The notes under the pieces were generated by a model. The model was not told where the DNA came from and searched no databases. It saw only the letters and a program-made list of their open reading frames with translations. Of a stretch of 59,456 nucleotides of DNA, positions 1 through 59,456 are shown piece by piece. Position 1 is the first letter of the stretch. The number at the start of each line of letters is the position of its first letter. The position numbers were made by a program, and so were the translations under genes. This DNA is from Candidatus Iainarchaeum sp. (GTDB taxonomy: Archaea > Iainarchaeota > Iainarchaeia > JAGGVJ01), in contig JAGGVJ010000026.1 in NCBI GenBank assembly GCA_021158055.1, forward strand, positions 1 through 59,456, in the 5' to 3' direction.

Positions 1-347
1 GGCAATAAGGACATTAACGGAAAAATGTAAACCTGCCGAATGAGCAGGCTTTGCCCCCACTGGAATTTTTTTGGTGTTTACACTACACCGGGCGGTGTAT
101 AGTGGCTTCTTCAAAGCTTTGCCGGTTGCACGGTAATAGATGGCAGGTATTGCCATCCATTAGCCGATACCCGATTCGTAAAACGCCAATGAAAACATAA
201 CTAATACCAGGCTTATAGCAGCAGCGGTAAAATCTTGGGCAAACATGCCTGAGGTGTGGAACAAAATAAACACGGTGGCAGCTGCCCCGTCAAACTGACG
301 CCAACATATTCTTCAAACACTGCTAAAAAAGCAAAGGAGAGGTAAAC
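1..347 (+). other. Leader/intergenic region with several hairpins, no supported gene
   Basis: No convincing gene lies here. I see a hairpin at 32-48 (CCTGC/GCAGG), a stronger bulged hairpin at 81-104 (CACTA-CACC / GGTG-TA-TAGTG), the palindrome CAAAGCTTTG near 113-122 and the palindrome GGCAGCTGCC at 277-286. The string GCTTTGCC near 117-124 matches one arm of the hairpin that follows the tRNA-like leaders further right, but no T-arm sequence is present. A Shine-Dalgarno GGAGAGG at 336-342 serves the gene that starts at 348. The first 30 bases could be the end of a gene cut by the window, but this cannot be tested. Confidence 0.4.
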
Positions 348-662
348 TTGAAATGGAAACACACAACACTAATTTTCATAGTGGCTAAACTGTTTTTGGC
401 ATTTTTCGTGCCATTTGCAGTACTGATTGCATGGCTTGAAATCACTATCCCCATAGAGACCAACATTGCCTGGTGGATACTGAAAACCATGGGGCTTTCT
501 GCTGCCATAATCTGGTTTGCAGTAAAGGTGAACAGCTTTGACGACCTTGACGGCGTCAAAAAAACAACATTAGTCAAGTTTTGGAACTCGCTTGAACCGC
601 TTTCAAAAAAAGCAATTGTGGTCTCAATCGCAATCTCCTTAATTTTGATCCTTATAATCTAA
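348..662 (+). CDS. Small three-helix membrane protein, function unknown
   Basis: 104 residues. There are three hydrophobic segments, at about residues 8-30 (LIFIVAKLFLAFFVPFAVL), 40-60 and 87-104, with a short soluble loop (NSFDDLDGVKK) between the second and third. I do not recognise the family. The start is TTG at 348, chosen because GGAGAGG lies 5 nt upstream; the nearby ATG at 353 is out of frame. It is the first gene of a run in which the genes are separated by a few bases or overlap (348-2920). It is probably co-transcribed with the uS3-like gene, which may place that product or its partners near the membrane, but this is only inference from position. Confidence 0.7.
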   Translation: MKWKHTTLIFIVAKLFLAFFVPFAVLIAWLEITIPIETNIAWWILKTMGLSAAIIWFAVKVNSFDDLDGVKKTTLVKFWNSLEPLSKKAIVVSIAISLILILII

Positions 663-675
663 AAAGGCAAAGAAC

Positions 676-1083
676 ATGGACAAAGATAAGAAGAAAACAA
701 GCATACTTCCGGAAGTAACACTCATCTGGGAAACAAACGCGGAGCAACGTAGCGTTGATTTAGTATTACTCGAGTTCGAGGAATACACCCTTGAGGCCGT
801 GGAAAAAACCACGGAACCGGACATGCACGCTTACCTCCGGACTGTAAATGCTGTCATAAAAACAATTGACGGCAGTAAAGAGTGGGTAATTTCCCTCAAA
901 AATGTCGCGTATAATGAAAAGCGCAAATGGTGGAAAGTGACTGTCGAGGTCACCCCCTCCAACGAGGAATCATTTCAGTTAATCGGAATAACAACCGGAA
1001 CACTGAAAATAACATTGGAGAATGAAGAACAGATACTGCTAAGCGCGGTTGACGCAGGTATCAGAAAGTTCCAGAGGGCATGA
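676..1083 (+). CDS. Hypothetical soluble protein preceding the uS3-like gene
   Basis: 135 residues, charged and soluble, starting at ATG 676. The alternating hydrophobic pattern (for example VTLIWETN, WWKVTVEV, TGTLKITLEN) suggests a mostly beta protein. There is no membrane segment and no recognisable motif. It starts 13 nt after the membrane protein and its stop overlaps the next start by 4 nt (ATGA at 1080), so translation of the uS3-like protein is probably coupled to it. A role as a partner of that protein is possible but unproven. Confidence 0.65.
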   Translation: MDKDKKKTSILPEVTLIWETNAEQRSVDLVLLEFEEYTLEAVEKTTEPDMHAYLRTVNAVIKTIDGSKEWVISLKNVAYNEKRKWWKVTVEVTPSNEESFQLIGITTGTLKITLENEEQILLSAVDAGIRKFQRA

Positions 1084-1742
1084 AAATGACAGGTCAAAAA
1101 ACAAGCCTTAATTCATGGCACGTCGGAAACAATCTGAAATGGCTGCTGATCCAGGAACATCTTGAAAAAGCATTCAGAAAAGCAGGGTTCGCGGAGCTGG
1201 TAATCAACCGCACGCCCATGGGCACTATAATCACTGTCAAAGCCAATTATCCTGGCATGGCCATAGGGAAAAACGGGAATGTCATCCGAAAAGTCACACA
1301 AGAACTGATAGCAAAGTTTGACTTTGAAAATGAACTCCACTTGGAAGTTGAACCCTTCAACACACTGGAAAGGTCGGCGCGAGTGATGGCAGAACTGGCT
1401 GTGACAAGAATTGAAAGGGGGTATTACGGCCCAAAAACCATTGGACGCATAGCCCATCAGATAATGGACTACGAAAACTATGCAGAAGGATGCAAGATCA
1501 TTCTTTCCGGAAAATGGCGATTCGGAAACAGGGCCAAAACCTTGAAAAAAGTGCGGGGCCGAATCTTTCACAGCGGCAATCCGGCAAAAGAGTTCGTCGA
1601 CAAGTACATAGCTGTCGGCAAAAGAAAGAATGGCACTTTCAGCGTCACGGTGATGATACTTGAGAAATCAGTTAACGGGGGAACAAAAATCCCGCCGTTT
1701 AAGCTAGTGGATGAGCCAGAAGTGGAAAATCCACTGTGGTAA
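1080..1742 (+). CDS. uS3-like ribosomal protein paralog (KH domain plus S3 C-terminal domain)
   Basis: 220 residues. The sequence follows archaeal/eukaryotic uS3 across its length. Residues about 20-95 form a type II KH domain: RTPMGTIITVKANYPGMAIG corresponds to KTPLVTRVVLKVERPGLVIG of the window's own uS3, with the GxxG loop G63-K-N-G66. Next come the V-I-R-K-V-T-Q-E helix and the ERG segment. Residues about 140-210 resemble the S3 C-terminal domain (ILSGKWR..NRAKT, IFHSGNPAKEFVD, FSVTVMILE). This C-terminal part looks closer to textbook archaeal/eukaryotic uS3 (HSGDP) than the host uS3 at 50.9-51.9 kb does. There is no charged tail, unlike the host copy. uS3 lines the mRNA entry channel of the small subunit. 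Whether this copy joins ribosomes or binds another RNA is unknown. It lies among unknown genes, far from the ribosomal cluster. Confidence 0.85.
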   Translation: MKMTGQKTSLNSWHVGNNLKWLLIQEHLEKAFRKAGFAELVINRTPMGTIITVKANYPGMAIGKNGNVIRKVTQELIAKFDFENELHLEVEPFNTLERSARVMAELAVTRIERGYYGPKTIGRIAHQIMDYENYAEGCKIILSGKWRFGNRAKTLKKVRGRIFHSGNPAKEFVDKYIAVGKRKNGTFSVTVMILEKSVNGGTKIPPFKLVDEPEVENPLW

Positions 1743-1766
1743 AATGAGTAAAGGAGAATGTAAAAA

Positions 1767-2219
1767 ATGAACATAAAAATAGTGACGAATGGATCGTTTA
1801 TTTCTTTGTTGCTTTCAGCAGGTTTCATGGCTGAAAACAAAGAAAAGATTCCAAGGTTTCCAAAGGTAAATCTTGAGGAAAAAATAGTCTTCATCCAGAT
1901 AGAAAATCTGGTGAAGAAACTCAGGAAGATCAACAGCACCCCCACCACAGAAGTTTTCCTTGTAAACGTTTTTTTCAACAAAAACGGCTTATACGGGAGA
2001 AAAACCCAAAAAGAGACACTAAATAAAATAAACTCAATGCTCTCAAAAAACATCCGGGTAAACCTATTGGTCAAAAACCAAGAGGAAAAAGAAGAGGTCC
2101 TCTCTGGATTATGGCTCAACGACTGGCCATTGGAAACCGGCCTTGAGATAACGACTCAAGACAAGTTAAAAGCAGCAATTTCCCTGAAAAAAAAAACGGA
2201 AAAATGCTTGTTGATATGA
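1767..2219 (+). CDS. Hypothetical protein downstream of the uS3-like gene
   Basis: 150 residues, lysine-rich, starting at ATG 1767 with AAGGAGAA about 11 nt upstream. Residues 3-22 (IKIVTNGSFISLLLSAGFMA) are mildly hydrophobic but do not form a clear signal peptide. The middle and end look alpha/beta (TTEVFLVNVFFNKNG, NIRVNLLVKN). The gene overlaps the next one by 16 nt in another frame, which indicates translational coupling. I do not recognise the family and see no catalytic motif. Confidence 0.6.
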   Translation: MNIKIVTNGSFISLLLSAGFMAENKEKIPRFPKVNLEEKIVFIQIENLVKKLRKINSTPTTEVFLVNVFFNKNGLYGRKTQKETLNKINSMLSKNIRVNLLVKNQEEKEEVLSGLWLNDWPLETGLEITTQDKLKAAISLKKKTEKCLLI

Positions 2220-2920
2220 TCAACTGGCTTGACCAACTGGACTTTGCAGGCAAAGACCTCCAGAGAAACACCACGGCAAACTTAGAGGGAATTGAAGCCA
2301 CCTTGAAAAAACTGGATGAAAGGTCAGAACAGAAACGGACATGTTTCATATTTGACCTGGTTCTGAACAGTTTGATAAGCAGCAACGTCGACGACTACGA
2401 CTTGTCGGACTTTTTAGACAAATTTAGTATGGCTGTGTCAAAAGGAAAGAGGATAAAAGGGAAGTTTCCTTCAGAAACCCTCAAAAACGAATTGGCAAAA
2501 GCCAAAAACAGCCCGGAAGCCGAGGAGAAATTCAAGCAGCTGCTAAACGACGGCCACACATTTGAGGCAATTCTTTCCGCCAGCAACTGGTTGCAGTTTG
2601 AGCGGAAAAAACACAGGGATGCGGGGATAAGAACCGCAATAATGCGCTTTTTCTTCTGCAAATTAAGCGGGGAAACAAGAAAAGCGTACGAGGACATTGT
2701 CTACCTGACTGAAAGGTCAAAGGTATACAAAGAGAAACTAGAGCCTGAATTTTTGGATATAGTCCAAAACAGTGAAAAAATCGGAGAAGTGGCAGTAGCG
2801 GACTTAAGAAATGAGCAATCTCATTTCAACGCCACCAAACTAATTATGGAACTGAAAAAAGACAGGGATATCCAGTCAGTAGTTCTCGTCCTAAGCGAGA
2901 AAACGATGAGTGCCTCTTAA
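2204..2920 (+). CDS. Hypothetical mostly helical protein, reading frame broken near its 3' end
   Basis: 238 residues to the first stop; ATG at 2204 overlaps the preceding gene. The protein is mostly helical and charged, with no membrane segment and no motif I recognise. Coding sequence appears to continue beyond the stop in another frame: from the run AAAA at 2900-2903, the -1 frame is open to TAA at 3058-3060 and encodes about 50 further residues (reading ECLLKIASHNELEG and on to ETLSNM). Re-reading one A would join the two parts (SEKNDECLLK). This could be a sequencing indel, a recent frameshift mutation or a programmed -1 slip. The full-length product would be about 285 residues (2204-3060). 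Confidence 0.6.
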   Translation: MLVDMINWLDQLDFAGKDLQRNTTANLEGIEATLKKLDERSEQKRTCFIFDLVLNSLISSNVDDYDLSDFLDKFSMAVSKGKRIKGKFPSETLKNELAKAKNSPEAEEKFKQLLNDGHTFEAILSASNWLQFERKKHRDAGIRTAIMRFFFCKLSGETRKAYEDIVYLTERSKVYKEKLEPEFLDIVQNSEKIGEVAVADLRNEQSHFNATKLIMELKKDRDIQSVVLVLSEKTMSAS

Positions 2921-3060
2921 AGATTGCCTCGCACAATGAACTGGAAGGAATTGAAGCCGTGAAGGTTCACAACGGACTGATAACGAGCAAAGTCCCAAAG
3001 TGTGATATGAATAACCTCATAGAGACACTTTCGAACATGACCGGCACAAGAGGTGGTTAA

Positions 3061-3556
3061 GCATGTTTAAGGAATTTGGCCATGATTGTGGTTGGAATAT
3101 CCAACTGGCTGGAGATATTTCTAGGCAAGGGCACCTAAAAGCACTTCCTTTTTTCATCTTTGCAATGGCAAAGAACGTACAAATCATTTCTTTTTCTGAG
3201 TTTTCAGCCTGTGCCTGACGGAAATGAGTTTTCCGAGATAGTGGCTTACAATGCGATGGTGTTTTCGAACACTTTCATAAATGTACGGGCCACAAATGTA
3301 TGTTTTTCCCTTCTTTATGACCTTGATAAATCGTTTATACATACCAAGGAAAAGGGAAAAGGACACATAAAAACCATTCCAAATTTTCCGAAAAATCAGG
3401 AAATCAAAAAGGAGGAAAGAAAAAACAAATCACAACCAACACCACCAATGGCAACCGCTGCCAAAAGAATGACCGCATTCATTCTGTATCAACCTGCAAA
3501 CGCTTACTGCGCGCAGAAACAAAACCGCATCAAGTAAAGTATCCGGAGATAAACAA
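3061..3556 (+). other. Intergenic region with a promoter and two doubtful short ORFs
   Basis: About 500 nt without a convincing gene. Two short ORFs are present: 3063-3218 (51 codons, MFKEFGHDCG start) and 3448-3537 (29 codons, MATAAKRMTA start). A TATA-like box TTTATAC sits at 3334-3340, after which the sequence becomes purine-rich and includes a strong Shine-Dalgarno-like AAGGAGGAAAG near 3408-3418 with no good start codon behind it. Transcription probably begins near 3362 and gives the next gene a leader of nearly 200 nt. Confidence 0.4.
3334..3340 (+). promoter_or_regulatory. Probable TATA box of the 3557-4808 unit
   Basis: TTTATAC sits in an AT-rich stretch preceded by GATAAATCG, a reasonable archaeal BRE/TATA arrangement. 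Predicted transcription start is near 3362. Confidence 0.35.
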
Positions 3557-4252
3557 ATGAAGAAAGAAACTGGAAAGAAAAGCGATGCATACACGCTTTC
3601 AAAAACCGTAAACAGCAACAAGGTAACTGACATAACAGGTGAGTTCCGCACCATAAATGCTATGAGAAGCAACAAAGCAAAACTCATCATCAGGCTGCTG
3701 ATGAACGGGAAAATAATGATGGGTTACGGCGCCCCTAAGAATGTCTTAAACGGGGACCAAAACATCATCATCCTTAAGGACTCGGGAATAATCAGCGAGA
3801 ATACAAAGCGAAAGCTAAGGCTGTGGAGGAATCCTCAAAAAACAACGAAAGTTGTGACTGTCAGGACAAACGGCAAACCCATGGATCTTGACATCAGTAA
3901 ATTCCAAAAAACGATTCCAAATATTGGATCAATTGATGGAAATGATAGAAATGCACTCGTTTTGATTTCCAACCCAGGAAACGTGCTGATCCCCAACCCG
4001 GACAACAAGCAAGGAACCGACACCATGCACTCATTTTTGTTGCTTGGAGTAAAACAATCAAAGTCGTCTCCCGACGCCCTGCTGAACCTGCTTGGAAGAA
4101 TAGTGCTTGTAAGGGGACTGCAAACCAACTCACAACTACTTGACATGCTGCATCTTCACAAGAAGAGAATATGCTGGGTTGGAAAAGAAAAAAACGGGGC
4201 AACATGCATCATATACACCCACTTGTCATCGGAATTTAACGGACGTGAATAA
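3557..4252 (+). CDS. Hypothetical protein, paralog of the 6668-7378 gene
   Basis: 231 residues, starting at ATG 3557 with CGGAGA upstream. Three blocks are shared with the 236-residue protein at 6668-7378: LLMNGKIMMGYGAP against LLNKGQILPCGAP; LLGRIVLVRGLQT against LIGRLVVVSDIST; and ICWVGKEKNGATCII against IVWIGKNKAGYIVAY. This shows a divergent gene family duplicated within the region. The protein is soluble and alpha/beta or beta-rich; I know no function. The next gene begins 1 nt after its stop, so the two are likely an operon. Confidence 0.7.
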   Translation: MKKETGKKSDAYTLSKTVNSNKVTDITGEFRTINAMRSNKAKLIIRLLMNGKIMMGYGAPKNVLNGDQNIIILKDSGIISENTKRKLRLWRNPQKTTKVVTVRTNGKPMDLDISKFQKTIPNIGSIDGNDRNALVLISNPGNVLIPNPDNKQGTDTMHSFLLLGVKQSKSSPDALLNLLGRIVLVRGLQTNSQLLDMLHLHKKRICWVGKEKNGATCIIYTHLSSEFNGRE

Positions 4253-4253
4253 C

Positions 4254-4808
4254 ATGGACAAAACAATACGGCACCAAATCAGGCCCAAGATAGAGAGAAT
4301 CATCAGGAACAACAGGAAAATACCATTTATGGCATTTTATGACTCGTTCTCAGGTGACCCTCTTGAGCCAATCGTGATAAACTCAAAGAAACTCTGGGAA
4401 CCACCCACAGTTTCGGACACAAAGGAAACGGAAAGGCAAATCGCCACAAAGATACAGAAATCAATAGACGATAACCTTAACGTGATCTCAGACGTGCTTG
4501 ATATCAAAATAAAGCAAACCTCAAAAGAGACCGGGGTATACTACTTGCTGTCAAGCGATTGGGATGAAACCATCATCTTGCTCATGGACAGTTCATTCGG
4601 CAGGATAGTAATTGCCGTGGCAGGAAAACAAGATGAACTTGCAGCCATAATAAACAAAGTAATCAAAGAGTTCTATTATGCGGAACAAGAGCGCAACGTA
4701 ATCCTGGTGGCAAACACAAGCGAACCGGACGTAATAAAGATGTTTCAGGACACAACAACACGAACCGTGCCCAACTTGATATTAAAGCTGGGTTTCAGCA
4801 AAGGCTAA
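4254..4808 (+). CDS. Hypothetical soluble protein
   Basis: 184 residues. I chose ATG at 4254, 1 nt after the preceding stop, rather than the longer in-frame extension that would overlap the upstream gene by about 110 nt. An N-terminal basic helix (RHQIRPKIERIIRNNRK) is followed by a segment ending in beta-like strands (YYLLSSDWDETIILLMDSS, GRIVIAVAG) and an alpha/beta tail. No recognised motif. It is the last gene before the first tRNA-like leader at 4844. Confidence 0.65.
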   Translation: MDKTIRHQIRPKIERIIRNNRKIPFMAFYDSFSGDPLEPIVINSKKLWEPPTVSDTKETERQIATKIQKSIDDNLNVISDVLDIKIKQTSKETGVYYLLSSDWDETIILLMDSSFGRIVIAVAGKQDELAAIINKVIKEFYYAEQERNVILVANTSEPDVIKMFQDTTTRTVPNLILKLGFSKG

Positions 4809-4843
4809 CTTAACTTGGCCTTTATCGGAACGGAACAATCCAC

Positions 4844-4939
4844 GGCAGTTGGACTGCATGCCAGGCAAGCATAAACACTATTTTTCGGGTTCAAATCCCA
4901 CAACTGCCATCGCTTTGCCAAAGACGATCAGGGTAAAGC
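4844..4939 (+). ncRNA. tRNA-like structured leader, copy 1
   Basis: A perfect 8-bp acceptor-like stem joins GGCAGTTG (4844-4851) and CAACTGCC (4901-4908). Inside are a hairpin (TGCATG..CCAGG..CAAGCA with one mismatch) and a T-arm-like GGG-TTCAAAT-CCC placed directly before the 3' acceptor strand, as in a tRNA. A second hairpin follows: GCTTTGCC (4912-4919) with GGTAAAGC (4932-4939), where a G-U pair replaces the G-C of other copies. AAGGAGAC lies near 4953-4960. There is no anticodon arm of normal size, so this is not an ordinary tRNA gene. Confidence 0.7.
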
Positions 4940-5067
4940 AAAAACGCAACCAAAGGAGACAACATAACAAACAACAAAACAGAATTCACCCGGCAGAACA
5001 CACAGACAACAGAACGTCAAACCCCGTCGCATTTCAGAAATGAGAACGGGAACATTGAGGCAAAGTC

Positions 5068-5199
5068 ATGGAAAAATCAAACAAACCTAAAAAGTTTCAA
5101 CAAAAGACAGAACAGGCGTTTTTAAACGTGTTTAACAACGCAAGCCGACCACAAGCAGAGCCATATAATGAAAAAACAGACGAAATCCGCCGTTTATAA
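5068..5199 (+). CDS. Possible 43-residue basic peptide
   Basis: ATG 5068 opens 43 codons (MEKSNKPKKFQQKTEQAF start), lysine/glutamine-rich. The upstream GAGGCAAAG is only a weak ribosome site. A competing frame, open from an ATA codon at 4964 to TAA at 5123, lies just behind the strong AAGGAGAC site of leader 1, so the true product of this stretch is uncertain. It is included as a low-confidence call. Confidence 0.25.
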   Translation: MEKSNKPKKFQQKTEQAFLNVFNNASRPQAEPYNEKTDEIRRL

Positions 5200-5213
5200 C
5201 GTCTTTCGCGCTG

Positions 5214-5498
5214 TTGGCATTCAGTGCACTGTTTTGCATAATGGGAGCCATTATCTCCGAACCGATCATCATCGGCATGGGGCTGACAGCCACCCTGATA
5301 TTGTGTTTTCTTCTCAGGAACAAAACATCCATGGAAAGAACACTCAATAAAGGTAAATACATAATGTATGCACTCCTGCTGATGTGGGCAATATGCGGGG
5401 CATTAATGATCCTCAACTCCATTAACAACCCCCACAATGGTAACCGGAAACGCCAAACACCGGAAACGCTGAACACAGGGTATTTTGCTTCCCTTTGA
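5214..5498 (+). CDS. Small two-helix membrane protein, 5' end uncertain
   Basis: 94 residues from a TTG at 5214. There are two clear membrane helices, at about residues 4-33 (LFCIMGAIISEPIIIGMGLT) and 49-67 (YIMYALLLMWAICGALMIL), separated by a basic loop, then a polar tail. The natural N-terminus seems to lie in another frame: ATG 5168 gives MKKQTKSAV, a typical membrane-protein start, and a 1-nt shift near 5193 would continue it as ITSFALLAFSALFCI. A sequencing error or frameshift is therefore suspected. The stop codon lies inside the terminator hairpin that follows. Confidence 0.5.
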   Translation: MAFSALFCIMGAIISEPIIIGMGLTATLILCFLLRNKTSMERTLNKGKYIMYALLLMWAICGALMILNSINNPHNGNRKRQTPETLNTGYFASL

Positions 5499-5526
5499 TT
5501 TTTTCCGGAAGCACCCTTGCTTTTTT
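5487..5526 (+). terminator. Terminator-like hairpin (GCTTCC/GGAAGC plus T-run)
   Basis: GCTTCC at 5487-5492 pairs with GGAAGC at 5507-5512, followed by a T-run at 5521-5526. The same element recurs at 6447-6487 and 18446-18485. Confidence 0.6.
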
Positions 5527-5617
5527 ACCGGATGACAAGTACAGCACAAAGACACCTGACAAGCACAGCATAACGACACAATAAAGAAAACCGACATAAC
5601 AAAAGGAGAACAAACAA

Positions 5618-6073
5618 ATGAACACAATCAACTCCGGCGGACTGAACCAGCCACACTTTGAACAGTACATTCCATCTGTTGCAAGAATTTTACCTGGAAT
5701 CGTTGCCACAGAACTAACTGTCAGAAAAGCACCGTGGAACGAACCTGATGCAGTCATATCAAAAATTCTCTCTGATATGATTCTGGAAGCATCAGTGAAA
5801 CCCATAGCGCGAAAAATTGACCGCCTTGCAGGTTTCAATATCCCCCTACCCACACTGGTCCAAAAACCAGCACATTGGATTACGAAAATCAAGGGGATAA
5901 CATTTAAGACAAAAACCAGTGCCGACAAGAATTTTCCATTCTGCAGCATTGGCGTTCCAGGTAAAATACTGTCCAAAATTGGTGTGTCGGATACAAACGA
6001 CAGAATTGTACTGTTTTCAGCAGACAGAACAGCACCTGAAAATGAAAACAAATGGGAATTGCTCCTTATTTAA
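5618..6073 (+). CDS. Hypothetical protein
   Basis: 151 residues, starting at ATG 5618 with AAAGGAGAA 8 nt upstream. Mixed alpha/beta and moderately basic, with segments such as ISKILSDMILEASVKPIARK and GVPGKILSKIGVSD. No membrane segment or known motif. It has its own ribosome site but no tRNA-like leader immediately upstream; it follows the terminator-like hairpin at 5487 by about 90 nt. The stretch 6074-6189 after it holds no gene I can support. Confidence 0.55.
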   Translation: MNTINSGGLNQPHFEQYIPSVARILPGIVATELTVRKAPWNEPDAVISKILSDMILEASVKPIARKIDRLAGFNIPLPTLVQKPAHWITKIKGITFKTKTSADKNFPFCSIGVPGKILSKIGVSDTNDRIVLFSADRTAPENENKWELLLI

Positions 6074-6189
6074 TTTCCTTAAACATTGCATCGGTAAAGG
6101 TGGGTTAGTGGCTTTTCTGACCTTTCAGCAGGATCATTCGTACCGCTTCCACTGCCGAAAATGCAAATTAAGGAAAAACTTTTTCCCAA

Positions 6190-6297
6190 CAGTTAAAACC
6201 GCAGCCGGCCAACATGCGCCTATTTTTCGGGTTCGAATCCCGCAACTGCAATCACTTTGCAACCGGCAAAGCAAACCAAAAACAGCAACTTGCTGTT
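6190..6297 (+). ncRNA. tRNA-like structured leader, copy 2 (degenerate)
   Basis: The T-arm CGGG-TTCGAAT-CCCG is intact, but the internal hairpin is shortened by roughly 15 nt compared with other copies and the acceptor-like stem is weak (CAGTT 6190-6194 with AACTG 6244-6248, or GCAG with CTGC). The downstream hairpins are present: CTTTGC/GCAAAG (6255-6271) and AACAGCA/TGCTGTT (6281-6297). A strong AGGAGG and a small gene follow. Confidence 0.55.
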
Positions 6298-6317
6298 AAA
6301 AAACAACAGGAGGAAAA

Positions 6318-6419
6318 ATGTTCAAAAAAGACATGAAACGAACTATTTTCAGCTTACTGCTGGAAGTAATAACCGCCATATTAGTCTTTGTAAAGACTAA
6401 AATAAAGAACCTCAAGTAA
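6318..6419 (+). CDS. 33-residue single-helix membrane peptide
   Basis: ATG 6318 has an excellent Shine-Dalgarno (CAGGAGGAAAA) 5 nt upstream and directly follows structured leader 2. The peptide begins with a basic segment (MFKKDMKR), then a hydrophobic helix (TIFSLLLEVITAILVFV) and a basic tail (KTKIKNLK). This is typical of small membrane-bound regulators or toxins, but no specific family can be named. A terminator-like hairpin follows at 6447, so it is probably a one-gene unit. Confidence 0.6.
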   Translation: MFKKDMKRTIFSLLLEVITAILVFVKTKIKNLK

Positions 6420-6446
6420 CACCGCCCTGCCTCTAGTGCAAACTTT

Positions 6447-6487
6447 GTTTCCCTTTGATTTTTTCCGGAAACACCCCCTTTTTTTTT
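6447..6487 (+). terminator. Terminator-like hairpin (GTTTCC/GGAAAC plus T-run)
   Basis: GTTTCC at 6447-6452 pairs with GGAAAC at 6467-6472, followed by nine T residues. The loop is identical to that of the hairpin at 5487; the outer base pair changed C-G to T-A on both sides, so pairing is conserved. Confidence 0.6.
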
Positions 6488-6519
6488 CTGCTCTGCACAG
6501 GCAAAACATTTCTAAAACC

Positions 6520-6645
6520 GCAGCCGACCAACACACGCCAGGCATGTGCCACTATTTTTCGGGTTCGAATCCCACAGCTGCAATCGCTTTGCTAACACAA
6601 GCACAGCAACCGGCAAAGCAAACCAAAACAGCAAACCATGCTGTT
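6520..6645 (+). ncRNA. tRNA-like structured leader, copy 3
   Basis: The acceptor-like stem is GCAGC (6520-6524) with GCTGC (6577-6581). The fifth pair is C-G here but T-A in copies 1, 5, 6 and 7, which is a compensatory change. The internal hairpin is CACACGC-CAG-GCATGTG with one mismatch. The T-arm motif is GGG-TTCGAAT-CCC. Downstream hairpins are GCTTTGC/GCAAAGC (6586-6619) and AACAGC/GCTGTT (6627-6645). The gene at 6668 follows. Confidence 0.7.
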
Positions 6646-6667
6646 AAAAACCCAGAGGAGTAAAGAA

Positions 6668-7378
6668 TTGAATGACATAACAACAGTTTCCCAATTGCAG
6701 ACTGCAATGGAAACAAATAAAGACATAACACCGCAAATGACTGACAGAACACCAGCGATGGAAGCATTCTGGAACCTGTTAAACAAAGGGCAGATTCTTC
6801 CGTGTGGAGCTCCGACAGAAGAAAAGGGCAACGATCGGTTTGTACTGGTCTTAAGGAATCCCCGGAAACTAACCGAACGAGACTCCAAAAAAACCAAGTC
6901 AAAAATGACTGGAATTTGGAGAGAGCACAACGATCCAAAAAGCACGATAAACGTGCAGATTGCAGGGGAAACCCCGGTTAAACTGCGAATCGGAAAAGAA
7001 CCAGGAATAGTTCCCAACCTAAAAATGGATAAATGGGAAACCAGCCATGAGAACTTGCTTCTCTTATGCAAAAACCCAGACAATCCAAGAAGAACAGCCG
7101 GAACAAATTCTTTTTTGCTAATCGAATTTGGCAAAACAAGAACAAAAAACCTGAAACACCACCACAAAAACTCAACTCTCGCAATGTTAATAGGGAGACT
7201 TGTAGTGGTTTCAGACATTTCAACCCTGCGTGGCGTCAAGGAACTGGCTGACCAGTTCAAAGAAAAGATAGTCTGGATTGGGAAAAACAAGGCTGGTTAC
7301 ATAGTTGCTTACCTGAACATCAGAACCGTAGCGGAACCGATTAAAGCAACAACAAAATCAAAGGAAGACAATGGCTAA
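6668..7378 (+). CDS. Hypothetical protein, paralog of the 3557-4252 gene
   Basis: 236 residues from a TTG at 6668, chosen because CAGAGGAG at 6653-6660 is well placed for it; the upstream ATG at 6638 lies inside the hairpin of leader 3. Blocks shared with the 3557-4252 product (LLNKGQILPCGAP, LIGRLVVVSDIST, IVWIGKNKAGY) make the two divergent paralogs. The protein is soluble with a basic C-terminus. The stop overlaps the next start (7371), so the small basic protein downstream is co-translated. Confidence 0.65.
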   Translation: MNDITTVSQLQTAMETNKDITPQMTDRTPAMEAFWNLLNKGQILPCGAPTEEKGNDRFVLVLRNPRKLTERDSKKTKSKMTGIWREHNDPKSTINVQIAGETPVKLRIGKEPGIVPNLKMDKWETSHENLLLLCKNPDNPRRTAGTNSFLLIEFGKTRTKNLKHHHKNSTLAMLIGRLVVVSDISTLRGVKELADQFKEKIVWIGKNKAGYIVAYLNIRTVAEPIKATTKSKEDNG

Positions 7379-7493
7379 CAGAAAGAAAAAAAACCAAAAA
7401 GGCGAGGACAAGCCAAAAAAGGGTGAAAACAAGAGGAAGAGAGAACAAACCACCAAACAGAAATTGCAAAAGCTAAAGGAGAAAAAGGCCTAA
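7371..7493 (+). CDS. 40-residue highly basic peptide
   Basis: ATG 7371 overlaps the upstream stop by 8 nt. The peptide is almost wholly charged (MANRKKKNQKGEDKPKKGEN start, QKLQKLKEKKA end), with about 20 Lys/Arg residues and no hydrophobic core. It probably binds nucleic acid or acts as a basic partner, which is inference from composition only. A terminator hairpin follows 27 nt later, supporting a real gene end. Confidence 0.5.
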   Translation: MANRKKKNQKGEDKPKKGENKRKREQTTKQKLQKLKEKKA

Positions 7494-7519
7494 GACAATT
7501 TCAAGCAGTTAAAAAGAAA

Positions 7520-7558
7520 AGCAGTTGCAGATTCTGCCAAACTGCTGCTCTTTTTTTC
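7520..7558 (+). terminator. Strong terminator-like hairpin
   Basis: AGCAGTT (7520-7526) pairs with AACTGCT (7540-7546), with an inner GCAG/CTGC stem, followed by a long T-rich run. It ends the 6668-7493 unit. Confidence 0.65.
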
Positions 7559-7600
7559 TTTTTTTTATTTTTACTAACCAAAACGAACACAATATAGTTC

Positions 7601-7711
7601 TGTAGTCGACCCACATGCACCGGGCGTGTACCTCTTTTTTCGGGTTCGAATCCCGCAGCTGCAATCGCTCTGCAACCGGCAAAGCAAAACAAAACAGCAG
7701 GAACTCGCTGT
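7601..7711 (+). ncRNA. tRNA-like structured leader, copy 4
   Basis: The acceptor-like stem TGTAGT (7601-7606) pairs with GCTGCA using two G-U pairs. The internal hairpin is ACATGC-ACCGG-GCGTGT, where a T-G pair replaces the A-C mismatch of other copies. The T-arm is CGGG-TTCGAAT-CCCG. The next hairpin is GCTCTGC/GCAAAGC with one mismatch, then ACAGC/GCTGT (to 7711). The gene at 7728 follows with GGAGG. Confidence 0.65.
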
Positions 7712-7727
7712 AAATCTGGAGGAAACC

Positions 7728-8222
7728 ATGTTTAAAAAAACACACATAAATGCAGACTGGCTGCTAAATGCCAAACAAATAGAAAAGGCTGCAAACGGAC
7801 TTAGGAATTTTGAACCCCTAAGCAATACCACGTCTCCGCAACTACCTAACTTGGTTGAAACAGAAGAAGTCATTGCACAGGCAATGTTCTTTTTCAGAAA
7901 ACAATTTCTCCCATCAATGGTTAAACAACCTAAGAAACTGGAAAAGCATTTTCAGAGGTCGTATAATTTCGCAGATGACTGTGAAAGAATATTATTCCTG
8001 AAAAAAATTGCTCTTAGTACAAACACCCATGGACAAAGTGGGATATTACCCGTTGAAGCTGTTTACCTCTTGGGAAAAGAAAACCCGGTGGAAAGCTTAG
8101 ATCCTCTCTTGGAAATAATGAACAACAGCAACAACCCCCAGGTAAGAAACGCATCAGCTGCAATCATCACCAAAGTCCTGGAATTCCAAAACAGCAGGAT
8201 ACCTGCAGAAACTACAAAGTAA
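7728..8222 (+). CDS. Hypothetical helical protein with HEAT-like C-terminus
   Basis: 164 residues, starting at ATG 7728 with TCTGGAGGAAACC directly upstream. The C-terminal half (PVEAVYLLGKENPVESLDPL, then PQVRNASAAIITKVLEF) has the spacing and hydrophobic pattern of a HEAT/PBS-type helical repeat; the N-terminal half is helical and basic. The HEAT-like call is pattern recognition only. It is a single-gene unit between leader 4 and leader 5. Confidence 0.6.
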   Translation: MFKKTHINADWLLNAKQIEKAANGLRNFEPLSNTTSPQLPNLVETEEVIAQAMFFFRKQFLPSMVKQPKKLEKHFQRSYNFADDCERILFLKKIALSTNTHGQSGILPVEAVYLLGKENPVESLDPLLEIMNNSNNPQVRNASAAIITKVLEFQNSRIPAETTK

Positions 8223-8374
8223 AGACAAAAAGAAAGCTGCTCAGAACAAATGAAAAGCCGCTTAACAGACAAATCCAAACAAAAATTGGCTTCTTTTTTA
8301 ACGCCACTACTTTTTTCATCGCTCTCACAACGGCAAAACATGCCAAAATCGCTGAGAGACAACAAGTTTTCCAA

Positions 8375-8469
8375 GCAGTTGAACCGCACGCAACAAAGCA
8401 TGCAACACTATTTTTCGGGTTCAAATCCCGCAACTGCCATCGCTCTGCCAAAAAAGCAACCGGCAAAGC
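8375..8469 (+). ncRNA. tRNA-like structured leader, copy 5
   Basis: GCAGTTG (8375-8381) pairs with CAACTGC (8431-8437). The T-arm is CGGG (8416-8419), loop TTCAAAT, CCCG (8427-8430), stacked directly on the acceptor-like strand exactly as in a tRNA. The internal hairpin is GCACGC/GCATGC. The following hairpin is GCTCTGCC (8442-8449) with GGCAAAGC (8462-8469), one mismatch. The gene at 8501 starts 31 nt later. Confidence 0.7.
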
Positions 8470-8500
8470 AACAAGATACAATACAATAGGATAAAACCAA

Positions 8501-9478
8501 ATGAACAAACAATCAGCAGAACTAAACGAACTTCTGAAAAAGTTCTTCCCTAACATCAACGGGATTCTTGAAGGACTTGAACGAGAAAACTGGTCACAGG
8601 AAAGTGCCTTAAGCGCAGTATCAAGCATGCTTTCAAATGGACCTGTTCAGGAACTATTCCAGTTCAAAAGCAGAGTATTCCCCATGTACGTGGAAAACAT
8701 GGACCCGGAATGGTTCGGAATGCTAACCGCCGTTATTGTAGCGGAAGACATAGAAACGTTCTATATCCTGGGAGCTTTGATGGAGTTTCTCAAAAAAATC
8801 GATAGTGGTGCTCTTTCCACTAAAGATGAATTGATGCACGAGTTTTTCGCCATCACAAAAGAACTCACAAAAAATCGGGAAATGAGCAGGTTTGAGGAAA
8901 TCAGCGTTGTTGTCTGCTGCTCAACAGAAGAAGAGTTAGAAGCAGTAACAACTCAGCTTCGGGCCAACAAACTCTGGCAGAACGCCATAAACTACTTTGA
9001 TAAAGAAATTTATCCAAAAGTAAAAGCAATTCTGAACCTTGAAAAACCGGTTTTCGGAAGAACTTCCGCTGAATTTTTGGTGACCAACAATCAGGATGAT
9101 TTCCTGGCTAAATGCAAGGACAAGCCAGTTGTCATAATGCCAAAGCTAAGAAACGAAAACCAGCCTGACTACGAGCAGCTGATAGAAAAACTGCTTGAAA
9201 ACGGGTGCAAAATAACTGCGCCAACATGGTTAGTAACTTCCCCGAATAACACTCTTCTGGAAAGAAGAATAAAGGCAGTTAAAGAGCTCTCAAAGCAAAG
9301 AGACTGGAAAACCGAACTTGTCCTGCACACCGGAGGAATGGGCTTTTTCCCGGATACGAATCTGGAGGAGATTCAATCCACCTTAAGAATCAACGTGGAA
9401 CGGCAGGGCGTTCTTGAAATGGCCCAGGACATCGCAGACATAACCGGCGGAATAATCATAGTCACAGAAACGACGTAA
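8501..9478 (+). CDS. Hypothetical two-part protein
   Basis: 325 residues, starting at ATG 8501 with TAGGATAAA as a weak ribosome site. Residues 1-150 are helical (LNELLKKFFPNINGILEGLE, ALMEFLKKIDS). Residues about 200-325 look alpha/beta, with strands such as KPVVIMPKLRN, ELVLHTGGMGFF and GGIIIVTETT separated by helices. No known family or catalytic motif is recognised. A strong terminator follows, so leader 5 controls a single gene. Confidence 0.65.
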   Translation: MNKQSAELNELLKKFFPNINGILEGLERENWSQESALSAVSSMLSNGPVQELFQFKSRVFPMYVENMDPEWFGMLTAVIVAEDIETFYILGALMEFLKKIDSGALSTKDELMHEFFAITKELTKNREMSRFEEISVVVCCSTEEELEAVTTQLRANKLWQNAINYFDKEIYPKVKAILNLEKPVFGRTSAEFLVTNNQDDFLAKCKDKPVVIMPKLRNENQPDYEQLIEKLLENGCKITAPTWLVTSPNNTLLERRIKAVKELSKQRDWKTELVLHTGGMGFFPDTNLEEIQSTLRINVERQGVLEMAQDIADITGGIIIVTETT

Positions 9479-9526
9479 GCCTCAAAAACTAAATTTGATG
9501 GCTATCCGCAGGGAACAGTAAACTAA

Positions 9527-9560
9527 GTGTGGCTTACTCCCTTGCCACACACTTTTTTTT
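9527..9560 (+). terminator. Strong intrinsic-type terminator hairpin
   Basis: GTGTGGC (9527-9533) pairs perfectly with GCCACAC (9544-9550), followed by eight T residues. It separates the single-gene units to the left from the long operon to the right. Confidence 0.75.
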
Positions 9561-9629
9561 AAATTAAAAAATGAAAAATAAGTTGCTCAACTCTTACTTT
9601 AAAAAGCAAATCACAAGAGGTGAATGAAA

Positions 9630-10658
9630 ATGAAAACCTACTACTGCACACTCAAGATATACTTCATGAGAGACAAACCAGAAATAACTGATGAAGAAAT
9701 CGAAACCGTGAAAAGAATTTACTTAAAGGAGCTGGAAAAGAAAAAACCCGAGCTGCCAAACCAGGGGGCTCAAGTCACAATCGAAGCCACCACCTGCCAA
9801 CAGGCGCTCAACACAGCAGCCAACACGTACGAATTCTTAATACCTAAACCAAAATACAACACAACCAACGCAATTTGGGCCCACATAAGAAACTTAAACG
9901 AAAAAAACAAAAGCGTTCTGTTTTGGGGGCACATTGTTATCCTAAACAAGAAAAAAGAAGGTTTGAGCACTAGCCATCTTGCCTTGCCGCATGAAGAAGA
10001 CGAAGAACATTACCTCACTAAATTGGTGAACAAACTCACCAAGTCATTTCTGGATTTGTTTATTGGCCGTACTCCCAGCTCACCGCACAGCGAACACCAT
10101 CTTCTGATAGAAAGTATGCCCAACAAAGCAAAAACAACCTCACGGATAGAATATGTTGTAAATGAGATAACTAAAAAAATGCCTCCTTTGTTAAAGGAAA
10201 CGAACAAGGAAGCAAAAACAACAAAACAAGAAACAAGAGGAGAAAAAAAAGCAATGAACCCTTCTCTAAAATACAGCCTTGAGGTTGATTTTACCTCAAA
10301 AAACGGAAGCTCCCGCATAAGGTTGTTTGTCCCTGTAACAAACGGCAACAAAACCTACGCTATCCTGCCGGACATACAGACAAAAGCAGACAAAGTGTTG
10401 CTGCTCTACCAGGACTTCTCTTCAGGGGAATCAAAGGCAGGGGTGCTTTCAGACGTGCTTGTAACGTCGACATCAACCCAGTTGATCATTGACGGGAAAG
10501 AACCGGTAAATGAAGAAAATCCTTTTGGGAGCTGTTCTTCAATTGTAACAGTAAGCTCAACCAGAGAAGAAAACATAATACGTTCGTTGGGAAACGACCC
10601 ATCAGATTACGAAAAAGACCTTTCAAAGGTCTTGAAAAAGGCGCTTGCTCACCGTTAG
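9630..10658 (+). CDS. Hypothetical two-domain protein, first gene of the Cdc48-like operon
   Basis: 342 residues from ATG 9630; the ATG at 9624 is too close to the GAGGTGA at 9617-9623. Residues 1-185 form one alpha/beta unit (YYCTLKIYFM start), followed by a lysine-rich linker (KETNKEAKTTKQETRGEKK). A second unit (about 209-342) starts MNPSLKYSLEVDF and has beta strands such as SSRIRLFVPVTNG and ADKVLLLYQDF. A ribosome-site-like AGAGGAG precedes ATG 10254 inside the linker, so the second unit may also be made alone or may once have been a separate gene. Function unknown. It heads six closely spaced genes (to 15852). Confidence 0.65.
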   Translation: MKTYYCTLKIYFMRDKPEITDEEIETVKRIYLKELEKKKPELPNQGAQVTIEATTCQQALNTAANTYEFLIPKPKYNTTNAIWAHIRNLNEKNKSVLFWGHIVILNKKKEGLSTSHLALPHEEDEEHYLTKLVNKLTKSFLDLFIGRTPSSPHSEHHLLIESMPNKAKTTSRIEYVVNEITKKMPPLLKETNKEAKTTKQETRGEKKAMNPSLKYSLEVDFTSKNGSSRIRLFVPVTNGNKTYAILPDIQTKADKVLLLYQDFSSGESKAGVLSDVLVTSTSTQLIIDGKEPVNEENPFGSCSSIVTVSSTREENIIRSLGNDPSDYEKDLSKVLKKALAHR

Positions 10659-10699
10659 TTCGCGGGATGCCTTTGACAATAAAAAGATAGGAGGAAACC

Positions 10700-11080
10700 A
10701 TGACATCACTAATCATGAAGGTACCTTCCAAAGACGGTGCCAAAGAACTGCTGGTATTCTGCGGAGAACAAGAAACAACTGACGTGTCGATTGAACTCCA
10801 GCAAGGAATACTGTACAAACTCAAAAACGGAGTACTGCTGATTCTCCAGTACCTGCCTATAAACACTTCTGACATCATTGTTGCAAAAGCCGCGGAAATA
10901 CACTTGTTCCATGGAGAAAGCATCAAGGCAGAACTGGTTGGAAACGCTCCGCTTACCCGAGTATACGCAATCGGGAAAGAACCACTGATAAGGGAACTGA
11001 AAAGAATCAAACAGCACACAAGATTCCGCTGGGACGAACAGCGTGCAAGTATGGATCCCGTAAGCAGAATAGAAGTTTAG
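10700..11080 (+). CDS. Hypothetical small protein preceding the Cdc48-like ATPase
   Basis: 126 residues, starting at ATG 10700 with ATAGGAGGAAACC upstream. Mostly beta-like strands in the N-terminal two thirds (KELLVFCGEQ, VLLILQYLPI), then a basic C-terminus (LIRELKRIKQHTRFRWDEQ). No recognised motif. It ends 9 nt before the ATPase gene, so it is a candidate adaptor or substrate-handling partner, judged by position only. Confidence 0.65.
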   Translation: MTSLIMKVPSKDGAKELLVFCGEQETTDVSIELQQGILYKLKNGVLLILQYLPINTSDIIVAKAAEIHLFHGESIKAELVGNAPLTRVYAIGKEPLIRELKRIKQHTRFRWDEQRASMDPVSRIEV

Positions 11081-11089
11081 GAGGAAGAA

Positions 11090-13252
11090 ATGACTGCAAA
11101 TATCAACGTAAAACTGATGAGAGACGACGAAATCCAAAACGGTGCGTGCCGAATAAGCAAGGCACTGTCAACCGAACTGAGAATAAGTCAGGGTCAGGTA
11201 ATCGAGATAGCCGGAATCAACAGCAAAAGACGTGCTATAGTTGTCATCTCCGAAGTTTCGGAAGCACCCGGTGATGCAGAAACAAAGCAACTCATCTGGG
11301 CAAACAACGAAACAATTCTCAATTCCAATGTGGATTTTGAGGGACGAGCACAGGTGAGCGCGATTCAAAAAGTCCGCGAGGCAAAAGAAATAACCGTGGC
11401 ACCGTTGAACACTTCCATAATACCATCCCTGCTGGATCAAAACAAGTTCAAAAACAGCGTAACAGGGCGCTTCTTCGCAAAGGGGAACATAATATCAAGC
11501 ATGGGAAGCTTCAGCGTTGAGGGCTCAGGCACTGATGGGCATGACAACTTCATCGAATACAAGGTAAAAATAGTGTCAACAAAGCCGGATTCATCGGTTC
11601 AGGTCACTAAAAAAACCAACATAATATTCAAGGAACCCATACGCGGAGAAATTGACTTTGGAGACATCGGAGGATTGAATAGCCAGATAGAAACAATGCA
11701 GGAACTGGTGGAATGGCCGCTTCGCTACCCTGAAATATTCGAGCATTTAGGGCAGGATTCCCCAAAAGGCGTTCTTCTGCACGGTCCGCCCGGAACCGGA
11801 AAAACCCATCTGGTAAGAGCAATAGCAAGATCTGCAGATGCTCACTTCATATACGTGAACCCCGGGGAAATCAGCGCTGATCCCACTCAGGCAAAAACCC
11901 GCATTGACGAGTTGTTCAACGAAGCAAACAATCACCCTGGCCCGGCAATAATCTTTTTGGACGAAATTGACGCAGTTGCGCCAAAGAGAAGCGAGTTAAG
12001 AAACCCAATCTATTCCAGCATAGTGTCGCATCTGCTCACAAAAATAGACGGCATGGAAACCAATTCGCAAATCATGGTGATTGGCGCTACAAACAGCCCA
12101 AACAGCATTGATGAAGCCATGCGCAGGCCTGGGCGACTTGACATTGAAATAGAGATCCCATCCCCGGACAAGGAAGGGAGAATGGAAATCCTCGAAATTC
12201 ATACACGGGGAATGCCGTTTGAGACCTCAAAGCAAAGAATTGACATTCTGGAGCCCATAAGCGAGGCAACTCACGGGTTTGTCGGAGCAGACCTGATGTT
12301 TCTCTGCAAATCTGCAGCACTTGCGTGCATAAGACGGAACTGGCTGGACATCGAACTAGACGAAAACGAACACATCCCGCCAAAGGTTCTGCGGACACTG
12401 CGGGTGAATCTGGGTGATTTCAAAGAAGCTTTGAAAACAACAACACCCTCTGTTGGCCGGGATATCATCGTGGAGAAACCAGATGTCGACCTGAAAAAAG
12501 ACATCGGTGGACTGAACGAAGCCAAAAAAGAGCTTTTGGAGACCGTTGTCAGGGCATGGGCAAACAAAGAGGAAATCGCAAGGCTAAACCCCTCAACCAA
12601 AATCCCAAGGGGAATCGTATTGCACGGACCCCCGGGAACCGGAAAAACATTCCTTGCAAAAGGACTGGCAAAAGAAATGGGTTTTCATTTGATTGTGGTA
12701 AAACCAAGCGACGTCCTGTCAAAATGGCACGGCGAATCCGAAGGTACAATAAGCAAGGTGTTCAGCAAGGCAAAATCACTTGCACCCTGCATCATTGTAT
12801 TCGAAGAGTTTGAATCACTGGTGCCTGTCCGCGGACAAGCGTCGGATTCTGCCGGGGCTGCAAACAACAGATTAGTGAACCAGATACTCACTGAAATGGA
12901 TGGTTTTGACAGCCTTACAGACGTCATTGCCATAGCGACAACAAATCGCATTGACATGATTGACCCTGCAGTACTGCGAAGCGGCAGATTTTCTGTAACG
13001 ATACCTGTATCAGATCCTGACGAAGGCGAAAGAGAAGACATCTTCAGAAAGATCTTCAAGAGCGCCACAATCAAAGACGACATTGATTTCAATGAACTTG
13101 CAATGGCAAGCGATGGCCTGAATGGCTCTGACATAAAGGAAGTCCTTGACAGGGCAGTGTACAAAACCATTACCCTCAAAGGAAAGCACATAAAAAAAGA
13201 AAGTGTGCTGGCAGCGATAGAAGACATAAAGGAAACAAAGAAGGAAAACTAA
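11090..13252 (+). CDS. Cdc48/p97-like double AAA+ ATPase
   Basis: 720 residues, close to the usual archaeal Cdc48/VAT length of about 730. The N-terminal about 180 residues occupy the place of the Cdc48 N domain (substrate/adaptor binding) but are divergent. D1 has Walker A GPPGTGKT starting at residue 232, Walker B IIFLDEID and arginine-finger region RRPGRLD. D2 has Walker A GPPGTGKT from residue 513, a Walker B reading IIVFEEFE (Glu where Asp is usual), and LRSGRFS. Such ATPases unfold or extract proteins using ATP as hexamers. The start is ATG 11090 with TAGGAGGAAGA. It shares an operon with an archaemetzincin-like protein, a membrane protein and an AN1 zinc-finger protein, all types linked to Cdc48 in eukaryotes. 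It is probably a specialised paralog rather than the housekeeping Cdc48. Confidence 0.9.
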
Positions 13253-13323
13253 GGAACATCAGTTGTTTCTCTTTCCTTTTTTATGTCAAAAAATTAAAAA
13301 AACAAAATTTGGAGGCATAAGCA

Positions 13324-14007
13324 ATGAGATCAACATACACAATAAATTTCTTCAGAAACTCTGAAGAGATTAAACTAAATGAACTGGAGAGGATAGCCAA
13401 AGAGCTTTCAAATACGACAACATTCAATTGCAAAATTGAAATACACAAAAGCCCGCTTGAAAAAGCAAGGGGTTCAGAACTGAATAGCTCATTCTTTGAG
13501 GAAGGCTGCAATCTTGACGATTCTTTTGTCTTTGCGGCATTTGTTGAAGAGAACATGCCCGGTGTTAACACTGACCATATACTGATTGGACAAAGTTCAA
13601 GGGGATGCCTGGTCAGGGTAAAAGAAAACAGTGATGCAACAATGCATAACTTACTTCACCAACTCGGGCACGTGTTTGGAATTGAGGACCACTGCACAAA
13701 AACAAAGTGCGTAATGTACCCCCTCTACATAAAAGGCGCGGTGGACTTCAAAAACCCTTTCTGCAGCGACGGGAATAGCAGTTGTGGAAGCATAATTGAA
13801 GAAGCAGTGTTTCACAAACAGGACCCTGACCACTGGGATAACATTGCCACAGGCAGTTGCGAAAACACAACTTCAGCTCACGAACTGGCCGGAAAACCGC
13901 AAATCAAGCACAGCACTCGGAGAGACACAGACTTCCTGAAGAAAATAAAAACACACGTTGAAAGGCCAACTGAAAGAAGCCTCATACAACTACTGGAGGA
14001 AACATAA
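13324..14007 (+). CDS. Archaemetzincin-like protein with catalytic Glu replaced by Gln
   Basis: 227 residues, starting at ATG 13324 with TTTGGAGGC upstream. Residues about 105-160 match the archaemetzincin zinc signature: HQLGHVFGIEDHC (from H112) followed by a C-x4-C-V-M pattern, then VDFKNPFC and a further Cys, as in the structural zinc site. The general-base Glu of HExxH is Gln113 (codon CAA), and one extra residue lies between the Gly and the third His. The protein may bind zinc but is predicted to be proteolytically weak or inactive. The family consists of metzincin peptidases of poorly known role. The C-terminal 60 residues are polar and basic. The stop overlaps the next start by 1 nt, so it is co-translated with the membrane protein downstream. 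Confidence 0.75.
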   Translation: MRSTYTINFFRNSEEIKLNELERIAKELSNTTTFNCKIEIHKSPLEKARGSELNSSFFEEGCNLDDSFVFAAFVEENMPGVNTDHILIGQSSRGCLVRVKENSDATMHNLLHQLGHVFGIEDHCTKTKCVMYPLYIKGAVDFKNPFCSDGNSSCGSIIEEAVFHKQDPDHWDNIATGSCENTTSAHELAGKPQIKHSTRRDTDFLKKIKTHVERPTERSLIQLLEET

Positions 14008-14999
14008 TGTTCTTATCCACCCACGCATACCCCGGACATGACTACATACTCCTCAGCATGACAGAGAGTCTTGTGCTTATGATTGCTGTGATAATCTTTA
14101 ATGCGGTTGTAGCAAGCCTTGTTGTATCACTGAAAAACAAGTACCTTGAAAACAACTACAGGATAAGTGACCTGTCAGAAGACAAAATTGCGGTTTTATT
14201 CCTTGTACTTGTAAACACAACAATCATGCTTCTGTTCATCAAAGACGGAACACACAACATCATGCACTTCTGGCCAGGTGACTTTATGAATGCTGTCCTG
14301 TTAACTGCCATTGCTGCATTGGGAGCACTGGTAACAGCAAACATATTCCTTGGAACATACAGGTTCACGGAAGCACCCCCGGAAGGCCAACAATCAGTGA
14401 AGGCAACCTTCAATTCAGATGACGGGCGACTTCAGATAAACCCACAAAAACCCAAAGAATGGTCAATGGGTTTGTGCGATGCGCCGATAGTAACCAAAGA
14501 AGCGCTGAGATCCGCAGCCAGAATAGCAATTGTCGGAGCGATTGTCTTTCTGTTGATGCTCGTGCTATCCAGTTTTAAGGTGTCAATAAGCCGGACAGAA
14601 TTATCATGCATATTTGGCATGTACCTGGCAGTAGACATTATTCTGGCAATGAGGCTTCAGGCCATACTTGGCAGAAGAAATATGGACGAGCGCTCATTCC
14701 TTGCAAAGCCCGAAAACATGTTTTATTACAACCAACAAAAACACTTAAAGCAAAGAGCATCCGGGAAGCAAACCTTTGCAACAACTGACAAAGATAAACT
14801 GATATTGCTGATTATGCTATTAATAGGTGGAGGAATTACATCCTTAATCCTATTGATAATAATAATCGGAACGATAACAAGCAGCATCGGTTACTCCATA
14901 GCTAACATGAGCGAAAACGACAACTACATGCCACACTTCCTTATTAGTTTGGTGGTCTTCTACCTGTTGTTTTTTTACGGAGAAGATGTCCTTTCCTAA
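14007..14999 (+). CDS. Seven-helix membrane protein
   Basis: 330 residues, starting at ATG 14007 with TGGAGGA upstream and overlapping the previous stop. I count about seven membrane helices, with cores LVLMIAVIIFNAVVASLVV, VLFLVLVNTTIMLLFI, AVLLTAIAALGALVTANIF, AIVGAIVFLLMLVLSS, GMYLAVDIILAM, LILLIMLLIGGGITSLILL and LISLVVFYLLFFYG. A soluble loop of about 60 residues lies between helices 3 and 4. No transporter or enzyme motif is recognised. In context it could anchor the Cdc48-like machinery at the membrane, which is inference. Confidence 0.75.
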   Translation: MFLSTHAYPGHDYILLSMTESLVLMIAVIIFNAVVASLVVSLKNKYLENNYRISDLSEDKIAVLFLVLVNTTIMLLFIKDGTHNIMHFWPGDFMNAVLLTAIAALGALVTANIFLGTYRFTEAPPEGQQSVKATFNSDDGRLQINPQKPKEWSMGLCDAPIVTKEALRSAARIAIVGAIVFLLMLVLSSFKVSISRTELSCIFGMYLAVDIILAMRLQAILGRRNMDERSFLAKPENMFYYNQQKHLKQRASGKQTFATTDKDKLILLIMLLIGGGITSLILLIIIIGTITSSIGYSIANMSENDNYMPHFLISLVVFYLLFFYGEDVLS

Positions 15000-15051
15000 C
15001 GAGACAAGAAACCAAGAACACACAAAAACAAAGAGAATAGGAGGAATCAAG

Positions 15052-15852
15052 ATGAGTGAACAAGTATACACCTACAACAATCCCTGCGGAGGAATCCCTG
15101 CAGAAAAAATGCTTTTAGCATGCACTGCAATTGCTGAAACCTTTGCAAACGGAACAGAAAGCTTTGAGACAGCCATCAACGAAAACAGGAAAAAGCTTTC
15201 ATGCATCGCAGGAATATCTGTTGAACGGACAGCAGTGCTTAAAGGACTTGTAAAGAACTCGATAAAAGCGCCAGAAAAGGGTGTGAAAAAGGCAGGCAAC
15301 ATCCAAAAGGCGATAATCGAACTGAACCCGAACAAACCCATAAACGCAAAGGCAGGAAAGGGTTCAAGAACAGGAAAAGTTTTCAAACCGCCCGTTACAG
15401 TGGTGGCTGAAATGGAAAAAGACAATCCTGAAAGTGCCAAAGTGCAGATAATAATGCCTTTTTCTGCTGAAGACGATTCGGAATGCGACCAACTGGCAAA
15501 GGACATAATAAAAGACCTTTATGTCATGGCCACTGGAAAGCACATTACTGACAGTCAGATACAATTCATGGAACCAGCCCCCCTCAACCAAAGTGTGTGC
15601 GTGGAATGCGGAGAAAAAACACTCCATATCCACTACTGTCCGCTTTGTGGAAACCGATACTGCTCAAAACACAGGAGCCCGGTAAACCACAGGTGCTGCA
15701 ATTTGTCTGCAGTAACAAAAGAGCACAAAACAGCAAATCCAAAAGGGACAATCACCAAGGCAGAGGGAACAACCGGCATGGAACACGAATCCACAGCAGG
15801 ACACGAGCCCACAGCAATAACTGTAGAACGCAGAACGCAAATGTGCGGGTGA
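15052..15852 (+). CDS. AN1-type zinc-finger protein
   Basis: 266 residues. ATG 15052 was chosen because TAGGAGGAATCAAG sits directly before it; the ORF also extends upstream. Residues 183-215 form a textbook AN1 finger: C183-x2-C186-x9-C196-x2-C199-x4-C204-x2-H207-x5-H213-x-C215. Residues 1-180 are helical to mixed, with a lysine-rich stretch near 75-120. AN1 proteins in eukaryotes (ZFAND family, Cuz1) act with p97/Cdc48 and the proteasome, so an AN1 gene in a Cdc48-like operon is meaningful. The C-terminal 50 residues are polar and probably disordered. A duplicated terminator follows at 15888. Confidence 0.85.
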   Translation: MSEQVYTYNNPCGGIPAEKMLLACTAIAETFANGTESFETAINENRKKLSCIAGISVERTAVLKGLVKNSIKAPEKGVKKAGNIQKAIIELNPNKPINAKAGKGSRTGKVFKPPVTVVAEMEKDNPESAKVQIIMPFSAEDDSECDQLAKDIIKDLYVMATGKHITDSQIQFMEPAPLNQSVCVECGEKTLHIHYCPLCGNRYCSKHRSPVNHRCCNLSAVTKEHKTANPKGTITKAEGTTGMEHESTAGHEPTAITVERRTQMCG

Positions 15853-15887
15853 ACACCCCCTTGAAAAAGGATACCCACCTAATCTGA

Positions 15888-15927
15888 GGGGTTGGCTTTA
15901 TTTTTCACGCTGCCCCACGGTTTTTTT
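15888..15927 (+). terminator. Terminator-like hairpin, copy A of a duplicated element
   Basis: GGGG plus TGGC (15888 on) pairs with GCTG plus CCCC across the loop TTTATTTTTCAC, followed by seven T residues. The core is repeated at 16584-16623. Confidence 0.55.
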
Positions 15928-16008
15928 ATTACCCATGTAACGGCAAAGAAGGCAGAATAATACACATCCCCCTTCACCGTATTGCACAAGCAAAACCCAA
16001 TTGCATCA

Positions 16009-16123
16009 GCAGTTGAACCGCACGCAACCGGCGCATGCCCCTATTTTAGGGTTCAAATCCCGCAACTGCCATCGCTTTGCAAACCGGCAAAGCAAACAAC
16101 GCAAACAGCAAAAATTCGCTGTT
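16009..16123 (+). ncRNA. tRNA-like structured leader, copy 6
   Basis: GCAGTTG (16009-16015) pairs with CAACTGC (16063-16069). The internal hairpin is GCACGC/GCATGC. The T-arm motif is GGG-TTCAAAT-CCC. Following hairpins are GCTTTGC (16074-16080) with GCAAAGC (16087-16093), and AACAGC (16104-16109) with GCTGTT (16118-16123). The sequence is nearly identical to copy 7 from GCATCAGCAG onward. Confidence 0.7.
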
Positions 16124-16146
16124 AAACAAAGTTTAGAAGTGTAAAA

Positions 16147-16515
16147 ATGGACCGAGAAACCAACACAGTGCACATAAGAACAGCAGTCATAGAAGAAGAG
16201 ATCAGCACAGATAAAAGACTGATGCTGCATCAGGACACTGAATTCAAGGAAAACATTGCCTGCGCAGGCATAATGTGTGAAGATAGCCTTTGGCATATCA
16301 ACGCAAAGAACATCGACACAAACGGCGGCGACATCGAGGCATGGAATATTGATGTAAAAGGAAACATCAACACGTGGAACATCCTTGCAGAGGGAAACAT
16401 CAACGCAGGAGACATCAATGCGGACACCCTCAAAGCAAAGAACATCCTTGCAAGCGACATGAAAGTAAAAGGACCTATTGTCAAGATATACCAAATAAAC
16501 AAAAGGACAAATTAA
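16147..16515 (+). CDS. Small beta-solenoid-like repeat protein
   Basis: 122 residues, starting at ATG 16147 with a weak ribosome site 23 nt after leader 6. From about residue 55 a short repeat of the form x-N/D-I-x-A/T-x-x recurs (AKNIDTNGGDIEAWNIDVKG, then GNINTWNILAEG, GNINAGDINA, KAKNILAS). Isoleucines spaced 5 to 7 residues apart suggest a right-handed beta-helix like those of polymer-forming or phage spike/baseplate proteins. The N-terminal 50 residues are charged. The exact role is unknown. Confidence 0.65.
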   Translation: MDRETNTVHIRTAVIEEEISTDKRLMLHQDTEFKENIACAGIMCEDSLWHINAKNIDTNGGDIEAWNIDVKGNINTWNILAEGNINAGDINADTLKAKNILASDMKVKGPIVKIYQINKRTN

Positions 16516-16583
16516 CGCAAAAAGGAAGATCAACGCAACAAAGATCAAAGAGTGCAAATGAGTACTCCTTGATTAGTAAATGG

Positions 16584-16623
16584 AAGGGCCGGCTTTATTT
16601 TTCACGCTGCCCACTCTCCTTTT
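16584..16623 (+). terminator. Terminator-like hairpin, copy B of a duplicated element
   Basis: GGGCCGGC pairs imperfectly with GCTGCCC across the loop TTTATTTTTCAC. The core is identical to the hairpin at 15888, with a weaker T-run at the end. Confidence 0.5.
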
Positions 16624-16640
16624 ACACAGAGGAAAAGATA

Positions 16641-16886
16641 ATGAACAATAAAGACATGGAACAAATCCTGAAACTCATCAAAAAACCCAGGTATAATGGG
16701 TGCATAACACGTACGACAGTTATACACATAACTAAACTGTCTGCTCAAAGGATTGATGATGCTGCGCACTGCTTGGAAAAACTTGACATAATCAACATCA
16801 TTTATGGCAAGCATCACGGAATGAGAACAAGCACCCACTACCAATTGATCAGTTGGGAGGAAGAGATACAGAGATATTTTCATTAA
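16641..16886 (+). CDS. Small winged-helix-like DNA-binding protein
   Basis: 81 residues from ATG 16641, with AGAGGAAAAG just upstream. The pattern is helix (MEQILKLIKKP), helix (TRTTVIHITKLS), helix (RIDDAAHCLEKLDII), then a strand and wing (NIIYGKHHGMRTSTHYQLI). This fits a compact winged helix-turn-helix such as a plasmid or virus regulator. It is a fold guess from sequence pattern, not a family match. It is the only likely transcription regulator I see in the left region. Confidence 0.6.
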   Translation: MNNKDMEQILKLIKKPRYNGCITRTTVIHITKLSAQRIDDAAHCLEKLDIINIIYGKHHGMRTSTHYQLISWEEEIQRYFH

Positions 16887-16916
16887 CAACCGAAAAAGAC
16901 AAAGCCACTCGCATCA

Positions 16917-17006
16917 GCAGTTGAACCGCACGCAACGGAGCATGCACCTATTTTAGGGTTCGAATCCCGCAACTGCAATCGCTTTGCCAACAGCAACCGG
17001 CAAAGC
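16917..17006 (+). ncRNA. tRNA-like structured leader, copy 7
   Basis: GCAGTTG (16917-16923) pairs with CAACTGC (16970-16976). The T-arm motif is GGG-TTCGAAT-CCC. The internal hairpin is GCACGC/GCATGC. The following hairpin is perfect: GCTTTGCC (16981-16988) with GGCAAAGC (16999-17006). The gene at 17031 follows with CGGAGAC. Confidence 0.7.
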
Positions 17007-17030
17007 AATAAAGACATCGGAGACAACATA

Positions 17031-17945
17031 ATGTCGGAAAAACGACCACCTATGAAAGCAGAATATTGCTTCAGAAGCGATATCAAACCCACCAGCACTC
17101 CACAAACGAACATAAGTCAGTACAAGCATGGAGATCAGACACTGGCAATCAACCGTGCCAGAGAAAAAGTGCAGTTAGACACGCAAAGTGTCCTGCACAT
17201 TGAAAAAATCAATGACACTTTTGTGACATGGTATGTTACACTGGGTGAACATGTTATTACAACAATGGCACCCTGGATCAGCAACACCCAAGCACAAAAA
17301 ACATTGGTCAACGGATATCTCAACGCCCAAGCATATGACATAAACGGTTGCGGGTATTTTGTATACCTCAACAAAGAGAATAACACCCTTGTTGAAACCA
17401 AATACGTGTTCAGGTTTCTCAAAAGACAAAAGAATGACACAGTCACCATAAAAGTGACAAAATTCTCAAAGCCCCACAAGGAGACAATACCAAACAGCAT
17501 TATGAAAACAAGCGAAACCATAAATGTGGTCCTGCCAAAAGCAAGGGACGAGAACCCGAATCATTTCCCGGAAAGCATACCCCTGTTTTCAAACGGCAGA
17601 CATACGATCTACCTGGCCTATAACGGCTACAACGGCCCGCATCACAAAACGTACGAATTCGGCTTGTATGTAAAGAGCACCAACGGAAGATGGGCAGCTT
17701 TCCAGGTCTTCCAAGCGTCACTCAAGAAGGATAATCCAGAGTGGAAACACTTACACACAAAACTGGAGGGGCACATAAGACTGCGGAAAGACATCCCGCA
17801 ATCGGTTAAACTCATTGCCAACAGTGCTTTGCCAGCCACCGACCGCAATACTCAGCCACTGGAACTCAATTTCCAGCTCAACAGTGCTGATGAAAGGATC
17901 GCCGCAATGACAATCTGGAATGCCAAACCAGAAAATTGCACCTGA
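17031..17945 (+). CDS. Hypothetical protein, paralog of the 17970 gene
   Basis: 304 residues, starting at ATG 17031 with CGGAGACAAC upstream. Residues about 55-140 match the next protein: SVLHIEKINDTFVTWYVTL against CILHIDKIDNDVSLLEWHV, and YVFRFLKRQKN against YLIKFLKDKRN. Beta-rich, soluble, basic, with no membrane segment. A second, distinct beta-rich half (about 165-304) includes RHTIYLAYNGYNGP and KTYEFGLYVKS, which look like an immunoglobulin-like or jelly-roll fold. Function unknown; a structural protein of an element is one possibility. Confidence 0.6.
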   Translation: MSEKRPPMKAEYCFRSDIKPTSTPQTNISQYKHGDQTLAINRAREKVQLDTQSVLHIEKINDTFVTWYVTLGEHVITTMAPWISNTQAQKTLVNGYLNAQAYDINGCGYFVYLNKENNTLVETKYVFRFLKRQKNDTVTIKVTKFSKPHKETIPNSIMKTSETINVVLPKARDENPNHFPESIPLFSNGRHTIYLAYNGYNGPHHKTYEFGLYVKSTNGRWAAFQVFQASLKKDNPEWKHLHTKLEGHIRLRKDIPQSVKLIANSALPATDRNTQPLELNFQLNSADERIAAMTIWNAKPENCT

Positions 17946-17969
17946 TCAAGAATGACAAGGACAGGATAA

Positions 17970-18392
17970 ATGCCGGAAAAAGGGCGCACTGGCCCAACAG
18001 AAGGAAATCCGGGAAGAAAACTGCACAGCGAAAGCAACATCCAATCCTGCGACACCGTACCAAGACACTCAGTACGGCTAAAAACAGGAAAGCGAATACC
18101 ACTTGACAATCAAAATCAATGCATCCTGCACATTGACAAGATTGACAACGATGTTTCTCTATTGGAATGGCATGTCAAACTGGATAAAGTGACAAACCCA
18201 CCAGTAATCATTGATGCTGCAGCATACAGCATAGCTGGCAAAGGGCACTTTAAATGCCTTCTCAAAGCGAATGACGACAGCATTCACACCATCCAGGTTA
18301 CTTATCTGATTAAGTTCCTGAAAGACAAAAGAAACAGAGTTTACACAAAGTGGGTAAAAACCGTACTCTGGTGGACCAGCGACAATCCGTGA
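17970..18392 (+). CDS. Hypothetical protein, shorter paralog of the 17031 gene
   Basis: 140 residues, starting at ATG 17970, 24 nt after the preceding stop, with CAAGGACAGG upstream. It covers only the first domain of the 304-residue neighbour (shared LHI-x-KI and FLK-x-x-x-N blocks), so it is a tandem duplicate of that domain. Beta-rich, soluble, basic. A GCTTCC/GGAAGC terminator follows at 18446, closing the last unit of the left region. Confidence 0.6.
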   Translation: MPEKGRTGPTEGNPGRKLHSESNIQSCDTVPRHSVRLKTGKRIPLDNQNQCILHIDKIDNDVSLLEWHVKLDKVTNPPVIIDAAAYSIAGKGHFKCLLKANDDSIHTIQVTYLIKFLKDKRNRVYTKWVKTVLWWTSDNP

Positions 18393-18445
18393 CAAAGAAA
18401 CCAGCAACCGGTTTTGAACAGATCGGTTTCGCGAACGTAACTTAA

Positions 18446-18485
18446 GCTTCCTTTAATTTTTGGGAAGCACCCCTTCTTTTTTTCT
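18446..18485 (+). terminator. Terminator-like hairpin (GCTTCC/GGAAGC plus T-run)
   Basis: GCTTCC (18446-18451) pairs with GGAAGC (18463-18468), followed by CTTCTTTTTTT. It is the third copy of the element seen at 5487 and 6447. Confidence 0.6.
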
Positions 18486-18557
18486 TTTGCCCTATACCAA
18501 GACAAGGAAACCAGCAACAGATTGAGATTGACTGAATCCGGATTCATTTAAATAAAC

Positions 18558-18604
18558 CTTTTTTTTGGCAAAAATAAAAAAGGAAAAACATTATTTCCAT
18601 TAAA
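18558..18604. repeat. Direct repeat, left copy, flanking the HerA-like unit
   Basis: About 47 bp beginning CTTTTTTTTGGC and ending TTATTTCCATTAAA. It is about 85-90 percent identical by eye to 22174-22221. Confidence 0.55.
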
Positions 18605-18639
18605 ACAACATCAACAACCCTTATGATGCACACAATTTA

Positions 18640-18657
18640 CCTGGACACACGTCCAGG
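18640..18657. repeat. Perfect 7-bp inverted repeat, possible operator
   Basis: CCTGGAC-acac-GTCCAGG lies upstream of the TATA-like boxes and is not followed by a T-run, so an operator or protein site is more likely than a terminator. Confidence 0.45.
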
Positions 18658-18867
18658 CACCGGCACACAGACTCAAACATACAGTTATGTATTTATATGC
18701 GTTCAGTTACAATTAATTTGAAGTCATTTGTTTGTTCATCTTCAAGATATGACTAGTTACCTACAAAGTACTACATTATATAAACATATTATACAAACAA
18801 ACAGCTTGACCAAAAATATAAAAATTCCGGATTACACATAAAGATTGATGAATCTTTTTTGCAAATG

Positions 18868-18876
18868 TTTATATAT
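18868..18876 (+). promoter_or_regulatory. Probable TATA box of the HerA-like operon
   Basis: TTTATATAT lies about 42-50 nt before the ATG at 18918, predicting a transcript start near 18895 and a short leader. Confidence 0.5.
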
Positions 18877-18917
18877 GTTAATTGTTTAATATAGTCAACA
18901 GTTTAACCGTGAAACAG

Positions 18918-19073
18918 ATGGAAAGAAAAAAAACAGAAGAAGAAGTTGTGTATGACAGCAAAATCAAAACTGTTGAAGAATGTTTGTACTACCCTGACAC
19001 AGGTAAAACAATCATGAAATTCAAGTATTACAAAAACGGTAAAAAAATAGGTGAAAAAACAATTGAACTATAA
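18918..19073 (+). CDS. 51-residue charged protein, first gene of the HerA-like operon
   Basis: ATG 18918 (MERKKTEEEVVYD start) is preferred over upstream in-frame codons because the TATA box at 18868 would place the transcript start near 18895. The peptide is charged and alternates beta-like stretches (GKTIMKFKYYKNGKKIGEKT), as in a small beta-hairpin protein. The next gene starts 11 nt later with GAGGTGAG. I know no family. Confidence 0.55.
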   Translation: MERKKTEEEVVYDSKIKTVEECLYYPDTGKTIMKFKYYKNGKKIGEKTIEL

Positions 19074-19084
19074 GAGGTGAGGAA

Positions 19085-19522
19085 ATGGCAATAGAAGAAC
19101 TATACTTACTGGGTGGAGGCGCGTTATTGTTATTGGGAATATCTTATTATTACATCAAATCAAAATCAGCCAACAAGTCAAAAGCAGATCCTCTTGTGAT
19201 ACAGTTTTACACTGAAAACGAAGACAAAATCGTCAAAACAATGGATGGCCTCAACTGTATTACAAAAAGGAACTACGGGCAAAAACTCTCCCCTGAAATA
19301 GAAGAACACCCGACCGTTTCCTCAATCGCGAGAATGATGGCAGAAAGCATAAACAGCCAGGCCGGAGACAACTCATTAAAGGCGTTCCAGATTCTTGAAG
19401 AAAACAAACCGAGAACACTTGCCCAGACAGAAGCACTGAAAACCTACTTCAAGACAAAGGAAAAATACTACGAAGCCCTTGCAAAAAACGGAGTGGTAGT
19501 CAACCCCGACCAGGAACTTTAA
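19085..19522 (+). CDS. Single-pass membrane protein of the HerA-like operon
   Basis: 145 residues, starting at ATG 19085 with AAGAGGTGAGGAA upstream. One membrane helix near the N-terminus (residues 6-24, LYLLGGGALLLLGISYYYI) is followed by a basic stop-transfer segment (KSKSANKSK) and a soluble helical domain of about 110 residues. The topology suggests a helical domain anchored to the membrane on the cytoplasmic side. It ends 12 nt before the ATPase gene, so it may tether or regulate that ATPase. Confidence 0.7.
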   Translation: MAIEELYLLGGGALLLLGISYYYIKSKSANKSKADPLVIQFYTENEDKIVKTMDGLNCITKRNYGQKLSPEIEEHPTVSSIARMMAESINSQAGDNSLKAFQILEENKPRTLAQTEALKTYFKTKEKYYEALAKNGVVVNPDQEL

Positions 19523-19534
19523 ACGTGAAGCAAA

Positions 19535-22153
19535 ATGCTCGGAATCAACTTTCACGAAGACATCGTCACTTTCCCAATATGGAGTTCCGGGGAAAAAACA
19601 ATCCGACTGCTTAGCCGCGGCATCAAATACTTCAAAATAAAAAGCATTGCAAACGAGCACAGCGACCTGATTCAAAGCGTAAGCAAATTCAAAAACGCGT
19701 CTTTTGGAATAATTGTCAACAAAACAGAAAAAAAATTTGATTCCTACTTGTTTACTGCGGGAAACGTAACAAACAATAATCAAATGCCTGAAAAAATAAA
19801 GACAAACCTTCACATTTACGAGCAGACATTCATTTCAACACTCAAGGGATTTGACCTTGAACCGGTAAAAGACACGGAAATCAAAGACGTTTTTTTCGCA
19901 CCGCTTGGCGGAACACCCTCGTCAATCGATATAAAAAAAGAAGTCATTGTTGAATCAGGCACAGACAAATTCAAAATAATGGCAGGAAAACTTGAATTCA
20001 CAGAAACATTCCAGGAAACCGAACACATTTTAATGGAAGAAAAACTAAACGATTTTTTTGACAACATAGTTCCACTTGACATAAACTTTTCTTACATCGG
20101 AAGCGTAAGCCCGTGCGAAGACGGGTTCAAGTTCACAGCCTACCTAATCGTCAGGAAAAAAATAGACTCAACAGACGACAACTCAATAGTCTCTGACAAG
20201 CTTTCCCTTGTGAAAATGCTCAAAAACTCCTTCGGCTCAGAAAACGTAACATTCAAACTCAACACAAAAAAGTACCTTGAAGAAGCACTTTACACCCTGA
20301 CAAACACCGACACGGTTATCTCAAAAGACCACGCAAAAAACCTGCTGATTCTCCCCGGCTTCATCAAAGAACGCGGATCCGACCACTTCAAATCAATCGG
20401 GGAAAAAGAAACGCAAGGAGACATTCCTATCGGGCACATCCTTTCAAACGGCAAAAGAGTGCATGAATTCGGACTCAACCCCTCTGAATTACTGCGCCAC
20501 ACCTACATTTGCGGAAGCAGCGGTTCAGGAAAGACAATCGCCTGCAAGCACATTGTAATGAACGCAATAAACGCCGGATACAAAGTACTGCTGCTGGACT
20601 TAAGCAAAAGAAGCTACCGTGACTTAATCAACATGGGTTACGATTTCAAGACATTCACGCCCGGAAGAAGCGTCGCGCCTTTTCAGACAAATTTTTTGAG
20701 CCCGCCGACAGGAGTGGAACCCGCAGAATGGGCAAAAGCATGGGCAGACGTCTTCACCGAGTCATGGGGAATCGGTGAAGGAGGCCACTCAATAGTATTG
20801 AACCTGATAAAAGACCTCTACGAATCAAGAGGAATATTTAACGGAAGCACAGATTACCCAAACATACTTGACTTCAAAAAAGCAATTGAAGCATATGAAA
20901 AAATACTCGAGGGCCGTGAATCAGAATGGACAAAATCAGTCAAAAGAGCAGTGAACGTGTTAACATTCAAGTCAAGCAGTGAAATGTACAGCCACGAAGG
21001 CTACCCGCTTGAAAAACTGCTTAATCAAAACACGCTGATGGAGCTTGACTCGCTTGGAGAATACGAAAAAAGATACTTTGTAAACAACCTGTTGTTCTGG
21101 ATATACAAATACCTCCTCAACAAAGAAAAAACAGATAAACTGCGCCTGCTTGTGGTCATAGAAGAAGCGCACAACATCTTCAACCAGAAAAACTTAATGG
21201 ACAAAGAATCCATTCTCGACCAGCTTTTCAGGCAGATCCGCGAACTCGGGGTAGGGTTTATCACAATTGACCAGTCGCCTGCAAAATTCAGCAAAGTGGT
21301 CCTGGAAAACACATATACCAAAATAGCGCTCACCCTCTCTTACCGCGACAACATTGACGTGGTTGCAAAATCCATGGGGTTCTCAAGAGAACAAACCGAC
21401 CTTTTAAACAAACTGGACATAAGCGAAGCAATCGTAAACCTTTCAGGGCGCATAATCAACCCGTTCCTCATAAGCATCGACAACATTGAATCACACACCA
21501 TAAACGACGAATTTATCGCAAGAAAATTCAAATTCGACGGGCTTGACAAATACTTACAACTCGACAAGGCAAACGAAAAAATGGAAAAAATTCCCAGCAC
21601 TGAAGCAAAAATCCACTCAAGCCTGAAAGACATCTTGTTTGACCCCCACCACCTCGCAATAGTCAAGAAAAAAATATCAAAAATGACCCCTGAAATGAAC
21701 AATGTTTTCACGGCAGTCGGAAACGGAGAAGTGCTAACTGAAAAAGACAACATGAAAACAGGCATTTCAAAAGACGACTTTTCAGCCGCCTTGACACAAC
21801 TCATAAACCTTGGATTTGTAAGATTCAAAAAAACAAATGCAAACAACTTCATTTACTTCCTTGCACCCGAAGGCGAAGCAGCTTACGGCGTGCTGTTTGG
21901 CATGAAACTCTACGAAGAGGAAATTCTAGTGCAGGCAGAAGGAGAAATGAAACAAAAAATAGACCTATCACGCCTAAATCATACACTGAAAGAACTTGCA
22001 TTAAATAAAAAAGAAATCTGGATATTTGCAGACGACGCAAACCTGTCAAACCGGGCAATCCAGGAAGCGGCAAAATTCAACTTCAACGAAAACATAGAAC
22101 TGGAAATAAACATACAATGCAATGACGTGCACAGGAATTTCCTGTTCAAATAA
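19535..22153 (+). CDS. HerA/VirB4-like (DUF87-type) AAA+ ATPase
   Basis: 872 residues from ATG 19535. Walker A CGSSGSGKT (Gly at residue 327) is followed by the HerA-type segment KVLLLDLSKRSYRDL. Walker B is LLVVIEEAHNIF (Glu543), typical of HerA/TraC/VirB4 relatives. Next comes the sensor segment GVGFITIDQSPAKFSKVVLENT. The N-terminal 300 residues are divergent and probably a barrel or docking domain. Residues about 690-760 look like a winged helix (SKDDFSAALTQLINLGFVRF). Such ATPases pump DNA (HerA in end resection, TraC/VirB4 in conjugation and packaging). With a membrane-anchored partner just upstream, DNA translocation at the membrane is plausible. Flanking direct repeats suggest the unit may be a module. 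Confidence 0.85.
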   Translation: MLGINFHEDIVTFPIWSSGEKTIRLLSRGIKYFKIKSIANEHSDLIQSVSKFKNASFGIIVNKTEKKFDSYLFTAGNVTNNNQMPEKIKTNLHIYEQTFISTLKGFDLEPVKDTEIKDVFFAPLGGTPSSIDIKKEVIVESGTDKFKIMAGKLEFTETFQETEHILMEEKLNDFFDNIVPLDINFSYIGSVSPCEDGFKFTAYLIVRKKIDSTDDNSIVSDKLSLVKMLKNSFGSENVTFKLNTKKYLEEALYTLTNTDTVISKDHAKNLLILPGFIKERGSDHFKSIGEKETQGDIPIGHILSNGKRVHEFGLNPSELLRHTYICGSSGSGKTIACKHIVMNAINAGYKVLLLDLSKRSYRDLINMGYDFKTFTPGRSVAPFQTNFLSPPTGVEPAEWAKAWADVFTESWGIGEGGHSIVLNLIKDLYESRGIFNGSTDYPNILDFKKAIEAYEKILEGRESEWTKSVKRAVNVLTFKSSSEMYSHEGYPLEKLLNQNTLMELDSLGEYEKRYFVNNLLFWIYKYLLNKEKTDKLRLLVVIEEAHNIFNQKNLMDKESILDQLFRQIRELGVGFITIDQSPAKFSKVVLENTYTKIALTLSYRDNIDVVAKSMGFSREQTDLLNKLDISEAIVNLSGRIINPFLISIDNIESHTINDEFIARKFKFDGLDKYLQLDKANEKMEKIPSTEAKIHSSLKDILFDPHHLAIVKKKISKMTPEMNNVFTAVGNGEVLTEKDNMKTGISKDDFSAALTQLINLGFVRFKKTNANNFIYFLAPEGEAAYGVLFGMKLYEEEILVQAEGEMKQKIDLSRLNHTLKELALNKKEIWIFADDANLSNRAIQEAAKFNFNENIELEINIQCNDVHRNFLFK

Positions 22154-22173
22154 CTGTTATCAGGTCAATGGTG

Positions 22174-22221
22174 CTTTTTTTTGGAAAAAAAATAAAAAGG
22201 AAAAACTTTATTTCCCTTAAA
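22174..22221. repeat. Direct repeat, right copy, flanking the HerA-like unit
   Basis: It begins CTTTTTTTTGGA and ends TTATTTCCCTTAAA, closely matching 18558-18604 in the same orientation. It sits between the convergent HerA-like and IPP isomerase genes. The short repeat GTTAAACAAAATTC occurs twice just after it. Confidence 0.55.
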
Positions 22222-22265
22222 GAAAAAGTTAAACAAAATTCGGTTAACGTTAAACAAAATTCAGC

Positions 22266-23345
22266 TTAATCAGCCACTCTTCTTCTGGAATCAGCATATT
22301 TCGCCGGATTTATTCCCCTTGCTTTCATTTGCTGCGCCAGTTTTCCTGTTATGATTATTTTTGATTTTTGCAGTTCTGTTATGTCTTGTGCGCCTGCGCA
22401 GTACATGGCTATTTTGAGTGTTTTTTCAAATGAGTCAACGAGTTGTTCAAGTGATTTTTCTCCCTTGGTTGCTGCGTGCAATACCGGCAGTGCCATGCCG
22501 CATGTCGTCGCGCCGAGTGCTATTGCCTTTGCGCCGTCGAGTCCCGTGCGTATTCCGCCTGTTGCAATTACAGGAAGGTTTGTTTCTGCGCATTCTGCAA
22601 CACTCAAGGAGGTTGGAATTCCCCATTCCCTGAACAAACTCAATGATTCAGAGTCGTTTCTTCTAAGACCTTCAATTGCTGTCCATGAAGTTCCCCCCGA
22701 ACCCCCGACATCTATTCCATTTATGTCAGCCTCTTCTTTTAACCTGAACGCTGTTTCTCTTGAGATCCCTTCCCCGACCTGTTTTGCAATAACCGGAAAA
22801 CCACTGCCGCAAACTGTTTTTATTGCGTCGAGCACTCCTGAAAAGTTTGTGTCCCCCTCGGGCTGAACCGCTTCCTGCAACGGGTTCAGGTGAACACACA
22901 AGCCGTCTGCTCCTATTTTTGAAATCGCGTCGGTTATTGCTTCTTTGGAGTATTCTTTGAGCTGAAACGCGCCAATATTCCCAAATAAAGGCACTGTCGG
23001 TGCAACATCGCGCACCGCGTATGTATAAGTTACTGAGTCATCTTCTATCATTGCGCGCTGGGAGCCAATCCCAATCGGAATCCCTTTTTTTTCCGCAACG
23101 CTTGCAATTGTCCTGTTTATTTTGAGACTATCCTTGTGACCTCCGGTTATTGCCGTAAACATCAACGGAAGATTGATTTTTTTTCCGAAAAAATCAAGTG
23201 AAGTGTTTATTTTGTCCAGGTCAATTTCGGGAAGCGACTCGTGCACAAATTCAATGTCTTCAAAGCCGGTCGCGGTTTTTTTAAACTCAACGTCTTTGTT
23301 GAGGCATATTTCTATGTGGCTTAGCTTTCTTTTTTGCGTGCTCAT
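22266..23345 (-). CDS. fni: Isopentenyl-diphosphate isomerase type 2 (FMN-dependent)
   Basis: 359 residues, the usual length for the family. It interconverts IPP and DMAPP using reduced FMN, the last step before prenyl chain building. Family blocks are visible: RKLSHIEICLNKDVEF near the N-terminus, LPLMFTAITGGH, GIGSQRAMIED, VIAKQVGEGISRETA, DVGGSGGTSW and PVIATGGIRTGLDGAKAIALG (the FMN phosphate-binding end of a TIM barrel). ATG at 23345 follows GAAGTGAAAAG. It is the last gene of the mevalonate cluster and converges on the HerA-like gene. Confidence 0.95.
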   Translation of the reverse strand: MSTQKRKLSHIEICLNKDVEFKKTATGFEDIEFVHESLPEIDLDKINTSLDFFGKKINLPLMFTAITGGHKDSLKINRTIASVAEKKGIPIGIGSQRAMIEDDSVTYTYAVRDVAPTVPLFGNIGAFQLKEYSKEAITDAISKIGADGLCVHLNPLQEAVQPEGDTNFSGVLDAIKTVCGSGFPVIAKQVGEGISRETAFRLKEEADINGIDVGGSGGTSWTAIEGLRRNDSESLSLFREWGIPTSLSVAECAETNLPVIATGGIRTGLDGAKAIALGATTCGMALPVLHAATKGEKSLEQLVDSFEKTLKIAMYCAGAQDITELQKSKIIITGKLAQQMKARGINPAKYADSRRRVAD

Positions 23346-23411
23346 CTTTTCACTTCCTACTATTCCTTACTAACCATGCCCCTGCTATCCATTACCCCTG
23401 GTTTGTTGCCC

Positions 23412-24236
23412 TTAAGTAATTATGTGTGTCCCGTATGCCCTGCCTGTTACAAGCACGTCTTCAAGGCGCTTTGGGTGCGAGCCGTTTATAACATGCATGT
23501 CAAGGCCTGAGTCAAAGTACTCAAGTATGCGTTTTATTTTCCCTTTCATTCCGCCTGTCACATCAGTTGAGTTAGAGCCTGAAAGGCATTGGAAAACCGA
23601 TTCTATATTTTTCAGGTTTATTTCTTCTATCATTTTTGCACCCGCGTTAATAAACGGGTTCCCTGTGAATACCCCGTCCACATTACTTACGTAAACAAGC
23701 TTTCCTGTGCCAAGCTTTTTTGCAATGTACGGCACTATCACATCACCGGATATCACTGACCCCTTGAGTTGCGAGTCGTAGACCATGTCACCGTACAACA
23801 CGGGAATAAACCCCTCGTCAAAAAGATTAAACACTTGCGTTCCGTGAAATGATGTTATTTGCTTTGATTTTTGCTCTATTATGCTTATCGGCGCCATCAT
23901 GACTGCGGGCAAATTATTTTCAATGAGGGAATCACACACTATTGTGCTCAGTTTTGAAACTGAATTGTGGGTTATTGCCATTCCCATAAAGTCCTTTTTT
24001 GAAGAAATGCCATTGTTTATGTCATACTTTGTTACCGGGGCGTGGCCAAACGAACCTACGCCGTGCACAATCACCAACTTGAAATTTTTTCGCTTTCTTG
24101 CGTCTGCAATCGCCTTTGAAATCACGCTGATTGCATCCTTGTTTACTTCCATGTACCCTGATTTGTTTGTAATTGCGCTTCCGCCGATTTTCACAACAAC
24201 TAAATCGGAAGCGTTTTGTTTGTCTTCAGTATTCAA
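23412..24236 (-). CDS. ipk: Isopentenyl phosphate kinase
   Basis: 274 residues of the amino acid kinase fold. It phosphorylates isopentenyl phosphate to IPP with ATP. Visible features are VVKIGGSAITNK (phosphate loop), HGVGSFGHAPVTKY with the catalytic His of IPK, GDMVYD, SGDVIVPYIAKKL, VSNVDGVFT and DVTGGMKGKI. The start is TTG at 24236 with AGGTGATTAA, immediately after the UbiX stop, so the two are translationally coupled. It fits the step after UbiD-type decarboxylation in the archaeal mevalonate route. Confidence 0.95.
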   Translation of the reverse strand: MNTEDKQNASDLVVVKIGGSAITNKSGYMEVNKDAISVISKAIADARKRKNFKLVIVHGVGSFGHAPVTKYDINNGISSKKDFMGMAITHNSVSKLSTIVCDSLIENNLPAVMMAPISIIEQKSKQITSFHGTQVFNLFDEGFIPVLYGDMVYDSQLKGSVISGDVIVPYIAKKLGTGKLVYVSNVDGVFTGNPFINAGAKMIEEINLKNIESVFQCLSGSNSTDVTGGMKGKIKRILEYFDSGLDMHVINGSHPKRLEDVLVTGRAYGTHIIT

Positions 24237-24794
24237 TTAATCACCTGTGTTTTTCCATCTTTTGTAGATGTCATTTTTTATTTCAAGACAGTCAAGTATT
24301 TTGCCGACCACAAAATTTGTGATATCATCAACGCTTTTGGGATTTGTGTAAAATCCGGGCACGGGCGGAAGAATTATCGCCCCTGCGCGACTGCATTTAA
24401 GCATGTTTTCTATTTGAATCTGGTCAAGCGGGGTTTCGCGCGGCACAATCACAAGCGGTTTTTTGCACCTCATGAATATGTGAGCGCATCTTGTAATAAG
24501 GTTATTTTCAAACCCGTGTGCAATCGAGGAAAGCGTTTTCATTGAACACGGCACTACAACCATCGCGTCGCAAAGGTTTGAGCTGCTTGACACGGTTGCA
24601 TCCATTTGTTTTTCAGAGTAGTTGAAGTTTCCTTTCATGGACTTGGCAGAATCGCCTTTTATTTCAATGGCAGTGACTTTTTTCGCGGACTCACTCAGTA
24701 TGACATGCACTTCGCATGTCTTTTTAAGCTCGTCAATGAGTTTTTTTGCAAGGACTACTCCGCTTGCTCCTGTTACCCCGACTATTATTTTCAT
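24237..24794 (-). CDS. ubiX: UbiX-family flavin prenyltransferase
   Basis: 185 residues from ATG 24794 (MKIIVGVTGASG); a GTG three codons upstream is possible. The family makes prenylated FMN from FMN and dimethylallyl phosphate, the cofactor of UbiD enzymes. Features are the GVTGASG phosphate loop, VVVPCSMKTLSSIAHG, and the C-terminal PLVIVPRETPLDQIQIENM and GAIILPPVPGFY blocks. Its place in this operon fits supply of the cofactor to the UbiD-type decarboxylase two genes upstream. Confidence 0.93.
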   Translation of the reverse strand: MKIIVGVTGASGVVLAKKLIDELKKTCEVHVILSESAKKVTAIEIKGDSAKSMKGNFNYSEKQMDATVSSSSNLCDAMVVVPCSMKTLSSIAHGFENNLITRCAHIFMRCKKPLVIVPRETPLDQIQIENMLKCSRAGAIILPPVPGFYTNPKSVDDITNFVVGKILDCLEIKNDIYKRWKNTGD

Positions 24795-24828
24795 TTTTTT
24801 CACTTGCCGACTTATTTACCTGCAGTAT

Positions 24829-25218
24829 TCACTTTCTTATTACTTCCCCTGCGTCTGCATTTACTTCAAGAACATCCCCTGAGTTTATTTTTGAAGTGTC
24901 GATTTTGTCAACGCACGGTATTGCTGAAAGTATTGCTCCAGTTGCAACGATTGTTTCGCATTCGTCGTTTAAGATTGCTTTTGGTGCCGTTCCTTCTTTT
25001 TTCATCTGGTAAAGCACATATGAACCAACAGTGCTTCCTTTGCCAAACGGGAACACCAGTATTTTTCCTGAAACGCACTGTCCTTTTATGTCACTGTCCT
25101 GTTGCGTGATTATCCCTGTTTTCGGGTCTATTCCCCCAAGCGGCGAAATCGGTTTCCTTGAAACAACTGCGACTCCGTTTACGATTCCTTTTTCTACTGT
25201 TCTTCCGGTCAGTTTCAT
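24829..25218 (-). CDS. AcnX small subunit (phosphomevalonate dehydratase, DUF126)
   Basis: 129 residues, the normal size of the DUF126 subunit. With the large subunit it forms a split aconitase-X enzyme that dehydrates mevalonate 5-phosphate to trans-anhydromevalonate 5-phosphate. Family blocks are NGVAVVSRKPISPLGGIDP, SVSGK-type CVSGKILVFPFGKGSTVGS with the conserved Ser/Gly run, and AIPCVDKID. ATG 25218 overlaps the stop of the large subunit by 4 nt, so stoichiometric translation is likely. Confidence 0.93.
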   Translation of the reverse strand: MKLTGRTVEKGIVNGVAVVSRKPISPLGGIDPKTGIITQQDSDIKGQCVSGKILVFPFGKGSTVGSYVLYQMKKEGTAPKAILNDECETIVATGAILSAIPCVDKIDTSKINSGDVLEVNADAGEVIRK

Positions 25219-26411
25219 TTCGAATACCTCTCTATCAGGTTTTTCACGCTGTCAAATTCTACTTTTTGGCCGTTGAATGACGGCAGGTAGTTTGCCGCTT
25301 TTCCTGAGTTGGTGGCGGTTTTCCTGAAGCCGATCTCGTGTATCGGCGATACCACCATGCATGTGTCACACACAAGCTTTGCGCCGGATTCCTCTATTTT
25401 TTTAGTGTAGCCCATCCTGTCGGAAAGGGCTTTCATTGCAATTGAAGTGCATACCCACATTTCTTTTTCAAGTCGTTTGCCGTCAAGCATTTCCGAAATG
25501 CTTCCAAGCTCTGTTATTGAACAGTGCGGGCAGCCGATTGCTATCAGATCAACGTCTTCTTTCGTTGTGGTAAGTTCTTCAAAAGCATTTTTCAGGTCTT
25601 TTTGTTCAACAGTGTGTGTTTGAAACCCTTCTTTTACAGGCATTGTTTTGATTGCCTCGGGTGTGATCCCCTCTACATGGTACAATGCAACCGCCCCGCT
25701 TGCCGCTGCCGCTGCCCCGAGCATTTTCAACTGATTGATTGTTGCTTTTTTTATTCCTTTTATCGCCGGCACTTTTTTTCCCGCGATTTTTCCGACTATG
25801 TGTCCAAGCGCCCCAAAGTCCGCGGGTTCAACCAAATCCGCGCTGACTTCAATCAACACTTCCGCCACGCGGTTTTCATCAAGATGTTTTCCGTAGCAGG
25901 GTGTTTTCCCGATGATTGCGGCCGCAAGCGCTGAAGGCCCCCCCTCGCGGTTTGTCCTTGCCCCTGCAACGCTGTTTGCAAACGATACTGCCGAGGATTC
26001 CGACCACGCAAGGTGCGACCCGAACAAAGGTGGGTTTCCTGCCAGGTAAGGCGTGCAGGTTGACGCTGTAACCACCCCGAGTTTCCTGAACGCTTCAACT
26101 ATTTCAACTTGTTTTTTTGCAAATTCTTCAGGAACGTTCATTTCCCTGTGGTTTTTCAAGTCCATTCCCGCCGGGTTCATAAAACACGGAACGCGAACCC
26201 TTGCCCCTTCGTCTGCAAACCCCTCCAAAAATTCCAGTCCTGCGTCCCCGATTGTTTTATAGGATACTCCTGCGGCTTGAGCGGATTGTATTTCCACCAT
26301 TTTTTCAGCGCCGTAAATGTCTCCGAGGCGCACGAGAAGATTCATGGCTTTCCTTGCGGTTTCGCCGAATTCACCTTCAAGCATTTTTTCTTCTTCTTTT
26401 GTCAAGTACAT
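25215..26411 (-). CDS. AcnX large subunit (phosphomevalonate dehydratase, DUF521)
   Basis: 398 residues, as expected for DUF521. It is the catalytic, Fe-S binding subunit of archaeal phosphomevalonate dehydratase. Conserved elements are MYLTKEEEKMLEGEFG at the N-terminus, STCTPYLAGNPP (a cluster Cys region), the segment LAWSESSAVSFANSVAGART, IAIGCPHCS and VCDTCMVVSP with further candidate cluster cysteines. ATG 26411 follows GGGGGAAACA. It lies between the UbiD-type decarboxylase and the small subunit, the usual arrangement. Confidence 0.95.
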   Translation of the reverse strand: MYLTKEEEKMLEGEFGETARKAMNLLVRLGDIYGAEKMVEIQSAQAAGVSYKTIGDAGLEFLEGFADEGARVRVPCFMNPAGMDLKNHREMNVPEEFAKKQVEIVEAFRKLGVVTASTCTPYLAGNPPLFGSHLAWSESSAVSFANSVAGARTNREGGPSALAAAIIGKTPCYGKHLDENRVAEVLIEVSADLVEPADFGALGHIVGKIAGKKVPAIKGIKKATINQLKMLGAAAAASGAVALYHVEGITPEAIKTMPVKEGFQTHTVEQKDLKNAFEELTTTKEDVDLIAIGCPHCSITELGSISEMLDGKRLEKEMWVCTSIAMKALSDRMGYTKKIEESGAKLVCDTCMVVSPIHEIGFRKTATNSGKAANYLPSFNGQKVEFDSVKNLIERYSK

Positions 26412-26446
26412 TGTTTCCCCCGCTTTCGGTCAATTATTTTCTCACG

Positions 26447-27769
26447 TTACAGGTAGTCATTTAAATTTATTTTGTCTTCTCCCGGAACTTTCACCTGCAT
26501 AAAGTGTTCTTCCGGAAGCTTGAACGGCCGCGTTGCATCTATTATCCATTTTGTCATCGTGCCTTCTTCCATGTTCTGGCTGGGATCAAGAGAGCTTCCT
26601 TTCGCGTGAGGCACTATCACCACGTCGCGGTCTGCCTGCACCCTGGTGGTTATTGCCCATTCCACCTGAACCGGGTCGGTTATGTCAATATCTTCATCCA
26701 CTATTACCACTCTTTTCATTGACGGATGCGCTGCCAACGCAGCCATTCCCGCGTTTTTGCCATCTCCCTCGTTTCTCACTTTTATGGATACGACGCCGTG
26801 CAGCCACGAGCACCCTCCTTCTGTCAGAACCACGTTTTTGACATGCGGAATTGTGTTTGAGACTATTTTGTGGATTCTCGGCTCCTGCGGAACCCCCATC
26901 AATATGCGGTGCTCTGTTCCTCCCGGAAGGATGTTTTGATAAAGCGCGTCTTTTCTCATGAAAAGTTCTTCGACTTCAAGAAGCGGCTCTTTCCTCACAA
27001 GGTCCCATGTCCCGCTCAGGTCTACGAACGGCCCTTCGTCTTCAAGCCTGTCAGGGTAAATACTTGCCTTGAATACGACTTCCGCGCTTGAAGGCACGGG
27101 AATGTCCCCTACTTTGGCTGCCTTGAAGTTGCCGTCAAGAAGCGAGTTTGCAAGTTTGAATTCATCCATTCCAAGGTTGTATGAAGTGGCGGCAGCTGCT
27201 TCTATTGCCGGGTGAACTCCGAAAAACACTGCAACAGGCACTTTTTCATTATATTTTTTCATTATTGTATAAAGGTGGCGTTTTGTGATTCGGATTGAGA
27301 ATCTGTTGTCTCCAAGGTACATCATCCTGTGAAACGAAACGTTTGGAACTTTGGTTTCAGGGTCAATAACAGAAACAATGCTTGCAGAGGTGTATGTACG
27401 TTCTTCTTTTTCATAAAACTTTGTGAGGGGCAGGTGTTTTATAAGATCTGGACTCTTGAATGATTTTTCCTCAAATGTCCCTTTTTCAAACTTGTATCCA
27501 AAGGATTCATAGTCAGCCATCGCTTTTGATATCTTTGAAATGATATCCTGACGCGTTCCGCCAAGCGCCTCGCCCAAGAGATCTCTTGAACTTGCAATGC
27601 CGCTTACCACTTTTACGTCATCATACCCTTTTACGTTTTCAAACACGGATATTTTTCCTTCGGTTTTTGTCATGAGGGCCGCTATTTCGTACTCGCTTGA
27701 GACCGGTTTTTTTACCCTGATTACCCTGTCTTTTTTTTCCTGTTCGCTTATAAATCCACGAAGTCCCAT
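26447..27769 (-). CDS. UbiD-family anhydromevalonate phosphate decarboxylase
   Basis: 440 residues from ATG 27769, which has AGGTGA 5 nt upstream; the GTG three codons earlier overlaps that site. UbiD family with prenyl-FMN cofactor. Visible are GIASSRDLLGEALGG, the substrate/cofactor segment VSFHRMMYLGDNRFSIRITK, PVAVFFGVHPAIEAAA, EDEGPFVDLSGTWDL, and a C-terminal block with VEWAITTRVQADRDVVIVPH. In this operon it most likely decarboxylates trans-anhydromevalonate 5-phosphate to isopentenyl phosphate rather than acting in quinone synthesis. This is context inference with strong support from AcnX and IPK next to it. Confidence 0.93.
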   Translation of the reverse strand: MGLRGFISEQEKKDRVIRVKKPVSSEYEIAALMTKTEGKISVFENVKGYDDVKVVSGIASSRDLLGEALGGTRQDIISKISKAMADYESFGYKFEKGTFEEKSFKSPDLIKHLPLTKFYEKEERTYTSASIVSVIDPETKVPNVSFHRMMYLGDNRFSIRITKRHLYTIMKKYNEKVPVAVFFGVHPAIEAAAATSYNLGMDEFKLANSLLDGNFKAAKVGDIPVPSSAEVVFKASIYPDRLEDEGPFVDLSGTWDLVRKEPLLEVEELFMRKDALYQNILPGGTEHRILMGVPQEPRIHKIVSNTIPHVKNVVLTEGGCSWLHGVVSIKVRNEGDGKNAGMAALAAHPSMKRVVIVDEDIDITDPVQVEWAITTRVQADRDVVIVPHAKGSSLDPSQNMEEGTMTKWIIDATRPFKLPEEHFMQVKVPGEDKINLNDYL

Positions 27770-27959
27770 TGTTTTCACCTACAAAACGGTTTTGAAAGCC
27801 AAAAGCCAGACACACAAATAAAAAGTAACGCAGTGTGTTTTTCACAAACCGGTTAGACCTTGTTTTGCCTGTTAAAACAACTCATGCAGAATATAATAAG
27901 TTTCACTTCAAAAAACAGTATTTTCAGACAATTATCTGACAAATTGTGAAAATCGCAAA

Positions 27960-28949
27960 TCAATCGTTTTCACGCTTGTTGTCGCTGGCGGGACCGATTG
28001 CGGTTTTTATCGGTGTTCCTCCAGCAGAAATTATCGCATCAGATATTTTGTCAACGTCACTTTCCTTTACAAGCGCAATCATGCAGCCGCCGTCTCCGCC
28101 CCCGGTGAGTTTTGCTCCAAGCGCTCCTGCTTTGCGGGCCGCAAACACAAGGTTTTCAAGCTCAATGCAGCTTACTCCAAGAGAATTCAAAAGGCCGTGG
28201 CTTAAATCCATTAAAAACCCGAGCTTTTTCAGGTCACTTTCTTCCATTGCTTCTTCTGCTTCAAGCATTATTTTTTCCGCTTCAAGTAAAATTTCTTTTT
28301 TTTGGCTTATGATCGGCTTGATCCTGTGCGGGTGGCTGTCCATTAACTGTCGAACAAACGACACGGTTTTTTTTGTGGAGCCATGTTTTCCGGTGTAGCC
28401 GATGACCAGATGCAGTGTTGTCTTCAGTTCAAGAGGGATTATCTTGTCCGGTTTTTCAAAATGAATCACTCCCCCGGAGCCGGATATGGTAGTGTCAACC
28501 CCGGAGGGGTTGCCGTGGATTATTTTTTCCACTTCGTGAGCGTGTTTTTGCATGTCAAACCCGCTTTGGTCAATGCCGTACTCTTTTGAGAGCGCCAAAA
28601 GCAATGCAACTGCAAGCGCGGCGCTTGACCCGAGTCCCGAGCCCATTGGAAAATCCGACCAAACCCTGATTTTTAAACCTGTTGGATTGTGCAGTTTCCA
28701 TATCTCGCGAATGCATCCTTTTATGGCTTCAATGCTCGTGTCTCCTTTTTCCTGAACTTCTTCAAAGGAAAAGATTTTGCTTTCAATATTTATGTCAGGA
28801 GCAGTTATTTCAACTCTGTCGCCGGAAACTATTTCAACCACTGCGTGAGTTTTTTTGTCTATCGCTGACGCTATTGCCGGTGTTCCATACACCACAGAGT
28901 GTTCTCCGAACAAAATGACTTTTCCGGGCGCTGAAGCTTTTGAAACCAT
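27960..28949 (-). CDS. mvk: Mevalonate kinase
   Basis: 329 residues, GHMP kinase family. It makes mevalonate 5-phosphate from mevalonate and ATP. Motif 1 is PGKVILFGEHSVVYG, motif 2 (phosphate loop) is PMGSGLGSSAALAVA and motif 3 is KLTGGGDGGCMIAL. ATG at 28949. It is the first gene of the mevalonate operon, with about 190 nt between it and the UbiD-type gene; that gap holds no gene I can see. No phosphomevalonate kinase gene is present in the cluster, in line with the archaeal route. Confidence 0.96.
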   Translation of the reverse strand: MVSKASAPGKVILFGEHSVVYGTPAIASAIDKKTHAVVEIVSGDRVEITAPDINIESKIFSFEEVQEKGDTSIEAIKGCIREIWKLHNPTGLKIRVWSDFPMGSGLGSSAALAVALLLALSKEYGIDQSGFDMQKHAHEVEKIIHGNPSGVDTTISGSGGVIHFEKPDKIIPLELKTTLHLVIGYTGKHGSTKKTVSFVRQLMDSHPHRIKPIISQKKEILLEAEKIMLEAEEAMEESDLKKLGFLMDLSHGLLNSLGVSCIELENLVFAARKAGALGAKLTGGGDGGCMIALVKESDVDKISDAIISAGGTPIKTAIGPASDNKREND

Positions 28950-28987
28950 GCAATCACAATTGAGTTTTCAGTTAATTTTGTGTTTTT

Positions 28988-29036
28988 GTTGAGTGTGTCA
29001 ACTGATTAACACTTTGTCCCAGACTAAATAAATAGT
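28988..29036 (-). promoter_or_regulatory. Probable promoter of the mevalonate operon
   Basis: Read on the - strand, CTATTTATTTAG near 29024-29036 is TATA-like, and GTTGA...TCAAC at 28988-29002 is a 5-bp inverted repeat between it and the mvk start. The 170-nt gap to the next gene holds nothing else I can name. Confidence 0.35.
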
Positions 29037-29120
29037 TTGCATTAACAGGTCTGCATTAAAGGACTTGCATTGAATGCATTTATCCAGAAAACACATTATT
29101 TGTTCCGTTTATCAGTTTGC

Positions 29121-29891
29121 TCATTTGACAAACATTTTTTCAGCAACTTTTTTGATTTCTGCCGCGCTTTCAACTGTTGCGCTCGGGGGATTTCCAAAAA
29201 ACGTTTGAGGCACGTCTGACCTTACAAAAATAGTTTTCATTCCAACGTTTGCTGCACCAACTATATCTACTGCATAGTTGTCTCCGACCATCACTGAATG
29301 GCCTGGTTTTGCGTTGAATTGCTTCAGTGCATTTTCAAAAAACTGCTTTGACGGCTTTCCTATTACCCTGAAGCCACAACCGCACACATTGTCTATCATC
29401 CCAGCAATTGAACCTGGTCCAAGCACTTTGCCGTTTTCAGCCAAACCCCACTTGTCTCCCTCAATCAAAACAAGTTCAGCCCCCAAAAACACTGCCTGAA
29501 ACACCTTGTTCATATTGTTCCATGTCATGTCTGGGTAAAACGCTAACAGAACCATGTCGCATTCTTGCAGTTCAACAAAAGAAAATCCTTCTTTTTCAAA
29601 TTCTTTTTTCACTTTTTCCCTGCAAAAAAAACAGACTTTTTTATCTTTTGCCTCTCCTGAAAGAAATCTTTTTGCCGAGTCAAGCACGCTGCAAAACTGC
29701 GAGACATCCACCTTGAATCCGTCAGACAAAAACTGTTTGCAGTATTCTTGTTTTGTTTTTCTGACTGAGTTTGATAATAAAACCGCATTGAATTTATTCT
29801 GAACACTGTTAAACGCTTCAACTGCTCCCGGGAGAATTTCCCCGCTTGAGTAAAGCACTCCGTCAATGTCAAAAAATATTGTTTTTTTCAA
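29121..29891 (-). CDS. HAD-superfamily phosphatase, NagD-like
   Basis: 256 residues from TTG 29891, which has GAGGGA just upstream; a longer in-frame extension lacks a ribosome site. The catalytic motif is FFDIDGVLY (nucleophile and acid Asp), motif II SNSVRKT, and motif IV GDNYAVDIVGAANVG, with the cap domain between motifs II and III as in class IIA (NagD) enzymes. The substrate cannot be told from sequence; relatives act on sugar phosphates, nucleotides or phosphoglycolate. It stands alone between the mevalonate and ribosomal clusters. Confidence 0.85.
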   Translation of the reverse strand: MKKTIFFDIDGVLYSSGEILPGAVEAFNSVQNKFNAVLLSNSVRKTKQEYCKQFLSDGFKVDVSQFCSVLDSAKRFLSGEAKDKKVCFFCREKVKKEFEKEGFSFVELQECDMVLLAFYPDMTWNNMNKVFQAVFLGAELVLIEGDKWGLAENGKVLGPGSIAGMIDNVCGCGFRVIGKPSKQFFENALKQFNAKPGHSVMVGDNYAVDIVGAANVGMKTIFVRSDVPQTFFGNPPSATVESAAEIKKVAEKMFVK

Positions 29892-30026
29892 TTTATCCCT
29901 CTTTTGCGTGCAAATAATACAAAAATCACCCTTAAAATACAAAAACTATCATTAAGTAACAATTAACGAATCATAAATAATTACTTATGCATACAACTGC
30001 TGCAAACACCCAGACAAACAAAAAAA

Positions 30027-30857
30027 TCAGTAAAACGCAATCGAAGCGTACCCAACAACGTTTGACTCGTCTTGTGTAACTTGTGCTGAAGTAGAGTATT
30101 TCAAGAGTTTTGATTTTTTCGCACCGTCAAGCCTTGCAAATTCACAGGCAGTGACCATCGGGCCAACCCCGCACGCAGTGACGTTGTTTTGGAGCACGTA
30201 GTCATAAAATTCGTTTGTCTTAAAATCAAGAAGATAGTTTATTGCTTCAATGTCTTTTTTCTCAGCGACTTGTTTTGGAACGAAGTGTGAAAAGTCACTG
30301 CTTGCAATTACCTGAAGGTTTACCTTGAGGTCTTTTGAAACTTTGTGCAGGATTCCTGCAAGTTCTGTTGATACTTCAATGCTTTGGTCGTTTAAAAGCA
30401 ATGCTACAAAATTGAAGTCCTTGAAACAGTATTGAAGAAACGGAATTTGCACTTCAAGCGAGTGTTCTATTGAGTGCTGTTGTTCGTTTGCAGAGATTAT
30501 GTCAAAGTTTTCCGCAAGGTAGTTTGAAAAAGAAGCGTTGATGTTTGCCGACCCCAACGGAGTCAGCCACTGGGAAGACGCAGAAACTACAACGTGTCCG
30601 TTTCCCCTGCCATGGTTTGGCCCTATCAAAACAAAGGTGTCGCGCTTGGATTCCCCTGCAAGCGCTGAAAATGAATGGGCTGCAACCCTGCCACTGTAAA
30701 GATATCCTGCGTGGGGGCTGATAACTACCTTGGCTTGTGTTTTTGATTTGTGGTTCAGTTTAAGGTTTTCAAGTTCAAAACAAGTCCTGATTTGCTTCAA
30801 AAGCATTTCCGGAGCTGATTCGTAAAACATTCCCTGTACGCACGGTTGCCTTATCAT
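30027..30857 (-). CDS. MEMO1-family protein (AmmeMemoRadiSam system protein B)
   Basis: 276 residues from ATG 30857. MEMO family: RQPCVQGMFYESAPEML at the N-terminus, VVISPHAGYLYSGRVAAHS, FVLIGPNHGRG, EHSLEVQIPFLQY, SSDFSHF and TACGVGPMVTAC, including the conserved His, Asp and Cys that form the putative metal site. The biochemical role in archaea is unsettled; human MEMO1 is a metal-binding redox protein. It often neighbours uS2 and mevalonate kinase in archaea, as here. Confidence 0.93.
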   Translation of the reverse strand: MIRQPCVQGMFYESAPEMLLKQIRTCFELENLKLNHKSKTQAKVVISPHAGYLYSGRVAAHSFSALAGESKRDTFVLIGPNHGRGNGHVVVSASSQWLTPLGSANINASFSNYLAENFDIISANEQQHSIEHSLEVQIPFLQYCFKDFNFVALLLNDQSIEVSTELAGILHKVSKDLKVNLQVIASSDFSHFVPKQVAEKKDIEAINYLLDFKTNEFYDYVLQNNVTACGVGPMVTACEFARLDGAKKSKLLKYSTSAQVTQDESNVVGYASIAFY

Positions 30858-30904
30858 TTTTTTCACTTATTTTTTTCACTTGGCTGCCTGGATTGAAACG
30901 TTTA

Positions 30905-31564
30905 TCACGGCTTCCATTCAAAGTCTTCAACTGTTGATGAAAACGATTCGTCGTCTGCCAGCCCTTTCAGTTTCATTATTTCTTTTGTAAGCACCCAGTA
31001 AACAAGCGCGATTGATTTTCTTCCCTTGTTGTTTGCAGGAATAACCAAGTCAACGTTTTTTACCAGGTTGTTTGTGTCGCATATTGCAATTATGGGTATT
31101 CTTTGCTGGGTCGCTTCTTTCACTGCCTGCTTGTCTGCTATCGGGTCAGTGACCATGAGTATTTTCGGTTCCGAAAATTCCCTTATTTTCGGGTTTGTGA
31201 GGCTTCCCGGAACAAATCGCTTTTCCATGAACTTGAACCCGGTTAACTTTGAGAACATTTTGATTGCGTCTTTTCCGTAAAGCCTTCCTGATACCACGAG
31301 AACTTCTTCCGGTGAATAAGTTGAAAGAAGTTTTGCGGCCATTTTTATTCTTTCCTCTATCTTCTGCACGTCAAGAACATGCAGTCCGTCTTGTCTGGAC
31401 TTGTAGATGTATTTTCTCATGTCCCCTGTCTTAAACTTTGAACCGATGTGAACACCGCTTTTAAGGTACACGTCAACGTCGTTTATAGCTGAAGTCGGCT
31501 GCGTTTCAGATGTTTCCTGCGCTCCTTGTGTTTCTTGTGTATCATTTGTTATTTCGTCACTCAT
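30905..31564 (-). CDS. rpsB: Ribosomal protein uS2
   Basis: 219 residues; small-subunit protein that binds the 16S rRNA near the head-body junction. The core (HIGSKFKTGDMRKYIYKSRQ, GLHVLDVQKIEERI, VVSGRLYGKDAI, RFVPGSLTNPKI, VTDPIADKQAVKEA and the C-terminal KSIALVYWVLTKEI) is typical. The first about 25 residues are a Glu/Thr-rich low-complexity extension. ATG 31564 overlaps the enolase stop by 4 nt. Confidence 0.97.
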   Translation of the reverse strand: MSDEITNDTQETQGAQETSETQPTSAINDVDVYLKSGVHIGSKFKTGDMRKYIYKSRQDGLHVLDVQKIEERIKMAAKLLSTYSPEEVLVVSGRLYGKDAIKMFSKLTGFKFMEKRFVPGSLTNPKIREFSEPKILMVTDPIADKQAVKEATQQRIPIIAICDTNNLVKNVDLVIPANNKGRKSIALVYWVLTKEIMKLKGLADDESFSSTVEDFEWKP

Positions 31565-32766
31565 ATAACCACCGTTAATTTTGCTTTTGTTTTTTCTTCT
31601 ATCCTGATTAATTCGTTTAATTTGCTTATCCGCTCTCCTCCGACAACACCTGTCTTTATGAACGGCGCATTGAGTCCTGCTGCCAGGTGTGCTATTGTGT
31701 CGTCGGTTGTTTCGCCTGAACGGTGCGATATGACCGGAACCAACTTGTTTTTTTGCGCAAGCCGCACTGCGTCAATTGCTTTTGAAATGTTTCCTATTTG
31801 GTTCGGCTTGATTATCAATGAATTGCATGCGCCGATTTCAATTCCTTTTTCAAGGCGCGAAACGTTTGTCACAAACAGGTCATCTCCGCAGAGAAGTGTT
31901 TTTGAAGCTGTTTGTTTCGTGAGGTCTGCAAACCCTTCAAAGTCGTTTTCTTCCAGGGGATCCTCAACGTACGCGAGTTCGAACCTGTCAATTGTTTCGC
32001 ATACAAACGAAATCATTTCTTCTTTGTTCATCTGTTTTCCGTCAACAGTATAAGTGCTTGTTTTTGAGTCAAAGAGCTCGCTTGCCGCAATATCCACTCC
32101 GACTCTCACTTTTATTCCGGTTTCGTCAAATACTTGATTTGCGCAGTCATACACCAGTGAAAGCGCCTCAGCCGAACTGGCCGAAACGGTCCAGCCCCCT
32201 TCATCGCTTTTGCAGAACACGACTTTTTTGTCTTTTAATCTTGACTTGATTTTTGCGTGCACTAAAGCGTTTGTTTTGCATGCTGATTCAAAGGTTTTTG
32301 CCCCTGTCGGAACAACAAGAAGTTCCTGAAAATCCATTGCTTCCGGTGCTGCGTGTGCACCCCCTCCAAAGACGTTCCCAAGCGGGATTGGAAGCGTGGG
32401 GGAGCCAAGCAACTCAAAGCGTTGTTTTTCTTCTGTCATTGCCTGTGCTTTGAGCGCTGCAAACGATGCGGACGTGGAAACAGCACCCCCGACTTTTGAA
32501 AAGTTCGTTGTGCCGTCTGCTTTTGCAATGATATCATCTGCTTCCTGAAACGTTGTTGAGCCGGGCAAAAGCTGCGATATTAAGTTGTTTGCGTCTTTAA
32601 CAAGTTGCGGAACGGGTTTCGGTGCAAATACTGCTTCAAAGCTCCCTGAACTTGCACCAGTGGGACTTGATCCGATAGCAATTCCTTTTTTTGTGTGCAG
32701 TTCGCACTCGCAAGTAATGTTTCCCCGCGAGTTCAAAATTTCCCGAAACTTTGCCTTGGTTATCAA
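31561..32766 (-). CDS. eno: Enolase
   Basis: 401 residues, slightly shorter than most enolases. It catalyses 2-phosphoglycerate to phosphoenolpyruvate with Mg2+. Seen are ILNSRGNITCECELH (N-terminal signature), PTGASSGSFEA loop, LGNVFGGGAHA, YVEDPLEENDFEGF (metal ligands), LLCGDDLFVTN, LIIKPNQIGNISKAIDA (catalytic Lys) and VISHRSGETTDD. The start is TTG 32766 with AGGTGG 5 nt upstream. It is placed in the RpoK-uS2 operon as in many archaea. Confidence 0.97.
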   Translation of the reverse strand: MITKAKFREILNSRGNITCECELHTKKGIAIGSSPTGASSGSFEAVFAPKPVPQLVKDANNLISQLLPGSTTFQEADDIIAKADGTTNFSKVGGAVSTSASFAALKAQAMTEEKQRFELLGSPTLPIPLGNVFGGGAHAAPEAMDFQELLVVPTGAKTFESACKTNALVHAKIKSRLKDKKVVFCKSDEGGWTVSASSAEALSLVYDCANQVFDETGIKVRVGVDIAASELFDSKTSTYTVDGKQMNKEEMISFVCETIDRFELAYVEDPLEENDFEGFADLTKQTASKTLLCGDDLFVTNVSRLEKGIEIGACNSLIIKPNQIGNISKAIDAVRLAQKNKLVPVISHRSGETTDDTIAHLAAGLNAPFIKTGVVGGERISKLNELIRIEEKTKAKLTVVI

Positions 32767-32835
32767 ATTTCCACCTGTATTGCGCTTTACTTTTTTAACT
32801 TACACTACATTACTGCACCAAGCAACATGAAAAAT

Positions 32836-33081
32836 TCATGCAGTGCTTTTGGATTCTTTCTGTTCAGTTGTTTTTTCAATGTCCTTTTCCTGTTTCGCTC
32901 CAGCTGGTTTTCTGTGCTTTACATCTATCGGTGTCGCGCCTTCCTGAAATTCATACACTGCTATTTTAAGCGAGTCCCACATTCCTTTCGGGAGCTTCAC
33001 GAGCACTGGCGCCCCCATAGATATCTGAAGCGCTCTTGCGCTTATTATTCTTGCCTTTTCGTATTTTGAAACTGAAATCAT
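32836..33081 (-). CDS. rpoK: DNA-directed RNA polymerase subunit K (Rpo6)
   Basis: 81 residues, homolog of eukaryotic Rpb6 and bacterial omega, which helps assemble RNA polymerase. The core is SKYEKARIISARALQISMGA then PVLVKLP. The last 25 residues are a charged tail (KQEKDIEKTTEQKE) beyond the usual end. The start is ATG 33081. It lies 35 nt after the tRNA-Pro gene in transcription order and upstream of enolase. Confidence 0.95.
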   Translation of the reverse strand: MISVSKYEKARIISARALQISMGAPVLVKLPKGMWDSLKIAVYEFQEGATPIDVKHRKPAGAKQEKDIEKTTEQKESKSTA

Positions 33082-33112
33082 GCAATCACTCCATTATTTT
33101 AATGCCCTCTTG

Positions 33113-33190
33113 TGGTGGGGCCGCCGCGATTTGAACGCGGGTTTCTACCTCCCCGAGGTAGGGGGATGGACCAAACTACCCTACGGCCCC
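33113..33190 (-). tRNA. tRNA-Pro (anticodon GGG)
   Basis: Acceptor stem GGGGCCG/CGGCCCC, anticodon arm CTACC-TCGGGGA-GGTAG giving anticodon GGG, T-arm CCGCG-TTCAAAT-CGCGG, discriminator A and an encoded CCA (33113-33115). No intron. It lies 3 nt downstream of RpoN. Confidence 0.95.
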
Positions 33191-33193
33191 CCA

Positions 33194-33388
33194 CTATATC
33201 GTAAACGGAAGTATTTCATCCAACAGATCAACGTGAGAGAAAATTGTTTTTCTGCAGCAGTACCTCTCTACTTTGAGGTCGTCAAGAACTGCTTTTGCTT
33301 CTTCGCCTTCATTTACTCTTCTTTTGTATTCTTCATATATTGCGGAAACTGGTTTTCCGCATGAAAAACATCTTACCGGAATCATCAT
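33194..33388 (-). CDS. rpoN: DNA-directed RNA polymerase subunit N (Rpo10)
   Basis: 64 residues from ATG 33388, with AGGTGA 7 nt upstream; the longer frame is a non-coding extension. Homolog of Rpb10. The zinc signature is PVRCFSCGKPVS with a second pair YCCRK, binding one Zn2+. It supports RpoD/RpoL assembly. The gene sits between uS9 and tRNA-Pro, the standard archaeal order. Confidence 0.95.
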   Translation of the reverse strand: MMIPVRCFSCGKPVSAIYEEYKRRVNEGEEAKAVLDDLKVERYCCRKTIFSHVDLLDEILPFTI

Positions 33389-33395
33389 TTTTGAA

Positions 33396-33836
33396 TCACC
33401 TGTATGACTTTTGATATTTTGACCTTGCACCTGGACCAAGTTGCTTTTTTGACTCTTTTCTTCGCGGGTCATCAACAAGCATTGACCTGTCAATTGTTTT
33501 TATTTTTTCTTCCAGTTCCTCTGATTTCGAGTATGCAACTATTGCTTTTGTTATCGATGTCCTGATTGCTTCCGCCTGACCCATGACCCCTCCTCCTTTG
33601 ACAGATATTTTTATGTCAACGGTGTCTTTTATGGGCCCGACAACTGAAAGAGGTTCAATTACAAACTCCCGCATCATTTTTGGTTCAAAAAGTTCTATTG
33701 GAACGGAATTTATTCTTATTTTCCCTGTTCCGGCTTTAATCGAAGCCCTTGCAATCGCTGTTTTTCTTTTTCCTTTTGAAAGCAGTGTTTCGTTTTTTGC
33801 TTTGGATTTTTTTGTTGTTTTTTTTGCTGCTGCCAT
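33396..33836 (-). CDS. rpsI: Ribosomal protein uS9
   Basis: 146 residues from ATG 33836 (AGGTGA upstream). Its C-terminal tail contacts P-site tRNA. The core is KGKRKTAIARASIKAGTGKI, VKGGGVMGQAEAIRTSITKA and the C-terminal DPRRKESKKQLGPGARSKYQ ending KSYR, all typical. The first about 20 residues are a Lys-rich extension (AAAKKTTKKSKAK). Confidence 0.97.
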   Translation of the reverse strand: MAAAKKTTKKSKAKNETLLSKGKRKTAIARASIKAGTGKIRINSVPIELFEPKMMREFVIEPLSVVGPIKDTVDIKISVKGGGVMGQAEAIRTSITKAIVAYSKSEELEEKIKTIDRSMLVDDPRRKESKKQLGPGARSKYQKSYR

Positions 33837-33845
33837 GTAATTCAC

Positions 33846-34268
33846 CTAAATTTTTGCCCCGAGTTTTTTTGAAAGTCGCGCGACAGTAATGTGTTTTGAA
33901 TCGCCTGTGAATTCAGCTTCTTTTACTGTAATTGCTTTTGAGGATTCGAATTCTTTCGGAACATTCATGTATACCATCAGGTTTTTGAATGCTTTTTGCC
34001 CCCTGGCCTGCCTCACCGGAAGCATTCCGCGCACGGTTCTTCTTACAAGCATGTCCGGCATTCTTGGAAAATGCGGCCCTTTTAACGGATTTGACAAATC
34101 CGCCCTGTCAACTCTTTGCTTGTAGTTTGCGTAGATTTGCTTTTCACTGCCGACTATAATCACTTTTTCAGCGTTTATGATGTCGATTTTTTTTCCTTTA
34201 AGCAATTCTTCTGCGACTTTGCTTGCAAGCCTTCCTAAAATAAGATTTTTTCCGTTTATAACTGTCAT
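33846..34268 (-). CDS. rplM: Ribosomal protein uL13
   Basis: 140 residues from ATG 34268; GGGGTG 6 nt upstream supports it over the GTG three codons earlier. Large-subunit assembly protein. Blocks are LGRLASKVAEELLKGK, INAEKVIIVGS, GPHFPRMPDMLVRRTVRGML and GQKAFKNLMVYMNVPKEF. It lies 9 nt before uS9 and is co-transcribed with eL18 upstream. Confidence 0.97.
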   Translation of the reverse strand: MTVINGKNLILGRLASKVAEELLKGKKIDIINAEKVIIVGSEKQIYANYKQRVDRADLSNPLKGPHFPRMPDMLVRRTVRGMLPVRQARGQKAFKNLMVYMNVPKEFESSKAITVKEAEFTGDSKHITVARLSKKLGAKI

Positions 34269-34281
34269 TTTATCCACCCCG

Positions 34282-34647
34282 TTATCCCATTATCCTGACT
34301 CCTTTTCCGGAGGGGTTTTTTGAAACCAGTTCTTCAATCACCAGGGTTTTTCCACCTGCTGCGGCTATCTTTTCAATTGCGGTTTTTGAGAACATCGGTG
34401 CTGCCACTGTAACCTCATGGTCAATGTGACCGTGCCCGAGGACTTTTCCCGGAACAACCACAGTGTCTTTTTTGCTTGTGTATTTTGATATCTTGTCAAT
34501 GTTGACTTCAACCCTGTTTCTTCTGGGTGCTGATATCTTGTCGGCAACTGTTTTCCACACGGGTACCTTGTTTTCTTTGCTTTGTTTTTCAAGAAAGACA
34601 ATGGTGTCTTTCAGGACTGAATTTGTCGGTCCGGTTAGTTTACTCAT
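34282..34647 (-). CDS. rpl18e: Ribosomal protein eL18
   Basis: 121 residues with a strong AGGAGGAAT ribosome site. Archaeal/eukaryotic large-subunit protein. Visible are KVPVWKTVADKISAPRRNRV, VVVPGKVLGHGHIDHEVTVA and NPSGKGVRIMG. It is the first gene of the eL18-uL13-uS9-RpoN run; the tRNA-Leu gene ends about 100 nt upstream. Confidence 0.96.
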   Translation of the reverse strand: MSKLTGPTNSVLKDTIVFLEKQSKENKVPVWKTVADKISAPRRNRVEVNIDKISKYTSKKDTVVVPGKVLGHGHIDHEVTVAAPMFSKTAIEKIAAAGGKTLVIEELVSKNPSGKGVRIMG

Positions 34648-34749
34648 TTTTTATTCCTCCTACTTCGTGGTTTCCCTCGCAGGGTTTTCTTTTTAAACAT
34701 CTTTGCTGCTTTGTGCTTTTCAACAACGTAATTTTTTGAAAAATCCACA

Positions 34750-34866
34750 TGCGGGAGGCCGGATTCGAACCGGCGAAAGCACTACACTACTAGGCCCTCA
34801 ACCTAGCCCCTTTAACCCAAGGCAGTAAGGTTTACTGCGCTTGATTGGCCGCTTGGGAACCCCCGC
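34750..34866 (-). tRNA. tRNA-Leu (anticodon GAG) with 33-nt D-arm insertion
   Basis: Acceptor GCGGGGG/CTCCCGC (one G-U), anticodon arm CTAGG-TTGAGGG-CCTAG, long variable arm, T-arm GCCGG-TTCGAAT-CCGGC, discriminator A, no encoded CCA. Between the D-loop GGCC and AAAGGGG is an extra 33 nt (34814-34846 in + coordinates) that folds as GCAGTAA-acc-TTACTGC. Removing it restores a normal leucine D-arm (CCC/GGG stem), so this is probably a non-canonical intron. The 5' end abuts the rpoD stop with no gap. Confidence 0.9.
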
Positions 34867-35646
34867 TTATTTTTTTTCAAGCTTTTTTTGAAGTTCGTCT
34901 GCTTCTTCAGTCAGTATTGCTGTTGACTGCAAAAGCATATCTTTTGTTGCAATTGAACCGTGTGATTCTACTCTAACTATGAAATCCGAGTCGCTTTTGT
35001 TGATTCTGATAATACCTTCGCTTTTTTCAACGCATTCATTGCACAAGTCACACTTTTGCGGTTCCTTGAGTTCAATTCCTTTTGAACCCTCTGAAAGCAG
35101 GCCTTTGGGGCACGACTTTATGATCTCTCCTGCGTTTTCAATTTTTCCAAGTATTTCAAGTTCCGGAAACTGCGAGTATGCAACGATTCCAGGCGTCCAT
35201 TTTGCGTGTTCTTTTCCGCTTCCAAGAACTGCCCTGATTTCCATGCGCACTCTCTGGAATTCAGACTTGAGCTTGATTATTGGTATTGTTTCAAACGCAA
35301 CGCTTGCTTTGGGGTCGGAAAACCTTAAGTCGCTTGAGTAAACTGTTTTTGGCCCCTGTTGGTCAAGTTCTATTGTTATGCTGCACTTTCCGCATTTTCC
35401 GCCGCAGCATTTGTCCGGTTCCACAAGAGATTCCAAATCCCCTTTCAGGGGTATGAGCGCAAGCCTGTGCGCAAGGTACTCATCCTGCATTGCGGAAGTG
35501 TTTTCGTAAACGTCAACTTCTTCAATTGCAAGAGTTTTCACTTTGCTTAACGCGTTTCTTCTGATTGCGTTCAAAAAAGCTTCGTTTGAGCCCTTCAGGA
35601 CAAACTTAAGATTTTCGTTGTTTGATTCCAGTAGTTCAAGGTTCAT
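34867..35646 (-). CDS. rpoD: DNA-directed RNA polymerase subunit D (Rpo3) with Fe-S cluster motif
   Basis: 259 residues. Homolog of Rpb3 and the alpha N-terminal domain. The assembly motif AFLNAIRRNALSKVKTLAIE and YEN..AMQDEYLAHRLALIPL are typical. A ferredoxin-like insertion carries SCPKG plus KCDLCNECVEK, which could bind a 4Fe-4S cluster as in several archaeal RpoD proteins. A second Cys-rich stretch (DKCCGGKCGKCS) lies near residue 85. The RpoD stop is immediately followed by the tRNA-Leu gene. It lies 2 nt from uS11. Confidence 0.96.
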   Translation of the reverse strand: MNLELLESNNENLKFVLKGSNEAFLNAIRRNALSKVKTLAIEEVDVYENTSAMQDEYLAHRLALIPLKGDLESLVEPDKCCGGKCGKCSITIELDQQGPKTVYSSDLRFSDPKASVAFETIPIIKLKSEFQRVRMEIRAVLGSGKEHAKWTPGIVAYSQFPELEILGKIENAGEIIKSCPKGLLSEGSKGIELKEPQKCDLCNECVEKSEGIIRINKSDSDFIVRVESHGSIATKDMLLQSTAILTEEADELQKKLEKK

Positions 35647-35648
35647 GT

Positions 35649-36362
35649 TTACACCCTTCTTCCTCTTCTTCCGCCTTTTTTCTTGCAGCCGTCGTGTGGC
35701 ACCGGCGTGACGTCATCGATTCTTCCGATTCTCAAACCCGCTCTTGTCAGTGCACGAATTGACGCCTGTGCTCCCGGACCCGGGTTTCTTTGCCTTATTC
35801 CGCCTGTTGCGCGAACCATTATGTGGACTCCTTCAAAACCTCTTTCTTTCAGTTTTTCAGCGCAAAGCTGTGCTGCCTGCATTGCTGCGTATGGGGACGA
35901 TTCGTCTTTGCTGGTTTTCACTACTTGACCGCCTGACACAAGCGCAACTGTTTCTGCTCCCGTGAGATCTGTTACATGAATTATGGTGTTGTTTTTTGAA
36001 GCAAAAATGTGTGCAACACCCCATTTTGGCTTTTTTGACACTTTTCTTGCAACTGCTTCTTCTCCGGCAACATTTGTTTCAGGTGGTGCAACATTTGTTT
36101 CAGGTGGTATCGCCTGTTTTTCATCTGTTTTTGCTTCCTTTTCACCTGTCTTGACTTCTTTTTCACCTTCGTGTTTAGTTGTTGCTGTTTCTTTGGTTTC
36201 AGAAACGCTTGATGTTTTTTCTTTTTCAGGTGTTTTTGTTTCCGATTCGTCTTTCACTTCAGTTTTTTCCTCAACAGAGTCATCTTTCTTTTCAACAGTA
36301 TCTTCAACTGCTTTTTTTGCTTCAATGTCAGCGTCGCTGTTTTTGGTTTCTTCTTTTGGCAT
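35649..36362 (-). CDS. rpsK: Ribosomal protein uS11 with long acidic/lysine-rich N-terminal extension
   Basis: 237 residues against about 130 usual. The core from about residue 112 ([61 protein letters not shown]) is normal uS11. The first about 110 residues are low complexity (Lys, Glu, Thr) and contain a tandem duplication of PPETNVA. ATG 36362 with CAGGTGAG is the only good ribosome site, so the extension is very likely translated. uS11 binds the 16S platform. Confidence 0.95.
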
Positions 36363-37193
36363 TTACTCACCTGCCCCTTTAGTTACTGTTTCAGGCTTTT
36401 CTGCCGGTTTTGTTTCCTTCGGTTCCTCTTTCACTTCTTCCTTCACTTCCTCTTTGACCGCTTCCTTCGGCTCTTCCTTCACTTCCCCTTTAATCGCTTC
36501 CTTCGGCTCTTCCTTCACTTCCCCTTTGACCGCTTCCTTCGGTTCCTCTTTGACCGCTTCCTTCGGCTCTTCCTTCACTTCTTCCTTGACCTCTTCCTTC
36601 TTTGCTGTTTCTTTGCCTTCTTCTAATTTCTGAATCTTTTCAGCGTCCTTTTTTTCTCTCAAGTCAAGCCCTTCCAAGTTGTCGACCTCAATAAGATCGG
36701 ATTCTTCTCTTAAGTCCGGAACTCTTTTGTAGTACTCAATTTTTTCTGTTTCACCAGTGGTTACAACATAACTTGGCGAGGTTATTTTTCTTCCGTTCAC
36801 GGCAATGTTTCCGTGGATAATAAACTGCCTTGCCTGTTTCTGCGTGTTTGCCATGCCTCTTTTGTAAACCACTGTCTGAAGCCTTCTTTCAAGAAAGTCC
36901 TCTACTTTCAGGCCGAGAATATCATCAAGGGTTGCTCCTTCTTTTAGAATGTTCAGTCTTTTGAGCTTTTCAATTATTTCCTTTGATTCTTTCATGCCCT
37001 GATCAGTGTGCAACGCAAGAAGCCTTCTTGCCTGCTGCCTGTAGTTCCTGAGAGTGGTGTGTGCTTTCCAGATTTCTCTCTTGCTCTTAAGGCCGTATGC
37101 TGACTTAATTTCACTTTCCATTTTCAGCCTCACGCTGTCATACGGTTTTTTTGGAGTTTCATAAAGTTTCCTGCTAAATTGTGGACTTCCCAT
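36363..37193 (-). CDS. rpsD: Ribosomal protein uS4 with repetitive charged C-terminal tail
   Basis: 276 residues; a normal archaeal uS4 is about 180. The core has FSRKLYETPKKPYDSVRL, LRNYRQQARRLLALH, the S4 RNA-binding domain (LDDILGLKVEDFLERRLQT, ARQFIIHGNIAVNGRKITSP) and ends near residue 185. The tail of about 90 residues is built from KEEVKEEPKEAVK-like units encoded by tandem DNA repeats at about 36420-36600. uS4 is a primary 16S binder and nucleates small-subunit assembly. It directly precedes uS11. Confidence 0.95.
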   Translation of the reverse strand: MGSPQFSRKLYETPKKPYDSVRLKMESEIKSAYGLKSKREIWKAHTTLRNYRQQARRLLALHTDQGMKESKEIIEKLKRLNILKEGATLDDILGLKVEDFLERRLQTVVYKRGMANTQKQARQFIIHGNIAVNGRKITSPSYVVTTGETEKIEYYKRVPDLREESDLIEVDNLEGLDLREKKDAEKIQKLEEGKETAKKEEVKEEVKEEPKEAVKEEPKEAVKGEVKEEPKEAIKGEVKEEPKEAVKEEVKEEVKEEPKETKPAEKPETVTKGAGE

Positions 37194-37211
37194 TAAAAAT
37201 CACCTGATAAG

Positions 37212-37676
37212 TTATTTTTTCTTCCTCTTAACGCCCAGAGTAGTTCCTTTCCTGTGAGTGCTTCTGGTTCTTTGACCGCGCACAGGGAGGTTTCTTTCAT
37301 GCCTTATTCCCCTGTAAGCCCTGATTCCACGCAGTCTGCTGACGTCTTCCATTTTTGAAAACTGCAGGTCTGCCTCGGTCAAGTGGTTGTCTTTCCCATC
37401 TGCAAGGTCTTTTCTTCGGTTTGCCGCAAATGACGGCACTCCGAATTCAATCGGCTTTTTGATAATTTGCTCTATTTTCTCAATTTCTGAATCGCTAAGC
37501 AGACCAATCTTTGTGCCTGGCTTGATTGCAAACTTTTCTTCAGCGCACATTGCTATCGCTCTTGACATCTGCTGGCCGATCCCTTTTATCTCGCTTAAAC
37601 CCAGCATAATGGTTTTTTCACCGTTTATGTCTTTTCCTCCGACTCGAACTACTGATAAAACTTCATCTTTGGTCAT
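37212..37676 (-). CDS. rpsM: Ribosomal protein uS13
   Basis: 154 residues with AAGGTGAATAA before ATG 37676. Small-subunit head protein contacting the large subunit and tRNA. Blocks are GKDINGEKTIMLGLSEIKGI, IEFGVPSFAANRRKDLADGK, RLRGIRAYRGIRHERNLPVR and GQRTRSTHRKGTTLGVKRKK, all standard. It heads the uS13-uS4-uS11-RpoD operon, about 60 nt downstream of the tRNA-Ser gene. Confidence 0.97.
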   Translation of the reverse strand: MTKDEVLSVVRVGGKDINGEKTIMLGLSEIKGIGQQMSRAIAMCAEEKFAIKPGTKIGLLSDSEIEKIEQIIKKPIEFGVPSFAANRRKDLADGKDNHLTEADLQFSKMEDVSRLRGIRAYRGIRHERNLPVRGQRTRSTHRKGTTLGVKRKKK

Positions 37677-37734
37677 TTATTCACCTTTAGCTAATCAAAC
37701 AATATTATCGCATTTATCACGTAAAATCATAACA

Positions 37735-37834
37735 CGTCGGGGCTGGGATTCGAACCCAGGTAGGCCAGTGGCCTACTAGCTCCCCAGTAACTAAAATTCC
37801 AGGCTAGCGCGTTAGTCCGCTCTGCCACCCCGAC
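37735..37834 (-). tRNA. tRNA-Ser (anticodon GGA) with short anticodon-loop intron
   Basis: Acceptor GTCGGGG/CCCCGAC, anticodon stem CTAGC/GCTAG, long variable arm GTAGGCC-act-GGCCTAC, T-arm CTGGG-TTCGAAT-CCCAG, discriminator G, no CCA. The anticodon loop is 22 nt; removing about 15 nt (roughly 37782-37796) leaves CTGGAAA with anticodon GGA. The exact splice sites are uncertain because I could not see a clean bulge-helix-bulge. Confidence 0.9.
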
Positions 37835-37988
37835 TCCAAATAAGCCCGGCACCGTTACATTATCCAAATTATTTAAAATTATTTAAAAACAAAGCGTTAC
37901 ATAAATAAAGCAATATAACTGTTGATTTTTATTTATAAATACTTTTCACTATTTTCCGTTTTTTTGCCTTGTTTTGCTCTTTTTTTCA
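37835..37988 (-). other. AT-rich gap between tRNA-Ser and Cbf5
   Basis: About 150 nt, very AT-rich, with no gene. It contains TATA-like stretches on the - strand (for example near 37905-37945) that could drive tRNA-Ser and the uS13 operon. Confidence 0.3.
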
Positions 37989-38990
37989 CTATTTTTTGCC
38001 TCCGCCCCATAAACGCGGGTATGTTCCAACTTTCATTATAACCTTTTTTGTTTCAATCACTGGTCCTTTTGCAGCTTCAGCCATTTTTTTCGAGTTCAGC
38101 ACGGCTTTCCCTATTGCAACAAGCTCGTTTTTTTCAGTGACTACTGCAACGCTTCTTTCCGGTTCAAGGTCATCTGTAATTTTGATTAGCCCGGGTGCCA
38201 TAAGGTCTGCCCCGTGGCAAAGCGCATCAACTGCGGAATCACGGACCCACGCTTTCGGCATGTTCAAAACCGCATGTTCAGCGCTCAAAAGCACTTTCCT
38301 AAGCAAAGTTTCGTCTCCTTTTTCGTCAAAAACCACTTTTGCGTCCATGAGCTCCTGCATTGACACAATGTTTTTTTCACTGAAAGAGCCTGTTTTTGTT
38401 CTTCGAAGCTCGCGCATGTGAGCCCCGCACCCAAGCGCCTCACCCATGTCAACACAAAGGTTTCGAATGTATGTGCCTGCCTCGCATGACACTTTGAAAA
38501 GCACAAGCCTTTCTTGTTTTTCAATGATCTCAATGCTGTATATCTTTCTTATGCGAAGAACTCTCCTGACTGCTGATTTAACAGGCGGCCTCTGGTAAAT
38601 TCTCCCCGTAAACTCATCTGCAACTAATTTTATGTCTTTGAGCTGTGCATTGTCCGAGTGCAGCTGCATTACACAGACGTATTCTTTTGGAGAGCCACTC
38701 AACAGGTCCATGACTCTTGCGCCTTTGTTTACTCCCATCGGAAGCACGCCTGTGACGCGGGGGTCAAGTGTTCCGCCGTGGCCGACTTTTTTCACGCCAA
38801 GTATCTTTTTTACCCATGATGATACTTCGTGGGATGACGGTCCAGGCGGCTTGTCAATGTTTATGACGCTGCATTCGAAAAGCTCTTTTATCGGCTTTTG
38901 CAATTCACTGCCGTTGCTCTTGCCTGGCAAAAAATCATTGTCTTTTGCAGAGACAATTGCTGGTTTTTTTGACTGCGGCAGAACTTCCAC
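37989..38990 (-). CDS. cbf5: H/ACA RNP pseudouridine synthase Cbf5 (TruB family)
   Basis: 333 residues. It converts uridine to pseudouridine in rRNA guided by H/ACA RNAs and can act on tRNA U55. Seen are IDKPPGPSSHEVSSWVKKIL, the catalytic block GHGGTLDPRVTGVLPMG (Asp), KEYVCVMQLHSD, GRIYQRPPVKSAVRR, SCEAGTYIRNLCVDMG, and a C-terminal PUA domain (AVNALCHGADLMAPGL-like). The start is GTG 38990 directly after the eL14 stop; the AGGTGG at that point overlaps the start, so a slightly later start is possible. Confidence 0.95.
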   Translation of the reverse strand: MEVLPQSKKPAIVSAKDNDFLPGKSNGSELQKPIKELFECSVINIDKPPGPSSHEVSSWVKKILGVKKVGHGGTLDPRVTGVLPMGVNKGARVMDLLSGSPKEYVCVMQLHSDNAQLKDIKLVADEFTGRIYQRPPVKSAVRRVLRIRKIYSIEIIEKQERLVLFKVSCEAGTYIRNLCVDMGEALGCGAHMRELRRTKTGSFSEKNIVSMQELMDAKVVFDEKGDETLLRKVLLSAEHAVLNMPKAWVRDSAVDALCHGADLMAPGLIKITDDLEPERSVAVVTEKNELVAIGKAVLNSKKMAEAAKGPVIETKKVIMKVGTYPRLWGGGKK

Positions 38991-38991
38991 C

Positions 38992-39213
38992 TCAGTTTAT
39001 TTTTTCAACTATCTGTTCCGGCGTGTTTAATTCTGAAACGTCTATTTTTTGGTTTGTGGGCTCCAGGTGAGAAATGTTACATTTTCTTTTTTTCACGTTT
39101 TTGCCTACAATCGTGACATTTTTTGAATCATCTACACTTACTACAACGCATTTTTCACCTGCTTCTCTTCCAACAGTCTTTATGCAAACGCGCCCTGTTT
39201 CAATTACTGCCAT
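38992..39213 (-). CDS. rpl14e: Ribosomal protein eL14
   Basis: 73 residues, normal for archaeal eL14. KOW-type SH3 barrel: MAVIETGRVCIKTVGREAGE, KCVVVSVDDSKNVTIVG and KRKCNISHLEPTNQKID. ATG 39213 with AAGGTGAAG. The spacer before it (39214-39322) is made of short duplicated segments. Confidence 0.95.
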   Translation of the reverse strand: MAVIETGRVCIKTVGREAGEKCVVVSVDDSKNVTIVGKNVKKRKCNISHLEPTNQKIDVSELNTPEQIVEKIN

Positions 39214-39322
39214 AATACTTCACCTTTGTCATTAATTTGAAAATTTATTTCTTTGTCATTAATTTGAAAACTTACTGCCCTGTTAAATTTATTCCTGCTG
39301 ATGACTTATTCCTGCTGTCGAT

Positions 39323-39853
39323 TTACTCCTGTCCTGCAAGGAGTTTTGCTGCAGAAACAATTATCCCGCTTACTTGTTCCGCGCTCCATTTTTGCGTGTT
39401 TATCACAAGGTCATAGTGGGAGAATTCCCAAAAATCAACCCCGTAAATTTCCTGAATCCTTTCCTTGAAAACGGTGTCGCGGTTAGTGATGTATTCAACG
39501 CTTTTCTCTATTGCAACGCCATCTCTCTTGCTTACGCGTTTTGCGCGTTCTTCAAGGGGAGCATGCAAAAACACTTTCAAGTCCGCCTCCGGAACATTTA
39601 TCCCTGAAAGCATTGATACAAGCACGCAGTTTCCTTTTGATGCTTCTTTTTTTTGCCATTCGTCAAGCATTTTATCCCATTCGTCTGAGTTTGAAGCGTG
39701 CTTTTTTTCAAACTCCAGGACATCGTCAAAGCCGTTTTCCTTGGCCAGTGTTTTCATCGTGGATTTCAAAAGCTTAAGATTCATCTTTTCAGATACTATT
39801 TCTGCTGCGGAGTCTTTTCCGGAGCAGGCGTTGCCTGAAATCGTGACGATCAT
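39323..39853 (-). CDS. cmk: Cytidylate kinase, archaeal type
   Basis: 176 residues. It phosphorylates CMP/dCMP with ATP. The P-loop is ISGNACSGKDSAAE (Lys and Ser/Asp positions as in archaeal Cmk), with the nucleotide-binding region LKVFLHAPLEERAKRVSKRD and the NRD.. block of the lid (ITNRDTVFKERIQEIYGVD). ATG 39853 with GGTGGTAAA. The position between eL34 and eL14 is the standard archaeal order. Confidence 0.95.
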   Translation of the reverse strand: MIVTISGNACSGKDSAAEIVSEKMNLKLLKSTMKTLAKENGFDDVLEFEKKHASNSDEWDKMLDEWQKKEASKGNCVLVSMLSGINVPEADLKVFLHAPLEERAKRVSKRDGVAIEKSVEYITNRDTVFKERIQEIYGVDFWEFSHYDLVINTQKWSAEQVSGIIVSAAKLLAGQE

Positions 39854-39905
39854 TTTACCACCGCTTCAACATATCCACTTTATCTTGCTGTCCAGCATAT
39901 CCAGT

Positions 39906-40244
39906 TTATTTTACCGCTGCTTTAACGTATTTCCTCTGCGATATTGAAACCTCATCAATTGAAAGCGTTTCGCTTTTTACCATAGCTGCTTTTTCCATGA
40001 CTGTTTTAGAGCATTTTGCGCAGAGTTCTCCTGCGAATTTTCTTTCAGGCCTTTTCTGCGTTTTTGAAAGTTTTGCAACTTCGCTTGGTCTTTTTCCGTG
40101 CGGAACCCCGCTCAGTTTGCCTTTGCATAACGCGCAGTGATGCGAGGATGGTTTTTTTGCCTTGTATTTTACTTTTGTATTTCCACCCGGAACTTTTACG
40201 AATATTTTTTTCTTTGAACCTGATCTGTTTTTGGGCTCTGTCAT
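39906..40244 (-). CDS. rpl34e: Ribosomal protein eL34
   Basis: 112 residues. Zinc-binding large-subunit protein: one Cys pair in HHCALCKGKL, and the other in GELCAKCSKTV. PHGKRPSEVAKLSKTQKRPE is also typical. The stretch 39853-39906 before it contains short duplicated motifs. It overlaps DUF106 by 4 nt. Confidence 0.95.
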   Translation of the reverse strand: MTEPKNRSGSKKKIFVKVPGGNTKVKYKAKKPSSHHCALCKGKLSGVPHGKRPSEVAKLSKTQKRPERKFAGELCAKCSKTVMEKAAMVKSETLSIDEVSISQRKYVKAAVK

Positions 40245-40975
40245 TTTTTCACCCCGAATTTAATATTTGCTGTCAGTTTGTTTCCGGTAATTCCAAAAAT
40301 AAACCCTACAAGGATATACAATGGAAGCCAGCCGAACTCAAACCCGACAAGCGGAAACGAAAACGGCAACCGAAGCATCAGAGTTTCAGCTCCTACGTTT
40401 GCTTTTGGGTCGCTGTTTTGTGTTATTGATTTTACCAGTACTCTTGTGTTAAACACGTCTTTTGATTCATTGACTGCCAACGCAAATGATTGCGTTTCAT
40501 TGCCTTGAACTGCTTCAAGCATTACTCTGGTTGGTACCTGTTCTTCTTGCTCTGCTTTTCCTTCTTCTTTCACAAAGTCAACGGCTCTTATTGTGACGTC
40601 TCCCAAGGAAAGGGTTTGTCCTGCCTGAAGGTCTGCAAACGGGTGGTACATTGAACCCATGAACATGAAAAGGGGAAAAATTGCAATGAGTATCACTATC
40701 ATGTAGCTCATTGAGCCCTTCATTACTTCCGCAAATTCCCTCATTATCTCCTGTTGCGCTTTTTCCATTTCACTTATTTTTGCCTTGTCTTTTGACTTGA
40801 GGGCAGCATCCATTTCTTTCTGGTGGTTGCGTGATTTTTCCTGCATTGCCTTCATTCTTTCCTGGTCAACAAATTTTTTGTTCAAAAGAATGGAAACAAT
40901 CGTTACAGCTATTGCTATTGCACTAACCATGTAAAACGCATTGTAATTCAAGACCTCAATTCCGAAAAAAGTCAT
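40241..40975 (-). CDS. DUF106 / archaeal Oxa1-like membrane insertase (EMC3 family)
   Basis: 244 residues. It inserts membrane proteins; related to YidC, Oxa1 and EMC3. Three membrane helices: residues about 12-31 (AFYMVSAIAIAVTIVSILL), 87-109 (SMSYMIVILIAIFPLFMFMG) and 220-235 (GWLPLYILVGFIFGI). The cytoplasmic charged coiled coil between the first two (about 33-80) is characteristic. The C-terminal extracellular loop of about 100 residues is larger than in short homologs. It overlaps the adk and eL34 genes, next to SecY. Confidence 0.92.
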   Translation of the reverse strand: MTFFGIEVLNYNAFYMVSAIAIAVTIVSILLNKKFVDQERMKAMQEKSRNHQKEMDAALKSKDKAKISEMEKAQQEIMREFAEVMKGSMSYMIVILIAIFPLFMFMGSMYHPFADLQAGQTLSLGDVTIRAVDFVKEEGKAEQEEQVPTRVMLEAVQGNETQSFALAVNESKDVFNTRVLVKSITQNSDPKANVGAETLMLRLPFSFPLVGFEFGWLPLYILVGFIFGITGNKLTANIKFGVKK

Positions 40976-41547
40976 TTCAACACCTCTTTGAACTCCCGCA
41001 CTGCGGATTCAAGTTCTCCGTCACCGTTTTTGATGATCTTTATTCTTGCCCCGCTCAGTACAGAACACACCGACGCGTACATCCTGTTGAATTCCTGGTG
41101 CTCTTTTACGTTTGTTTCAAAGGAATATCCTCTTTTGCGGCTTTTGTCTGCATTCCTTCTCGCAGTTATCTCTTCCGGAGTGGCTTCTATTATCACAATC
41201 AAGTTGGGTGTCAGGCGGTCAATTATCCACTGGGGAAATCCTGGGTAAAAGCCGGTAGGTGTCATCAGGGACAAGTGTGTGTCGACGATTATTCGCCCTT
41301 TTTCCTGCGCAAGTTTTTCAGCGGTTTTTTTCTGGTAAACAATATAGTCATCCTGAGACACTTTTGCCCGTATCTCGTCGCGGTTTTCAATCAAGCCGTC
41401 TGCTTTGAGCAATTCTGCAATCACTGTTCCAAAAGTCACTATCTTTATGTCCGTATCTTCTGTTGCTTTTTCTGCAACAGTTGACTTTCCGCTTCCGGAA
41501 ACTCCGGAAAGTATTATTACCTCATTTACTTTGCCTGGTTCGCTCAT
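40972..41547 (-). CDS. adkA: Adenylate kinase, archaeal AdkA type
   Basis: 191 residues. Converts AMP plus ATP to two ADP. P-loop IILSGVSGSGKSTVAEKA; the AMP-site region IVDTHLSLMTPTGFYPGFPQ and the Arg-rich lid ARRNADKSRKRGYSFE are typical of AdkA, which is distinct from bacterial Adk. ATG 41547 overlaps the SecY stop by 4 nt. Confidence 0.95.
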   Translation of the reverse strand: MSEPGKVNEVIILSGVSGSGKSTVAEKATEDTDIKIVTFGTVIAELLKADGLIENRDEIRAKVSQDDYIVYQKKTAEKLAQEKGRIIVDTHLSLMTPTGFYPGFPQWIIDRLTPNLIVIIEATPEEITARRNADKSRKRGYSFETNVKEHQEFNRMYASVCSVLSGARIKIIKNGDGELESAVREFKEVLK

Positions 41548-42992
41548 TTTTTGCCCCCACCCATGAATTTCGCAATCAACGGGTGTGATTCAGTCAGCTG
41601 TTCCTGCGCAATCTCTTCGTAAAGCCTGTACACGATTCCAACTGTAAGAAGTATCCCTGTCCCGGTTCCAAGTGCACCTGTAAGGTCTGCAAACGCTGCC
41701 AAAAGCCCGACAAATGCAGAACCAAGAATGGTGATTTGCGGGATGTACTTGTTCAACACTCGTTCAATGACTCTGGGATCGCGCCTGAAACCGGGTATCT
41801 GCAGTCCGGCTCCCTGTATTTGCTGCGCGACGTTTCGGGATCCCTGCCCGGCCATTTCTATCCACAGCCTTCCAAAAACCATGCATGTAAAAATCATGAT
41901 AAGGGCATAAACGATTATGTGAAGTATCATGTCCGGCCTGCTCAAAAGCATCACAACGTCAGTCGGGGTGCCAAGCGCGCCGTATGGTGCAGACACATAG
42001 TATGCGAGGCCTCCGATGGCTTGTCCGCCTGAATTAAAAACCCCGAAAATCTGGGTAATCAGATTTACTTCTTTTCCTGCAAAATCCCATATAAGGTGAC
42101 CCCAAAGCATCACGTTCGCAAACAACGCGCTTGCAAGGATAACCGGAATGTTTGAGACATAAAGGAACTTGAGCGGGTATCTCCCCCCAAACCCCCTTGC
42201 TCTCACAGTTGTTATGGGAACGTCAACGTGCATTCCTTCCGCGTAAACAACCATGAGGAAGACGATTATCATGAAAAATATCGGCAACAGTGAAACAAAT
42301 ACGGGCGTGCCCTGTATCAACTGCAGTATAAAGTTCGGGAGCAACCCTGCAACTTCGCCTTCCACTCCTGTCCCAAAGAAACTGAATGTCCGCACTGCAA
42401 CAGCACCCATCACCCCCCCTGCAATGAATATTGATATTCCTGAACCCATTCCGTATTTTGAGACCACTTCATCCAGATACATTAAGAGAATTGAACCAAA
42501 GGCGATTTGAAGTGCTAAAAATATACTGAAAGGCATGAAACCCAAAAACAACCCTTCAATAGGTGAAATAAACCCTGTCATGACATAGATTGCCGCTTCA
42601 AAAAAACTGAGTAATATTGCAAGGATTTTTTGCCACCCCATGAAAATAGCTTTGTCCGCGGGATTGCTTAAGTCAACTTTGATTATTTCAGAACCCACAA
42701 GCAACTGCAGAAAAATTGATGCAAGAACGATTGGTCCGATACCTACTGTAACCAATGTGCCGATTTTTGAAGCAAGTATTAACTGGAGCTGTGCAAAGCT
42801 TTGCTCGCTTGATGAACTCATCCCGACAAGAGCAATTTCCCCCATTACAAAGAAAATGACAAGTGCAAGAAGTGTCCACATTATTCTTTTCTTGAATACC
42901 GGCTTTGTTTTCGGGGACCTGACTTCTGGCAAAACATTTATGACACTTTGAATTGCCGCGCCAAAAATCGATCCCAAAGCATTTAGACTCAT
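41544..42992 (-). CDS. secY: Preprotein translocase subunit SecY
   Basis: 482 residues with about ten membrane helices; forms the Sec channel with SecE and Sec-beta. Typical parts are MGEIALVGM, IGPIVLASIFLQLLVGSEII, YGMGSGISIFIAGGVMGAV, GVPITTVRARGFGGRYPLKF-like (VPITTVRARGFGGRYPLKFL), FGRLWIEMAGQGSRNVAQQI and GTGILLTVGIVYRLYEEIA. ATG 42992 has AAAGGTGGAA upstream. Three imperfect 16-bp repeats lie in the leader. Confidence 0.97.
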   Translation of the reverse strand: MSLNALGSIFGAAIQSVINVLPEVRSPKTKPVFKKRIMWTLLALVIFFVMGEIALVGMSSSSEQSFAQLQLILASKIGTLVTVGIGPIVLASIFLQLLVGSEIIKVDLSNPADKAIFMGWQKILAILLSFFEAAIYVMTGFISPIEGLFLGFMPFSIFLALQIAFGSILLMYLDEVVSKYGMGSGISIFIAGGVMGAVAVRTFSFFGTGVEGEVAGLLPNFILQLIQGTPVFVSLLPIFFMIIVFLMVVYAEGMHVDVPITTVRARGFGGRYPLKFLYVSNIPVILASALFANVMLWGHLIWDFAGKEVNLITQIFGVFNSGGQAIGGLAYYVSAPYGALGTPTDVVMLLSRPDMILHIIVYALIMIFTCMVFGRLWIEMAGQGSRNVAQQIQGAGLQIPGFRRDPRVIERVLNKYIPQITILGSAFVGLLAAFADLTGALGTGTGILLTVGIVYRLYEEIAQEQLTESHPLIAKFMGGGKK

Positions 42993-43117
42993 TAACTATT
43001 CCACCTTTAATGTTTTTTCAAAAGCAGCTTTAACATATTTACATCAATTAATATTTACATCAGTTGATATCTGCATCAATTACAATAATAATAAATGCAT
43101 TTATAAAATTACTGGAT
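42993..43117 (-). promoter_or_regulatory. SecY leader with three 16-bp direct repeats
   Basis: Read on the - strand, the unit AAYTGATGYARATAT occurs three times in a row (about 43034-43083), after a TATA-like TTATAAATG near 43099. A related motif in the other orientation lies at 43661-43676. This could be an operator or a leader element of the SecY-Adk-DUF106 genes. Confidence 0.45.
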
Positions 43118-43597
43118 TTATGCTTTTTCCTGTGCAAGAGGCTTTTCCAAAGGCGCCTTGTTTTCAGATTCTCTAACAACTTGGCCTTTCGCCGAAATTA
43201 TTTTTTCAGCTGCTTTTTTTGAAACATTTTCGCTTATAAGTTTGATTTTGTTGACAACTCTTCCTGAACCAAGCACTTTTCCGATTCCAAGGGCGTTTGC
43301 GTCAACCACAAAAAATCCATCTGCCTGCACAGCTTTTCCTGCTTCGACCAGTTTGTTCACTGACTGGTCTATTGTGCCTATGTTTATTGTTTTAAGGCCA
43401 GCTGTCATTTTGCTTTGGTGCTTTTTTGAGAAATGATCTTTTTCGTGTTTTATAAAGTAAGTAAACTTGTGCTTGTGGCTTCCGGCGTTACCGCGCCCCC
43501 CGTGGCAACCCGCACCCCTGTGATGCTTTGTGTCCCCTTTTCCACACAGCCTGCTTCCGCGCTGTTTTCTTATTTTTCTGTTAGTTCTGACAACCAT
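43118..43597 (-). CDS. rplO: Ribosomal protein uL15
   Basis: 159 residues, ATG 43597 with GGTGAAGAA. Typical N-terminus RKIRKQRGSRLCGKGDTKHH and GAGCHGGRGNAGSHKHKFTY, followed by KLVEAGKAVQADGFFVVDAN, LGIGKVLGSGRVVNKIKLI and the C-terminal region. Large-subunit assembly protein. It precedes the SecY leader region and is followed in transcription order by SecY. Confidence 0.97.
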   Translation of the reverse strand: MVVRTNRKIRKQRGSRLCGKGDTKHHRGAGCHGGRGNAGSHKHKFTYFIKHEKDHFSKKHQSKMTAGLKTINIGTIDQSVNKLVEAGKAVQADGFFVVDANALGIGKVLGSGRVVNKIKLISENVSKKAAEKIISAKGQVVRESENKAPLEKPLAQEKA

Positions 43598-43676
43598 TTC
43601 TTCACCGACATAAATCCATAATAAATTAACAATTATTCATAACAAATTAAAAATCAGTTTTTAACTGATGCAAATA

Positions 43677-44132
43677 TTAAATCATTTTCAAGATAATTTC
43701 GTTTATTTTTTCGTTCCTGTTTCCAAGTGCCCCGCCGGTCACAAATGGTTTTTTCGTTGATTTGTATCCTTTTTTCGGCGGGCTAAGCCGGAAAACTCTT
43801 TTTATTTTGAATTCTTTGAAATTTTTTCCTTCAAGAACCTGTTTTGCAATTTCGTTTATTTTCGGAAGCTTTTGCTTTTCAAGCTCTTTTTCAGTTACTT
43901 TGGCGTCTCCGGAAAATTTGCCTCTTTTTTCAATGAGCCTGATAAGAGTTGCTTCGTCAATGGCTCCCCATGTGATGTAATCTTTTGCTTTTTGGATCAT
44001 GCCTTTGTTTTCGCTTGTGTCCTCAATAAGCACGCAGTGATTTATTCTTGTCAGGTTCATCAGTTTCATGGTGTCCACTATGTTTTTTCTGACTTTGACG
44101 TTTCCTCTTACTTTGATTACTGCTAGTTTCAT
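43677..44132 (-). CDS. rpmD: Ribosomal protein uL30
   Basis: 151 residues, the long archaeal form. MKLAVIKVRGNVKVRKNIVD, TMKLMNLTRINHCVLIEDTS and YITWGAIDEATLIRLIEKRG are typical. ATG 44132. It follows uS5 by 23 nt, as in the spc-like order uS5-uL30-uL15-SecY. Confidence 0.97.
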   Translation of the reverse strand: MKLAVIKVRGNVKVRKNIVDTMKLMNLTRINHCVLIEDTSENKGMIQKAKDYITWGAIDEATLIRLIEKRGKFSGDAKVTEKELEKQKLPKINEIAKQVLEGKNFKEFKIKRVFRLSPPKKGYKSTKKPFVTGGALGNRNEKINEIILKMI

Positions 44133-44155
44133 GAAATCACGCTTTGTTCTTTTTT

Positions 44156-44848
44156 TTATTCTTTGACTCCGACTTTTTCAAGTCTTTTTGAAGTGACTTT
44201 TATTTTCATTGTGTTGCTTAAGGCGTCAACGACTGCCGCGGCAAAATTGATTGTCGTCCTTGTTTTTCCGCTGGCTCTGACCCAGACATCCTGTATTCCC
44301 GCAAGCCTCAACACCGCTTTTGCGTTTTCCCCTGCAACAAGGCCTGTTCCTTTCGGAGCCGGCAGGAGAGTTACTCTTGAAGAGCCTTGTTTCCCGCTGA
44401 TTTGAATTGGAATCGAGTGGTTTGAACCACACACGCATTCCCATGAACCGCATCCGCGCCTCAACCTGACAAGGTTGAGTTTTGCCTGTCTTATTGCCTT
44501 GTTTATCGCAACCGGGACTTCCTTGTATTTTCCTTTTCCGAAACCGACATGGCCGTCTTTGTCACCGACTACTGCACTTACTCTCCAGGTTATCTTGTTT
44601 CCGGAGTCTGTTACACGCACGTTTCGTTTTATGTCAAGGACTTCGTCTTCAATTTCCGGCAAAAGTTTGTTTACAATCTCCGGTTCAAGGATTACCTGCC
44701 CTGAATCAAATATCTGGTCAATTGAAGTGATATCCCCCCTCACTACTTTCTTGCCTAGTTCTGTTTTCGGAATCCATTCTTCTTCAATTCTTTGAGGCGG
44801 CCTTCTTTGTGACTGGCCCCTGCCTCGTCTTGCGTTGCCTGACATCAT
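44156..44848 (-). CDS. rpsE: Ribosomal protein uS5
   Basis: 230 residues, ATG 44848 with AAGGTGAAAAG. Core: ITWRVSAVVGDKDGHVGFGK, GKYKEVPVAINKAIRQAKLN (RNA-binding domain), SSRVTLLPAPKGTGLVAGEN and QDVWVRASGKTRTTINFAAA. The N-terminal 20 residues are Arg/Gln-rich. uS5 helps set translational accuracy. ATGA overlap with uL18. Confidence 0.97.
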   Translation of the reverse strand: MMSGNARRGRGQSQRRPPQRIEEEWIPKTELGKKVVRGDITSIDQIFDSGQVILEPEIVNKLLPEIEDEVLDIKRNVRVTDSGNKITWRVSAVVGDKDGHVGFGKGKYKEVPVAINKAIRQAKLNLVRLRRGCGSWECVCGSNHSIPIQISGKQGSSRVTLLPAPKGTGLVAGENAKAVLRLAGIQDVWVRASGKTRTTINFAAAVVDALSNTMKIKVTSKRLEKVGVKE

Positions 44849-45447
44849 TTCTTTTCACCTTCTTTTGAAGCGGCTTGCTCTATTTTTTTCTTTGTTTCCA
44901 AGAAATGCTCCGGTAATTTTGAAATGTCAAGCCCTCGTTTCACATACCCTGAAAATCTTTTTTCAAGTTCTTTTTTGTCAAGACCTGACGCGTAATCTGC
45001 AAGTATTTTTCCTGTTATTTTTTCCTTTGTCGGCATTATTTCTTCGTCACCGGCTGGAATTTCAACACCGGCGTCAATTGCTCCCTTGAGTGCAGCGTAA
45101 AACGCGGCGCCTTTTGTGGGGCTTCGAAGCCCGAGGTCAAAAATTGCTTCCTTGACTTTTAAGTTGATTGCCCGCAGTCCTGCAAGGTATCCTGTAAGGT
45201 AAGCGCTTGAGGTGTTTCCAGTGTGTCCCATCCACCCAAGTTTTACCAGATTTTTTGAGTGGGCTGCCGCAACAACAACATCCCCTTCAACGCGATAGTC
45301 TATGAATTGCGCTGACACATTGTTTGAAGTGATTCTTACAACAAACCTTGGTTTTTTTGACTTGATCTGGGAAAGCCTTTTCTTGTAATTGGTCTTTTTT
45401 TGCCTTCTTCGGCTGAACTGCACTGTGTAAGTTGACTTTGTAGCCAT
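44845..45447 (-). CDS. rplR: Ribosomal protein uL18
   Basis: 200 residues from ATG 45447 with GGAGGGAAAG. It binds 5S rRNA. Typical blocks are YTVQFSRRRQKKTNYKKRLS, KPRFVVRITSNNVSAQFID, HTGNTSSAYLTGYLAGLRA and AFYAALKGAIDAGVEIP. The start overlaps the stop of eL19. Confidence 0.96.
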   Translation of the reverse strand: MATKSTYTVQFSRRRQKKTNYKKRLSQIKSKKPRFVVRITSNNVSAQFIDYRVEGDVVVAAAHSKNLVKLGWMGHTGNTSSAYLTGYLAGLRAINLKVKEAIFDLGLRSPTKGAAFYAALKGAIDAGVEIPAGDEEIMPTKEKITGKILADYASGLDKKELEKRFSGYVKRGLDISKLPEHFLETKKKIEQAASKEGEKK

Positions 45448-45896
45448 CACTTTCCCTCCATGTAACCTTTGTCACTTGCATATTGCCTTATGTGTTGCCT
45501 GCTCCTGAAAAAACCGCCTTTTATTTTGCGGTATATTTCACGGTGCGGTCCGACACCAATGCCGTTTTCTTTCATTGCAATAAGCTCTTTTCTTTGCGCC
45601 CTTACTTTCTTTATCCACGCTGACTTCTTGCCTACTCTTGCGCCTTTTGTTCCTTTTCTTGAACCAAGCCCTCTTCTCTGGCCTGATTTTTTTTTCTGGT
45701 GCACTGCTCTGGCACGGCCTCTGCTCACACCTGTTTCAGGTCTTTTTGTTATTGCGTTGTGGGCGATTAAGACGCGCATGTCTTCGCGTGTCATTGCCTG
45801 TGAAACGTCTTCAATGTCTTCCGGGCTGATCCTGACTTTGTTTTTCCCGACCTTAAGGACTTTTGAAGCTAATTTTTTTGCCATTTTAAGATTCAT
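45447..45896 (-). CDS. rpl19e: Ribosomal protein eL19
   Basis: 149 residues from ATG 45896, the eL19 start (MNLKMAKKLASKVLKVGKNK); the longer frame upstream overlaps eL32. Core: RISPEDIEDVSQAMTREDMR, RGRARAVHQKKKSGQRRGLG, SRKGTKGARVGKKSAWIKKV and GGFFRSRQHIRQYAS. Archaeal/eukaryotic large-subunit protein with a long helical tail. It overlaps eL32 by 11 nt. Confidence 0.96.
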   Translation of the reverse strand: MNLKMAKKLASKVLKVGKNKVRISPEDIEDVSQAMTREDMRVLIAHNAITKRPETGVSRGRARAVHQKKKSGQRRGLGSRKGTKGARVGKKSAWIKKVRAQRKELIAMKENGIGVGPHREIYRKIKGGFFRSRQHIRQYASDKGYMEGK

Positions 45897-46233
45897 TAAA
45901 ATCACCGGCGTTAAGTACTCTGACACCCAATTCTTTTGCTTTGCGCACAATGTCTATTCTTTTCTTTTTTCCAACCGTTCCTGCAATCCGTATGACATTT
46001 ATCTCCTTGTCAAGGCCTTCCGCTTCACTGGGGTTTGAAACAAGCACTTCGCATTTTCCGCTCGGGTGAAGACCCCGAATGCTTGCCTTGGTTCCATAGC
46101 CTATTTTTGGCATGGCTCCTTTTCCGACTACTCCTTCCCTTCTCTTGTTGTATATTCCCCTGGGTTTTCTCCAGCCTTTTCCTTTGAGTTTTTTTGTGTA
46201 ATGCTCGTTTCTTTTGAATTGCTTCAAGGCCAT
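45886..46233 (-). CDS. rpl32e: Ribosomal protein eL32
   Basis: 115 residues from ATG 46233 with AAGGTGACTGAC. Core: FKRNEHYTKKLKGKGWRKPR, GIYNKRREGVVGKGAMPKIG and YGTKASIRGLHPSGKCEVLV. Lies between uL6 and eL19 as in other archaea. Confidence 0.96.
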   Translation of the reverse strand: MALKQFKRNEHYTKKLKGKGWRKPRGIYNKRREGVVGKGAMPKIGYGTKASIRGLHPSGKCEVLVSNPSEAEGLDKEINVIRIAGTVGKKKRIDIVRKAKELGVRVLNAGDFNES

Positions 46234-46234
46234 G

Positions 46235-46768
46235 TCAGTCACCTTTTGATGTAATGTAAATCCCGTCCTGGAATACCCGCGAATCAAACTTTGTTATTCT
46301 TGTTGCCTGCTCGATGTTTGCTGCGGTCTGGCTCACAAGCTCGCGGTCTGTTCCGCTTACTTCAATGTCCTGTCCTTTTACTTGGACTTTTGCGCCTTCT
46401 ATTATCTTTGAAGACCTCGGGGATTTCGCCCCAAGAAAGTTGTCAATCCTGACTGTGTTTCCTTCAACTTTTACAGTCATCGGAAAGTGAGAGTAAACTA
46501 CTTTCAGCTTGTAGGTGAATCCGTCTGTTACGCCGCGCACCATATTATTGAAGTGCGCAAAAACAGTACCCACCATCGCTTTTGTTTTTCTTCTTGATGT
46601 CTTGCCGACGACTGTGAATAAATCGCCTTCAACTTTCATGATTAAGTCATTTGACATAATTTCCTTTGAGAGTGTTCCTTTGGGCCCGCTGACTTCAATG
46701 TTGCAGCCGTCAAGCTTTACATTTACTTCTTCAGGTATTTTTGCTTCCCGCTGCGCAATTTCACTCAT
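46235..46768 (-). CDS. rplF: Ribosomal protein uL6
   Basis: 177 residues from ATG 46768 (GAGGTG upstream, overlapping a GTG that the open frame also allows). Two L6 repeats: IPEEVNVKLDGCNIEVSGPK and VRGVTDGFTYKLKVVYSHFP, then GAKSPRSSKIIEGAKVQVKG and SQTAANIEQATRITKFDSRV. It sits near the GTPase centre. Confidence 0.96.
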   Translation of the reverse strand: MSEIAQREAKIPEEVNVKLDGCNIEVSGPKGTLSKEIMSNDLIMKVEGDLFTVVGKTSRRKTKAMVGTVFAHFNNMVRGVTDGFTYKLKVVYSHFPMTVKVEGNTVRIDNFLGAKSPRSSKIIEGAKVQVKGQDIEVSGTDRELVSQTAANIEQATRITKFDSRVFQDGIYITSKGD

Positions 46769-46778
46769 TTCATACACC

Positions 46779-47171
46779 TCAATAAATGTAAGCCAAAAGC
46801 CTTCCGCCGTTACCCAGCTTTACTGCTTCTTCGTGTGACATGACTCCTTTTGACGTTGACACAATCATAAGACCAAAGTCTCTTGCAGGAAGGTATCTTT
46901 TCTCGTATTTTTCAAAACCGTCTTTTTTCACTGCAAATCTTGGTTTTATGGAACCGCATTTGTTGATCTGGCCAATCAGTTTAACTTCAAAAAAACCGCC
47001 TCTGCCGTCGTCAACCAGTTTGAAATCCCCGATGTATTCGTTACTCTGCATAACTTTTAGAACTTCCTGGATGAGTTTTGAGGCCGGTTTTATAATGCAA
47101 GTGTTTTTCCCCACGTTTTCGTGAGTTCTGATGTTATTCATTGCATTTGAGAGCGGATCATTTAATGACAT
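46779..47171 (-). CDS. rpsH: Ribosomal protein uS8
   Basis: 130 residues from ATG 47171 with GAGGTGAATAAA. Core: [40 protein letters not shown], and the C-terminal [20 protein letters not shown] and GGRLLAYIY. Binds 16S helix 21. It lies directly after uS14. Confidence 0.97.
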
Positions 47172-47181
47172 TTTATTCACC

Positions 47182-47334
47182 TCAGTACTTTGAGAACCCC
47201 AGTTCTTCAGCAACGTCTCTAAAGCATCGCCTGCATACAGACAAACCGTACTTTCTGATCAGTCCGCGGGAAGTGCCGCAAAACCTGCACTTGCGGGCCC
47301 CTGTACCTTTTTTTTCCATTATTCTGCGAGTCAC
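47182..47334 (-). CDS. rpsN: Ribosomal protein uS14, zinc-binding form
   Basis: 50 residues. ATG 47319 gives 45 residues, but GTG 47334 (GTGA overlap with the uL5 stop, GAGGTG upstream) gives the full N-terminus [19 protein letters not shown]. Two Cys pairs (CRFC and CRRC) bind zinc; [17 protein letters not shown] and [13 protein letters not shown] are typical. It lies exactly between uL5 and uS8, as expected. Confidence 0.95.
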
Positions 47335-47861
47335 TGGCCCACCTCACTTTCTTCGTTTCCAAATACCTTAATGTTAAATTCTTTTGAAATAAATTCAATT
47401 GCGTCTTCTTTTGTGACCAAGTGTTTTTTTCCGATTTTTGAAGACAACCTTTTTCTTTTAATGGCATAACCGGGCCTTTCAAGAGTCACTGCCACTTCAA
47501 AACCCATTATCCCTATTTTCGGATCGTATTTTACGCCCGGGAAGTAAAGGTATTCTTCCACTCCAAAGGAAAAGTTTCCCTGGTTGTCAAAACTTTTCTC
47601 GCTGACTCTTTCTTCAATTGCGGTAAATGCTTTTTTAAGGAAGTCTTTTGCTTCTTCCCCCCTCATGGTAACTTTAACACCAATCGGAAGCCCTGGCCTG
47701 AGGCCCCATTTGGGCTGCCTTACTTTTGAAACCGTTTCAATGGATTTTCTTTCTGTGAGTTTTTCTATAAGGATTTTTGCTTTTTCAAGCTTGTCACCTG
47801 CTTCTCCAGCGCCGATGTTGACCGTGACTTTTTCCACCCTTACATTTCTCATGGGGTTCAT
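47331..47861 (-). CDS. rplE: Ribosomal protein uL5
   Basis: 176 residues, ATG 47861 overlapping the eS4 stop. Binds 5S rRNA and the P-site tRNA loop. Core: [40 protein letters not shown] and [20 protein letters not shown]. Tight overlaps on both sides (eS4, uS14) indicate coupled translation. Confidence 0.97.
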
Positions 47862-48589
47862 CCCATCTCCTCCCTGATATTGATTTTTGACTTTTGGTCA
47901 CCGATTATGAAAACGTTTGCCTTGCGAGTCTGGAACATTTCTCCTTCGTGTTCCATTTCAACAAGCGATGCCCTGGCTTGCGTTCCCGGAACAATCAGTT
48001 TCACGGTTGCTACTTTTCCGGCGTGTTTTCCTTTTACGACATATCCGGTGTTTCCTTCTTTGAAAGCATAGTGTCCGACAATTTTTTGCTTCGGGACTTC
48101 AAGAAGCACCACGTCGTTTACCTTGAAGCTTTCGTCTTCAACAACCATGTTTCTCCCGTCGTGAAAATTAAGCTGGGTTTTTTTCCCTTTAAGCGTTGTT
48201 TTTTCTGTTATTTTGCAAAGTTTTGATTTCTTTTCACTTGTTTTGATCGGCTGCGGGCTAATCCTTCCTTTGATGTCAAGGACAATCCTGTAAACCTGTT
48301 TCAGTTCAGGGATTTCAACTATGTCCATCAGACCGACCGGGAAACCTGTTTCTTTTATTGGTTTTCCGTTGACAATCACGTTTCCTTTTGAAAGAATATG
48401 TTTTACTTCTTTTTGGCTGTTTGCAATGTTAAGAATGTCCCTCATGAGTACTGAAATCGGTATTGCCATCTCTTTGGGGTGCGGTCCCGGTGTTACTTTT
48501 TTCACCCAAAAATCCTGTTTTCTTTTAATGTGCCATGATCTTGGCGCTGAAATTGATTTTTGGTGTGTTCTGTTTCCTTTGCCGGCCAT
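47858..48589 (-). CDS. rps4e: Ribosomal protein eS4
   Basis: 243 residues, ATG 48589. S4-like RNA-binding domain (KHILSKGNVIVNGKPIKETG) then central TKN/KOW-like domains (YRIVLDIKGRISPQPIKTSE, VVKGKHAGKVATVKLIVPGT). Archaeal/eukaryotic small-subunit protein, in its usual place between uL24 and uL5. Confidence 0.96.
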   Translation of the reverse strand: MAGKGNRTHQKSISAPRSWHIKRKQDFWVKKVTPGPHPKEMAIPISVLMRDILNIANSQKEVKHILSKGNVIVNGKPIKETGFPVGLMDIVEIPELKQVYRIVLDIKGRISPQPIKTSEKKSKLCKITEKTTLKGKKTQLNFHDGRNMVVEDESFKVNDVVLLEVPKQKIVGHYAFKEGNTGYVVKGKHAGKVATVKLIVPGTQARASLVEMEHEGEMFQTRKANVFIIGDQKSKINIREEMG

Positions 48590-48594
48590 TCAAT

Positions 48595-48939
48595 TCACCC
48601 CTTAAACCTTTTTGCGTCTGTTTTGTCAAGCGCTTTTACAACCAAGTTTGATGCCTTCACAGGCACTGGTGAATCGCTTGCGTCACCTTTTTTCACGGTC
48701 ACGCCTTCAACATAAACTTGTCCTTTTGAGCGGTTTATCCTTGTAACATTTCCTTCTTTGTTTTTGTGAGTGCCCCGCACGAGTTTTACGGTGTCGCCTG
48801 TTTTAAGAGTAACTGTCCGTTTTTTTGTCTCTTCGCGAAGCTCTTTTGAAAGATTTGAACGCACGTACCTTTTTGTCTGGTGCAGTTTCTGATTGAAGAA
48901 ATTTTTTCTTTGCTTTCTTGGTTGCTTGCTTGCTGGCAT
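48595..48939 (-). CDS. rplX: Ribosomal protein uL24
   Basis: 114 residues with GAGGAGATAAC before ATG 48939. KOW motif: LKTGDTVKLVRGTHKNKEGN and VTRINRSKGQVYVEGVTVKK. The N-terminus is Arg/Lys-rich, as in archaeal/eukaryotic uL24. Early large-subunit assembly factor. Confidence 0.97.
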   Translation of the reverse strand: MPASKQPRKQRKNFFNQKLHQTKRYVRSNLSKELREETKKRTVTLKTGDTVKLVRGTHKNKEGNVTRINRSKGQVYVEGVTVKKGDASDSPVPVKASNLVVKALDKTDAKRFKG

Positions 48940-48948
48940 GTTATCTCC

Positions 48949-49380
48949 TCATATGATACTTGATGCAATTCCTGCAACTTTCGGCCATTTTTCGGCTACT
49001 TCTTTTGCCACAACGCCCTTTATTTCAGTTCCTTTCGGCATCCCTGACTCGTTTACGAGCACGGCTGCATTGTCTTCAAATTTTACCCGAAGCCCGTCCG
49101 GTCTTCTGAATGATTGTTTTTGCCTGATGATAACCGCCATCTCAACGGTTTTTCTTACATCCGGCCTTCCTTTTTTGACTGTTACGATTACAATGTCGCC
49201 TATTCCTGCTGAGGGAAACTGATCTTTCCTTCCCTTGTACCTGACAACACCAATTACCTCAATTACTTTCGCTCCGCTGTTGTCATCGCAGTGCAGTTGT
49301 GCACCTACAGGTATGCATTTTGGAACTGATGCGCTTATCGCTTTTCCAAGATTTGATATTTTTTTGCGTTTTCTTGGCAT
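48949..49380 (-). CDS. rplN: Ribosomal protein uL14
   Basis: 143 residues, ATG 49380. Core: SVPKCIPVGAQLHCDDNSGA, KVIEVIGVVRYKGRKDQFPS, GDIVIVTVKKGRPDVRKTVE and the end EVAEKWPKVAGIASSI. Bridges subunits. It is placed between uS17 and uL24. Confidence 0.97.
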   Translation of the reverse strand: MPRKRKKISNLGKAISASVPKCIPVGAQLHCDDNSGAKVIEVIGVVRYKGRKDQFPSAGIGDIVIVTVKKGRPDVRKTVEMAVIIRQKQSFRRPDGLRVKFEDNAAVLVNESGMPKGTEIKGVVAKEVAEKWPKVAGIASSII

Positions 49381-49390
49381 TTAATCGACC

Positions 49391-49681
49391 TTAAATCTTT
49401 TTCATGACAACAAAGCTTTTCGTTTTGCTGAGTTTTCTGCACTCCGCAATCAAAACCTTGTCATCCGCATTAATTTCAACACAGTCCGGAACGTGTGCTT
49501 TTATCCTTGATCTCCTTCTTTCCTGCCTCTCGTATTTCTTGTCCTTGATAAGGTAAGAAATCTCAATCACGGCTGTTTTTTTCATTTTTGCGGAAACTAC
49601 TTTTCCTTCAATCATGCTTCCCCTGACTGAAAGGGTGCCATGATACGGGCAGTTTTTGTCTTCGCAAACCTCTTTTGCCAT
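49391..49681 (-). CDS. rpsQ: Ribosomal protein uS17
   Basis: 96 residues, ATG 49681 with ACTGGAGGAAATATC. The archaeal N-terminal motif [16 protein letters not shown] is present, then [20 protein letters not shown] and the basic RRRSRIKAHVPDCVEINADD. The start lies inside the Rpp29 gene, with a 74-nt overlap. Confidence 0.97.
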   Translation of the reverse strand: MAKEVCEDKNCPYHGTLSVRGSMIEGKVVSAKMKKTAVIEISYLIKDKKYERQERRRSRIKAHVPDCVEINADDKVLIAECRKLSKTKSFVVMKKI

Positions 49682-50009
49682 GATATTTCCTCCAGTATTT
49701 TTTTATCCGCTCTTCCGGTTTGTATTCAATGTCAGAGCCCTTTAATTCAACGCAACCGCCTGTTAGCAGAAGCGAGATAATAATCCCTTTTTTTGCTATT
49801 CGTTTCTCATTTCCTGAATTGTCTTCTATTACGATGGTGTGTTCTGTTTCGTCAACAATTTTTCCGCTTAAGCCAATGTTGCGCCTTGGAACACCGCCGG
49901 TTATTTTTACTTCAAGCCCTATGAGCTCATGAGCAAGAACATTCCACGCAGTGATATTTTTGTCTGGTTTTTTATTTTCAAAAGCAAGGTTTTTGCTTTT
50001 AGACGACAT
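49608..50009 (-). CDS. rnp1: RNase P protein subunit Rpp29 (component 1)
   Basis: 133 residues from ATG 50009 with GAGGAG upstream. It is the POP4/Rpp29 subunit of archaeal RNase P, which removes tRNA 5' leaders. Core: [20 protein letters not shown] and [19 protein letters not shown] (Sm-like barrel), with [20 protein letters not shown] at the end. The last 24 residues overlap the start of uS17 in another frame, more than usual. Overlap with SUI1 by 11 nt. Confidence 0.95.
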
Positions 50010-50304
50010 CAATTAACTCCTCAGGGAAGTTGTTTTTGATAAGTATTTCTTTTACTTTTGAACTGTGGTTTCCCTGCAGCTCTATCCTGTCCTCTTTTAC
50101 TGTTCCACCGCATGCAAGCTTTCTTTTTAGCTCTTTGCAAATTTCCTCGATGTCTGTTTGCTTGTCAAACCCGTTTACTTGAGTCACAAATTTTCTGAAC
50201 TTTCGTCTGGTGACTTTTATTTTTATTTTTTGCGACTCTTTGGCTATTTGCACGCAAACACACAGGTCTTTGGGCAGTCCACAAGTGGGACATATTTCTT
50301 GCAT
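49999..50304 (-). CDS. sui1: Translation initiation factor SUI1/eIF1 homolog
   Basis: 101 residues from ATG 50304 with TTGGAGGTAAAATC. It monitors start codon choice on the small subunit. The N-terminal [17 protein letters not shown] carries an archaeal Cys-rich signature; the SUI1 core is [40 protein letters not shown] and [20 protein letters not shown]. Placed between uL29 and Rpp29, its normal site. Confidence 0.96.
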
Positions 50305-50371
50305 TTTGATTTTACCTCCAATCAACTAATGTCATTTCAAATTTCATCTTAAACTACTGTTAAAATCATTT

Positions 50372-50854
50372 TCACTTTTTTGCTTTTGGTTTTTCAGTTG
50401 AACTTACTGGTTTCTTGTCAGCAACCTTTGCTTTGACCGCTGTCTTTGCAACGTTTTTTGTTTTCTCGGCAGGAACTGCTGTTGCTTTTGTTGTTTTTTT
50501 CGTTGCTGTTTTTTTTGAAACTTTTTCTGTTTTTGCTTCAGCTTCCTTAGTTCTTGTTTTTGCCTTGACGGTTGTCTTTTTGGCCTCTTTTTTAACTTCT
50601 CTGACTGCGGCCCCTTTTTTGGTCGCTTTTTCTTCTTTGACTGCTGTTTTTGGCTCTTCCCTGGTTATTGTGAGTATCCTTGCAATTGTCCTGCGGATTA
50701 TCCTGAGTCTTCCTGGGTTTTCCGGGCGTGTTCCGCTTGATACATGAGCGCGTTCCCTGCTGAGCTCACTTCGAAGATCCTTCAGCTTGGACCCGAGTTC
50801 TTTTTGGTTCATTGCCCTTATTTCAGATGATTTAAGAATCGCCACTGTATTCAC
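50372..50854 (-). CDS. rpmC: Ribosomal protein uL29 with basic C-terminal tail
   Basis: 160 residues; a normal uL29 is about 65-70. The core (LKSSEIRAMNQKELGSKLKD, LRSELSRERAHVSSGTRPEN, PGRLRIIRRTIARILTITRE) ends near residue 68. The remaining 90 residues are Lys/Ala/Thr-rich and histone H1-like (KKTTVKAKTRTKEAEAKTEK). The start is GTG 50854 overlapping the uS3 stop; GTG 50845 (VAILKSS) is the conserved start and may be used. Confidence 0.93.
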   Translation of the reverse strand: MNTVAILKSSEIRAMNQKELGSKLKDLRSELSRERAHVSSGTRPENPGRLRIIRRTIARILTITREEPKTAVKEEKATKKGAAVREVKKEAKKTTVKAKTRTKEAEAKTEKVSKKTATKKTTKATAVPAEKTKNVAKTAVKAKVADKKPVSSTEKPKAKK

Positions 50855-51930
50855 TTCCCCTCAGTTTTATTTGCAGTCTTTTTTGAAGGTTTTTTTTCTT
50901 CTGTTGGTGACTCTTTTTTTGCAGCTTTTGTCTCTGCTTTCGTTTTCGCTGCTGCCGGCTTTTTTGAAGCACTCTTGGCTTTGGATTCTTTTCCTTTTGA
51001 ATCTTCAGCTTTTTTATCTTTTTTTACTGTTTTAGTCTCTTTTGATTTTACTTTCGTTTCTACTACTGCCGGTTTTTCCGCTTCGGCGATTTTTGCTTCA
51101 GCAACTTTTTCAACTGCCTTATCTTTTTCAGCTTCCTGCTCTGCTGCTTTGTCAGCTTCCGGTTTTACTGCTTCTTCTGATTCTACAACCGCTGTAACTC
51201 CTTCTTCTGCAACAGCTTTTTCTCCTTCACCAGTTTCGGCTGCCAGAGGCTTTTTCTTGAACATTTTTTCTGCTTGTTCAACCGACTTTACTTCGTCTTC
51301 AACAATGCTGTCAATGTTTATTATCTTGTTTGCCTTGATGATTTCTTTGAGATTTATCTTATCTGAAAATACCACGTCAGGAGGTACAATTTTTACCGTG
51401 ACTCCGATGGCGCCTGCTTTCGGAAGGGCTGTCGAGGTAGCAATTTTCACTAGCTTCGCGGTATCGCCTGCTTTTTTCATGTAACCCGCACCGACACGTT
51501 CCACTCTTGACTTGCCTCCTTTCCCGACAATTTTTCCCGAAACAACAACTTCCGTTCCAAGAGCTCCCGCCTGAATGATCGACTTGACAGTGCGGTTCAA
51601 AACCCTGCGCCATTTCATGCCCCTTTCAAGCTGGCCTGCAATCACGTTTGCCATTATCTGCGGGTCAAGTTCTTTTTTGCCAAGTTCGGCAATTTCAACT
51701 TGCGGGTTTTCAATCCCTCTTTTCTCGATTTCTTCAGTGAGCTGTTGTATGCTTGCTCCTTTTCGTCCTATAACAAGCCCGGGTCTTTCAACCTTGAGCA
51801 CCACTCTTGTTACAAGAGGCGTTTTTTTTATTTCAACTCCTGAAAAGTTCGCTGACTCAAGTTTTCTTGTGAGCCATTTTGTCAGTTCAACCTGCTTAAT
51901 TGAGTTGTCAATAAATTTTCTTTCAATCAA
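50851..51930 (-). CDS. rpsC: Ribosomal protein uS3 (host copy) with acidic/lysine-rich C-terminal tail
   Basis: 359 residues. I chose TTG 51930, with AGGTGA 5 nt upstream; GTG 51939 overlaps uL22. KH domain: KTPLVTRVVLKVERPGLVIG and RKGASIQQLTEEIEKRG (GxxG G-R-K-G). C-terminal domain: EVVVSGKIVGKGGKSRVERV, AGYMKKAGDTAKLVKIATST and GAIGVTVKIV. Beyond residue about 210 lies a roughly 150-residue charged tail (Lys/Glu/Ala). Lines the mRNA entry site. A second, tail-less uS3-like gene is at 1080-1742. Confidence 0.96.
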   Translation of the reverse strand: MIERKFIDNSIKQVELTKWLTRKLESANFSGVEIKKTPLVTRVVLKVERPGLVIGRKGASIQQLTEEIEKRGIENPQVEIAELGKKELDPQIMANVIAGQLERGMKWRRVLNRTVKSIIQAGALGTEVVVSGKIVGKGGKSRVERVGAGYMKKAGDTAKLVKIATSTALPKAGAIGVTVKIVPPDVVFSDKINLKEIIKANKIINIDSIVEDEVKSVEQAEKMFKKKPLAAETGEGEKAVAEEGVTAVVESEEAVKPEADKAAEQEAEKDKAVEKVAEAKIAEAEKPAVVETKVKSKETKTVKKDKKAEDSKGKESKAKSASKKPAAAKTKAETKAAKKESPTEEKKPSKKTANKTEGK

Positions 51931-51931
51931 G

Positions 51932-52381
51932 TTATTCACCTACCACCAATTCAACGTTGGTGTACTGTCTTATCTGGCCGCGCCATTTTCCTTTCGGCTG
52001 CCTTCTGAACCGCGAGTCACCCTGTGATGAAATTGCGCTGATTATCTTCAGTGATTCAACGTCAAGTCCCTTGTAGTCCGCATTTGCTTCCGCGTGGGAG
52101 ATTATCTCCTTTATCTTTTTTGACGCCTTAAACGGATACCTTCCGTGTTTCCAGCCCTTGCCTTTCCTGTGGCCGGTTTCAAGGAAAAATCTCCTGAACG
52201 GGACATGGATCTTTTTTTCCATGACATCGTCAAGAAACTTTTTTGCACCCTCAAGTTTCATTCCCTGAATTTCCCTGCATATCTCAACGCAGTGTTTCCG
52301 TGAGAGGTCAAGGTTTCTTCCAAGAGCTTTTGCAGTGTGCTCAGGGTCAATTCCTTCAAATGTGTAATTTGTCTTAACCAT
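51932..52381 (-). CDS. rplV: Ribosomal protein uL22
   Basis: 149 residues, ATG 52381. Typical blocks are HTAKALGRNLDLSRKHCVEI, CREIQGMKLEGAKKFLDDVM, KKIHVPFRRFFLETGHRKGK and SQGDSRFRRQPKGKWRGQIR. Lines the peptide exit tunnel. It stops just before the uS3 start. Confidence 0.97.
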   Translation of the reverse strand: MVKTNYTFEGIDPEHTAKALGRNLDLSRKHCVEICREIQGMKLEGAKKFLDDVMEKKIHVPFRRFFLETGHRKGKGWKHGRYPFKASKKIKEIISHAEANADYKGLDVESLKIISAISSQGDSRFRRQPKGKWRGQIRQYTNVELVVGE

Positions 52382-52391
52382 TTTTTCACCT

Positions 52392-52781
52392 TTATCTCAC
52401 TGAAACGTGTTTTGTTGACCTTGTTGCTCCGATTCCCGGTCCGCTGTGTGAAACACGTCCTCTTGTAATTGAAAATTCCCCCAAAAAGTGACCAACCATC
52501 GGGAGTGTGACTGGAACATCCGTGTATTCCTTGCCGTTGTAAACCGAAATTGTCAAACCCACCATTTCAGGCAGAATCACTGTGTCCCTTAAGTGAGTCC
52601 TTATTTTTTTCCCTGATTTTTTGTTTTCCCTTATTTTTGAGAGCAGTTTTTTGTGTGATTCATCCATCCGGATCATTGAACGCCTTGCCCTTGAAGGAAG
52701 AACATTTGCGAGTTCTTCTGAAGTGAGACCAAGAAGGTCATCAAGATTCATTCCCCTGTATTTGAATTCTTTTCTTGCCAT
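52392..52781 (-). CDS. rpsS: Ribosomal protein uS19
   Basis: 129 residues from ATG 52781 with GAGGTAATCTT. Core: RKEFKYRGMNLDDLLGLTSE, NVLPSRARRSMIRMDESHK, HLRDTVILPEMVGLTISVYN and GEFSITRGRVSHSGPGIGAT. Head protein of the small subunit. The longer frame upstream belongs to the uL2 gene region. Confidence 0.97.
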   Translation of the reverse strand: MARKEFKYRGMNLDDLLGLTSEELANVLPSRARRSMIRMDESHKKLLSKIRENKKSGKKIRTHLRDTVILPEMVGLTISVYNGKEYTDVPVTLPMVGHFLGEFSITRGRVSHSGPGIGATRSTKHVSVR

Positions 52782-52785
52782 AAGA

Positions 52786-53511
52786 TTACCTCTTTCTTCT
52801 TCCGGTTCGTTTTGCCGCAATGTGCCCGACTTTTTGTCCCGGAGGTGCATGCCTGCTTACTGTGGTTGATTTTCCTGCGTGGTGGCCTGTTCCGCCGTGC
52901 GGGTGCGACACCGGGTTCATTGCAACTCCCCTGACTTTCGGGAACCTTTTGTTTCTTGCTTTCATCTTGTGAAATTTTGCACCTGCTTTAAGCATTGGTT
53001 TTTCTGTTCTTCCCCCGCCTGCGGCGTTTCCGATTGTCGCCCTGCAGTTCGGGTGGAATGTCTTGAATTTTCCTGACGGAAGCTTTAAAGTGATTTTGTT
53101 TTCTGATTTTGAAACTACGTATGCAAATGCCCCTGATGATTTGATTGTTTTTCCACCGTCTCCGGGAGTGTTTTCAACATTGAAGAGTGGAATTCCTTCC
53201 GGAACTGATTTTAAGGGGAGTATGTTTCCAACATCTATCTGAGACTGTGTTCCAATCTGCAGCAACTGCCCTGCACAAAGGCCTTCCGGCGCAATGACAA
53301 ACGAAACTTTATTGTCTTCGCACAAAATCTTTGCAAGAGGCGCTGTTCTTGAAACGTCATTCACAAAGTCAATGACTTCTGCCTGCACAACCCCCTCTTT
53401 TTCTTTTTCACTGTAAGTCGGATATTCTGAAGTAAACTTAAACCTATGGTCAGGGGTTCTCCACGCCGGGCTCCCGCGCCCCCTCCTTTGAACCCCGAGC
53501 CTTTTACCCAT
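52786..53511 (-). CDS. rplB: Ribosomal protein uL2
   Basis: 241 residues, ATG 53511. Core: MGKRLGVQRRGRGSPAWRTP, VINDVSRTAPLAKI-type region, GNILPLKSVPEGIPLFNVEN, SGKFKTFHPNCRATIGNAAG, RNKRFPKVRGVAMNPVSHPH and GGTGHHAGKSTTVSRHAPPG with the conserved His of the peptidyl-transferase region. Ends just before uS19. Confidence 0.98.
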   Translation of the reverse strand: MGKRLGVQRRGRGSPAWRTPDHRFKFTSEYPTYSEKEKEGVVQAEVIDFVNDVSRTAPLAKILCEDNKVSFVIAPEGLCAGQLLQIGTQSQIDVGNILPLKSVPEGIPLFNVENTPGDGGKTIKSSGAFAYVVSKSENKITLKLPSGKFKTFHPNCRATIGNAAGGGRTEKPMLKAGAKFHKMKARNKRFPKVRGVAMNPVSHPHGGTGHHAGKSTTVSRHAPPGQKVGHIAAKRTGRRKR

Positions 53512-53772
53512 CTAGATCACTCCGAGTCTTGAAGCAAGGTCTTCTGCTGAAAATTCAGGCGCTATTTTGACGTATGCCTTTTTCTTTCCCTTGAAGTCAA
53601 CCATTGTGTTTATCCCTTCAACTTTTACATTGTATAACTCTTCAATCTGGTGCTTTATTTCCGTCTTGTTAGCGCGATTGTCCACAATAAACACTATTTT
53701 GTTTTCCTTTTCTATGAAATTCACTGCCTTTTCTGTCAGGAGCGGATATTTGACTACTTCATTTGATTCCAT
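53512..53772 (-). CDS. rplW: Ribosomal protein uL23
   Basis: 86 residues from ATG 53772 with AACGGTG upstream. Core: KYPLLTEKAVNFIEKENKIV and FIVDNRANKTEIKHQIEELY, then INTMVDFKGKKKAYVKIAPE. Docks SRP and chaperones at the exit tunnel. Between uL4 and uL2. Confidence 0.97.
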   Translation of the reverse strand: MESNEVVKYPLLTEKAVNFIEKENKIVFIVDNRANKTEIKHQIEELYNVKVEGINTMVDFKGKKKAYVKIAPEFSAEDLASRLGVI

Positions 53773-53783
53773 GTAAAACACCG

Positions 53784-54584
53784 TTAAACCCCAAACAATC
53801 CTTTCGAAAGCTCTTCAATCGAAGCTTCAGTCCAGACAACAAGTCTTCCAGGCACGGTTCCCGGCGCAAGGATATCTGCGTTTAACTGGCTTACTTTGAT
53901 TACTTCAACGCCGGGGATGTTTGATGCTGCTTTTCGGACATTTCCGTTGTTTGCAACGACAATCAAGGCGGATTTTTTTGTCTTGTATTTTCTGCCTCTT
54001 GTTTTTCCCCTTCCCGCGCGGATTTTTCTTGACTGCGCGCGTTCAAGGTCTTGTGATAACCCGAGTTTTTCAAGAATTGCTGAAAGTTCTTTTAAATTGT
54101 TCACTGATTCTATTTTGTCTTCAACTATAATTGGAAATTCAGTGCCTTTTGAAACTTTGTGGCCTCTCAGTTCAACAAGATCTTTCCTCATTGTTGCCGC
54201 AATCGCAGACCGTATTGCATAAAGCCGTTCTTTTTTGTTGATCCGCTCGCGAAGTATTTTTGTCACTTTCGGCGGGTGCGCTGCGCGTCCCCCAACTGAC
54301 TGCGGGACAATCCTGACGTTTCCAAGCGCCGGACCGTTGTGGATTCTCGGAAGTCTCGCAAGACCCCTGTTTATCCCCTGTCCGTAAGCGCGTCGTCTTC
54401 CGACGTATCTCGCGGTCGTTTTCAGTCCCGCCCGCACATCAGTCCCTTTTGCCTGAAATGATGCGCTTTGGGTCGCAAGAACAGCTCTTTTTATTAAGTC
54501 AGAGCGAACCGGTGTTTCAAACTGCAACGGGAGCTCGACTTTTTTAAGCTCTTTGCCTTCAATTGAATAAACGTTTGCTTTCAT
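53784..54584 (-). CDS. rplD: Ribosomal protein uL4
   Basis: 266 residues from ATG 54584 with AAGGTGTATGAA. Archaeal/eukaryotic form: VRSDLIKRAVLATQSASFQA, GAGLKTTARYVGRRRAYGQG, RLPRIHNGPALGNVRIVPQS and GGRAAHPPKVTKILRERINK, then RSAIAATMRKDLVELRGHKV and the end VEVIKVSQLNADILAPGTVP. Tunnel protein. Confidence 0.97.
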   Translation of the reverse strand: MKANVYSIEGKELKKVELPLQFETPVRSDLIKRAVLATQSASFQAKGTDVRAGLKTTARYVGRRRAYGQGINRGLARLPRIHNGPALGNVRIVPQSVGGRAAHPPKVTKILRERINKKERLYAIRSAIAATMRKDLVELRGHKVSKGTEFPIIVEDKIESVNNLKELSAILEKLGLSQDLERAQSRKIRAGRGKTRGRKYKTKKSALIVVANNGNVRKAASNIPGVEVIKVSQLNADILAPGTVPGRLVVWTEASIEELSKGLFGV

Positions 54585-54585
54585 T

Positions 54586-55662
54586 TCATACACCTTGCTG
54601 CGATGAAGTTGATATGTTTGTTATTTCCCCGATTTTAAGGAAATCAACTTTTGGATGCCTGATTGCTTTTCTCAAGGCGATAAGTCTTTTTTTCGGTCCC
54701 GGTACTGATCCTGCCACAAGAACATACTTGGAGTTTACTTCACCGTATTTTACCAGGCCACCTTTCGGGGTTATTTCCTTGCCGTCTTCGCCTATTTTTA
54801 TGAGTTTTTTGTTTAGTTCTGTCCTGTTGAAAAAACCCATCTGTCCCGCCATCGGAACAGTCCACAATATTTTTGCAGGGTGCCATGGGCCGACCGAACC
54901 GATGTGCCTTCTTTTTTTGGTCGCTTTCGGCCTCTGGATTGTTATCCCCCACCTTTTTACAGGCCCTTGGAATCCTTTTCCTTTTGTGACTGCTTTCACG
55001 TCCAAAAACTCGCCTTCGCTGAACACATCGGAAGCGTTTATTTCTTTTCCAAGCATGTCTTTTGCGTAGTTAAATGCTTCTTCAATGCTTCCACCGACAC
55101 CTATTTCACCAAGTTCCGGTGTTTTTTTGATTTTTGCCTGTTTGGGCTGCGTGTAAACAATCAGCCTTAGTTCGTCTGCGTCTTTAAGCAGTTGTTCCAT
55201 TTTCTTTATTCCAAAGTCAGCGTCTTCTGGTTGGTTTGCCTTGCCATCTGCTTCCTTTGTCTTGTCATCTGTTTCTTTGGCTTTCAAAGCTTTTTTGTCT
55301 GCTGTTTTTGGAAGAATTATTTTTCTTGCAAGTTCTTTGTTCAGATTTTTTGCCCAGGTTTCTGCCAGCGCGTTTATCCCGTACCTGCCTTTCGATTGCG
55401 AGTAAAGCCTGATTCCGGCAACTTTCATTGGAGGGCATTCGATTATGGTTACTGGAATTTGTATTTCCTGCCCAAACTTGGGGGATTTTGCTTTTTCGCT
55501 CACTGCATGCAAGTGAGTCATCCCTGCCTTGTACCCCATGAACGCAAGCGGTTTTGCGTCCGCTGACTTTGGGTAAGTGGAAATCGTGGAATAAATCCTT
55601 TTCGCTTTTTTTCTCGGGCTGAACCCAAGCGATCCTGATCTTGGCTGGTTAATTTCAGGCAT
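54586..55662 (-). CDS. rplC: Ribosomal protein uL3 with charged insertion
   Basis: 358 residues, ATG 55662 with TTGGTGTTTTT. Core: PRSGSLGFSPRKKAKRIYST, LAFMGYKAGMTHLHAVSEK, VEFLDVKAVTKGKGFQGPVK, RWGITIQRPKATKKRRHIGS and PGPKKRLIALRKAIRHPK. A Lys/Glu/Asp-rich segment (residues about 132-160, KKALKAKETDDKTKEADGKA) interrupts the usual order. First gene of the ribosomal cluster here. Confidence 0.97.
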   Translation of the reverse strand: MPEINQPRSGSLGFSPRKKAKRIYSTISTYPKSADAKPLAFMGYKAGMTHLHAVSEKAKSPKFGQEIQIPVTIIECPPMKVAGIRLYSQSKGRYGINALAETWAKNLNKELARKIILPKTADKKALKAKETDDKTKEADGKANQPEDADFGIKKMEQLLKDADELRLIVYTQPKQAKIKKTPELGEIGVGGSIEEAFNYAKDMLGKEINASDVFSEGEFLDVKAVTKGKGFQGPVKRWGITIQRPKATKKRRHIGSVGPWHPAKILWTVPMAGQMGFFNRTELNKKLIKIGEDGKEITPKGGLVKYGEVNSKYVLVAGSVPGPKKRLIALRKAIRHPKVDFLKIGEITNISTSSQQGV

Positions 55663-56065
55663 AAAAACACCAAATAATTTTCATTGTAAAATTTAAATCA
55701 AAAAAGCAACCCTAAAGGTTGTTTTTCAAATATTCTCTTAATCCGGTCAAATCTAAAATCCAAAGATTCAACACGGTTGCAGAATTCAAAAAAACATCAG
55801 CGGTTAAAGAAAACAGGTGCATGCATTTGCAATATGGCAAGTGTACATGTTAATCTCACACTAATATCAATTTATATCCAACACAAGCAGCTTTTACACT
55901 GATTGCATACTATTTATCACGTTTTTGTTTAATAAATGTGATGATTTTCAGGTCAAATACTGACTTTAACTTAAATTTGTATTCATCACTCTTTAATATA
56001 CTCATTTTATATTTAAAAAGGTTATGCGAAAATTGATTGCGAAAATTGATCCGGCTGTTCCAGCA
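55663..56065 (-). promoter_or_regulatory. Intergenic region with the promoter of the ribosomal cluster
   Basis: About 400 nt without a gene. Read on the - strand, GATTTAAATTTTAC (TATA-like, about 55687-55700) sits about 35 nt before the uL3 start. An inverted repeat CAACC-tttag-GGTTG at about 55709-55725 lies just upstream of it. The remaining AT-rich part (55750-56060) shows no clear gene or RNA. Confidence 0.4.
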
Positions 56066-57508
56066 TTATCCCTTGGCAACGCCCATTGGCTTGAGCTTCA
56101 CTACTTTTCTTGCAATTCCTGCCAGTTCAACTGATTTTACCACTTCGTCTATGTCTTTGTATACTTCAGGCGCTTCTTCTGCCAATACTGCCGGTGACAT
56201 TGCGCGAACATATTGCCCTTTGCTGGCAAGCTTTTCCCTCACGTCAAACCCGCTGAATTTTTGCTTTGCGGCGTGCCGCGACATGATCCGCCCTGCCCCG
56301 TGGCAAGTGCTTCCGAAAGTCTCTTGCATTGCGGTTTCTGTACCGACCAGGATGTAAGATGCGGTTCCCATGTCCCCGGGAATTATCACAGGGTGACCTG
56401 TTTTTCTGTATGCCTGAGGGATTTCTTTTTTTCCCGCTGCAAAAGCACGGGTCGCGCCTTTCCTGTGAACCTGCAGTTTTTTTGTTTTTCCGTCTACTTT
56501 GTGCTCTTCAATTTTTGTAATGTTGTGGGCAACGTCATAGGTCAGGTTCATCTCAAGGTCTTCCGCACTCCTTTCAAATACTCTTTCAAACACTTCCCTT
56601 ATCCAGTGAGTTATTATCTCGCGGTTGCAGAAAGCGTAATTCACCGCGCATTTCATTGCTGAAAAGTAATCCTGCGCTTCGTCACTGTGTATCGGTGCGC
56701 ATGCCAGTTGCCTGTCAGGCAATTTTATGTCATACTTGGAGGCCGCTGATTCCATTGCGTCAAGGTAATCGCTTGCAACCTGGTGCCCGAACCCCCTCGA
56801 ACCGCAGTGAACCATCACCGCAACCTGGCCTTCTTCCGTGAAACCAAAAACCTGCGCTGTTTTTTGATCGATTATTTCTTCAACGCGCTGGATTTCAAGA
56901 AAGTGGTTTCCACTCCCGAGAGTTCCAAGTTGTGGCAGCCCCCTCCCCATTGCTTTTTGAGAGCATTTTTCAGTATCCGCGCCTTCCATACAACCGTTTT
57001 CCTCAATGTGTTCGGTGTCTTTTTCAAAGCCGTACCCGTTTTCAACTGCCCAGCCGGCGCCCATTGCAAGGACTTCTTCAAGCTGCGAATTTGAAAGCCT
57101 CAGCCTTCCTTTTGACCCGACTCCCGAAGGGATATCCCTGAAAAGCAAGTCAATGAGTTCTTTTAATTTCGGCTTGAGTTCTTTTTCAGTAAGGTTTGTC
57201 TGGATTGCCCGCACCCCGCAGTTTATGTCAAAACCGATTCCTCCCGGTGAGATTACACCACCCTCGTTTTCGTCAAAAGCAGCGACTCCCCCTATCGGAA
57301 ACCCGTATCCGAAGTGAATATCCGGCATGGCCATGGCCCTCATCTGAATTCCCGGCAGGCATGCGACGTTTTTTATCTGCCGAAGCGCTCCTTCTTCAAC
57401 CGACTCTATGACTTGCTTTGTGCCATAAAACCTTGCCGGAACGTTCATGTCCCCTGTTTTCGGAATTTCCCATATTGCCTCTGTTATCTGTTTCATTTCC
57501 TGTTGCAT
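56066..57508 (-). CDS. rtcB: RNA-splicing ligase RtcB
   Basis: 480 residues from ATG 57508, the usual length. It joins tRNA halves (2',3'-cyclic phosphate to 5'-OH) with GTP and Mn2+ after intron removal. Motifs are FDINCGVRA (Cys and Asp metal ligands), LGSGNHFLE, MVHCGSRGFGHQ, HRKGATRAFAAGKKEIPQAY, IPGDMGTASYILVG and STCHGAGRIMSRHAA (with the guanylylated His). Archease, its activator, lies 73 nt upstream in the same operon. The intron-bearing tRNA-Asn gene is next. Confidence 0.97.
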   Translation of the reverse strand: MQQEMKQITEAIWEIPKTGDMNVPARFYGTKQVIESVEEGALRQIKNVACLPGIQMRAMAMPDIHFGYGFPIGGVAAFDENEGGVISPGGIGFDINCGVRAIQTNLTEKELKPKLKELIDLLFRDIPSGVGSKGRLRLSNSQLEEVLAMGAGWAVENGYGFEKDTEHIEENGCMEGADTEKCSQKAMGRGLPQLGTLGSGNHFLEIQRVEEIIDQKTAQVFGFTEEGQVAVMVHCGSRGFGHQVASDYLDAMESAASKYDIKLPDRQLACAPIHSDEAQDYFSAMKCAVNYAFCNREIITHWIREVFERVFERSAEDLEMNLTYDVAHNITKIEEHKVDGKTKKLQVHRKGATRAFAAGKKEIPQAYRKTGHPVIIPGDMGTASYILVGTETAMQETFGSTCHGAGRIMSRHAAKQKFSGFDVREKLASKGQYVRAMSPAVLAEEAPEVYKDIDEVVKSVELAGIARKVVKLKPMGVAKG

Positions 57509-57581
57509 GATGACCACCCTGCTGTTTAATCCGGACACGCTGCCTAATCCGGATATATTGCCTTGTTCAATTCAATAAATG

Positions 57582-58010
57582 TCAAACGTCAAGTATTATT
57601 TTAACTGTGTATCCCTCGCCTTCTTTTTTTATTTCAAGTCCGTAGTAACTGACTGCTTTTATTTCCGATGATATGCAATGCTTTTCCTGGTTTATTTTTT
57701 CTCCAAAAGCGCTTCCGAAAAGCTCAAAATTGTTGTTTTCTTTGCGTGTTATTTTCACTGCGAACCTGTTGAAAACCAAAAACTTTGACTCGCTTGCGTA
57801 AAGCAATTCTGAAAGCCAGTCGTGAAGCAGTTTTTCAGGCGTTGTTGCCGAAACATTGATTTTTTCCTCAATTCCATCCCACACAAGCTGCGGCTTGACC
57901 AGCACTTCAAAAACAGCTTTCGCTGACTCTTCAAACAGTCCTTCAAGGGTTTTTCCTTTTGCTTTAAACATCACGTCTGCCGTGTGTTCCAGGAATGTGT
58001 AAGTTGCCAT
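57582..58010 (-). CDS. Archease (RtcB activator)
   Basis: 142 residues from ATG 58010 (MATYTFLEHTADVMFKAKGK), the conserved archease start; the long upstream frame is not coding. It helps RtcB turn over GTP. Other blocks are LLHDWLSELLYASESKFLVF and EIKAVSYYGLEIKKEGEGY. The Asp/His residues of the N-terminal HTADV region are the usual metal site. Co-transcribed with rtcB. The 73-nt gap between them contains a short duplicated CTAATCCGGAT motif. Confidence 0.94.
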   Translation of the reverse strand: MATYTFLEHTADVMFKAKGKTLEGLFEESAKAVFEVLVKPQLVWDGIEEKINVSATTPEKLLHDWLSELLYASESKFLVFNRFAVKITRKENNNFELFGSAFGEKINQEKHCISSEIKAVSYYGLEIKKEGEGYTVKIILDV

Positions 58011-58082
58011 GTTAACTATATATGAACACAGGTTCAAAAATAAATGCGTTTTTAAGCGCAAACAAGAAAAAAAGACAAAAGG

Positions 58083-58173
58083 CGCCTCGGGAAGGACTCG
58101 AACCTTCGACTTTACGGTAGCTGCTGTTAAAAACAATAACAGCCGTACGCTCTACCAACTAAACTACCGAGGC
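58083..58173 (-). tRNA. tRNA-Asn (anticodon GTT) with 18-nt intron
   Basis: Acceptor GCCTCGG/CCGAGGC, anticodon stem TACGG/CCGTA, T-arm GAAGG-TTCGAGT-CCTTC, discriminator G, no CCA. The 25-nt anticodon loop becomes CTGTTAA when an 18-nt intron (58119-58136 in + coordinates) at the canonical 37/38 site is removed. GCTGTTA and TAACAGC can pair across the intron. Directly upstream of archease-rtcB in transcription order. Confidence 0.93.
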
Positions 58174-58326
58174 ACAAATAGGTATTATAACACAGCCAAT
58201 GCAGTTGCATTGACATTCATAATATTGTTTTTTGTTTTTTTAAATGTTACTTTGAAACCCGTAACTTTTTTCCGGATACCGCAAGTTTTTGTCGGACATT
58301 AAAAACACAATTGTTCTTGTGGATTT

Positions 58327-59031
58327 TTACACTGTTTTTTCACGGTTTTTCAAGGAGCTTTTTTTGACTTTTTCGCGCAGTTTTTCTATTTGTTTTTCCT
58401 GCGCCATTTTCATGAGTTCAAACGGCGTGTTCTCTGCGAAAAGAACCGGGTATCTCGGTTCTTCAAACTTGAACCACCGGACCATGTCTTTTACAGAACG
58501 CTCTGCTCCCTCTTCTATTTTTGTGTCCGCGTGGTCTGCAGCCATCACTATGAGTGATTCGATTGAACTTCCGCGCCCGCCTGCTATATCTATGACTTCT
58601 TTTGGAAACTGCCTCGAGTAAAGTTCTGCTGCCACAAGCGAGTCATGGAAAGCCCCTATCTGGTATTTTCTGCTGGAAAATTCCCCTGTGTTTGTCTTGT
58701 CGTATGTCACGTGCTTCAATACGTCGTGGAGTAAAGCGCCCGCAATAACAAAATCTTTGTTGACTTTGGCGCCGTATACTTCCTCAACAATACCCACAAG
58801 GCTGAGGGCTATTTTTGTCACCGCAAGCGTGTGGTCAACAAGCCCCCCGCAGTAAGTGTGGTGAATTGCAACTGACGCCGGAGCTTCTTCAAAAGACACG
58901 TTTGAAGGCTGGTATTGAAAATGGATTGGCGTCGGGTTTTTTATAAAGTCTTCAACCTGTTTTTGAAGCTGCTTTTCTTTTATCTGCTCTGCAAATTCAA
59001 ACAGTTTTTGCATTTTGCTGTTTTCTTTCAT
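58327..59031 (-). CDS. HD-domain phosphohydrolase
   Basis: 234 residues from ATG 59031 with AAGGTGTGAGTAGC. HD motif elements are HHTYCGGLVDHTLAVTKIAL, AGALLHDVLKHVTYD and a later AADHADTKIEE. Metal-dependent hydrolase of phosphomonoesters or diesters; relatives act on nucleotides or RNA ends (for example cyclic phosphate). The substrate cannot be named. The proximity to RtcB and archease is suggestive but not proof of a link. The C-terminal 30 residues are a basic coiled tail. Confidence 0.88.
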   Translation of the reverse strand: MKENSKMQKLFEFAEQIKEKQLQKQVEDFIKNPTPIHFQYQPSNVSFEEAPASVAIHHTYCGGLVDHTLAVTKIALSLVGIVEEVYGAKVNKDFVIAGALLHDVLKHVTYDKTNTGEFSSRKYQIGAFHDSLVAAELYSRQFPKEVIDIAGGRGSSIESLIVMAADHADTKIEEGAERSVKDMVRWFKFEEPRYPVLFAENTPFELMKMAQEKQIEKLREKVKKSSLKNREKTV

Positions 59032-59106
59032 GCTACTCACACCTTTTTTAAAAACAGTCGAATGCTTAACAAAAACACAATTTTTGACAAAAAACAATCA
59101 AACAAA

Positions 59107-59283
59107 TCATTCAAAAGTTATCGCGTCAACCGGACACACTTCACTGCATTTTTTGCATCCTTTACAGTCATCCGGATTTACGACTTTTGCTTTTCCGTCG
59201 ACAAGGTCAAGAACTTTTAAAGGACAGGCAACGACACATGCGCCGCACCCTATGCACAAATCTTCATCTATTTTTGGAAGCAT
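59107..59283 (-). CDS. Small two-cluster (2x[4Fe-4S]) ferredoxin
   Basis: 58 residues, ATG 59283. Two Cys motifs of the type CxxCxxCxxxCP: CIGCGACVVACP (residues 10-21) and CKGCKKCSEVCP (40-51), the classical 4Fe-4S ferredoxin pattern. An electron carrier in the cytoplasm; partners unknown. ATG 59283 follows AGGAGAGTGAAAAA. It lies next to the HD-domain gene and ahead of a tandem-repeat array. Confidence 0.95.
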   Translation of the reverse strand: MLPKIDEDLCIGCGACVVACPLKVLDLVDGKAKVVNPDDCKGCKKCSEVCPVDAITFE

Positions 59284-59344
59284 TTTTTCACTCTCCTTTT
59301 TTTAGTATTTCAAGATATGCTTGTGAAATACAAAATAATAAACT

Positions 59345-59456
59345 CATTTAATAATCTACTCAATTTAATAATCTACTCAAATTAATAATCTACTCAAATT
59401 AATAATCTACTCAAATTAATAATCTACTCAATTTAATAATCTACTCAATTTAATAA
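59345..59456. repeat. 17-bp tandem repeat array, cut by the window end
   Basis: The unit AAWTWAATAATCTACTC (17 bp) is repeated about six and a half times, with small changes (AATTTAA or AAATTAA) between copies, and runs to the last base. No unique spacers, so not CRISPR. It is upstream of the ferredoxin gene. Confidence 0.85.

Follow-up and report, generated by a model that had tools for sequence, protein, structure and literature searches.

In archaea, few genes are duplicated or horizontally gained as seldom as those for ribosomal proteins, and uS3 grips the mRNA at the entry channel. The presence of an extra uS3 gene, here named uS3b, in a 59,456-nt stretch of contig C23 (the window) raises the question of what this gene encodes, where it came from and whether its product could act on the ribosome. 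The initial annotation had described a second, divergent and full-length uS3 outside the ribosomal protein cluster, a description with which Pfam, NCBIfam and phmmer agreed.

Identity of uS3b and of the resident uS3

1080 to 1742, plus strand: uS3b gene, 220 aa, ATG start, open reading frame without internal stop
1149 to 1352, plus strand: KH type-2 domain of uS3b, residues 24–91 (Pfam PF07650, KH_2, E 2.9e-13)
1410 to 1658, plus strand: C-terminal domain of uS3b with HSGNP, residues 111–193 (PF00189, Ribosomal_S3_C, E 3.3e-9)
50851 to 51939, minus strand: resident (host) uS3, 362 aa, with a long charged tail, within the ribosomal protein cluster (S10-type)

Both domain matches of uS3b were above the respective curated Pfam cut-offs. 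The GxxG loop of its KH domain (G-K-N-G, residues 63–66) was intact and, like the HSGNP motif, was present as first described. The match to the NCBIfam archaeal uS3 family NF003219 reached 152.3 bits (cut-off 147) and covered residues 15–198, while the match to TIGR01008 (uS3_euk_arch) reached 131.1 bits, below the cut-off of 150.25, which is a curated strictness threshold for archaeal/eukaryotic equivalogs and not a structural feature. Since this cut-off was missed, we refer to uS3b as a uS3 homologue and do not claim that it is a functional equivalog of uS3. The resident uS3 scored 190.8 bits with NF003219 and 185.2 bits with TIGR01008. A phmmer search of the PDB yielded 100 distinct sequences matching uS3b at E ≤ 1e-3, and all 60 of the 60 matches listed were uS3; the best was 9o17_AC of the Methanosarcina acetivorans 70S ribosome (E 2.9e-29), a similarity to uS3 far above chance. 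The protein has a net charge of +13 and a pI of 9.8, and carries no additional domain.

The structure prediction that the initial annotation had named as a check returned a uS3 fold. The AF2 model, made with a 33-sequence alignment (pLDDT 82.4, pTM 0.68), had as its top PDB matches exclusively uS3 in archaeal/eukaryotic ribosomes (Foldseek E 3.6e-19), and compared with 6tmf_C it gave a VIA Z of 22.5 and an rmsd of 2.1 Å across 193 residues. Because the alignment was made of true uS3 sequences, the model leans towards the uS3 fold and indicates compatibility rather than independent proof. Judged by its sequence, uS3b is a complete, intact, strongly divergent uS3 homologue with both diagnostic domains. 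An assignment as an unrelated KH protein was ruled out by the Ribosomal_S3_C domain and the full-length uS3 match.

The resident uS3 had initially been placed at 50851–51930; its end was corrected to 51939 and its strand to minus, as a plus-strand reading at the earlier coordinates contained stops throughout. It occupies the gene position between uL22 and uL29 in the S10/spc-type cluster, with uL29, uL22, uS19, uL2, uL4, uL3, SUI1 and the RNase P p29 subunit as neighbours, whereas uS3b lies outside this position amid genes of no assigned family. The two proteins share 25–27% identity, and the long charged tail is indeed absent from uS3b (220 vs. 362 aa).

Transcriptional context of uS3b

348 to 662, plus strand: short hydrophobic membrane-type frame, TTG start, 104 aa; probable first gene of the uS3b transcription unit
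676 to 1083, plus strand: 135-aa protein, no family matched
1767 to 2219, plus strand: 150-aa protein, no family matched, beginning 24 nt past uS3b
2204 to 2920, plus strand: 238-aa protein, no family matched, overlapping the 150-aa frame by 16 nt

The stop of the 135-aa frame overlaps the start of uS3b by 4 nt (ATGA, 1080–1083), an arrangement from which translational coupling of the two genes is likely. A single-sequence model of the 135-aa protein was poor (pLDDT 45) and uninformative on its fold. Given the 4-nt overlap, the 24-nt gap and the 16-nt overlap, uS3b is very probably co-expressed with these proteins of no assigned family. Although the 238-aa frame ends at 2920, coding-like signal on the plus strand goes on in another frame to approximately 3059 (2204–3059 overall). 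This change of frame within 2920–3059 reflects an indel from sequencing, a break or a programmed frameshift.

Occurrence of a second uS3 copy

The host is a small-genome archaeon for which sequence features hint at a DPANN-type class. With 1.15 Mb in 45 contigs and a completeness of 94.9%, its genome contains exactly two uS3 genes, uS3b and the resident one. The search with uS3b covered 290 distinct genomes. Besides its own, 86 belonged to the same class and the remainder to four further archaeal phyla, together with single outliers; no second uS3 match was found in any of the 289 other archaeal genomes. The sensitivity of the search was adequate, since it recovered the 27%-identical resident uS3 at E 1.8e-13. 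Pattern scans with uS3b alone gave zero relatives in IMG/VR or GTDB contigs. With a looser, mixed alignment, 80 GTDB loci were recovered, each at most 43% identical to uS3b and of Methanosarcinales, Halobacteria or other Euryarchaeota type, while the same scan of IMG/VR returned no contig encoding a uS3b relative. Two apparent parallels were rejected: the "plasmid" uS3 of Natronorubrum bangense is located in a complete ribosomal protein operon, and "phage" uS3 matches in Acinetobacter are bacterial ribosomal protein operons deposited under a phage name.

Loss of conserved sites and possible role of uS3b

1428 to 1436, plus strand: codons of G117-P118-K119 of uS3b, aligned with the mRNA-entry motif F/Y/W-R-R/K/S

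Near-invariant sites were defined as the 39 columns at least 85% conserved among the other 81 uS3 sequences. uS3b kept 27 and lost 12 of them, the most losses among the 82 rows (median 2). Position 118, which we take to correspond to R116 of yeast uS3, is a proline in uS3b, where 81 of 81 other archaeal sequences have R or K; position 117 is a glycine where the others have an aromatic residue, and K119 is kept. In yeast, uS3 R116/R117 project into the mRNA entry tunnel, aid mRNA binding in initiation and affect no-go decay (PMC6283612). The match of P118 to the entry arginine was obtained in most pairwise alignments with three of four scoring schemes, and was weaker with cheap gaps. R123, about one helical turn past K119, might partly substitute for the lost arginine. 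In addition, G188, a glycine invariant in 81/81 other sequences, is replaced by Ser, and the C-terminal domain lysine K163 by Phe.

Our preferred reading, held tentatively and at somewhat short of an even chance, is that uS3b is a foreign, island-borne variant of uS3 which becomes part of some 30S subunits and there alters the entry of mRNA. The gene would probably have been acquired from a Halobacteriota-type archaeon, making it xenologous, and would then have evolved very fast in a lineage-specific island with purifying selection retained. Made together with its operon partners, uS3b would replace the resident uS3 in a fraction of the small subunits, where the missing entry-channel arginine would change the grip on the mRNA; the outcome could be that the island's own mRNAs are favoured or that host translation is dampened. 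The ribosome-entry step is proposed by analogy with ribosomal proteins of mobile elements known to do so (bS21, bL12), both of which, when virus-encoded, enter E. coli 70S ribosomes according to the main text of a survey of viral ribosomal proteins (PMC6375957). A point against it is that uS3 is a core protein, unlike the loosely held ribosomal proteins that this text describes as usual in viruses (PMC6375957). The initial annotation had suggested that uS3b retunes mRNA use; the replacement of the conserved entry-channel arginine by proline adds weight to this, while ribosome incorporation and function remain proposals.

The loss of the 12 near-invariant sites, including G188, could equally be compatible with uS3b acting outside the ribosome. 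The main alternative, which we regard as doubtful and yet well worth weighing, is that an acquired uS3 has left the ribosome and was reused, on its own, to bind RNA as a KH protein or to regulate island transcripts. Such reuse would suit a branch 15–20 times the median of uS3, more lost sites than in any other of the 82 sequences, the disappearance of both the entry-channel arginine and the invariant G188 next to an intact KH GxxG loop, and a neighbourhood of unassigned instead of ribosomal protein genes. It is harder to square with the retention of the entire uS3 C-terminal domain besides the KH domain, of 27 near-invariant sites and of the full predicted fold, and with the lack of an adjacent leader or obvious RNA target, the first tRNA-like leader being approximately 3.1 kb downstream.

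Origin of uS3b

In the initial annotation, the C-terminal domain of uS3b appeared closer to general archaeal/eukaryotic uS3 than that of the resident copy. That uS3b is nearer to other archaeal uS3 held true and could be refined: by tblastn, Halobacteriota were the nearest group, with a mean of 114 bits and a maximum of 126 over 81 sequences, and the host's own class the farthest (mean 76 bits). Mean identity was 35% to Halobacteriota vs. 28% to the own class. Halobacteriota uS3 (Methanotrichaceae, Methanosarcinaceae, Halobacteria) have the same two domains and the highest identity to uS3b, 37–43% over the best segments, and share with it the motifs RG-(W/Y)-Y..K, GC(E/K)IILSGK and HSG. They differ in having the FR(R/K) entry motif, where uS3b has GPK, and an acidic C-terminal tail; uS3b, moreover, lies outside the ribosomal protein cluster, is far more divergent and is found in a different archaeal class.

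In the phylogeny likewise named as a check, an ML tree of 82 rows, uS3b was placed with Halobacteriota (Methanosarcinales/Halobacteria; support 98/98), where it stayed after the other long rows had been removed (100/99), while the resident uS3 clustered with its own class. The terminal branch of uS3b, however, measured 3.9–5.0 substitutions per site (median ~0.27, a 15- to 20-fold excess), and uS3b and its own class on one side of a branch were not rejected by an AU test (p 0.133, 0.142). In view of this extreme branch length and the AU result, a Halobacteriota origin of uS3b is no more than probable. Indels and diagnostic columns, which are less sensitive to branch length, favour a horizontal gain. 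A one-residue deletion at residue ~170, present in 18/18 own-class proteins and 0/63 others, is absent from uS3b. Near residue 148, two residues are inserted in 18/18 own-class proteins and one in uS3b. Where an alignment column distinguishes Halobacteriota from the own class, uS3b agreed with Halobacteriota 13 times and with the own class four times. Taken together, the data suggest, as the favoured origin, a horizontal gain from a Halobacteriota-type archaeon followed by fast divergence.

It is unlikely that uS3b is instead a lineage-specific duplicate of the host uS3, with a ribosomal or an extra-ribosomal function, whose fast evolution mimics kinship with Halobacteriota. The non-rejection by the AU test and the unreliable placement of long branches would leave room for such a duplicate, but it would have to lack the own-class deletion and one of the two inserted residues, and the diagnostic columns (13 vs. 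4), the mean identities and the best PDB match, from Methanosarcina acetivorans, all point towards Halobacteriota.

Evidence for selection on uS3b

That the open reading frame is intact and 27 near-invariant sites have been retained despite such divergence points to selection rather than decay, and these features, along with the kept GxxG loop and basic charge, argue that uS3b is a gene under selection. That it is a decaying, functionless relic of horizontal transfer appears very unlikely: the number of lost conserved sites and the apparent frame break in the neighbouring gene (around 2917–3059) would be in keeping with decay, but neutral drift at this divergence would have broken the reading frame, and the start–stop overlap with the upstream gene has also been kept.

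Comparison with ribosomal proteins on accessory DNA

Ribosomal protein genes on accessory DNA have been reported before. Borg elements of Methanoperedens carry rpL11, S2 and S3ae (PMC9605863), and in the portion of that report dealing with them they resemble the present case in having a single archaeal-type ribosomal protein gene on accessory DNA amid many hypothetical genes. The same portion describes Borg ribosomal proteins as branching beside those of their own host, which uS3b does not, and names L11, S2 and S3ae, not uS3 (PMC9605863). Borg-type elements are large and linear and have terminal repeats, tandem repeats and Methanoperedens-like genes. The DNA with uS3b is joined to a host chromosomal contig, adjoins host genes, is cut by contig ends and belongs to a different archaeal class.

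Virus-encoded ribosomal proteins named in the main text of the survey cited above comprise bS21, bL12, bL9, bL31, bL33, bS6, uS9 and uS15; "uS3" is absent from that text (PMC6375957). They are element-borne homologues like uS3b, and some have been shown in host ribosomes, but as described there they are mostly loosely bound, exchangeable and bacterial (PMC6375957), and the region of uS3b is without a seen virus hallmark. Second ribosomal protein genes are rare in archaea: a 2012 census of archaeal ribosomal protein paralogues counted 26, 12 of them S10 in Halobacteria and some on plasmids (PMC3353972). Its cases are alike in being second ribosomal protein genes in one archaeal genome; its main text gives no uS3 example, and the cases it names are from Halobacteria (PMC3353972). 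Searches of the literature on element-borne ribosomal proteins in the archaeal group of the host yielded nothing relevant.

While ribosomal proteins on accessory DNA are thus already known, a uS3 with such an origin, such a host and an altered entry site appears to be new, and uS3b may be a rare instance in which a genomic island provides a core component of the ribosome. A foreign, entry-site-altered uS3 beside the resident one offers a concrete test case for heterogeneous ribosomes in archaea or their elements, and for whether accessory DNA can swap a core, not a peripheral, ribosomal protein.

tRNA-like leaders and the surrounding island

~4843 to 4910, 6190 to 6250, 6513 to 6582, 7600 to 7663, 8374 to 8440, 16008 to 16072 and 16915 to 16979, plus strand: seven tRNA-like 5' leaders in the window
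End of contig C20, around 30135, 31769 and 33665: three further tRNA-like leaders, adjoining host genes

The leaders consist of an acceptor-type helix (GCAGTT..AACTGC), a short hairpin, a T arm that is intact (GGGTTCRAATCCC) and a GCTTTGC..GCAAAGC hairpin followed by the start codon, a layout that would be suited to cleavage by RNase Z or RNase P setting the mRNA 5' ends. Among 93 genomes searched they are confined to the present one. A link between uS3b and the leaders, which the initial annotation had found attractive, was not borne out by their positions: uS3b starts inside an operon, the first leader lies at ~4843, about 3.1 kb downstream, and the leaders precede other genes. No leader was found before uS3b, and positions 1000–1085 folded no better than shuffles (z +0.85). 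A functional link in trans is possible, although the sequence gives no sign of one. We consider it highly improbable that a mobile or recently gained island combines its own foreign uS3, in which the mRNA-entry tip has been rebuilt, with processable tRNA-like leaders on many island genes into a private translation route, in which modified ribosomes would prefer island mRNAs.

In the region of the island from 1 to ~18.5 kb of the window, all genes are on the plus strand. The genes and leaders of this region, together with the leaders beside host genes at the end of contig C20, suggest a single island that the assembly has split and that host genes flank at its two outer ends. Codon usage differed between the island and flanking host genes by a KL of 0.055–0.105, compared to 0.006–0.012 for host splits and 0.04 between two host contigs; that of uS3b fitted the island within sampling noise. 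Most improbable of all is an assembly or binning artefact in which the left part of the contig comes from another organism: the position of uS3b 1.1 kb from the contig end and the departing codon usage would agree with it, but 37 kb of host genes, among them the ribosomal protein cluster, lie on the same contig as the island, host genes and an island of this type are also contiguous on contig C20 (leaders at 30.1, 31.8 and 33.7 kb), G+C is uniform along the window, and there is no near match in any known organism.

No capsid, portal or integrase families were detected among the proteins scanned (PHROGs, Pfam), and a weak match to a terminase-type ATPase was better explained as HerA/CedD-like; "virus" is thus unproven, and the data allow the term lineage-specific island. 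A defence-system reading of the uS3b neighbourhood was also dropped, as it had generic AAA and HerA matches only.

Several other plus-strand genes were recorded. An 872-aa HerA/VirB4-like ATPase with weak CedD similarity (19535–22153) had no match at E ≤ 1e-20 in the 86 class relatives and could be a DNA translocation motor of the island. A CDC48-like double AAA ATPase (11090–13252; 572 bits with TIGR01243) differs from the CDC48 that the host itself has on contig C28 (1085 bits) and gives the island a second core archaeal gene in divergent, additional copy. For an archaemetzincin-like zinc protease (13324–14007) the profile match was weak and partial (E 1.8e-5), and a protein with an AN1-type zinc finger (14986–15852) matched below the Pfam cut-off (E 2.1e-5). 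Finally, the products of 3557–4252 and 6638–7378 resembled paralogues by eye, sharing the patterns LVLISNPGN/LLLCKNPDN, HSFLLLG/NSFLLIE and LLGRIVLV/LIGRLVVV in this order.

Follow-up and report, generated by a model that had tools for sequence, protein, structure and literature searches.

The window, a contig of 59,456 nt from Candidatus Iainarchaeum sp., contains seven copies of a structured leader, each usually followed by a ribosome-binding site and then an ORFan gene. Six further copies lie at the right end of a second contig, C20, which probably adjoins the left end of the window. A covariance-model search of the whole genome gave 12 clear copies, each at E < 2e-5, and a thirteenth, degenerate one at 19.6 bits, all on the plus strand and in the same orientation, and found no further copies elsewhere in the genome; the family is restricted to this one island. 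The T-arm motif TTTTTCGGGTTCRAATCCC, searched with up to three mismatches, occurred seven times, every time at a leader, where shuffled sequences lead one to expect 0.11 occurrences. All seven leaders of the original prediction are present, in agreement with the motif count, and the covariance model it had called for (R1) recovered them together with the six on contig C20. The observation is real and larger than first described. The array also contains a single multi-gene unit that lacks a leader.

Table 1 Leaders, unit-end hairpins, and associated features of the array
Feature	Position	Strand	Details
Leader copy 1	4845..4940	+	Acceptor GCAGTTG/CAACTGC, 7/7 pairs; T-arm; hairpin 2; R1 88.2 bits; fold z -2.35
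Leader copy 2, degenerate	6189..6273	+	Acceptor 5/7 pairs; R1 74.1 bits; fold z -0.26
Leader copy 3	6520..6620	+	Acceptor GCAGC/GCTGC; internal hairpin CACA/TGTG; hairpin 2; R1 88.6 bits
Leader copy 4	7602..7686	+	Two G-U pairs in acceptor; internal hairpin ACATGC/GCGTGT; R1 89.1 bits
Leader copy 5	8375..8470	+	Ribosome-binding site; gene start 31 nt downstream; R1 100.5 bits; fold z -3.06
Leader copy 6	16009..16094	+	R1 95.2 bits; fold z -2.88
Leader copy 7	16917..17007	+	Gene start 24 nt downstream; R1 101.2 bits; fold z -3.25, 0/200 shuffles
Six contig C20 leaders	L017 8112, 8592, 9728, 10257, 11015, 11629	+	Covariance model
3' hairpin, T-rich loop	5486..5513	+	TGCTTCC-CTTTGATTTTTTCC-GGAAGCA
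3' hairpin, T-rich loop	6446..6473	+	TGTTTCC-CTTTGATTTTTTCC-GGAAACA
Unit-end element	8283..8310	+	GGC-TTCTTTTTTAAC-GCC
Unit-end hairpin	15886..15915	+	GGGG-TT-GGC-TTTATTTTTCAC-GC-T-GCCC
Unit-end hairpin	16583..16612	+	Same type as 15886; ORF 16641 starts 28 nt downstream
Unit-end hairpin	18446..18468	+	GCTTCC-T-rich-GGAAGC; array right end
Leaderless multi-gene unit, the only one	9624..15852	+	ORFans, CDC48-like AAA ATPase, M54-like protease, AN1-like zinc finger
Strong TATA box TTTATATA	18868..18875	+	Just outside the array, before a CedD-like operon

In each leader an acceptor-like stem encloses a small internal hairpin and a canonical T-arm; a second hairpin comes next, and sometimes a third. 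In the 12 clear copies the 3' strand between the T-loop and the acceptor end is always 11 nt long, and the acceptor/T-arm stack comprises 11 pairs versus the 12 of tRNA. The T-arm had been described as placed exactly as in a tRNA, which is nearly right, the stack being one pair short. A hand-made structural alignment, which leans towards the structure, had 208 of 229 cells paired, and mismatches are present in several copies. Both sides have changed in five pairs, namely 4 and 5 of the acceptor, 3 and 4 of the T-stem, and 1 of hairpin 2; a sixth case, pair 7 of the acceptor, is doubtful. The best compensatory changes come from the contig C20 copies: at L017:9728 GCAACT/AGTTGC replaces GCAGTT/AACTGC (acceptor pairs 4 and 5), and the T-stem of L017:8592 is TCAGG/CCTGA. 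At acceptor pair 5, copies 1, 5, 6, and 7 have T-A, copy 3 has C-G, and copy 4 has T-G, all as predicted, and copy 2 also has T-A; the G-U pair noted in hairpin 2 of copy 1 is likewise correct. The structural reading, in which pairing is kept while the sequence changes, holds. Since the copies are paralogs in one genome, the covariation represents few independent lineages. RNAalifold run on a MAFFT alignment recovered the T-stem only (3 pairs), as the acceptor strands of short copies are wrongly aligned there. Mismatches of the A-C type (n = 10) are about as common as G-U pairs (n = 8), so the counts do not demonstrate RNA rather than DNA as the folded form. In the single-sequence fold of copy 6 a competing hairpin is favored over the T-arm, and copies 1 and 2 are functionally the weakest: copy 2 folds no better than its shuffles, and the start that comes after copy 1 looks decayed (GGAGACAACATAACA, compared with GGAGACAACATAATG at copy 7).

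The leaders are not ordinary tRNAs, as had been predicted. ARAGORN called none of them, Rfam at gathering scores matched only tRNAs elsewhere in the window, and the tRNA model RF00005 gave no match up to E 10 in the stretch 4800-8600; ordinary tRNA identity was rejected. The Rfam result also rejects the known leader families, T-box included. The leaders lack the D-arm plus normal anticodon arm of a tRNA, the space between acceptor-like stem and T-arm usually being taken by one small hairpin (L017:9728 may have two). The leader T-arm is identical to T-arms of host tRNAs, for example CGGGTTCAAATCCCG, and of the 32 matches that the tRNA model has in the genome, none carries the acceptor sequence GCAGTTG. 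The acceptor stem is followed by N-ATC and not by an encoded CCA. Tandem att sites derived from a host tRNA, which would hold 3' halves only, were rejected: the leaders have the 5' acceptor strand as well, it co-varies, and no host tRNA has their acceptor.

The leaders had been placed at the start of transcription units, a claim that promoter analysis fails to support and speaks against: they do not sit at recognizable starts. The best TATA score in the 12 leader-holding intervals averaged 4.1 versus 6.9 in 162 control gene starts (P = 1.3e-5), and scores of at least 7.5 were reached by 0% of the leader intervals versus 36% of the controls. No strong TATA box was found in the 21.5 kb of the array, where about 3.7 were expected, and at the left end of the array the nearest strong boxes precede leaders by about 340 and 830 nt. 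The leaderless unit is preceded by a TATA-like box (TTTAAATT at 9558), and a promoter related to the strong box beyond the right end of the array is present at the array left end (L017 8899). The leaders sit directly at gene or mRNA ends. Copy 1 starts 36 nt past the stop codon of ORF 4254-4808, with neither a terminator nor a TATA box in between, and copy 7 starts 30 nt past that of ORF 16641-16886. In 10 of the 13 copies a Shine-Dalgarno-like motif and a start codon follow within 22-128 nt downstream.

Hairpins mark the ends of units, and their T-runs resemble archaeal terminators. The hairpin at 6446 differs from that at 5486 by a compensatory C-G to T-A change, the only copy similar to the latter also lying within the array, and the element at 8283 has three further copies on contig C20, all inside the array. 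If the T-runs stopped all transcription, each unit further on would have to start from its own promoter, necessarily a non-canonical one.

Model R1 found no relatives in 86 other genomes of the class or phylum, a set without family-level relatives; the one marginal match (L019, E 0.005) was judged to be chance. Exact leader patterns were absent from genome_contigs and viral_contigs, searches that may have left out records of this same genome. No match was found for the array proteins tried against viral contigs, plasmids, and phages, nor for array proteins in PHROGs, and ORF 8501-9478 and the CedD-like protein had no match in the other genomes of the class that were searched. Over the 412 kb of genome scanned with Rfam, neither 5S rRNA nor RNase P RNA turned up, and an enolase scan yielded distant archaeal relatives only.

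The acceptor/T-arm is the part of a tRNA read by the end-processing enzymes, and retention of the T-arm with loss of a normal anticodon arm means that what the leaders have kept is that part. We tentatively favor the reading that the leaders are t-elements, processing signals shaped like tRNA, at which RNase Z and/or RNase P would generate the 5' ends of mRNAs, although our confidence falls somewhat short of even. Among the three roles first proposed, tRNA punctuation is the best supported, given the lack of TATA boxes, the intercistronic leaders, and the archaeal t-elements already known. The original interpretation is partly supported: its structural part holds, its transcription starts run against the promoter analysis, its cassette border fails where testable, and its statement that no described family is like the leaders is too strong, since t-elements are such a kind.

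A shared regulatory 5' UTR, in which the uncut fold is bound by a protein, either island-encoded or a tRNA-binding one of the host, that sets the translation or stability of all units together, seems to us rather unlikely. It would suit the fixed position before genes with a Shine-Dalgarno motif downstream, the presence of hairpin 2 and sometimes hairpin 3 after the element, and the conservation of the leader core (identity 0.86) amid unconserved flanks (0.32 and 0.33). However, no Rfam cis-regulatory family matches the leaders, and such control alone leaves the missing TATA boxes and the intercistronic copies 1 and 7 unexplained. We rate lower still the possibility that the leaders were duplicated without any processing role, being either a non-canonical promoter in or near the repeat or a tRNA-derived relic spread by tandem duplication of units. 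Neighboring copies are the most alike (6/7 and 2/3/4), as tandem duplication predicts, some copies are degenerate (copy 2 and L017:10257), and the unit ends carry terminator-like T-runs. Against this, the 40 nt upstream are unconserved (identity 0.32), so there is no common upstream promoter motif, the acceptor sequence occurs in no host tRNA, and the compensatory changes, spread over three stems, point to selection for folding.

A mobile or shuffled cassette border, in which folded DNA would be recombined as in integrons and cassette capture would have built the array, is improbable and fails where testable: like integron cassettes, those of Archaea included (PMC9668308), the array is a one-way series of ORFan genes poor in promoters, with a structured repeat for each, parts of it are atypical in composition (tetranucleotide z 4.3 and 4.4), and the similar numbers of A-C and G-U would allow a folded DNA, but the attC core pair RYYYAAC ... 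GTTRRRY occurs in 1 of 13 elements (2.5% for a random window), which rejects integron attC identity, no integrase lies near by and no recombinase was found among the Pfam-scanned array proteins, the repeat is fixed 5' of the gene in a constant relation to the start codon, and the homology between some units extends into the N-terminal codons of their genes, which fits duplication and not site-specific joining.

Under the t-element reading, we infer that the units are co-transcribed and the transcript is cleaved at the leaders, so that t-elements would punctuate the transcripts of one foreign-looking gene island. The host tRNA end-processing enzymes would recognize the 11-pair coaxial acceptor/T-arm stack closed by its canonical T-loop; RNase Z would cut immediately 3' of the acceptor stem, which the absence of an encoded CCA suits, and RNase P perhaps at the 5' edge of the acceptor. 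The freed mRNA, its 5' end clean, would then begin with hairpin 2 (GCTTTGCC/GGCAAAGC) or a few bases upstream of it, a short way ahead of the ribosome-binding site, and 5' monophosphate ends would fall at ATCGCTTTGC. The T-rich-loop hairpins at the unit ends might stop or shield the 3' ends. The broader proposal, that a foreign or mobile island has replaced its promoters by anticodon-less tRNA mimics and lets host enzymes cut one long transcript into many mRNAs, a punctuation of prokaryotic protein genes in the mitochondrial manner, is possible but doubtful. Weighing against the t-element reading are the stack of 11 pairs, the mismatches in several copies, the terminator-like T-runs, the A-C counts, and the paralogy of the copies. 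Also against it, other predicted tRNA-like elements of Haloferax were reportedly found by Hoelzle and colleagues in 2012 not to be cleaved in vitro. If the present leaders are cleaved, they would define a prokaryotic operon system in which tRNA mimics rather than promoters set mRNA 5' ends, a foreign island would be borrowing an essential host pathway for its own expression, and a dozen natural variants would reveal what RNase Z and RNase P require when there is no anticodon arm.

Cutting of transcripts at tRNA-like structures is known mainly from mitochondria. In metazoan mitochondria functional tRNAs punctuate promoter-poor polycistronic transcripts; the leaders likewise lie between genes, but are not tRNAs. 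Plant mitochondrial t-elements, as summarized from Forner et al. 2007 in PMC11658184, are tRNA-like structures at mRNA ends that are cut by RNase P/RNase Z and unused in translation. In that account they are homologous to tRNA genes, whereas no host tRNA parent was found for the leaders, which also lack a normal anticodon arm. The mascRNA and menRNA of MALAT1 and MEN-beta are tRNA-like folds within long transcripts that are cut by RNase P and RNase Z (PMC4919922); these form 3' ends of eukaryotic non-coding RNAs, whereas the leaders lie 5' of archaeal coding genes. In Haloferax volcanii RNase P and tRNase Z release a crRNA from between two t-elements (PMC4326828, PMC4946936, PMC3296008), and a t-element before 5S rRNA is cut by tRNase Z (PMC4326828, PMC3296008; Hoelzle et al. 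2008, 2012 as cited there). As outlined in those papers, the 5S t-element resembles the leaders in being an archaeal tRNA-like structure directly upstream of its product, whose 5' end is made there by 3' cleavage. It is, however, a single copy before an rRNA with its enzymology shown, whereas the leaders, known from sequence, are 13 copies before protein genes.

All seven leaders of the original prediction were found at the places given for them and as described. T-arm pattern searches and then R1, a covariance model built from eight copies, were run over the whole genome of the organism (1.15 Mb, 45 contigs) and detected 12 leader copies at E < 2e-5 plus one degenerate copy. All copies have the same orientation and none lies outside the array, the gene region formed by the right end of contig C20 (locus L017) and the left part of the window. 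No leader was detected in 86 other genomes of the class, a set that is also the phylum sample and includes no genome of the organism's family. The leader-bearing array runs up to the end of C20 and is already under way where the window starts; the two are therefore probably neighbouring contigs, and if they adjoin the array is at least 22 kb long.

The 5' part of the leader forms an acceptor-like stem (usually GCAGTTG/CAACTGC), and a short internal hairpin (3-7 pairs) lies between its 5' strand and a linker. There follow a T-arm with the T-loop TTCRAAT, N-ATC and hairpin 2 (GCTTTGCC/GGCAAAGC); some copies have a third hairpin after it. The 3' strand from T-loop to acceptor end is 11 nt in all clear copies and thus the acceptor-like stem and T-arm form an 11-pair stack, whereas that of tRNA has 12 pairs. 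In a hand-made structural alignment 208 of 229 cells were paired, with changes on both sides at acceptor pairs 4 and 5, T-stem pairs 3 and 4 and hairpin-2 pair 1 (doubtful at acceptor pair 7). The observed pairing was matched by 0.02% of row shuffles and the number of pair types by 0.3%, figures that overstate the case because the rows are related paralogs. Folded singly, most copies were better than shuffled sequences (z down to -3.6) and copies 2 and 4 were no better; the internal hairpin beat shuffles only when copies were combined (Fisher P about 0.002, the rows not being independent). A-C mismatches (10) are as many as G-U pairs (8), and hence neither the folding strand nor the nucleic acid can be read from the pairs. 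The leader core has a mean identity of 0.86 over 31 nt, versus 0.32 and 0.33 for the 40-nt flanks. The decoding half of the fold is missing, in agreement with the claim that the leaders are not ordinary tRNAs, and the structure is not a known Rfam leader.

Elsewhere in the genome, contig C16 carries two weak tRNA-model matches, 81499-81566 (68 nt, 31.9 bits) and 84015-84066 (52 nt, partial), which could be tRNAs of unusual, split or decayed form; introns are present in many of the genome's other tRNAs. The tRNA-Pro (ggg) given by ARAGORN at window 33113-33190 (minus strand) falls below the gathering score of the Rfam tRNA model.

An SD-like motif and start codon lie 22-128 nt downstream of 10 of the 13 leader copies. 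The array genes are ORFans nearly throughout, the few recognisable ones being a second divergent uS3, a CDC48-like ATPase, a weak M54-like protease and an AN1-like zinc finger. The ATPase operon contains ORFans together with the weak archaemetzincin-like protease and the zinc finger; another uS3-like gene lies in the ribosomal gene cluster (window 50851-51939). Two pairs of ORFan paralogs (3557/6638 and 17031/17970) and the sequence common to units L017:9728 and L017:11015, which extends from the T-arm into the first codons of the genes, show that duplication accounts for at least part of the array's growth. Tetranucleotide use is unusual in some stretches of the array (z 4.3 and 4.4), and a search of 54 other genomes of the class for the CedD-like ATPase beside it gave no counterpart at E 1e-20. 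In character the region resembles an island that is either foreign or evolving fast.

Features of the array and its right flank (L017, right end of contig C20)
Feature	Location	Context	Evidence
Leaders, copies 1-7	window 4844, 6190, 6520, 7601, 8375, 16009, 16917		
Six further leaders	L017 8112, 8592, 9728, 10257, 11015, 11629	last 4 kb of contig C20	R1
Unit-end hairpins	window 5486-5513, 6446-6473, 8283-8310, 15886-15915, 16583-16612, 18446-18468		T-run in loop
Unit-end hairpins	L017 10161, 10946, 11556		T-run in loop
Second, divergent uS3	window 1080-1742	within ORFan array	KH and S3_C domains; NCBIfam PRK04191, 152 bits
CDC48-family AAA ATPase	window 11090-13252		570 bits, well below family cut-off of 803
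CedD/HerA-like DNA-translocating ATPase and small membrane-like protein	window 19085-22153	directly right of array	

The leaders had been placed at the start of transcription units, and canonical promoters say otherwise. The promoter type of the organism is seen in the flanks (TTTATATA, present in related contexts at 18868 and L017 8899). Across 162 control intergenic intervals (400 kb of genome plus the remainder of the window) the highest TATA score per interval averaged 6.9 and 36% reached 7.5, whereas the 12 leader-bearing intervals averaged 4.1 and none reached 7.5 (P = 1.3e-5). No strong TATA box was found on the plus strand in 21.5 kb of array versus about 3.7 expected, although composition may explain part of this deficit because the minus strand has none either. 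The previous stop codon lies 36 nt (copy 1) and 30 nt (copy 7) upstream of the leader, and at the left array end the nearest strong TATA boxes (L017 7769 and 8899) are hundreds of bases upstream of the first leaders. Thus, as far as canonical promoters show, the leaders are not at transcription starts. A TATA-like box at 9558 precedes the single multi-gene unit that has no leader (9624-15852). The left array end also contains a duplicated 150-bp promoter/leader region with TATA boxes (L017 7755-7899 and 8885-9032, 66% identity), the second copy being followed by about 800 bp lacking a clear gene, and the promoter region of the CedD-like operon resembles that of this end (L017 8856-8928).

Many units end in a hairpin with a T-rich loop, GGC-TTCTTTTTTTAC-GCC or one of two types related to it; such hairpins, as exact or near copies, are confined to the array. 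The stem is kept through a C-G to T-A change between the hairpins at 5486 and 6446. Unlike a terminator hairpin, these would lose their stem if transcription ended in the T-run of the loop. For at least one of them, 16583-16612, an ORF starts 28 nt downstream, which leaves no room for a usual promoter and suggests that transcription reads through. At window 104-128 the 3' arm of hairpin 2 occurs as an inverted copy (CAACCGGCAAAGC, minus strand) adjoining GGCTTCTT, an element shared with the unit-end hairpins; an inversion may have left this remnant.

Retention of the acceptor/T-arm half, loss of the decoding half, the gene-proximal position in a promoter-poor array and the absence of CCA after the acceptor stem fit a tRNA-like processing signal, and we tentatively propose a t-element-like role as the likeliest of the readings. 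Each leader would be cut after the acceptor stem, which would put the mRNA 5' end near hairpin 2. The main weakness of this proposal lies in the T-rich unit ends: if transcription always stops there, every unit must have its own promoter, necessarily a non-canonical one. Less likely alternatives are a regulatory leader that acts without cutting and a duplicated leader with a non-canonical promoter. Other predicted tRNA-like elements of Haloferax are reported to be uncut in vitro, and hence the fold alone is no proof of cleavage. A recombination site is unlikely.

Cleavage is the defining property of t-elements, and the leaders are candidate members of this kind. The candidate processing signals are best described as elements that may work like t-elements, present in multiple copies before protein genes and lacking a normal anticodon arm. 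The 5S rRNA of H. volcanii is preceded by a tRNA-like element that tRNase Z cuts, and in the same archaeon RNase P and tRNase Z free a crRNA that has one such element on each side (PMC4326828, PMC4946936, PMC3296008). In plant mitochondria t-elements define mRNA ends (PMC11658184).
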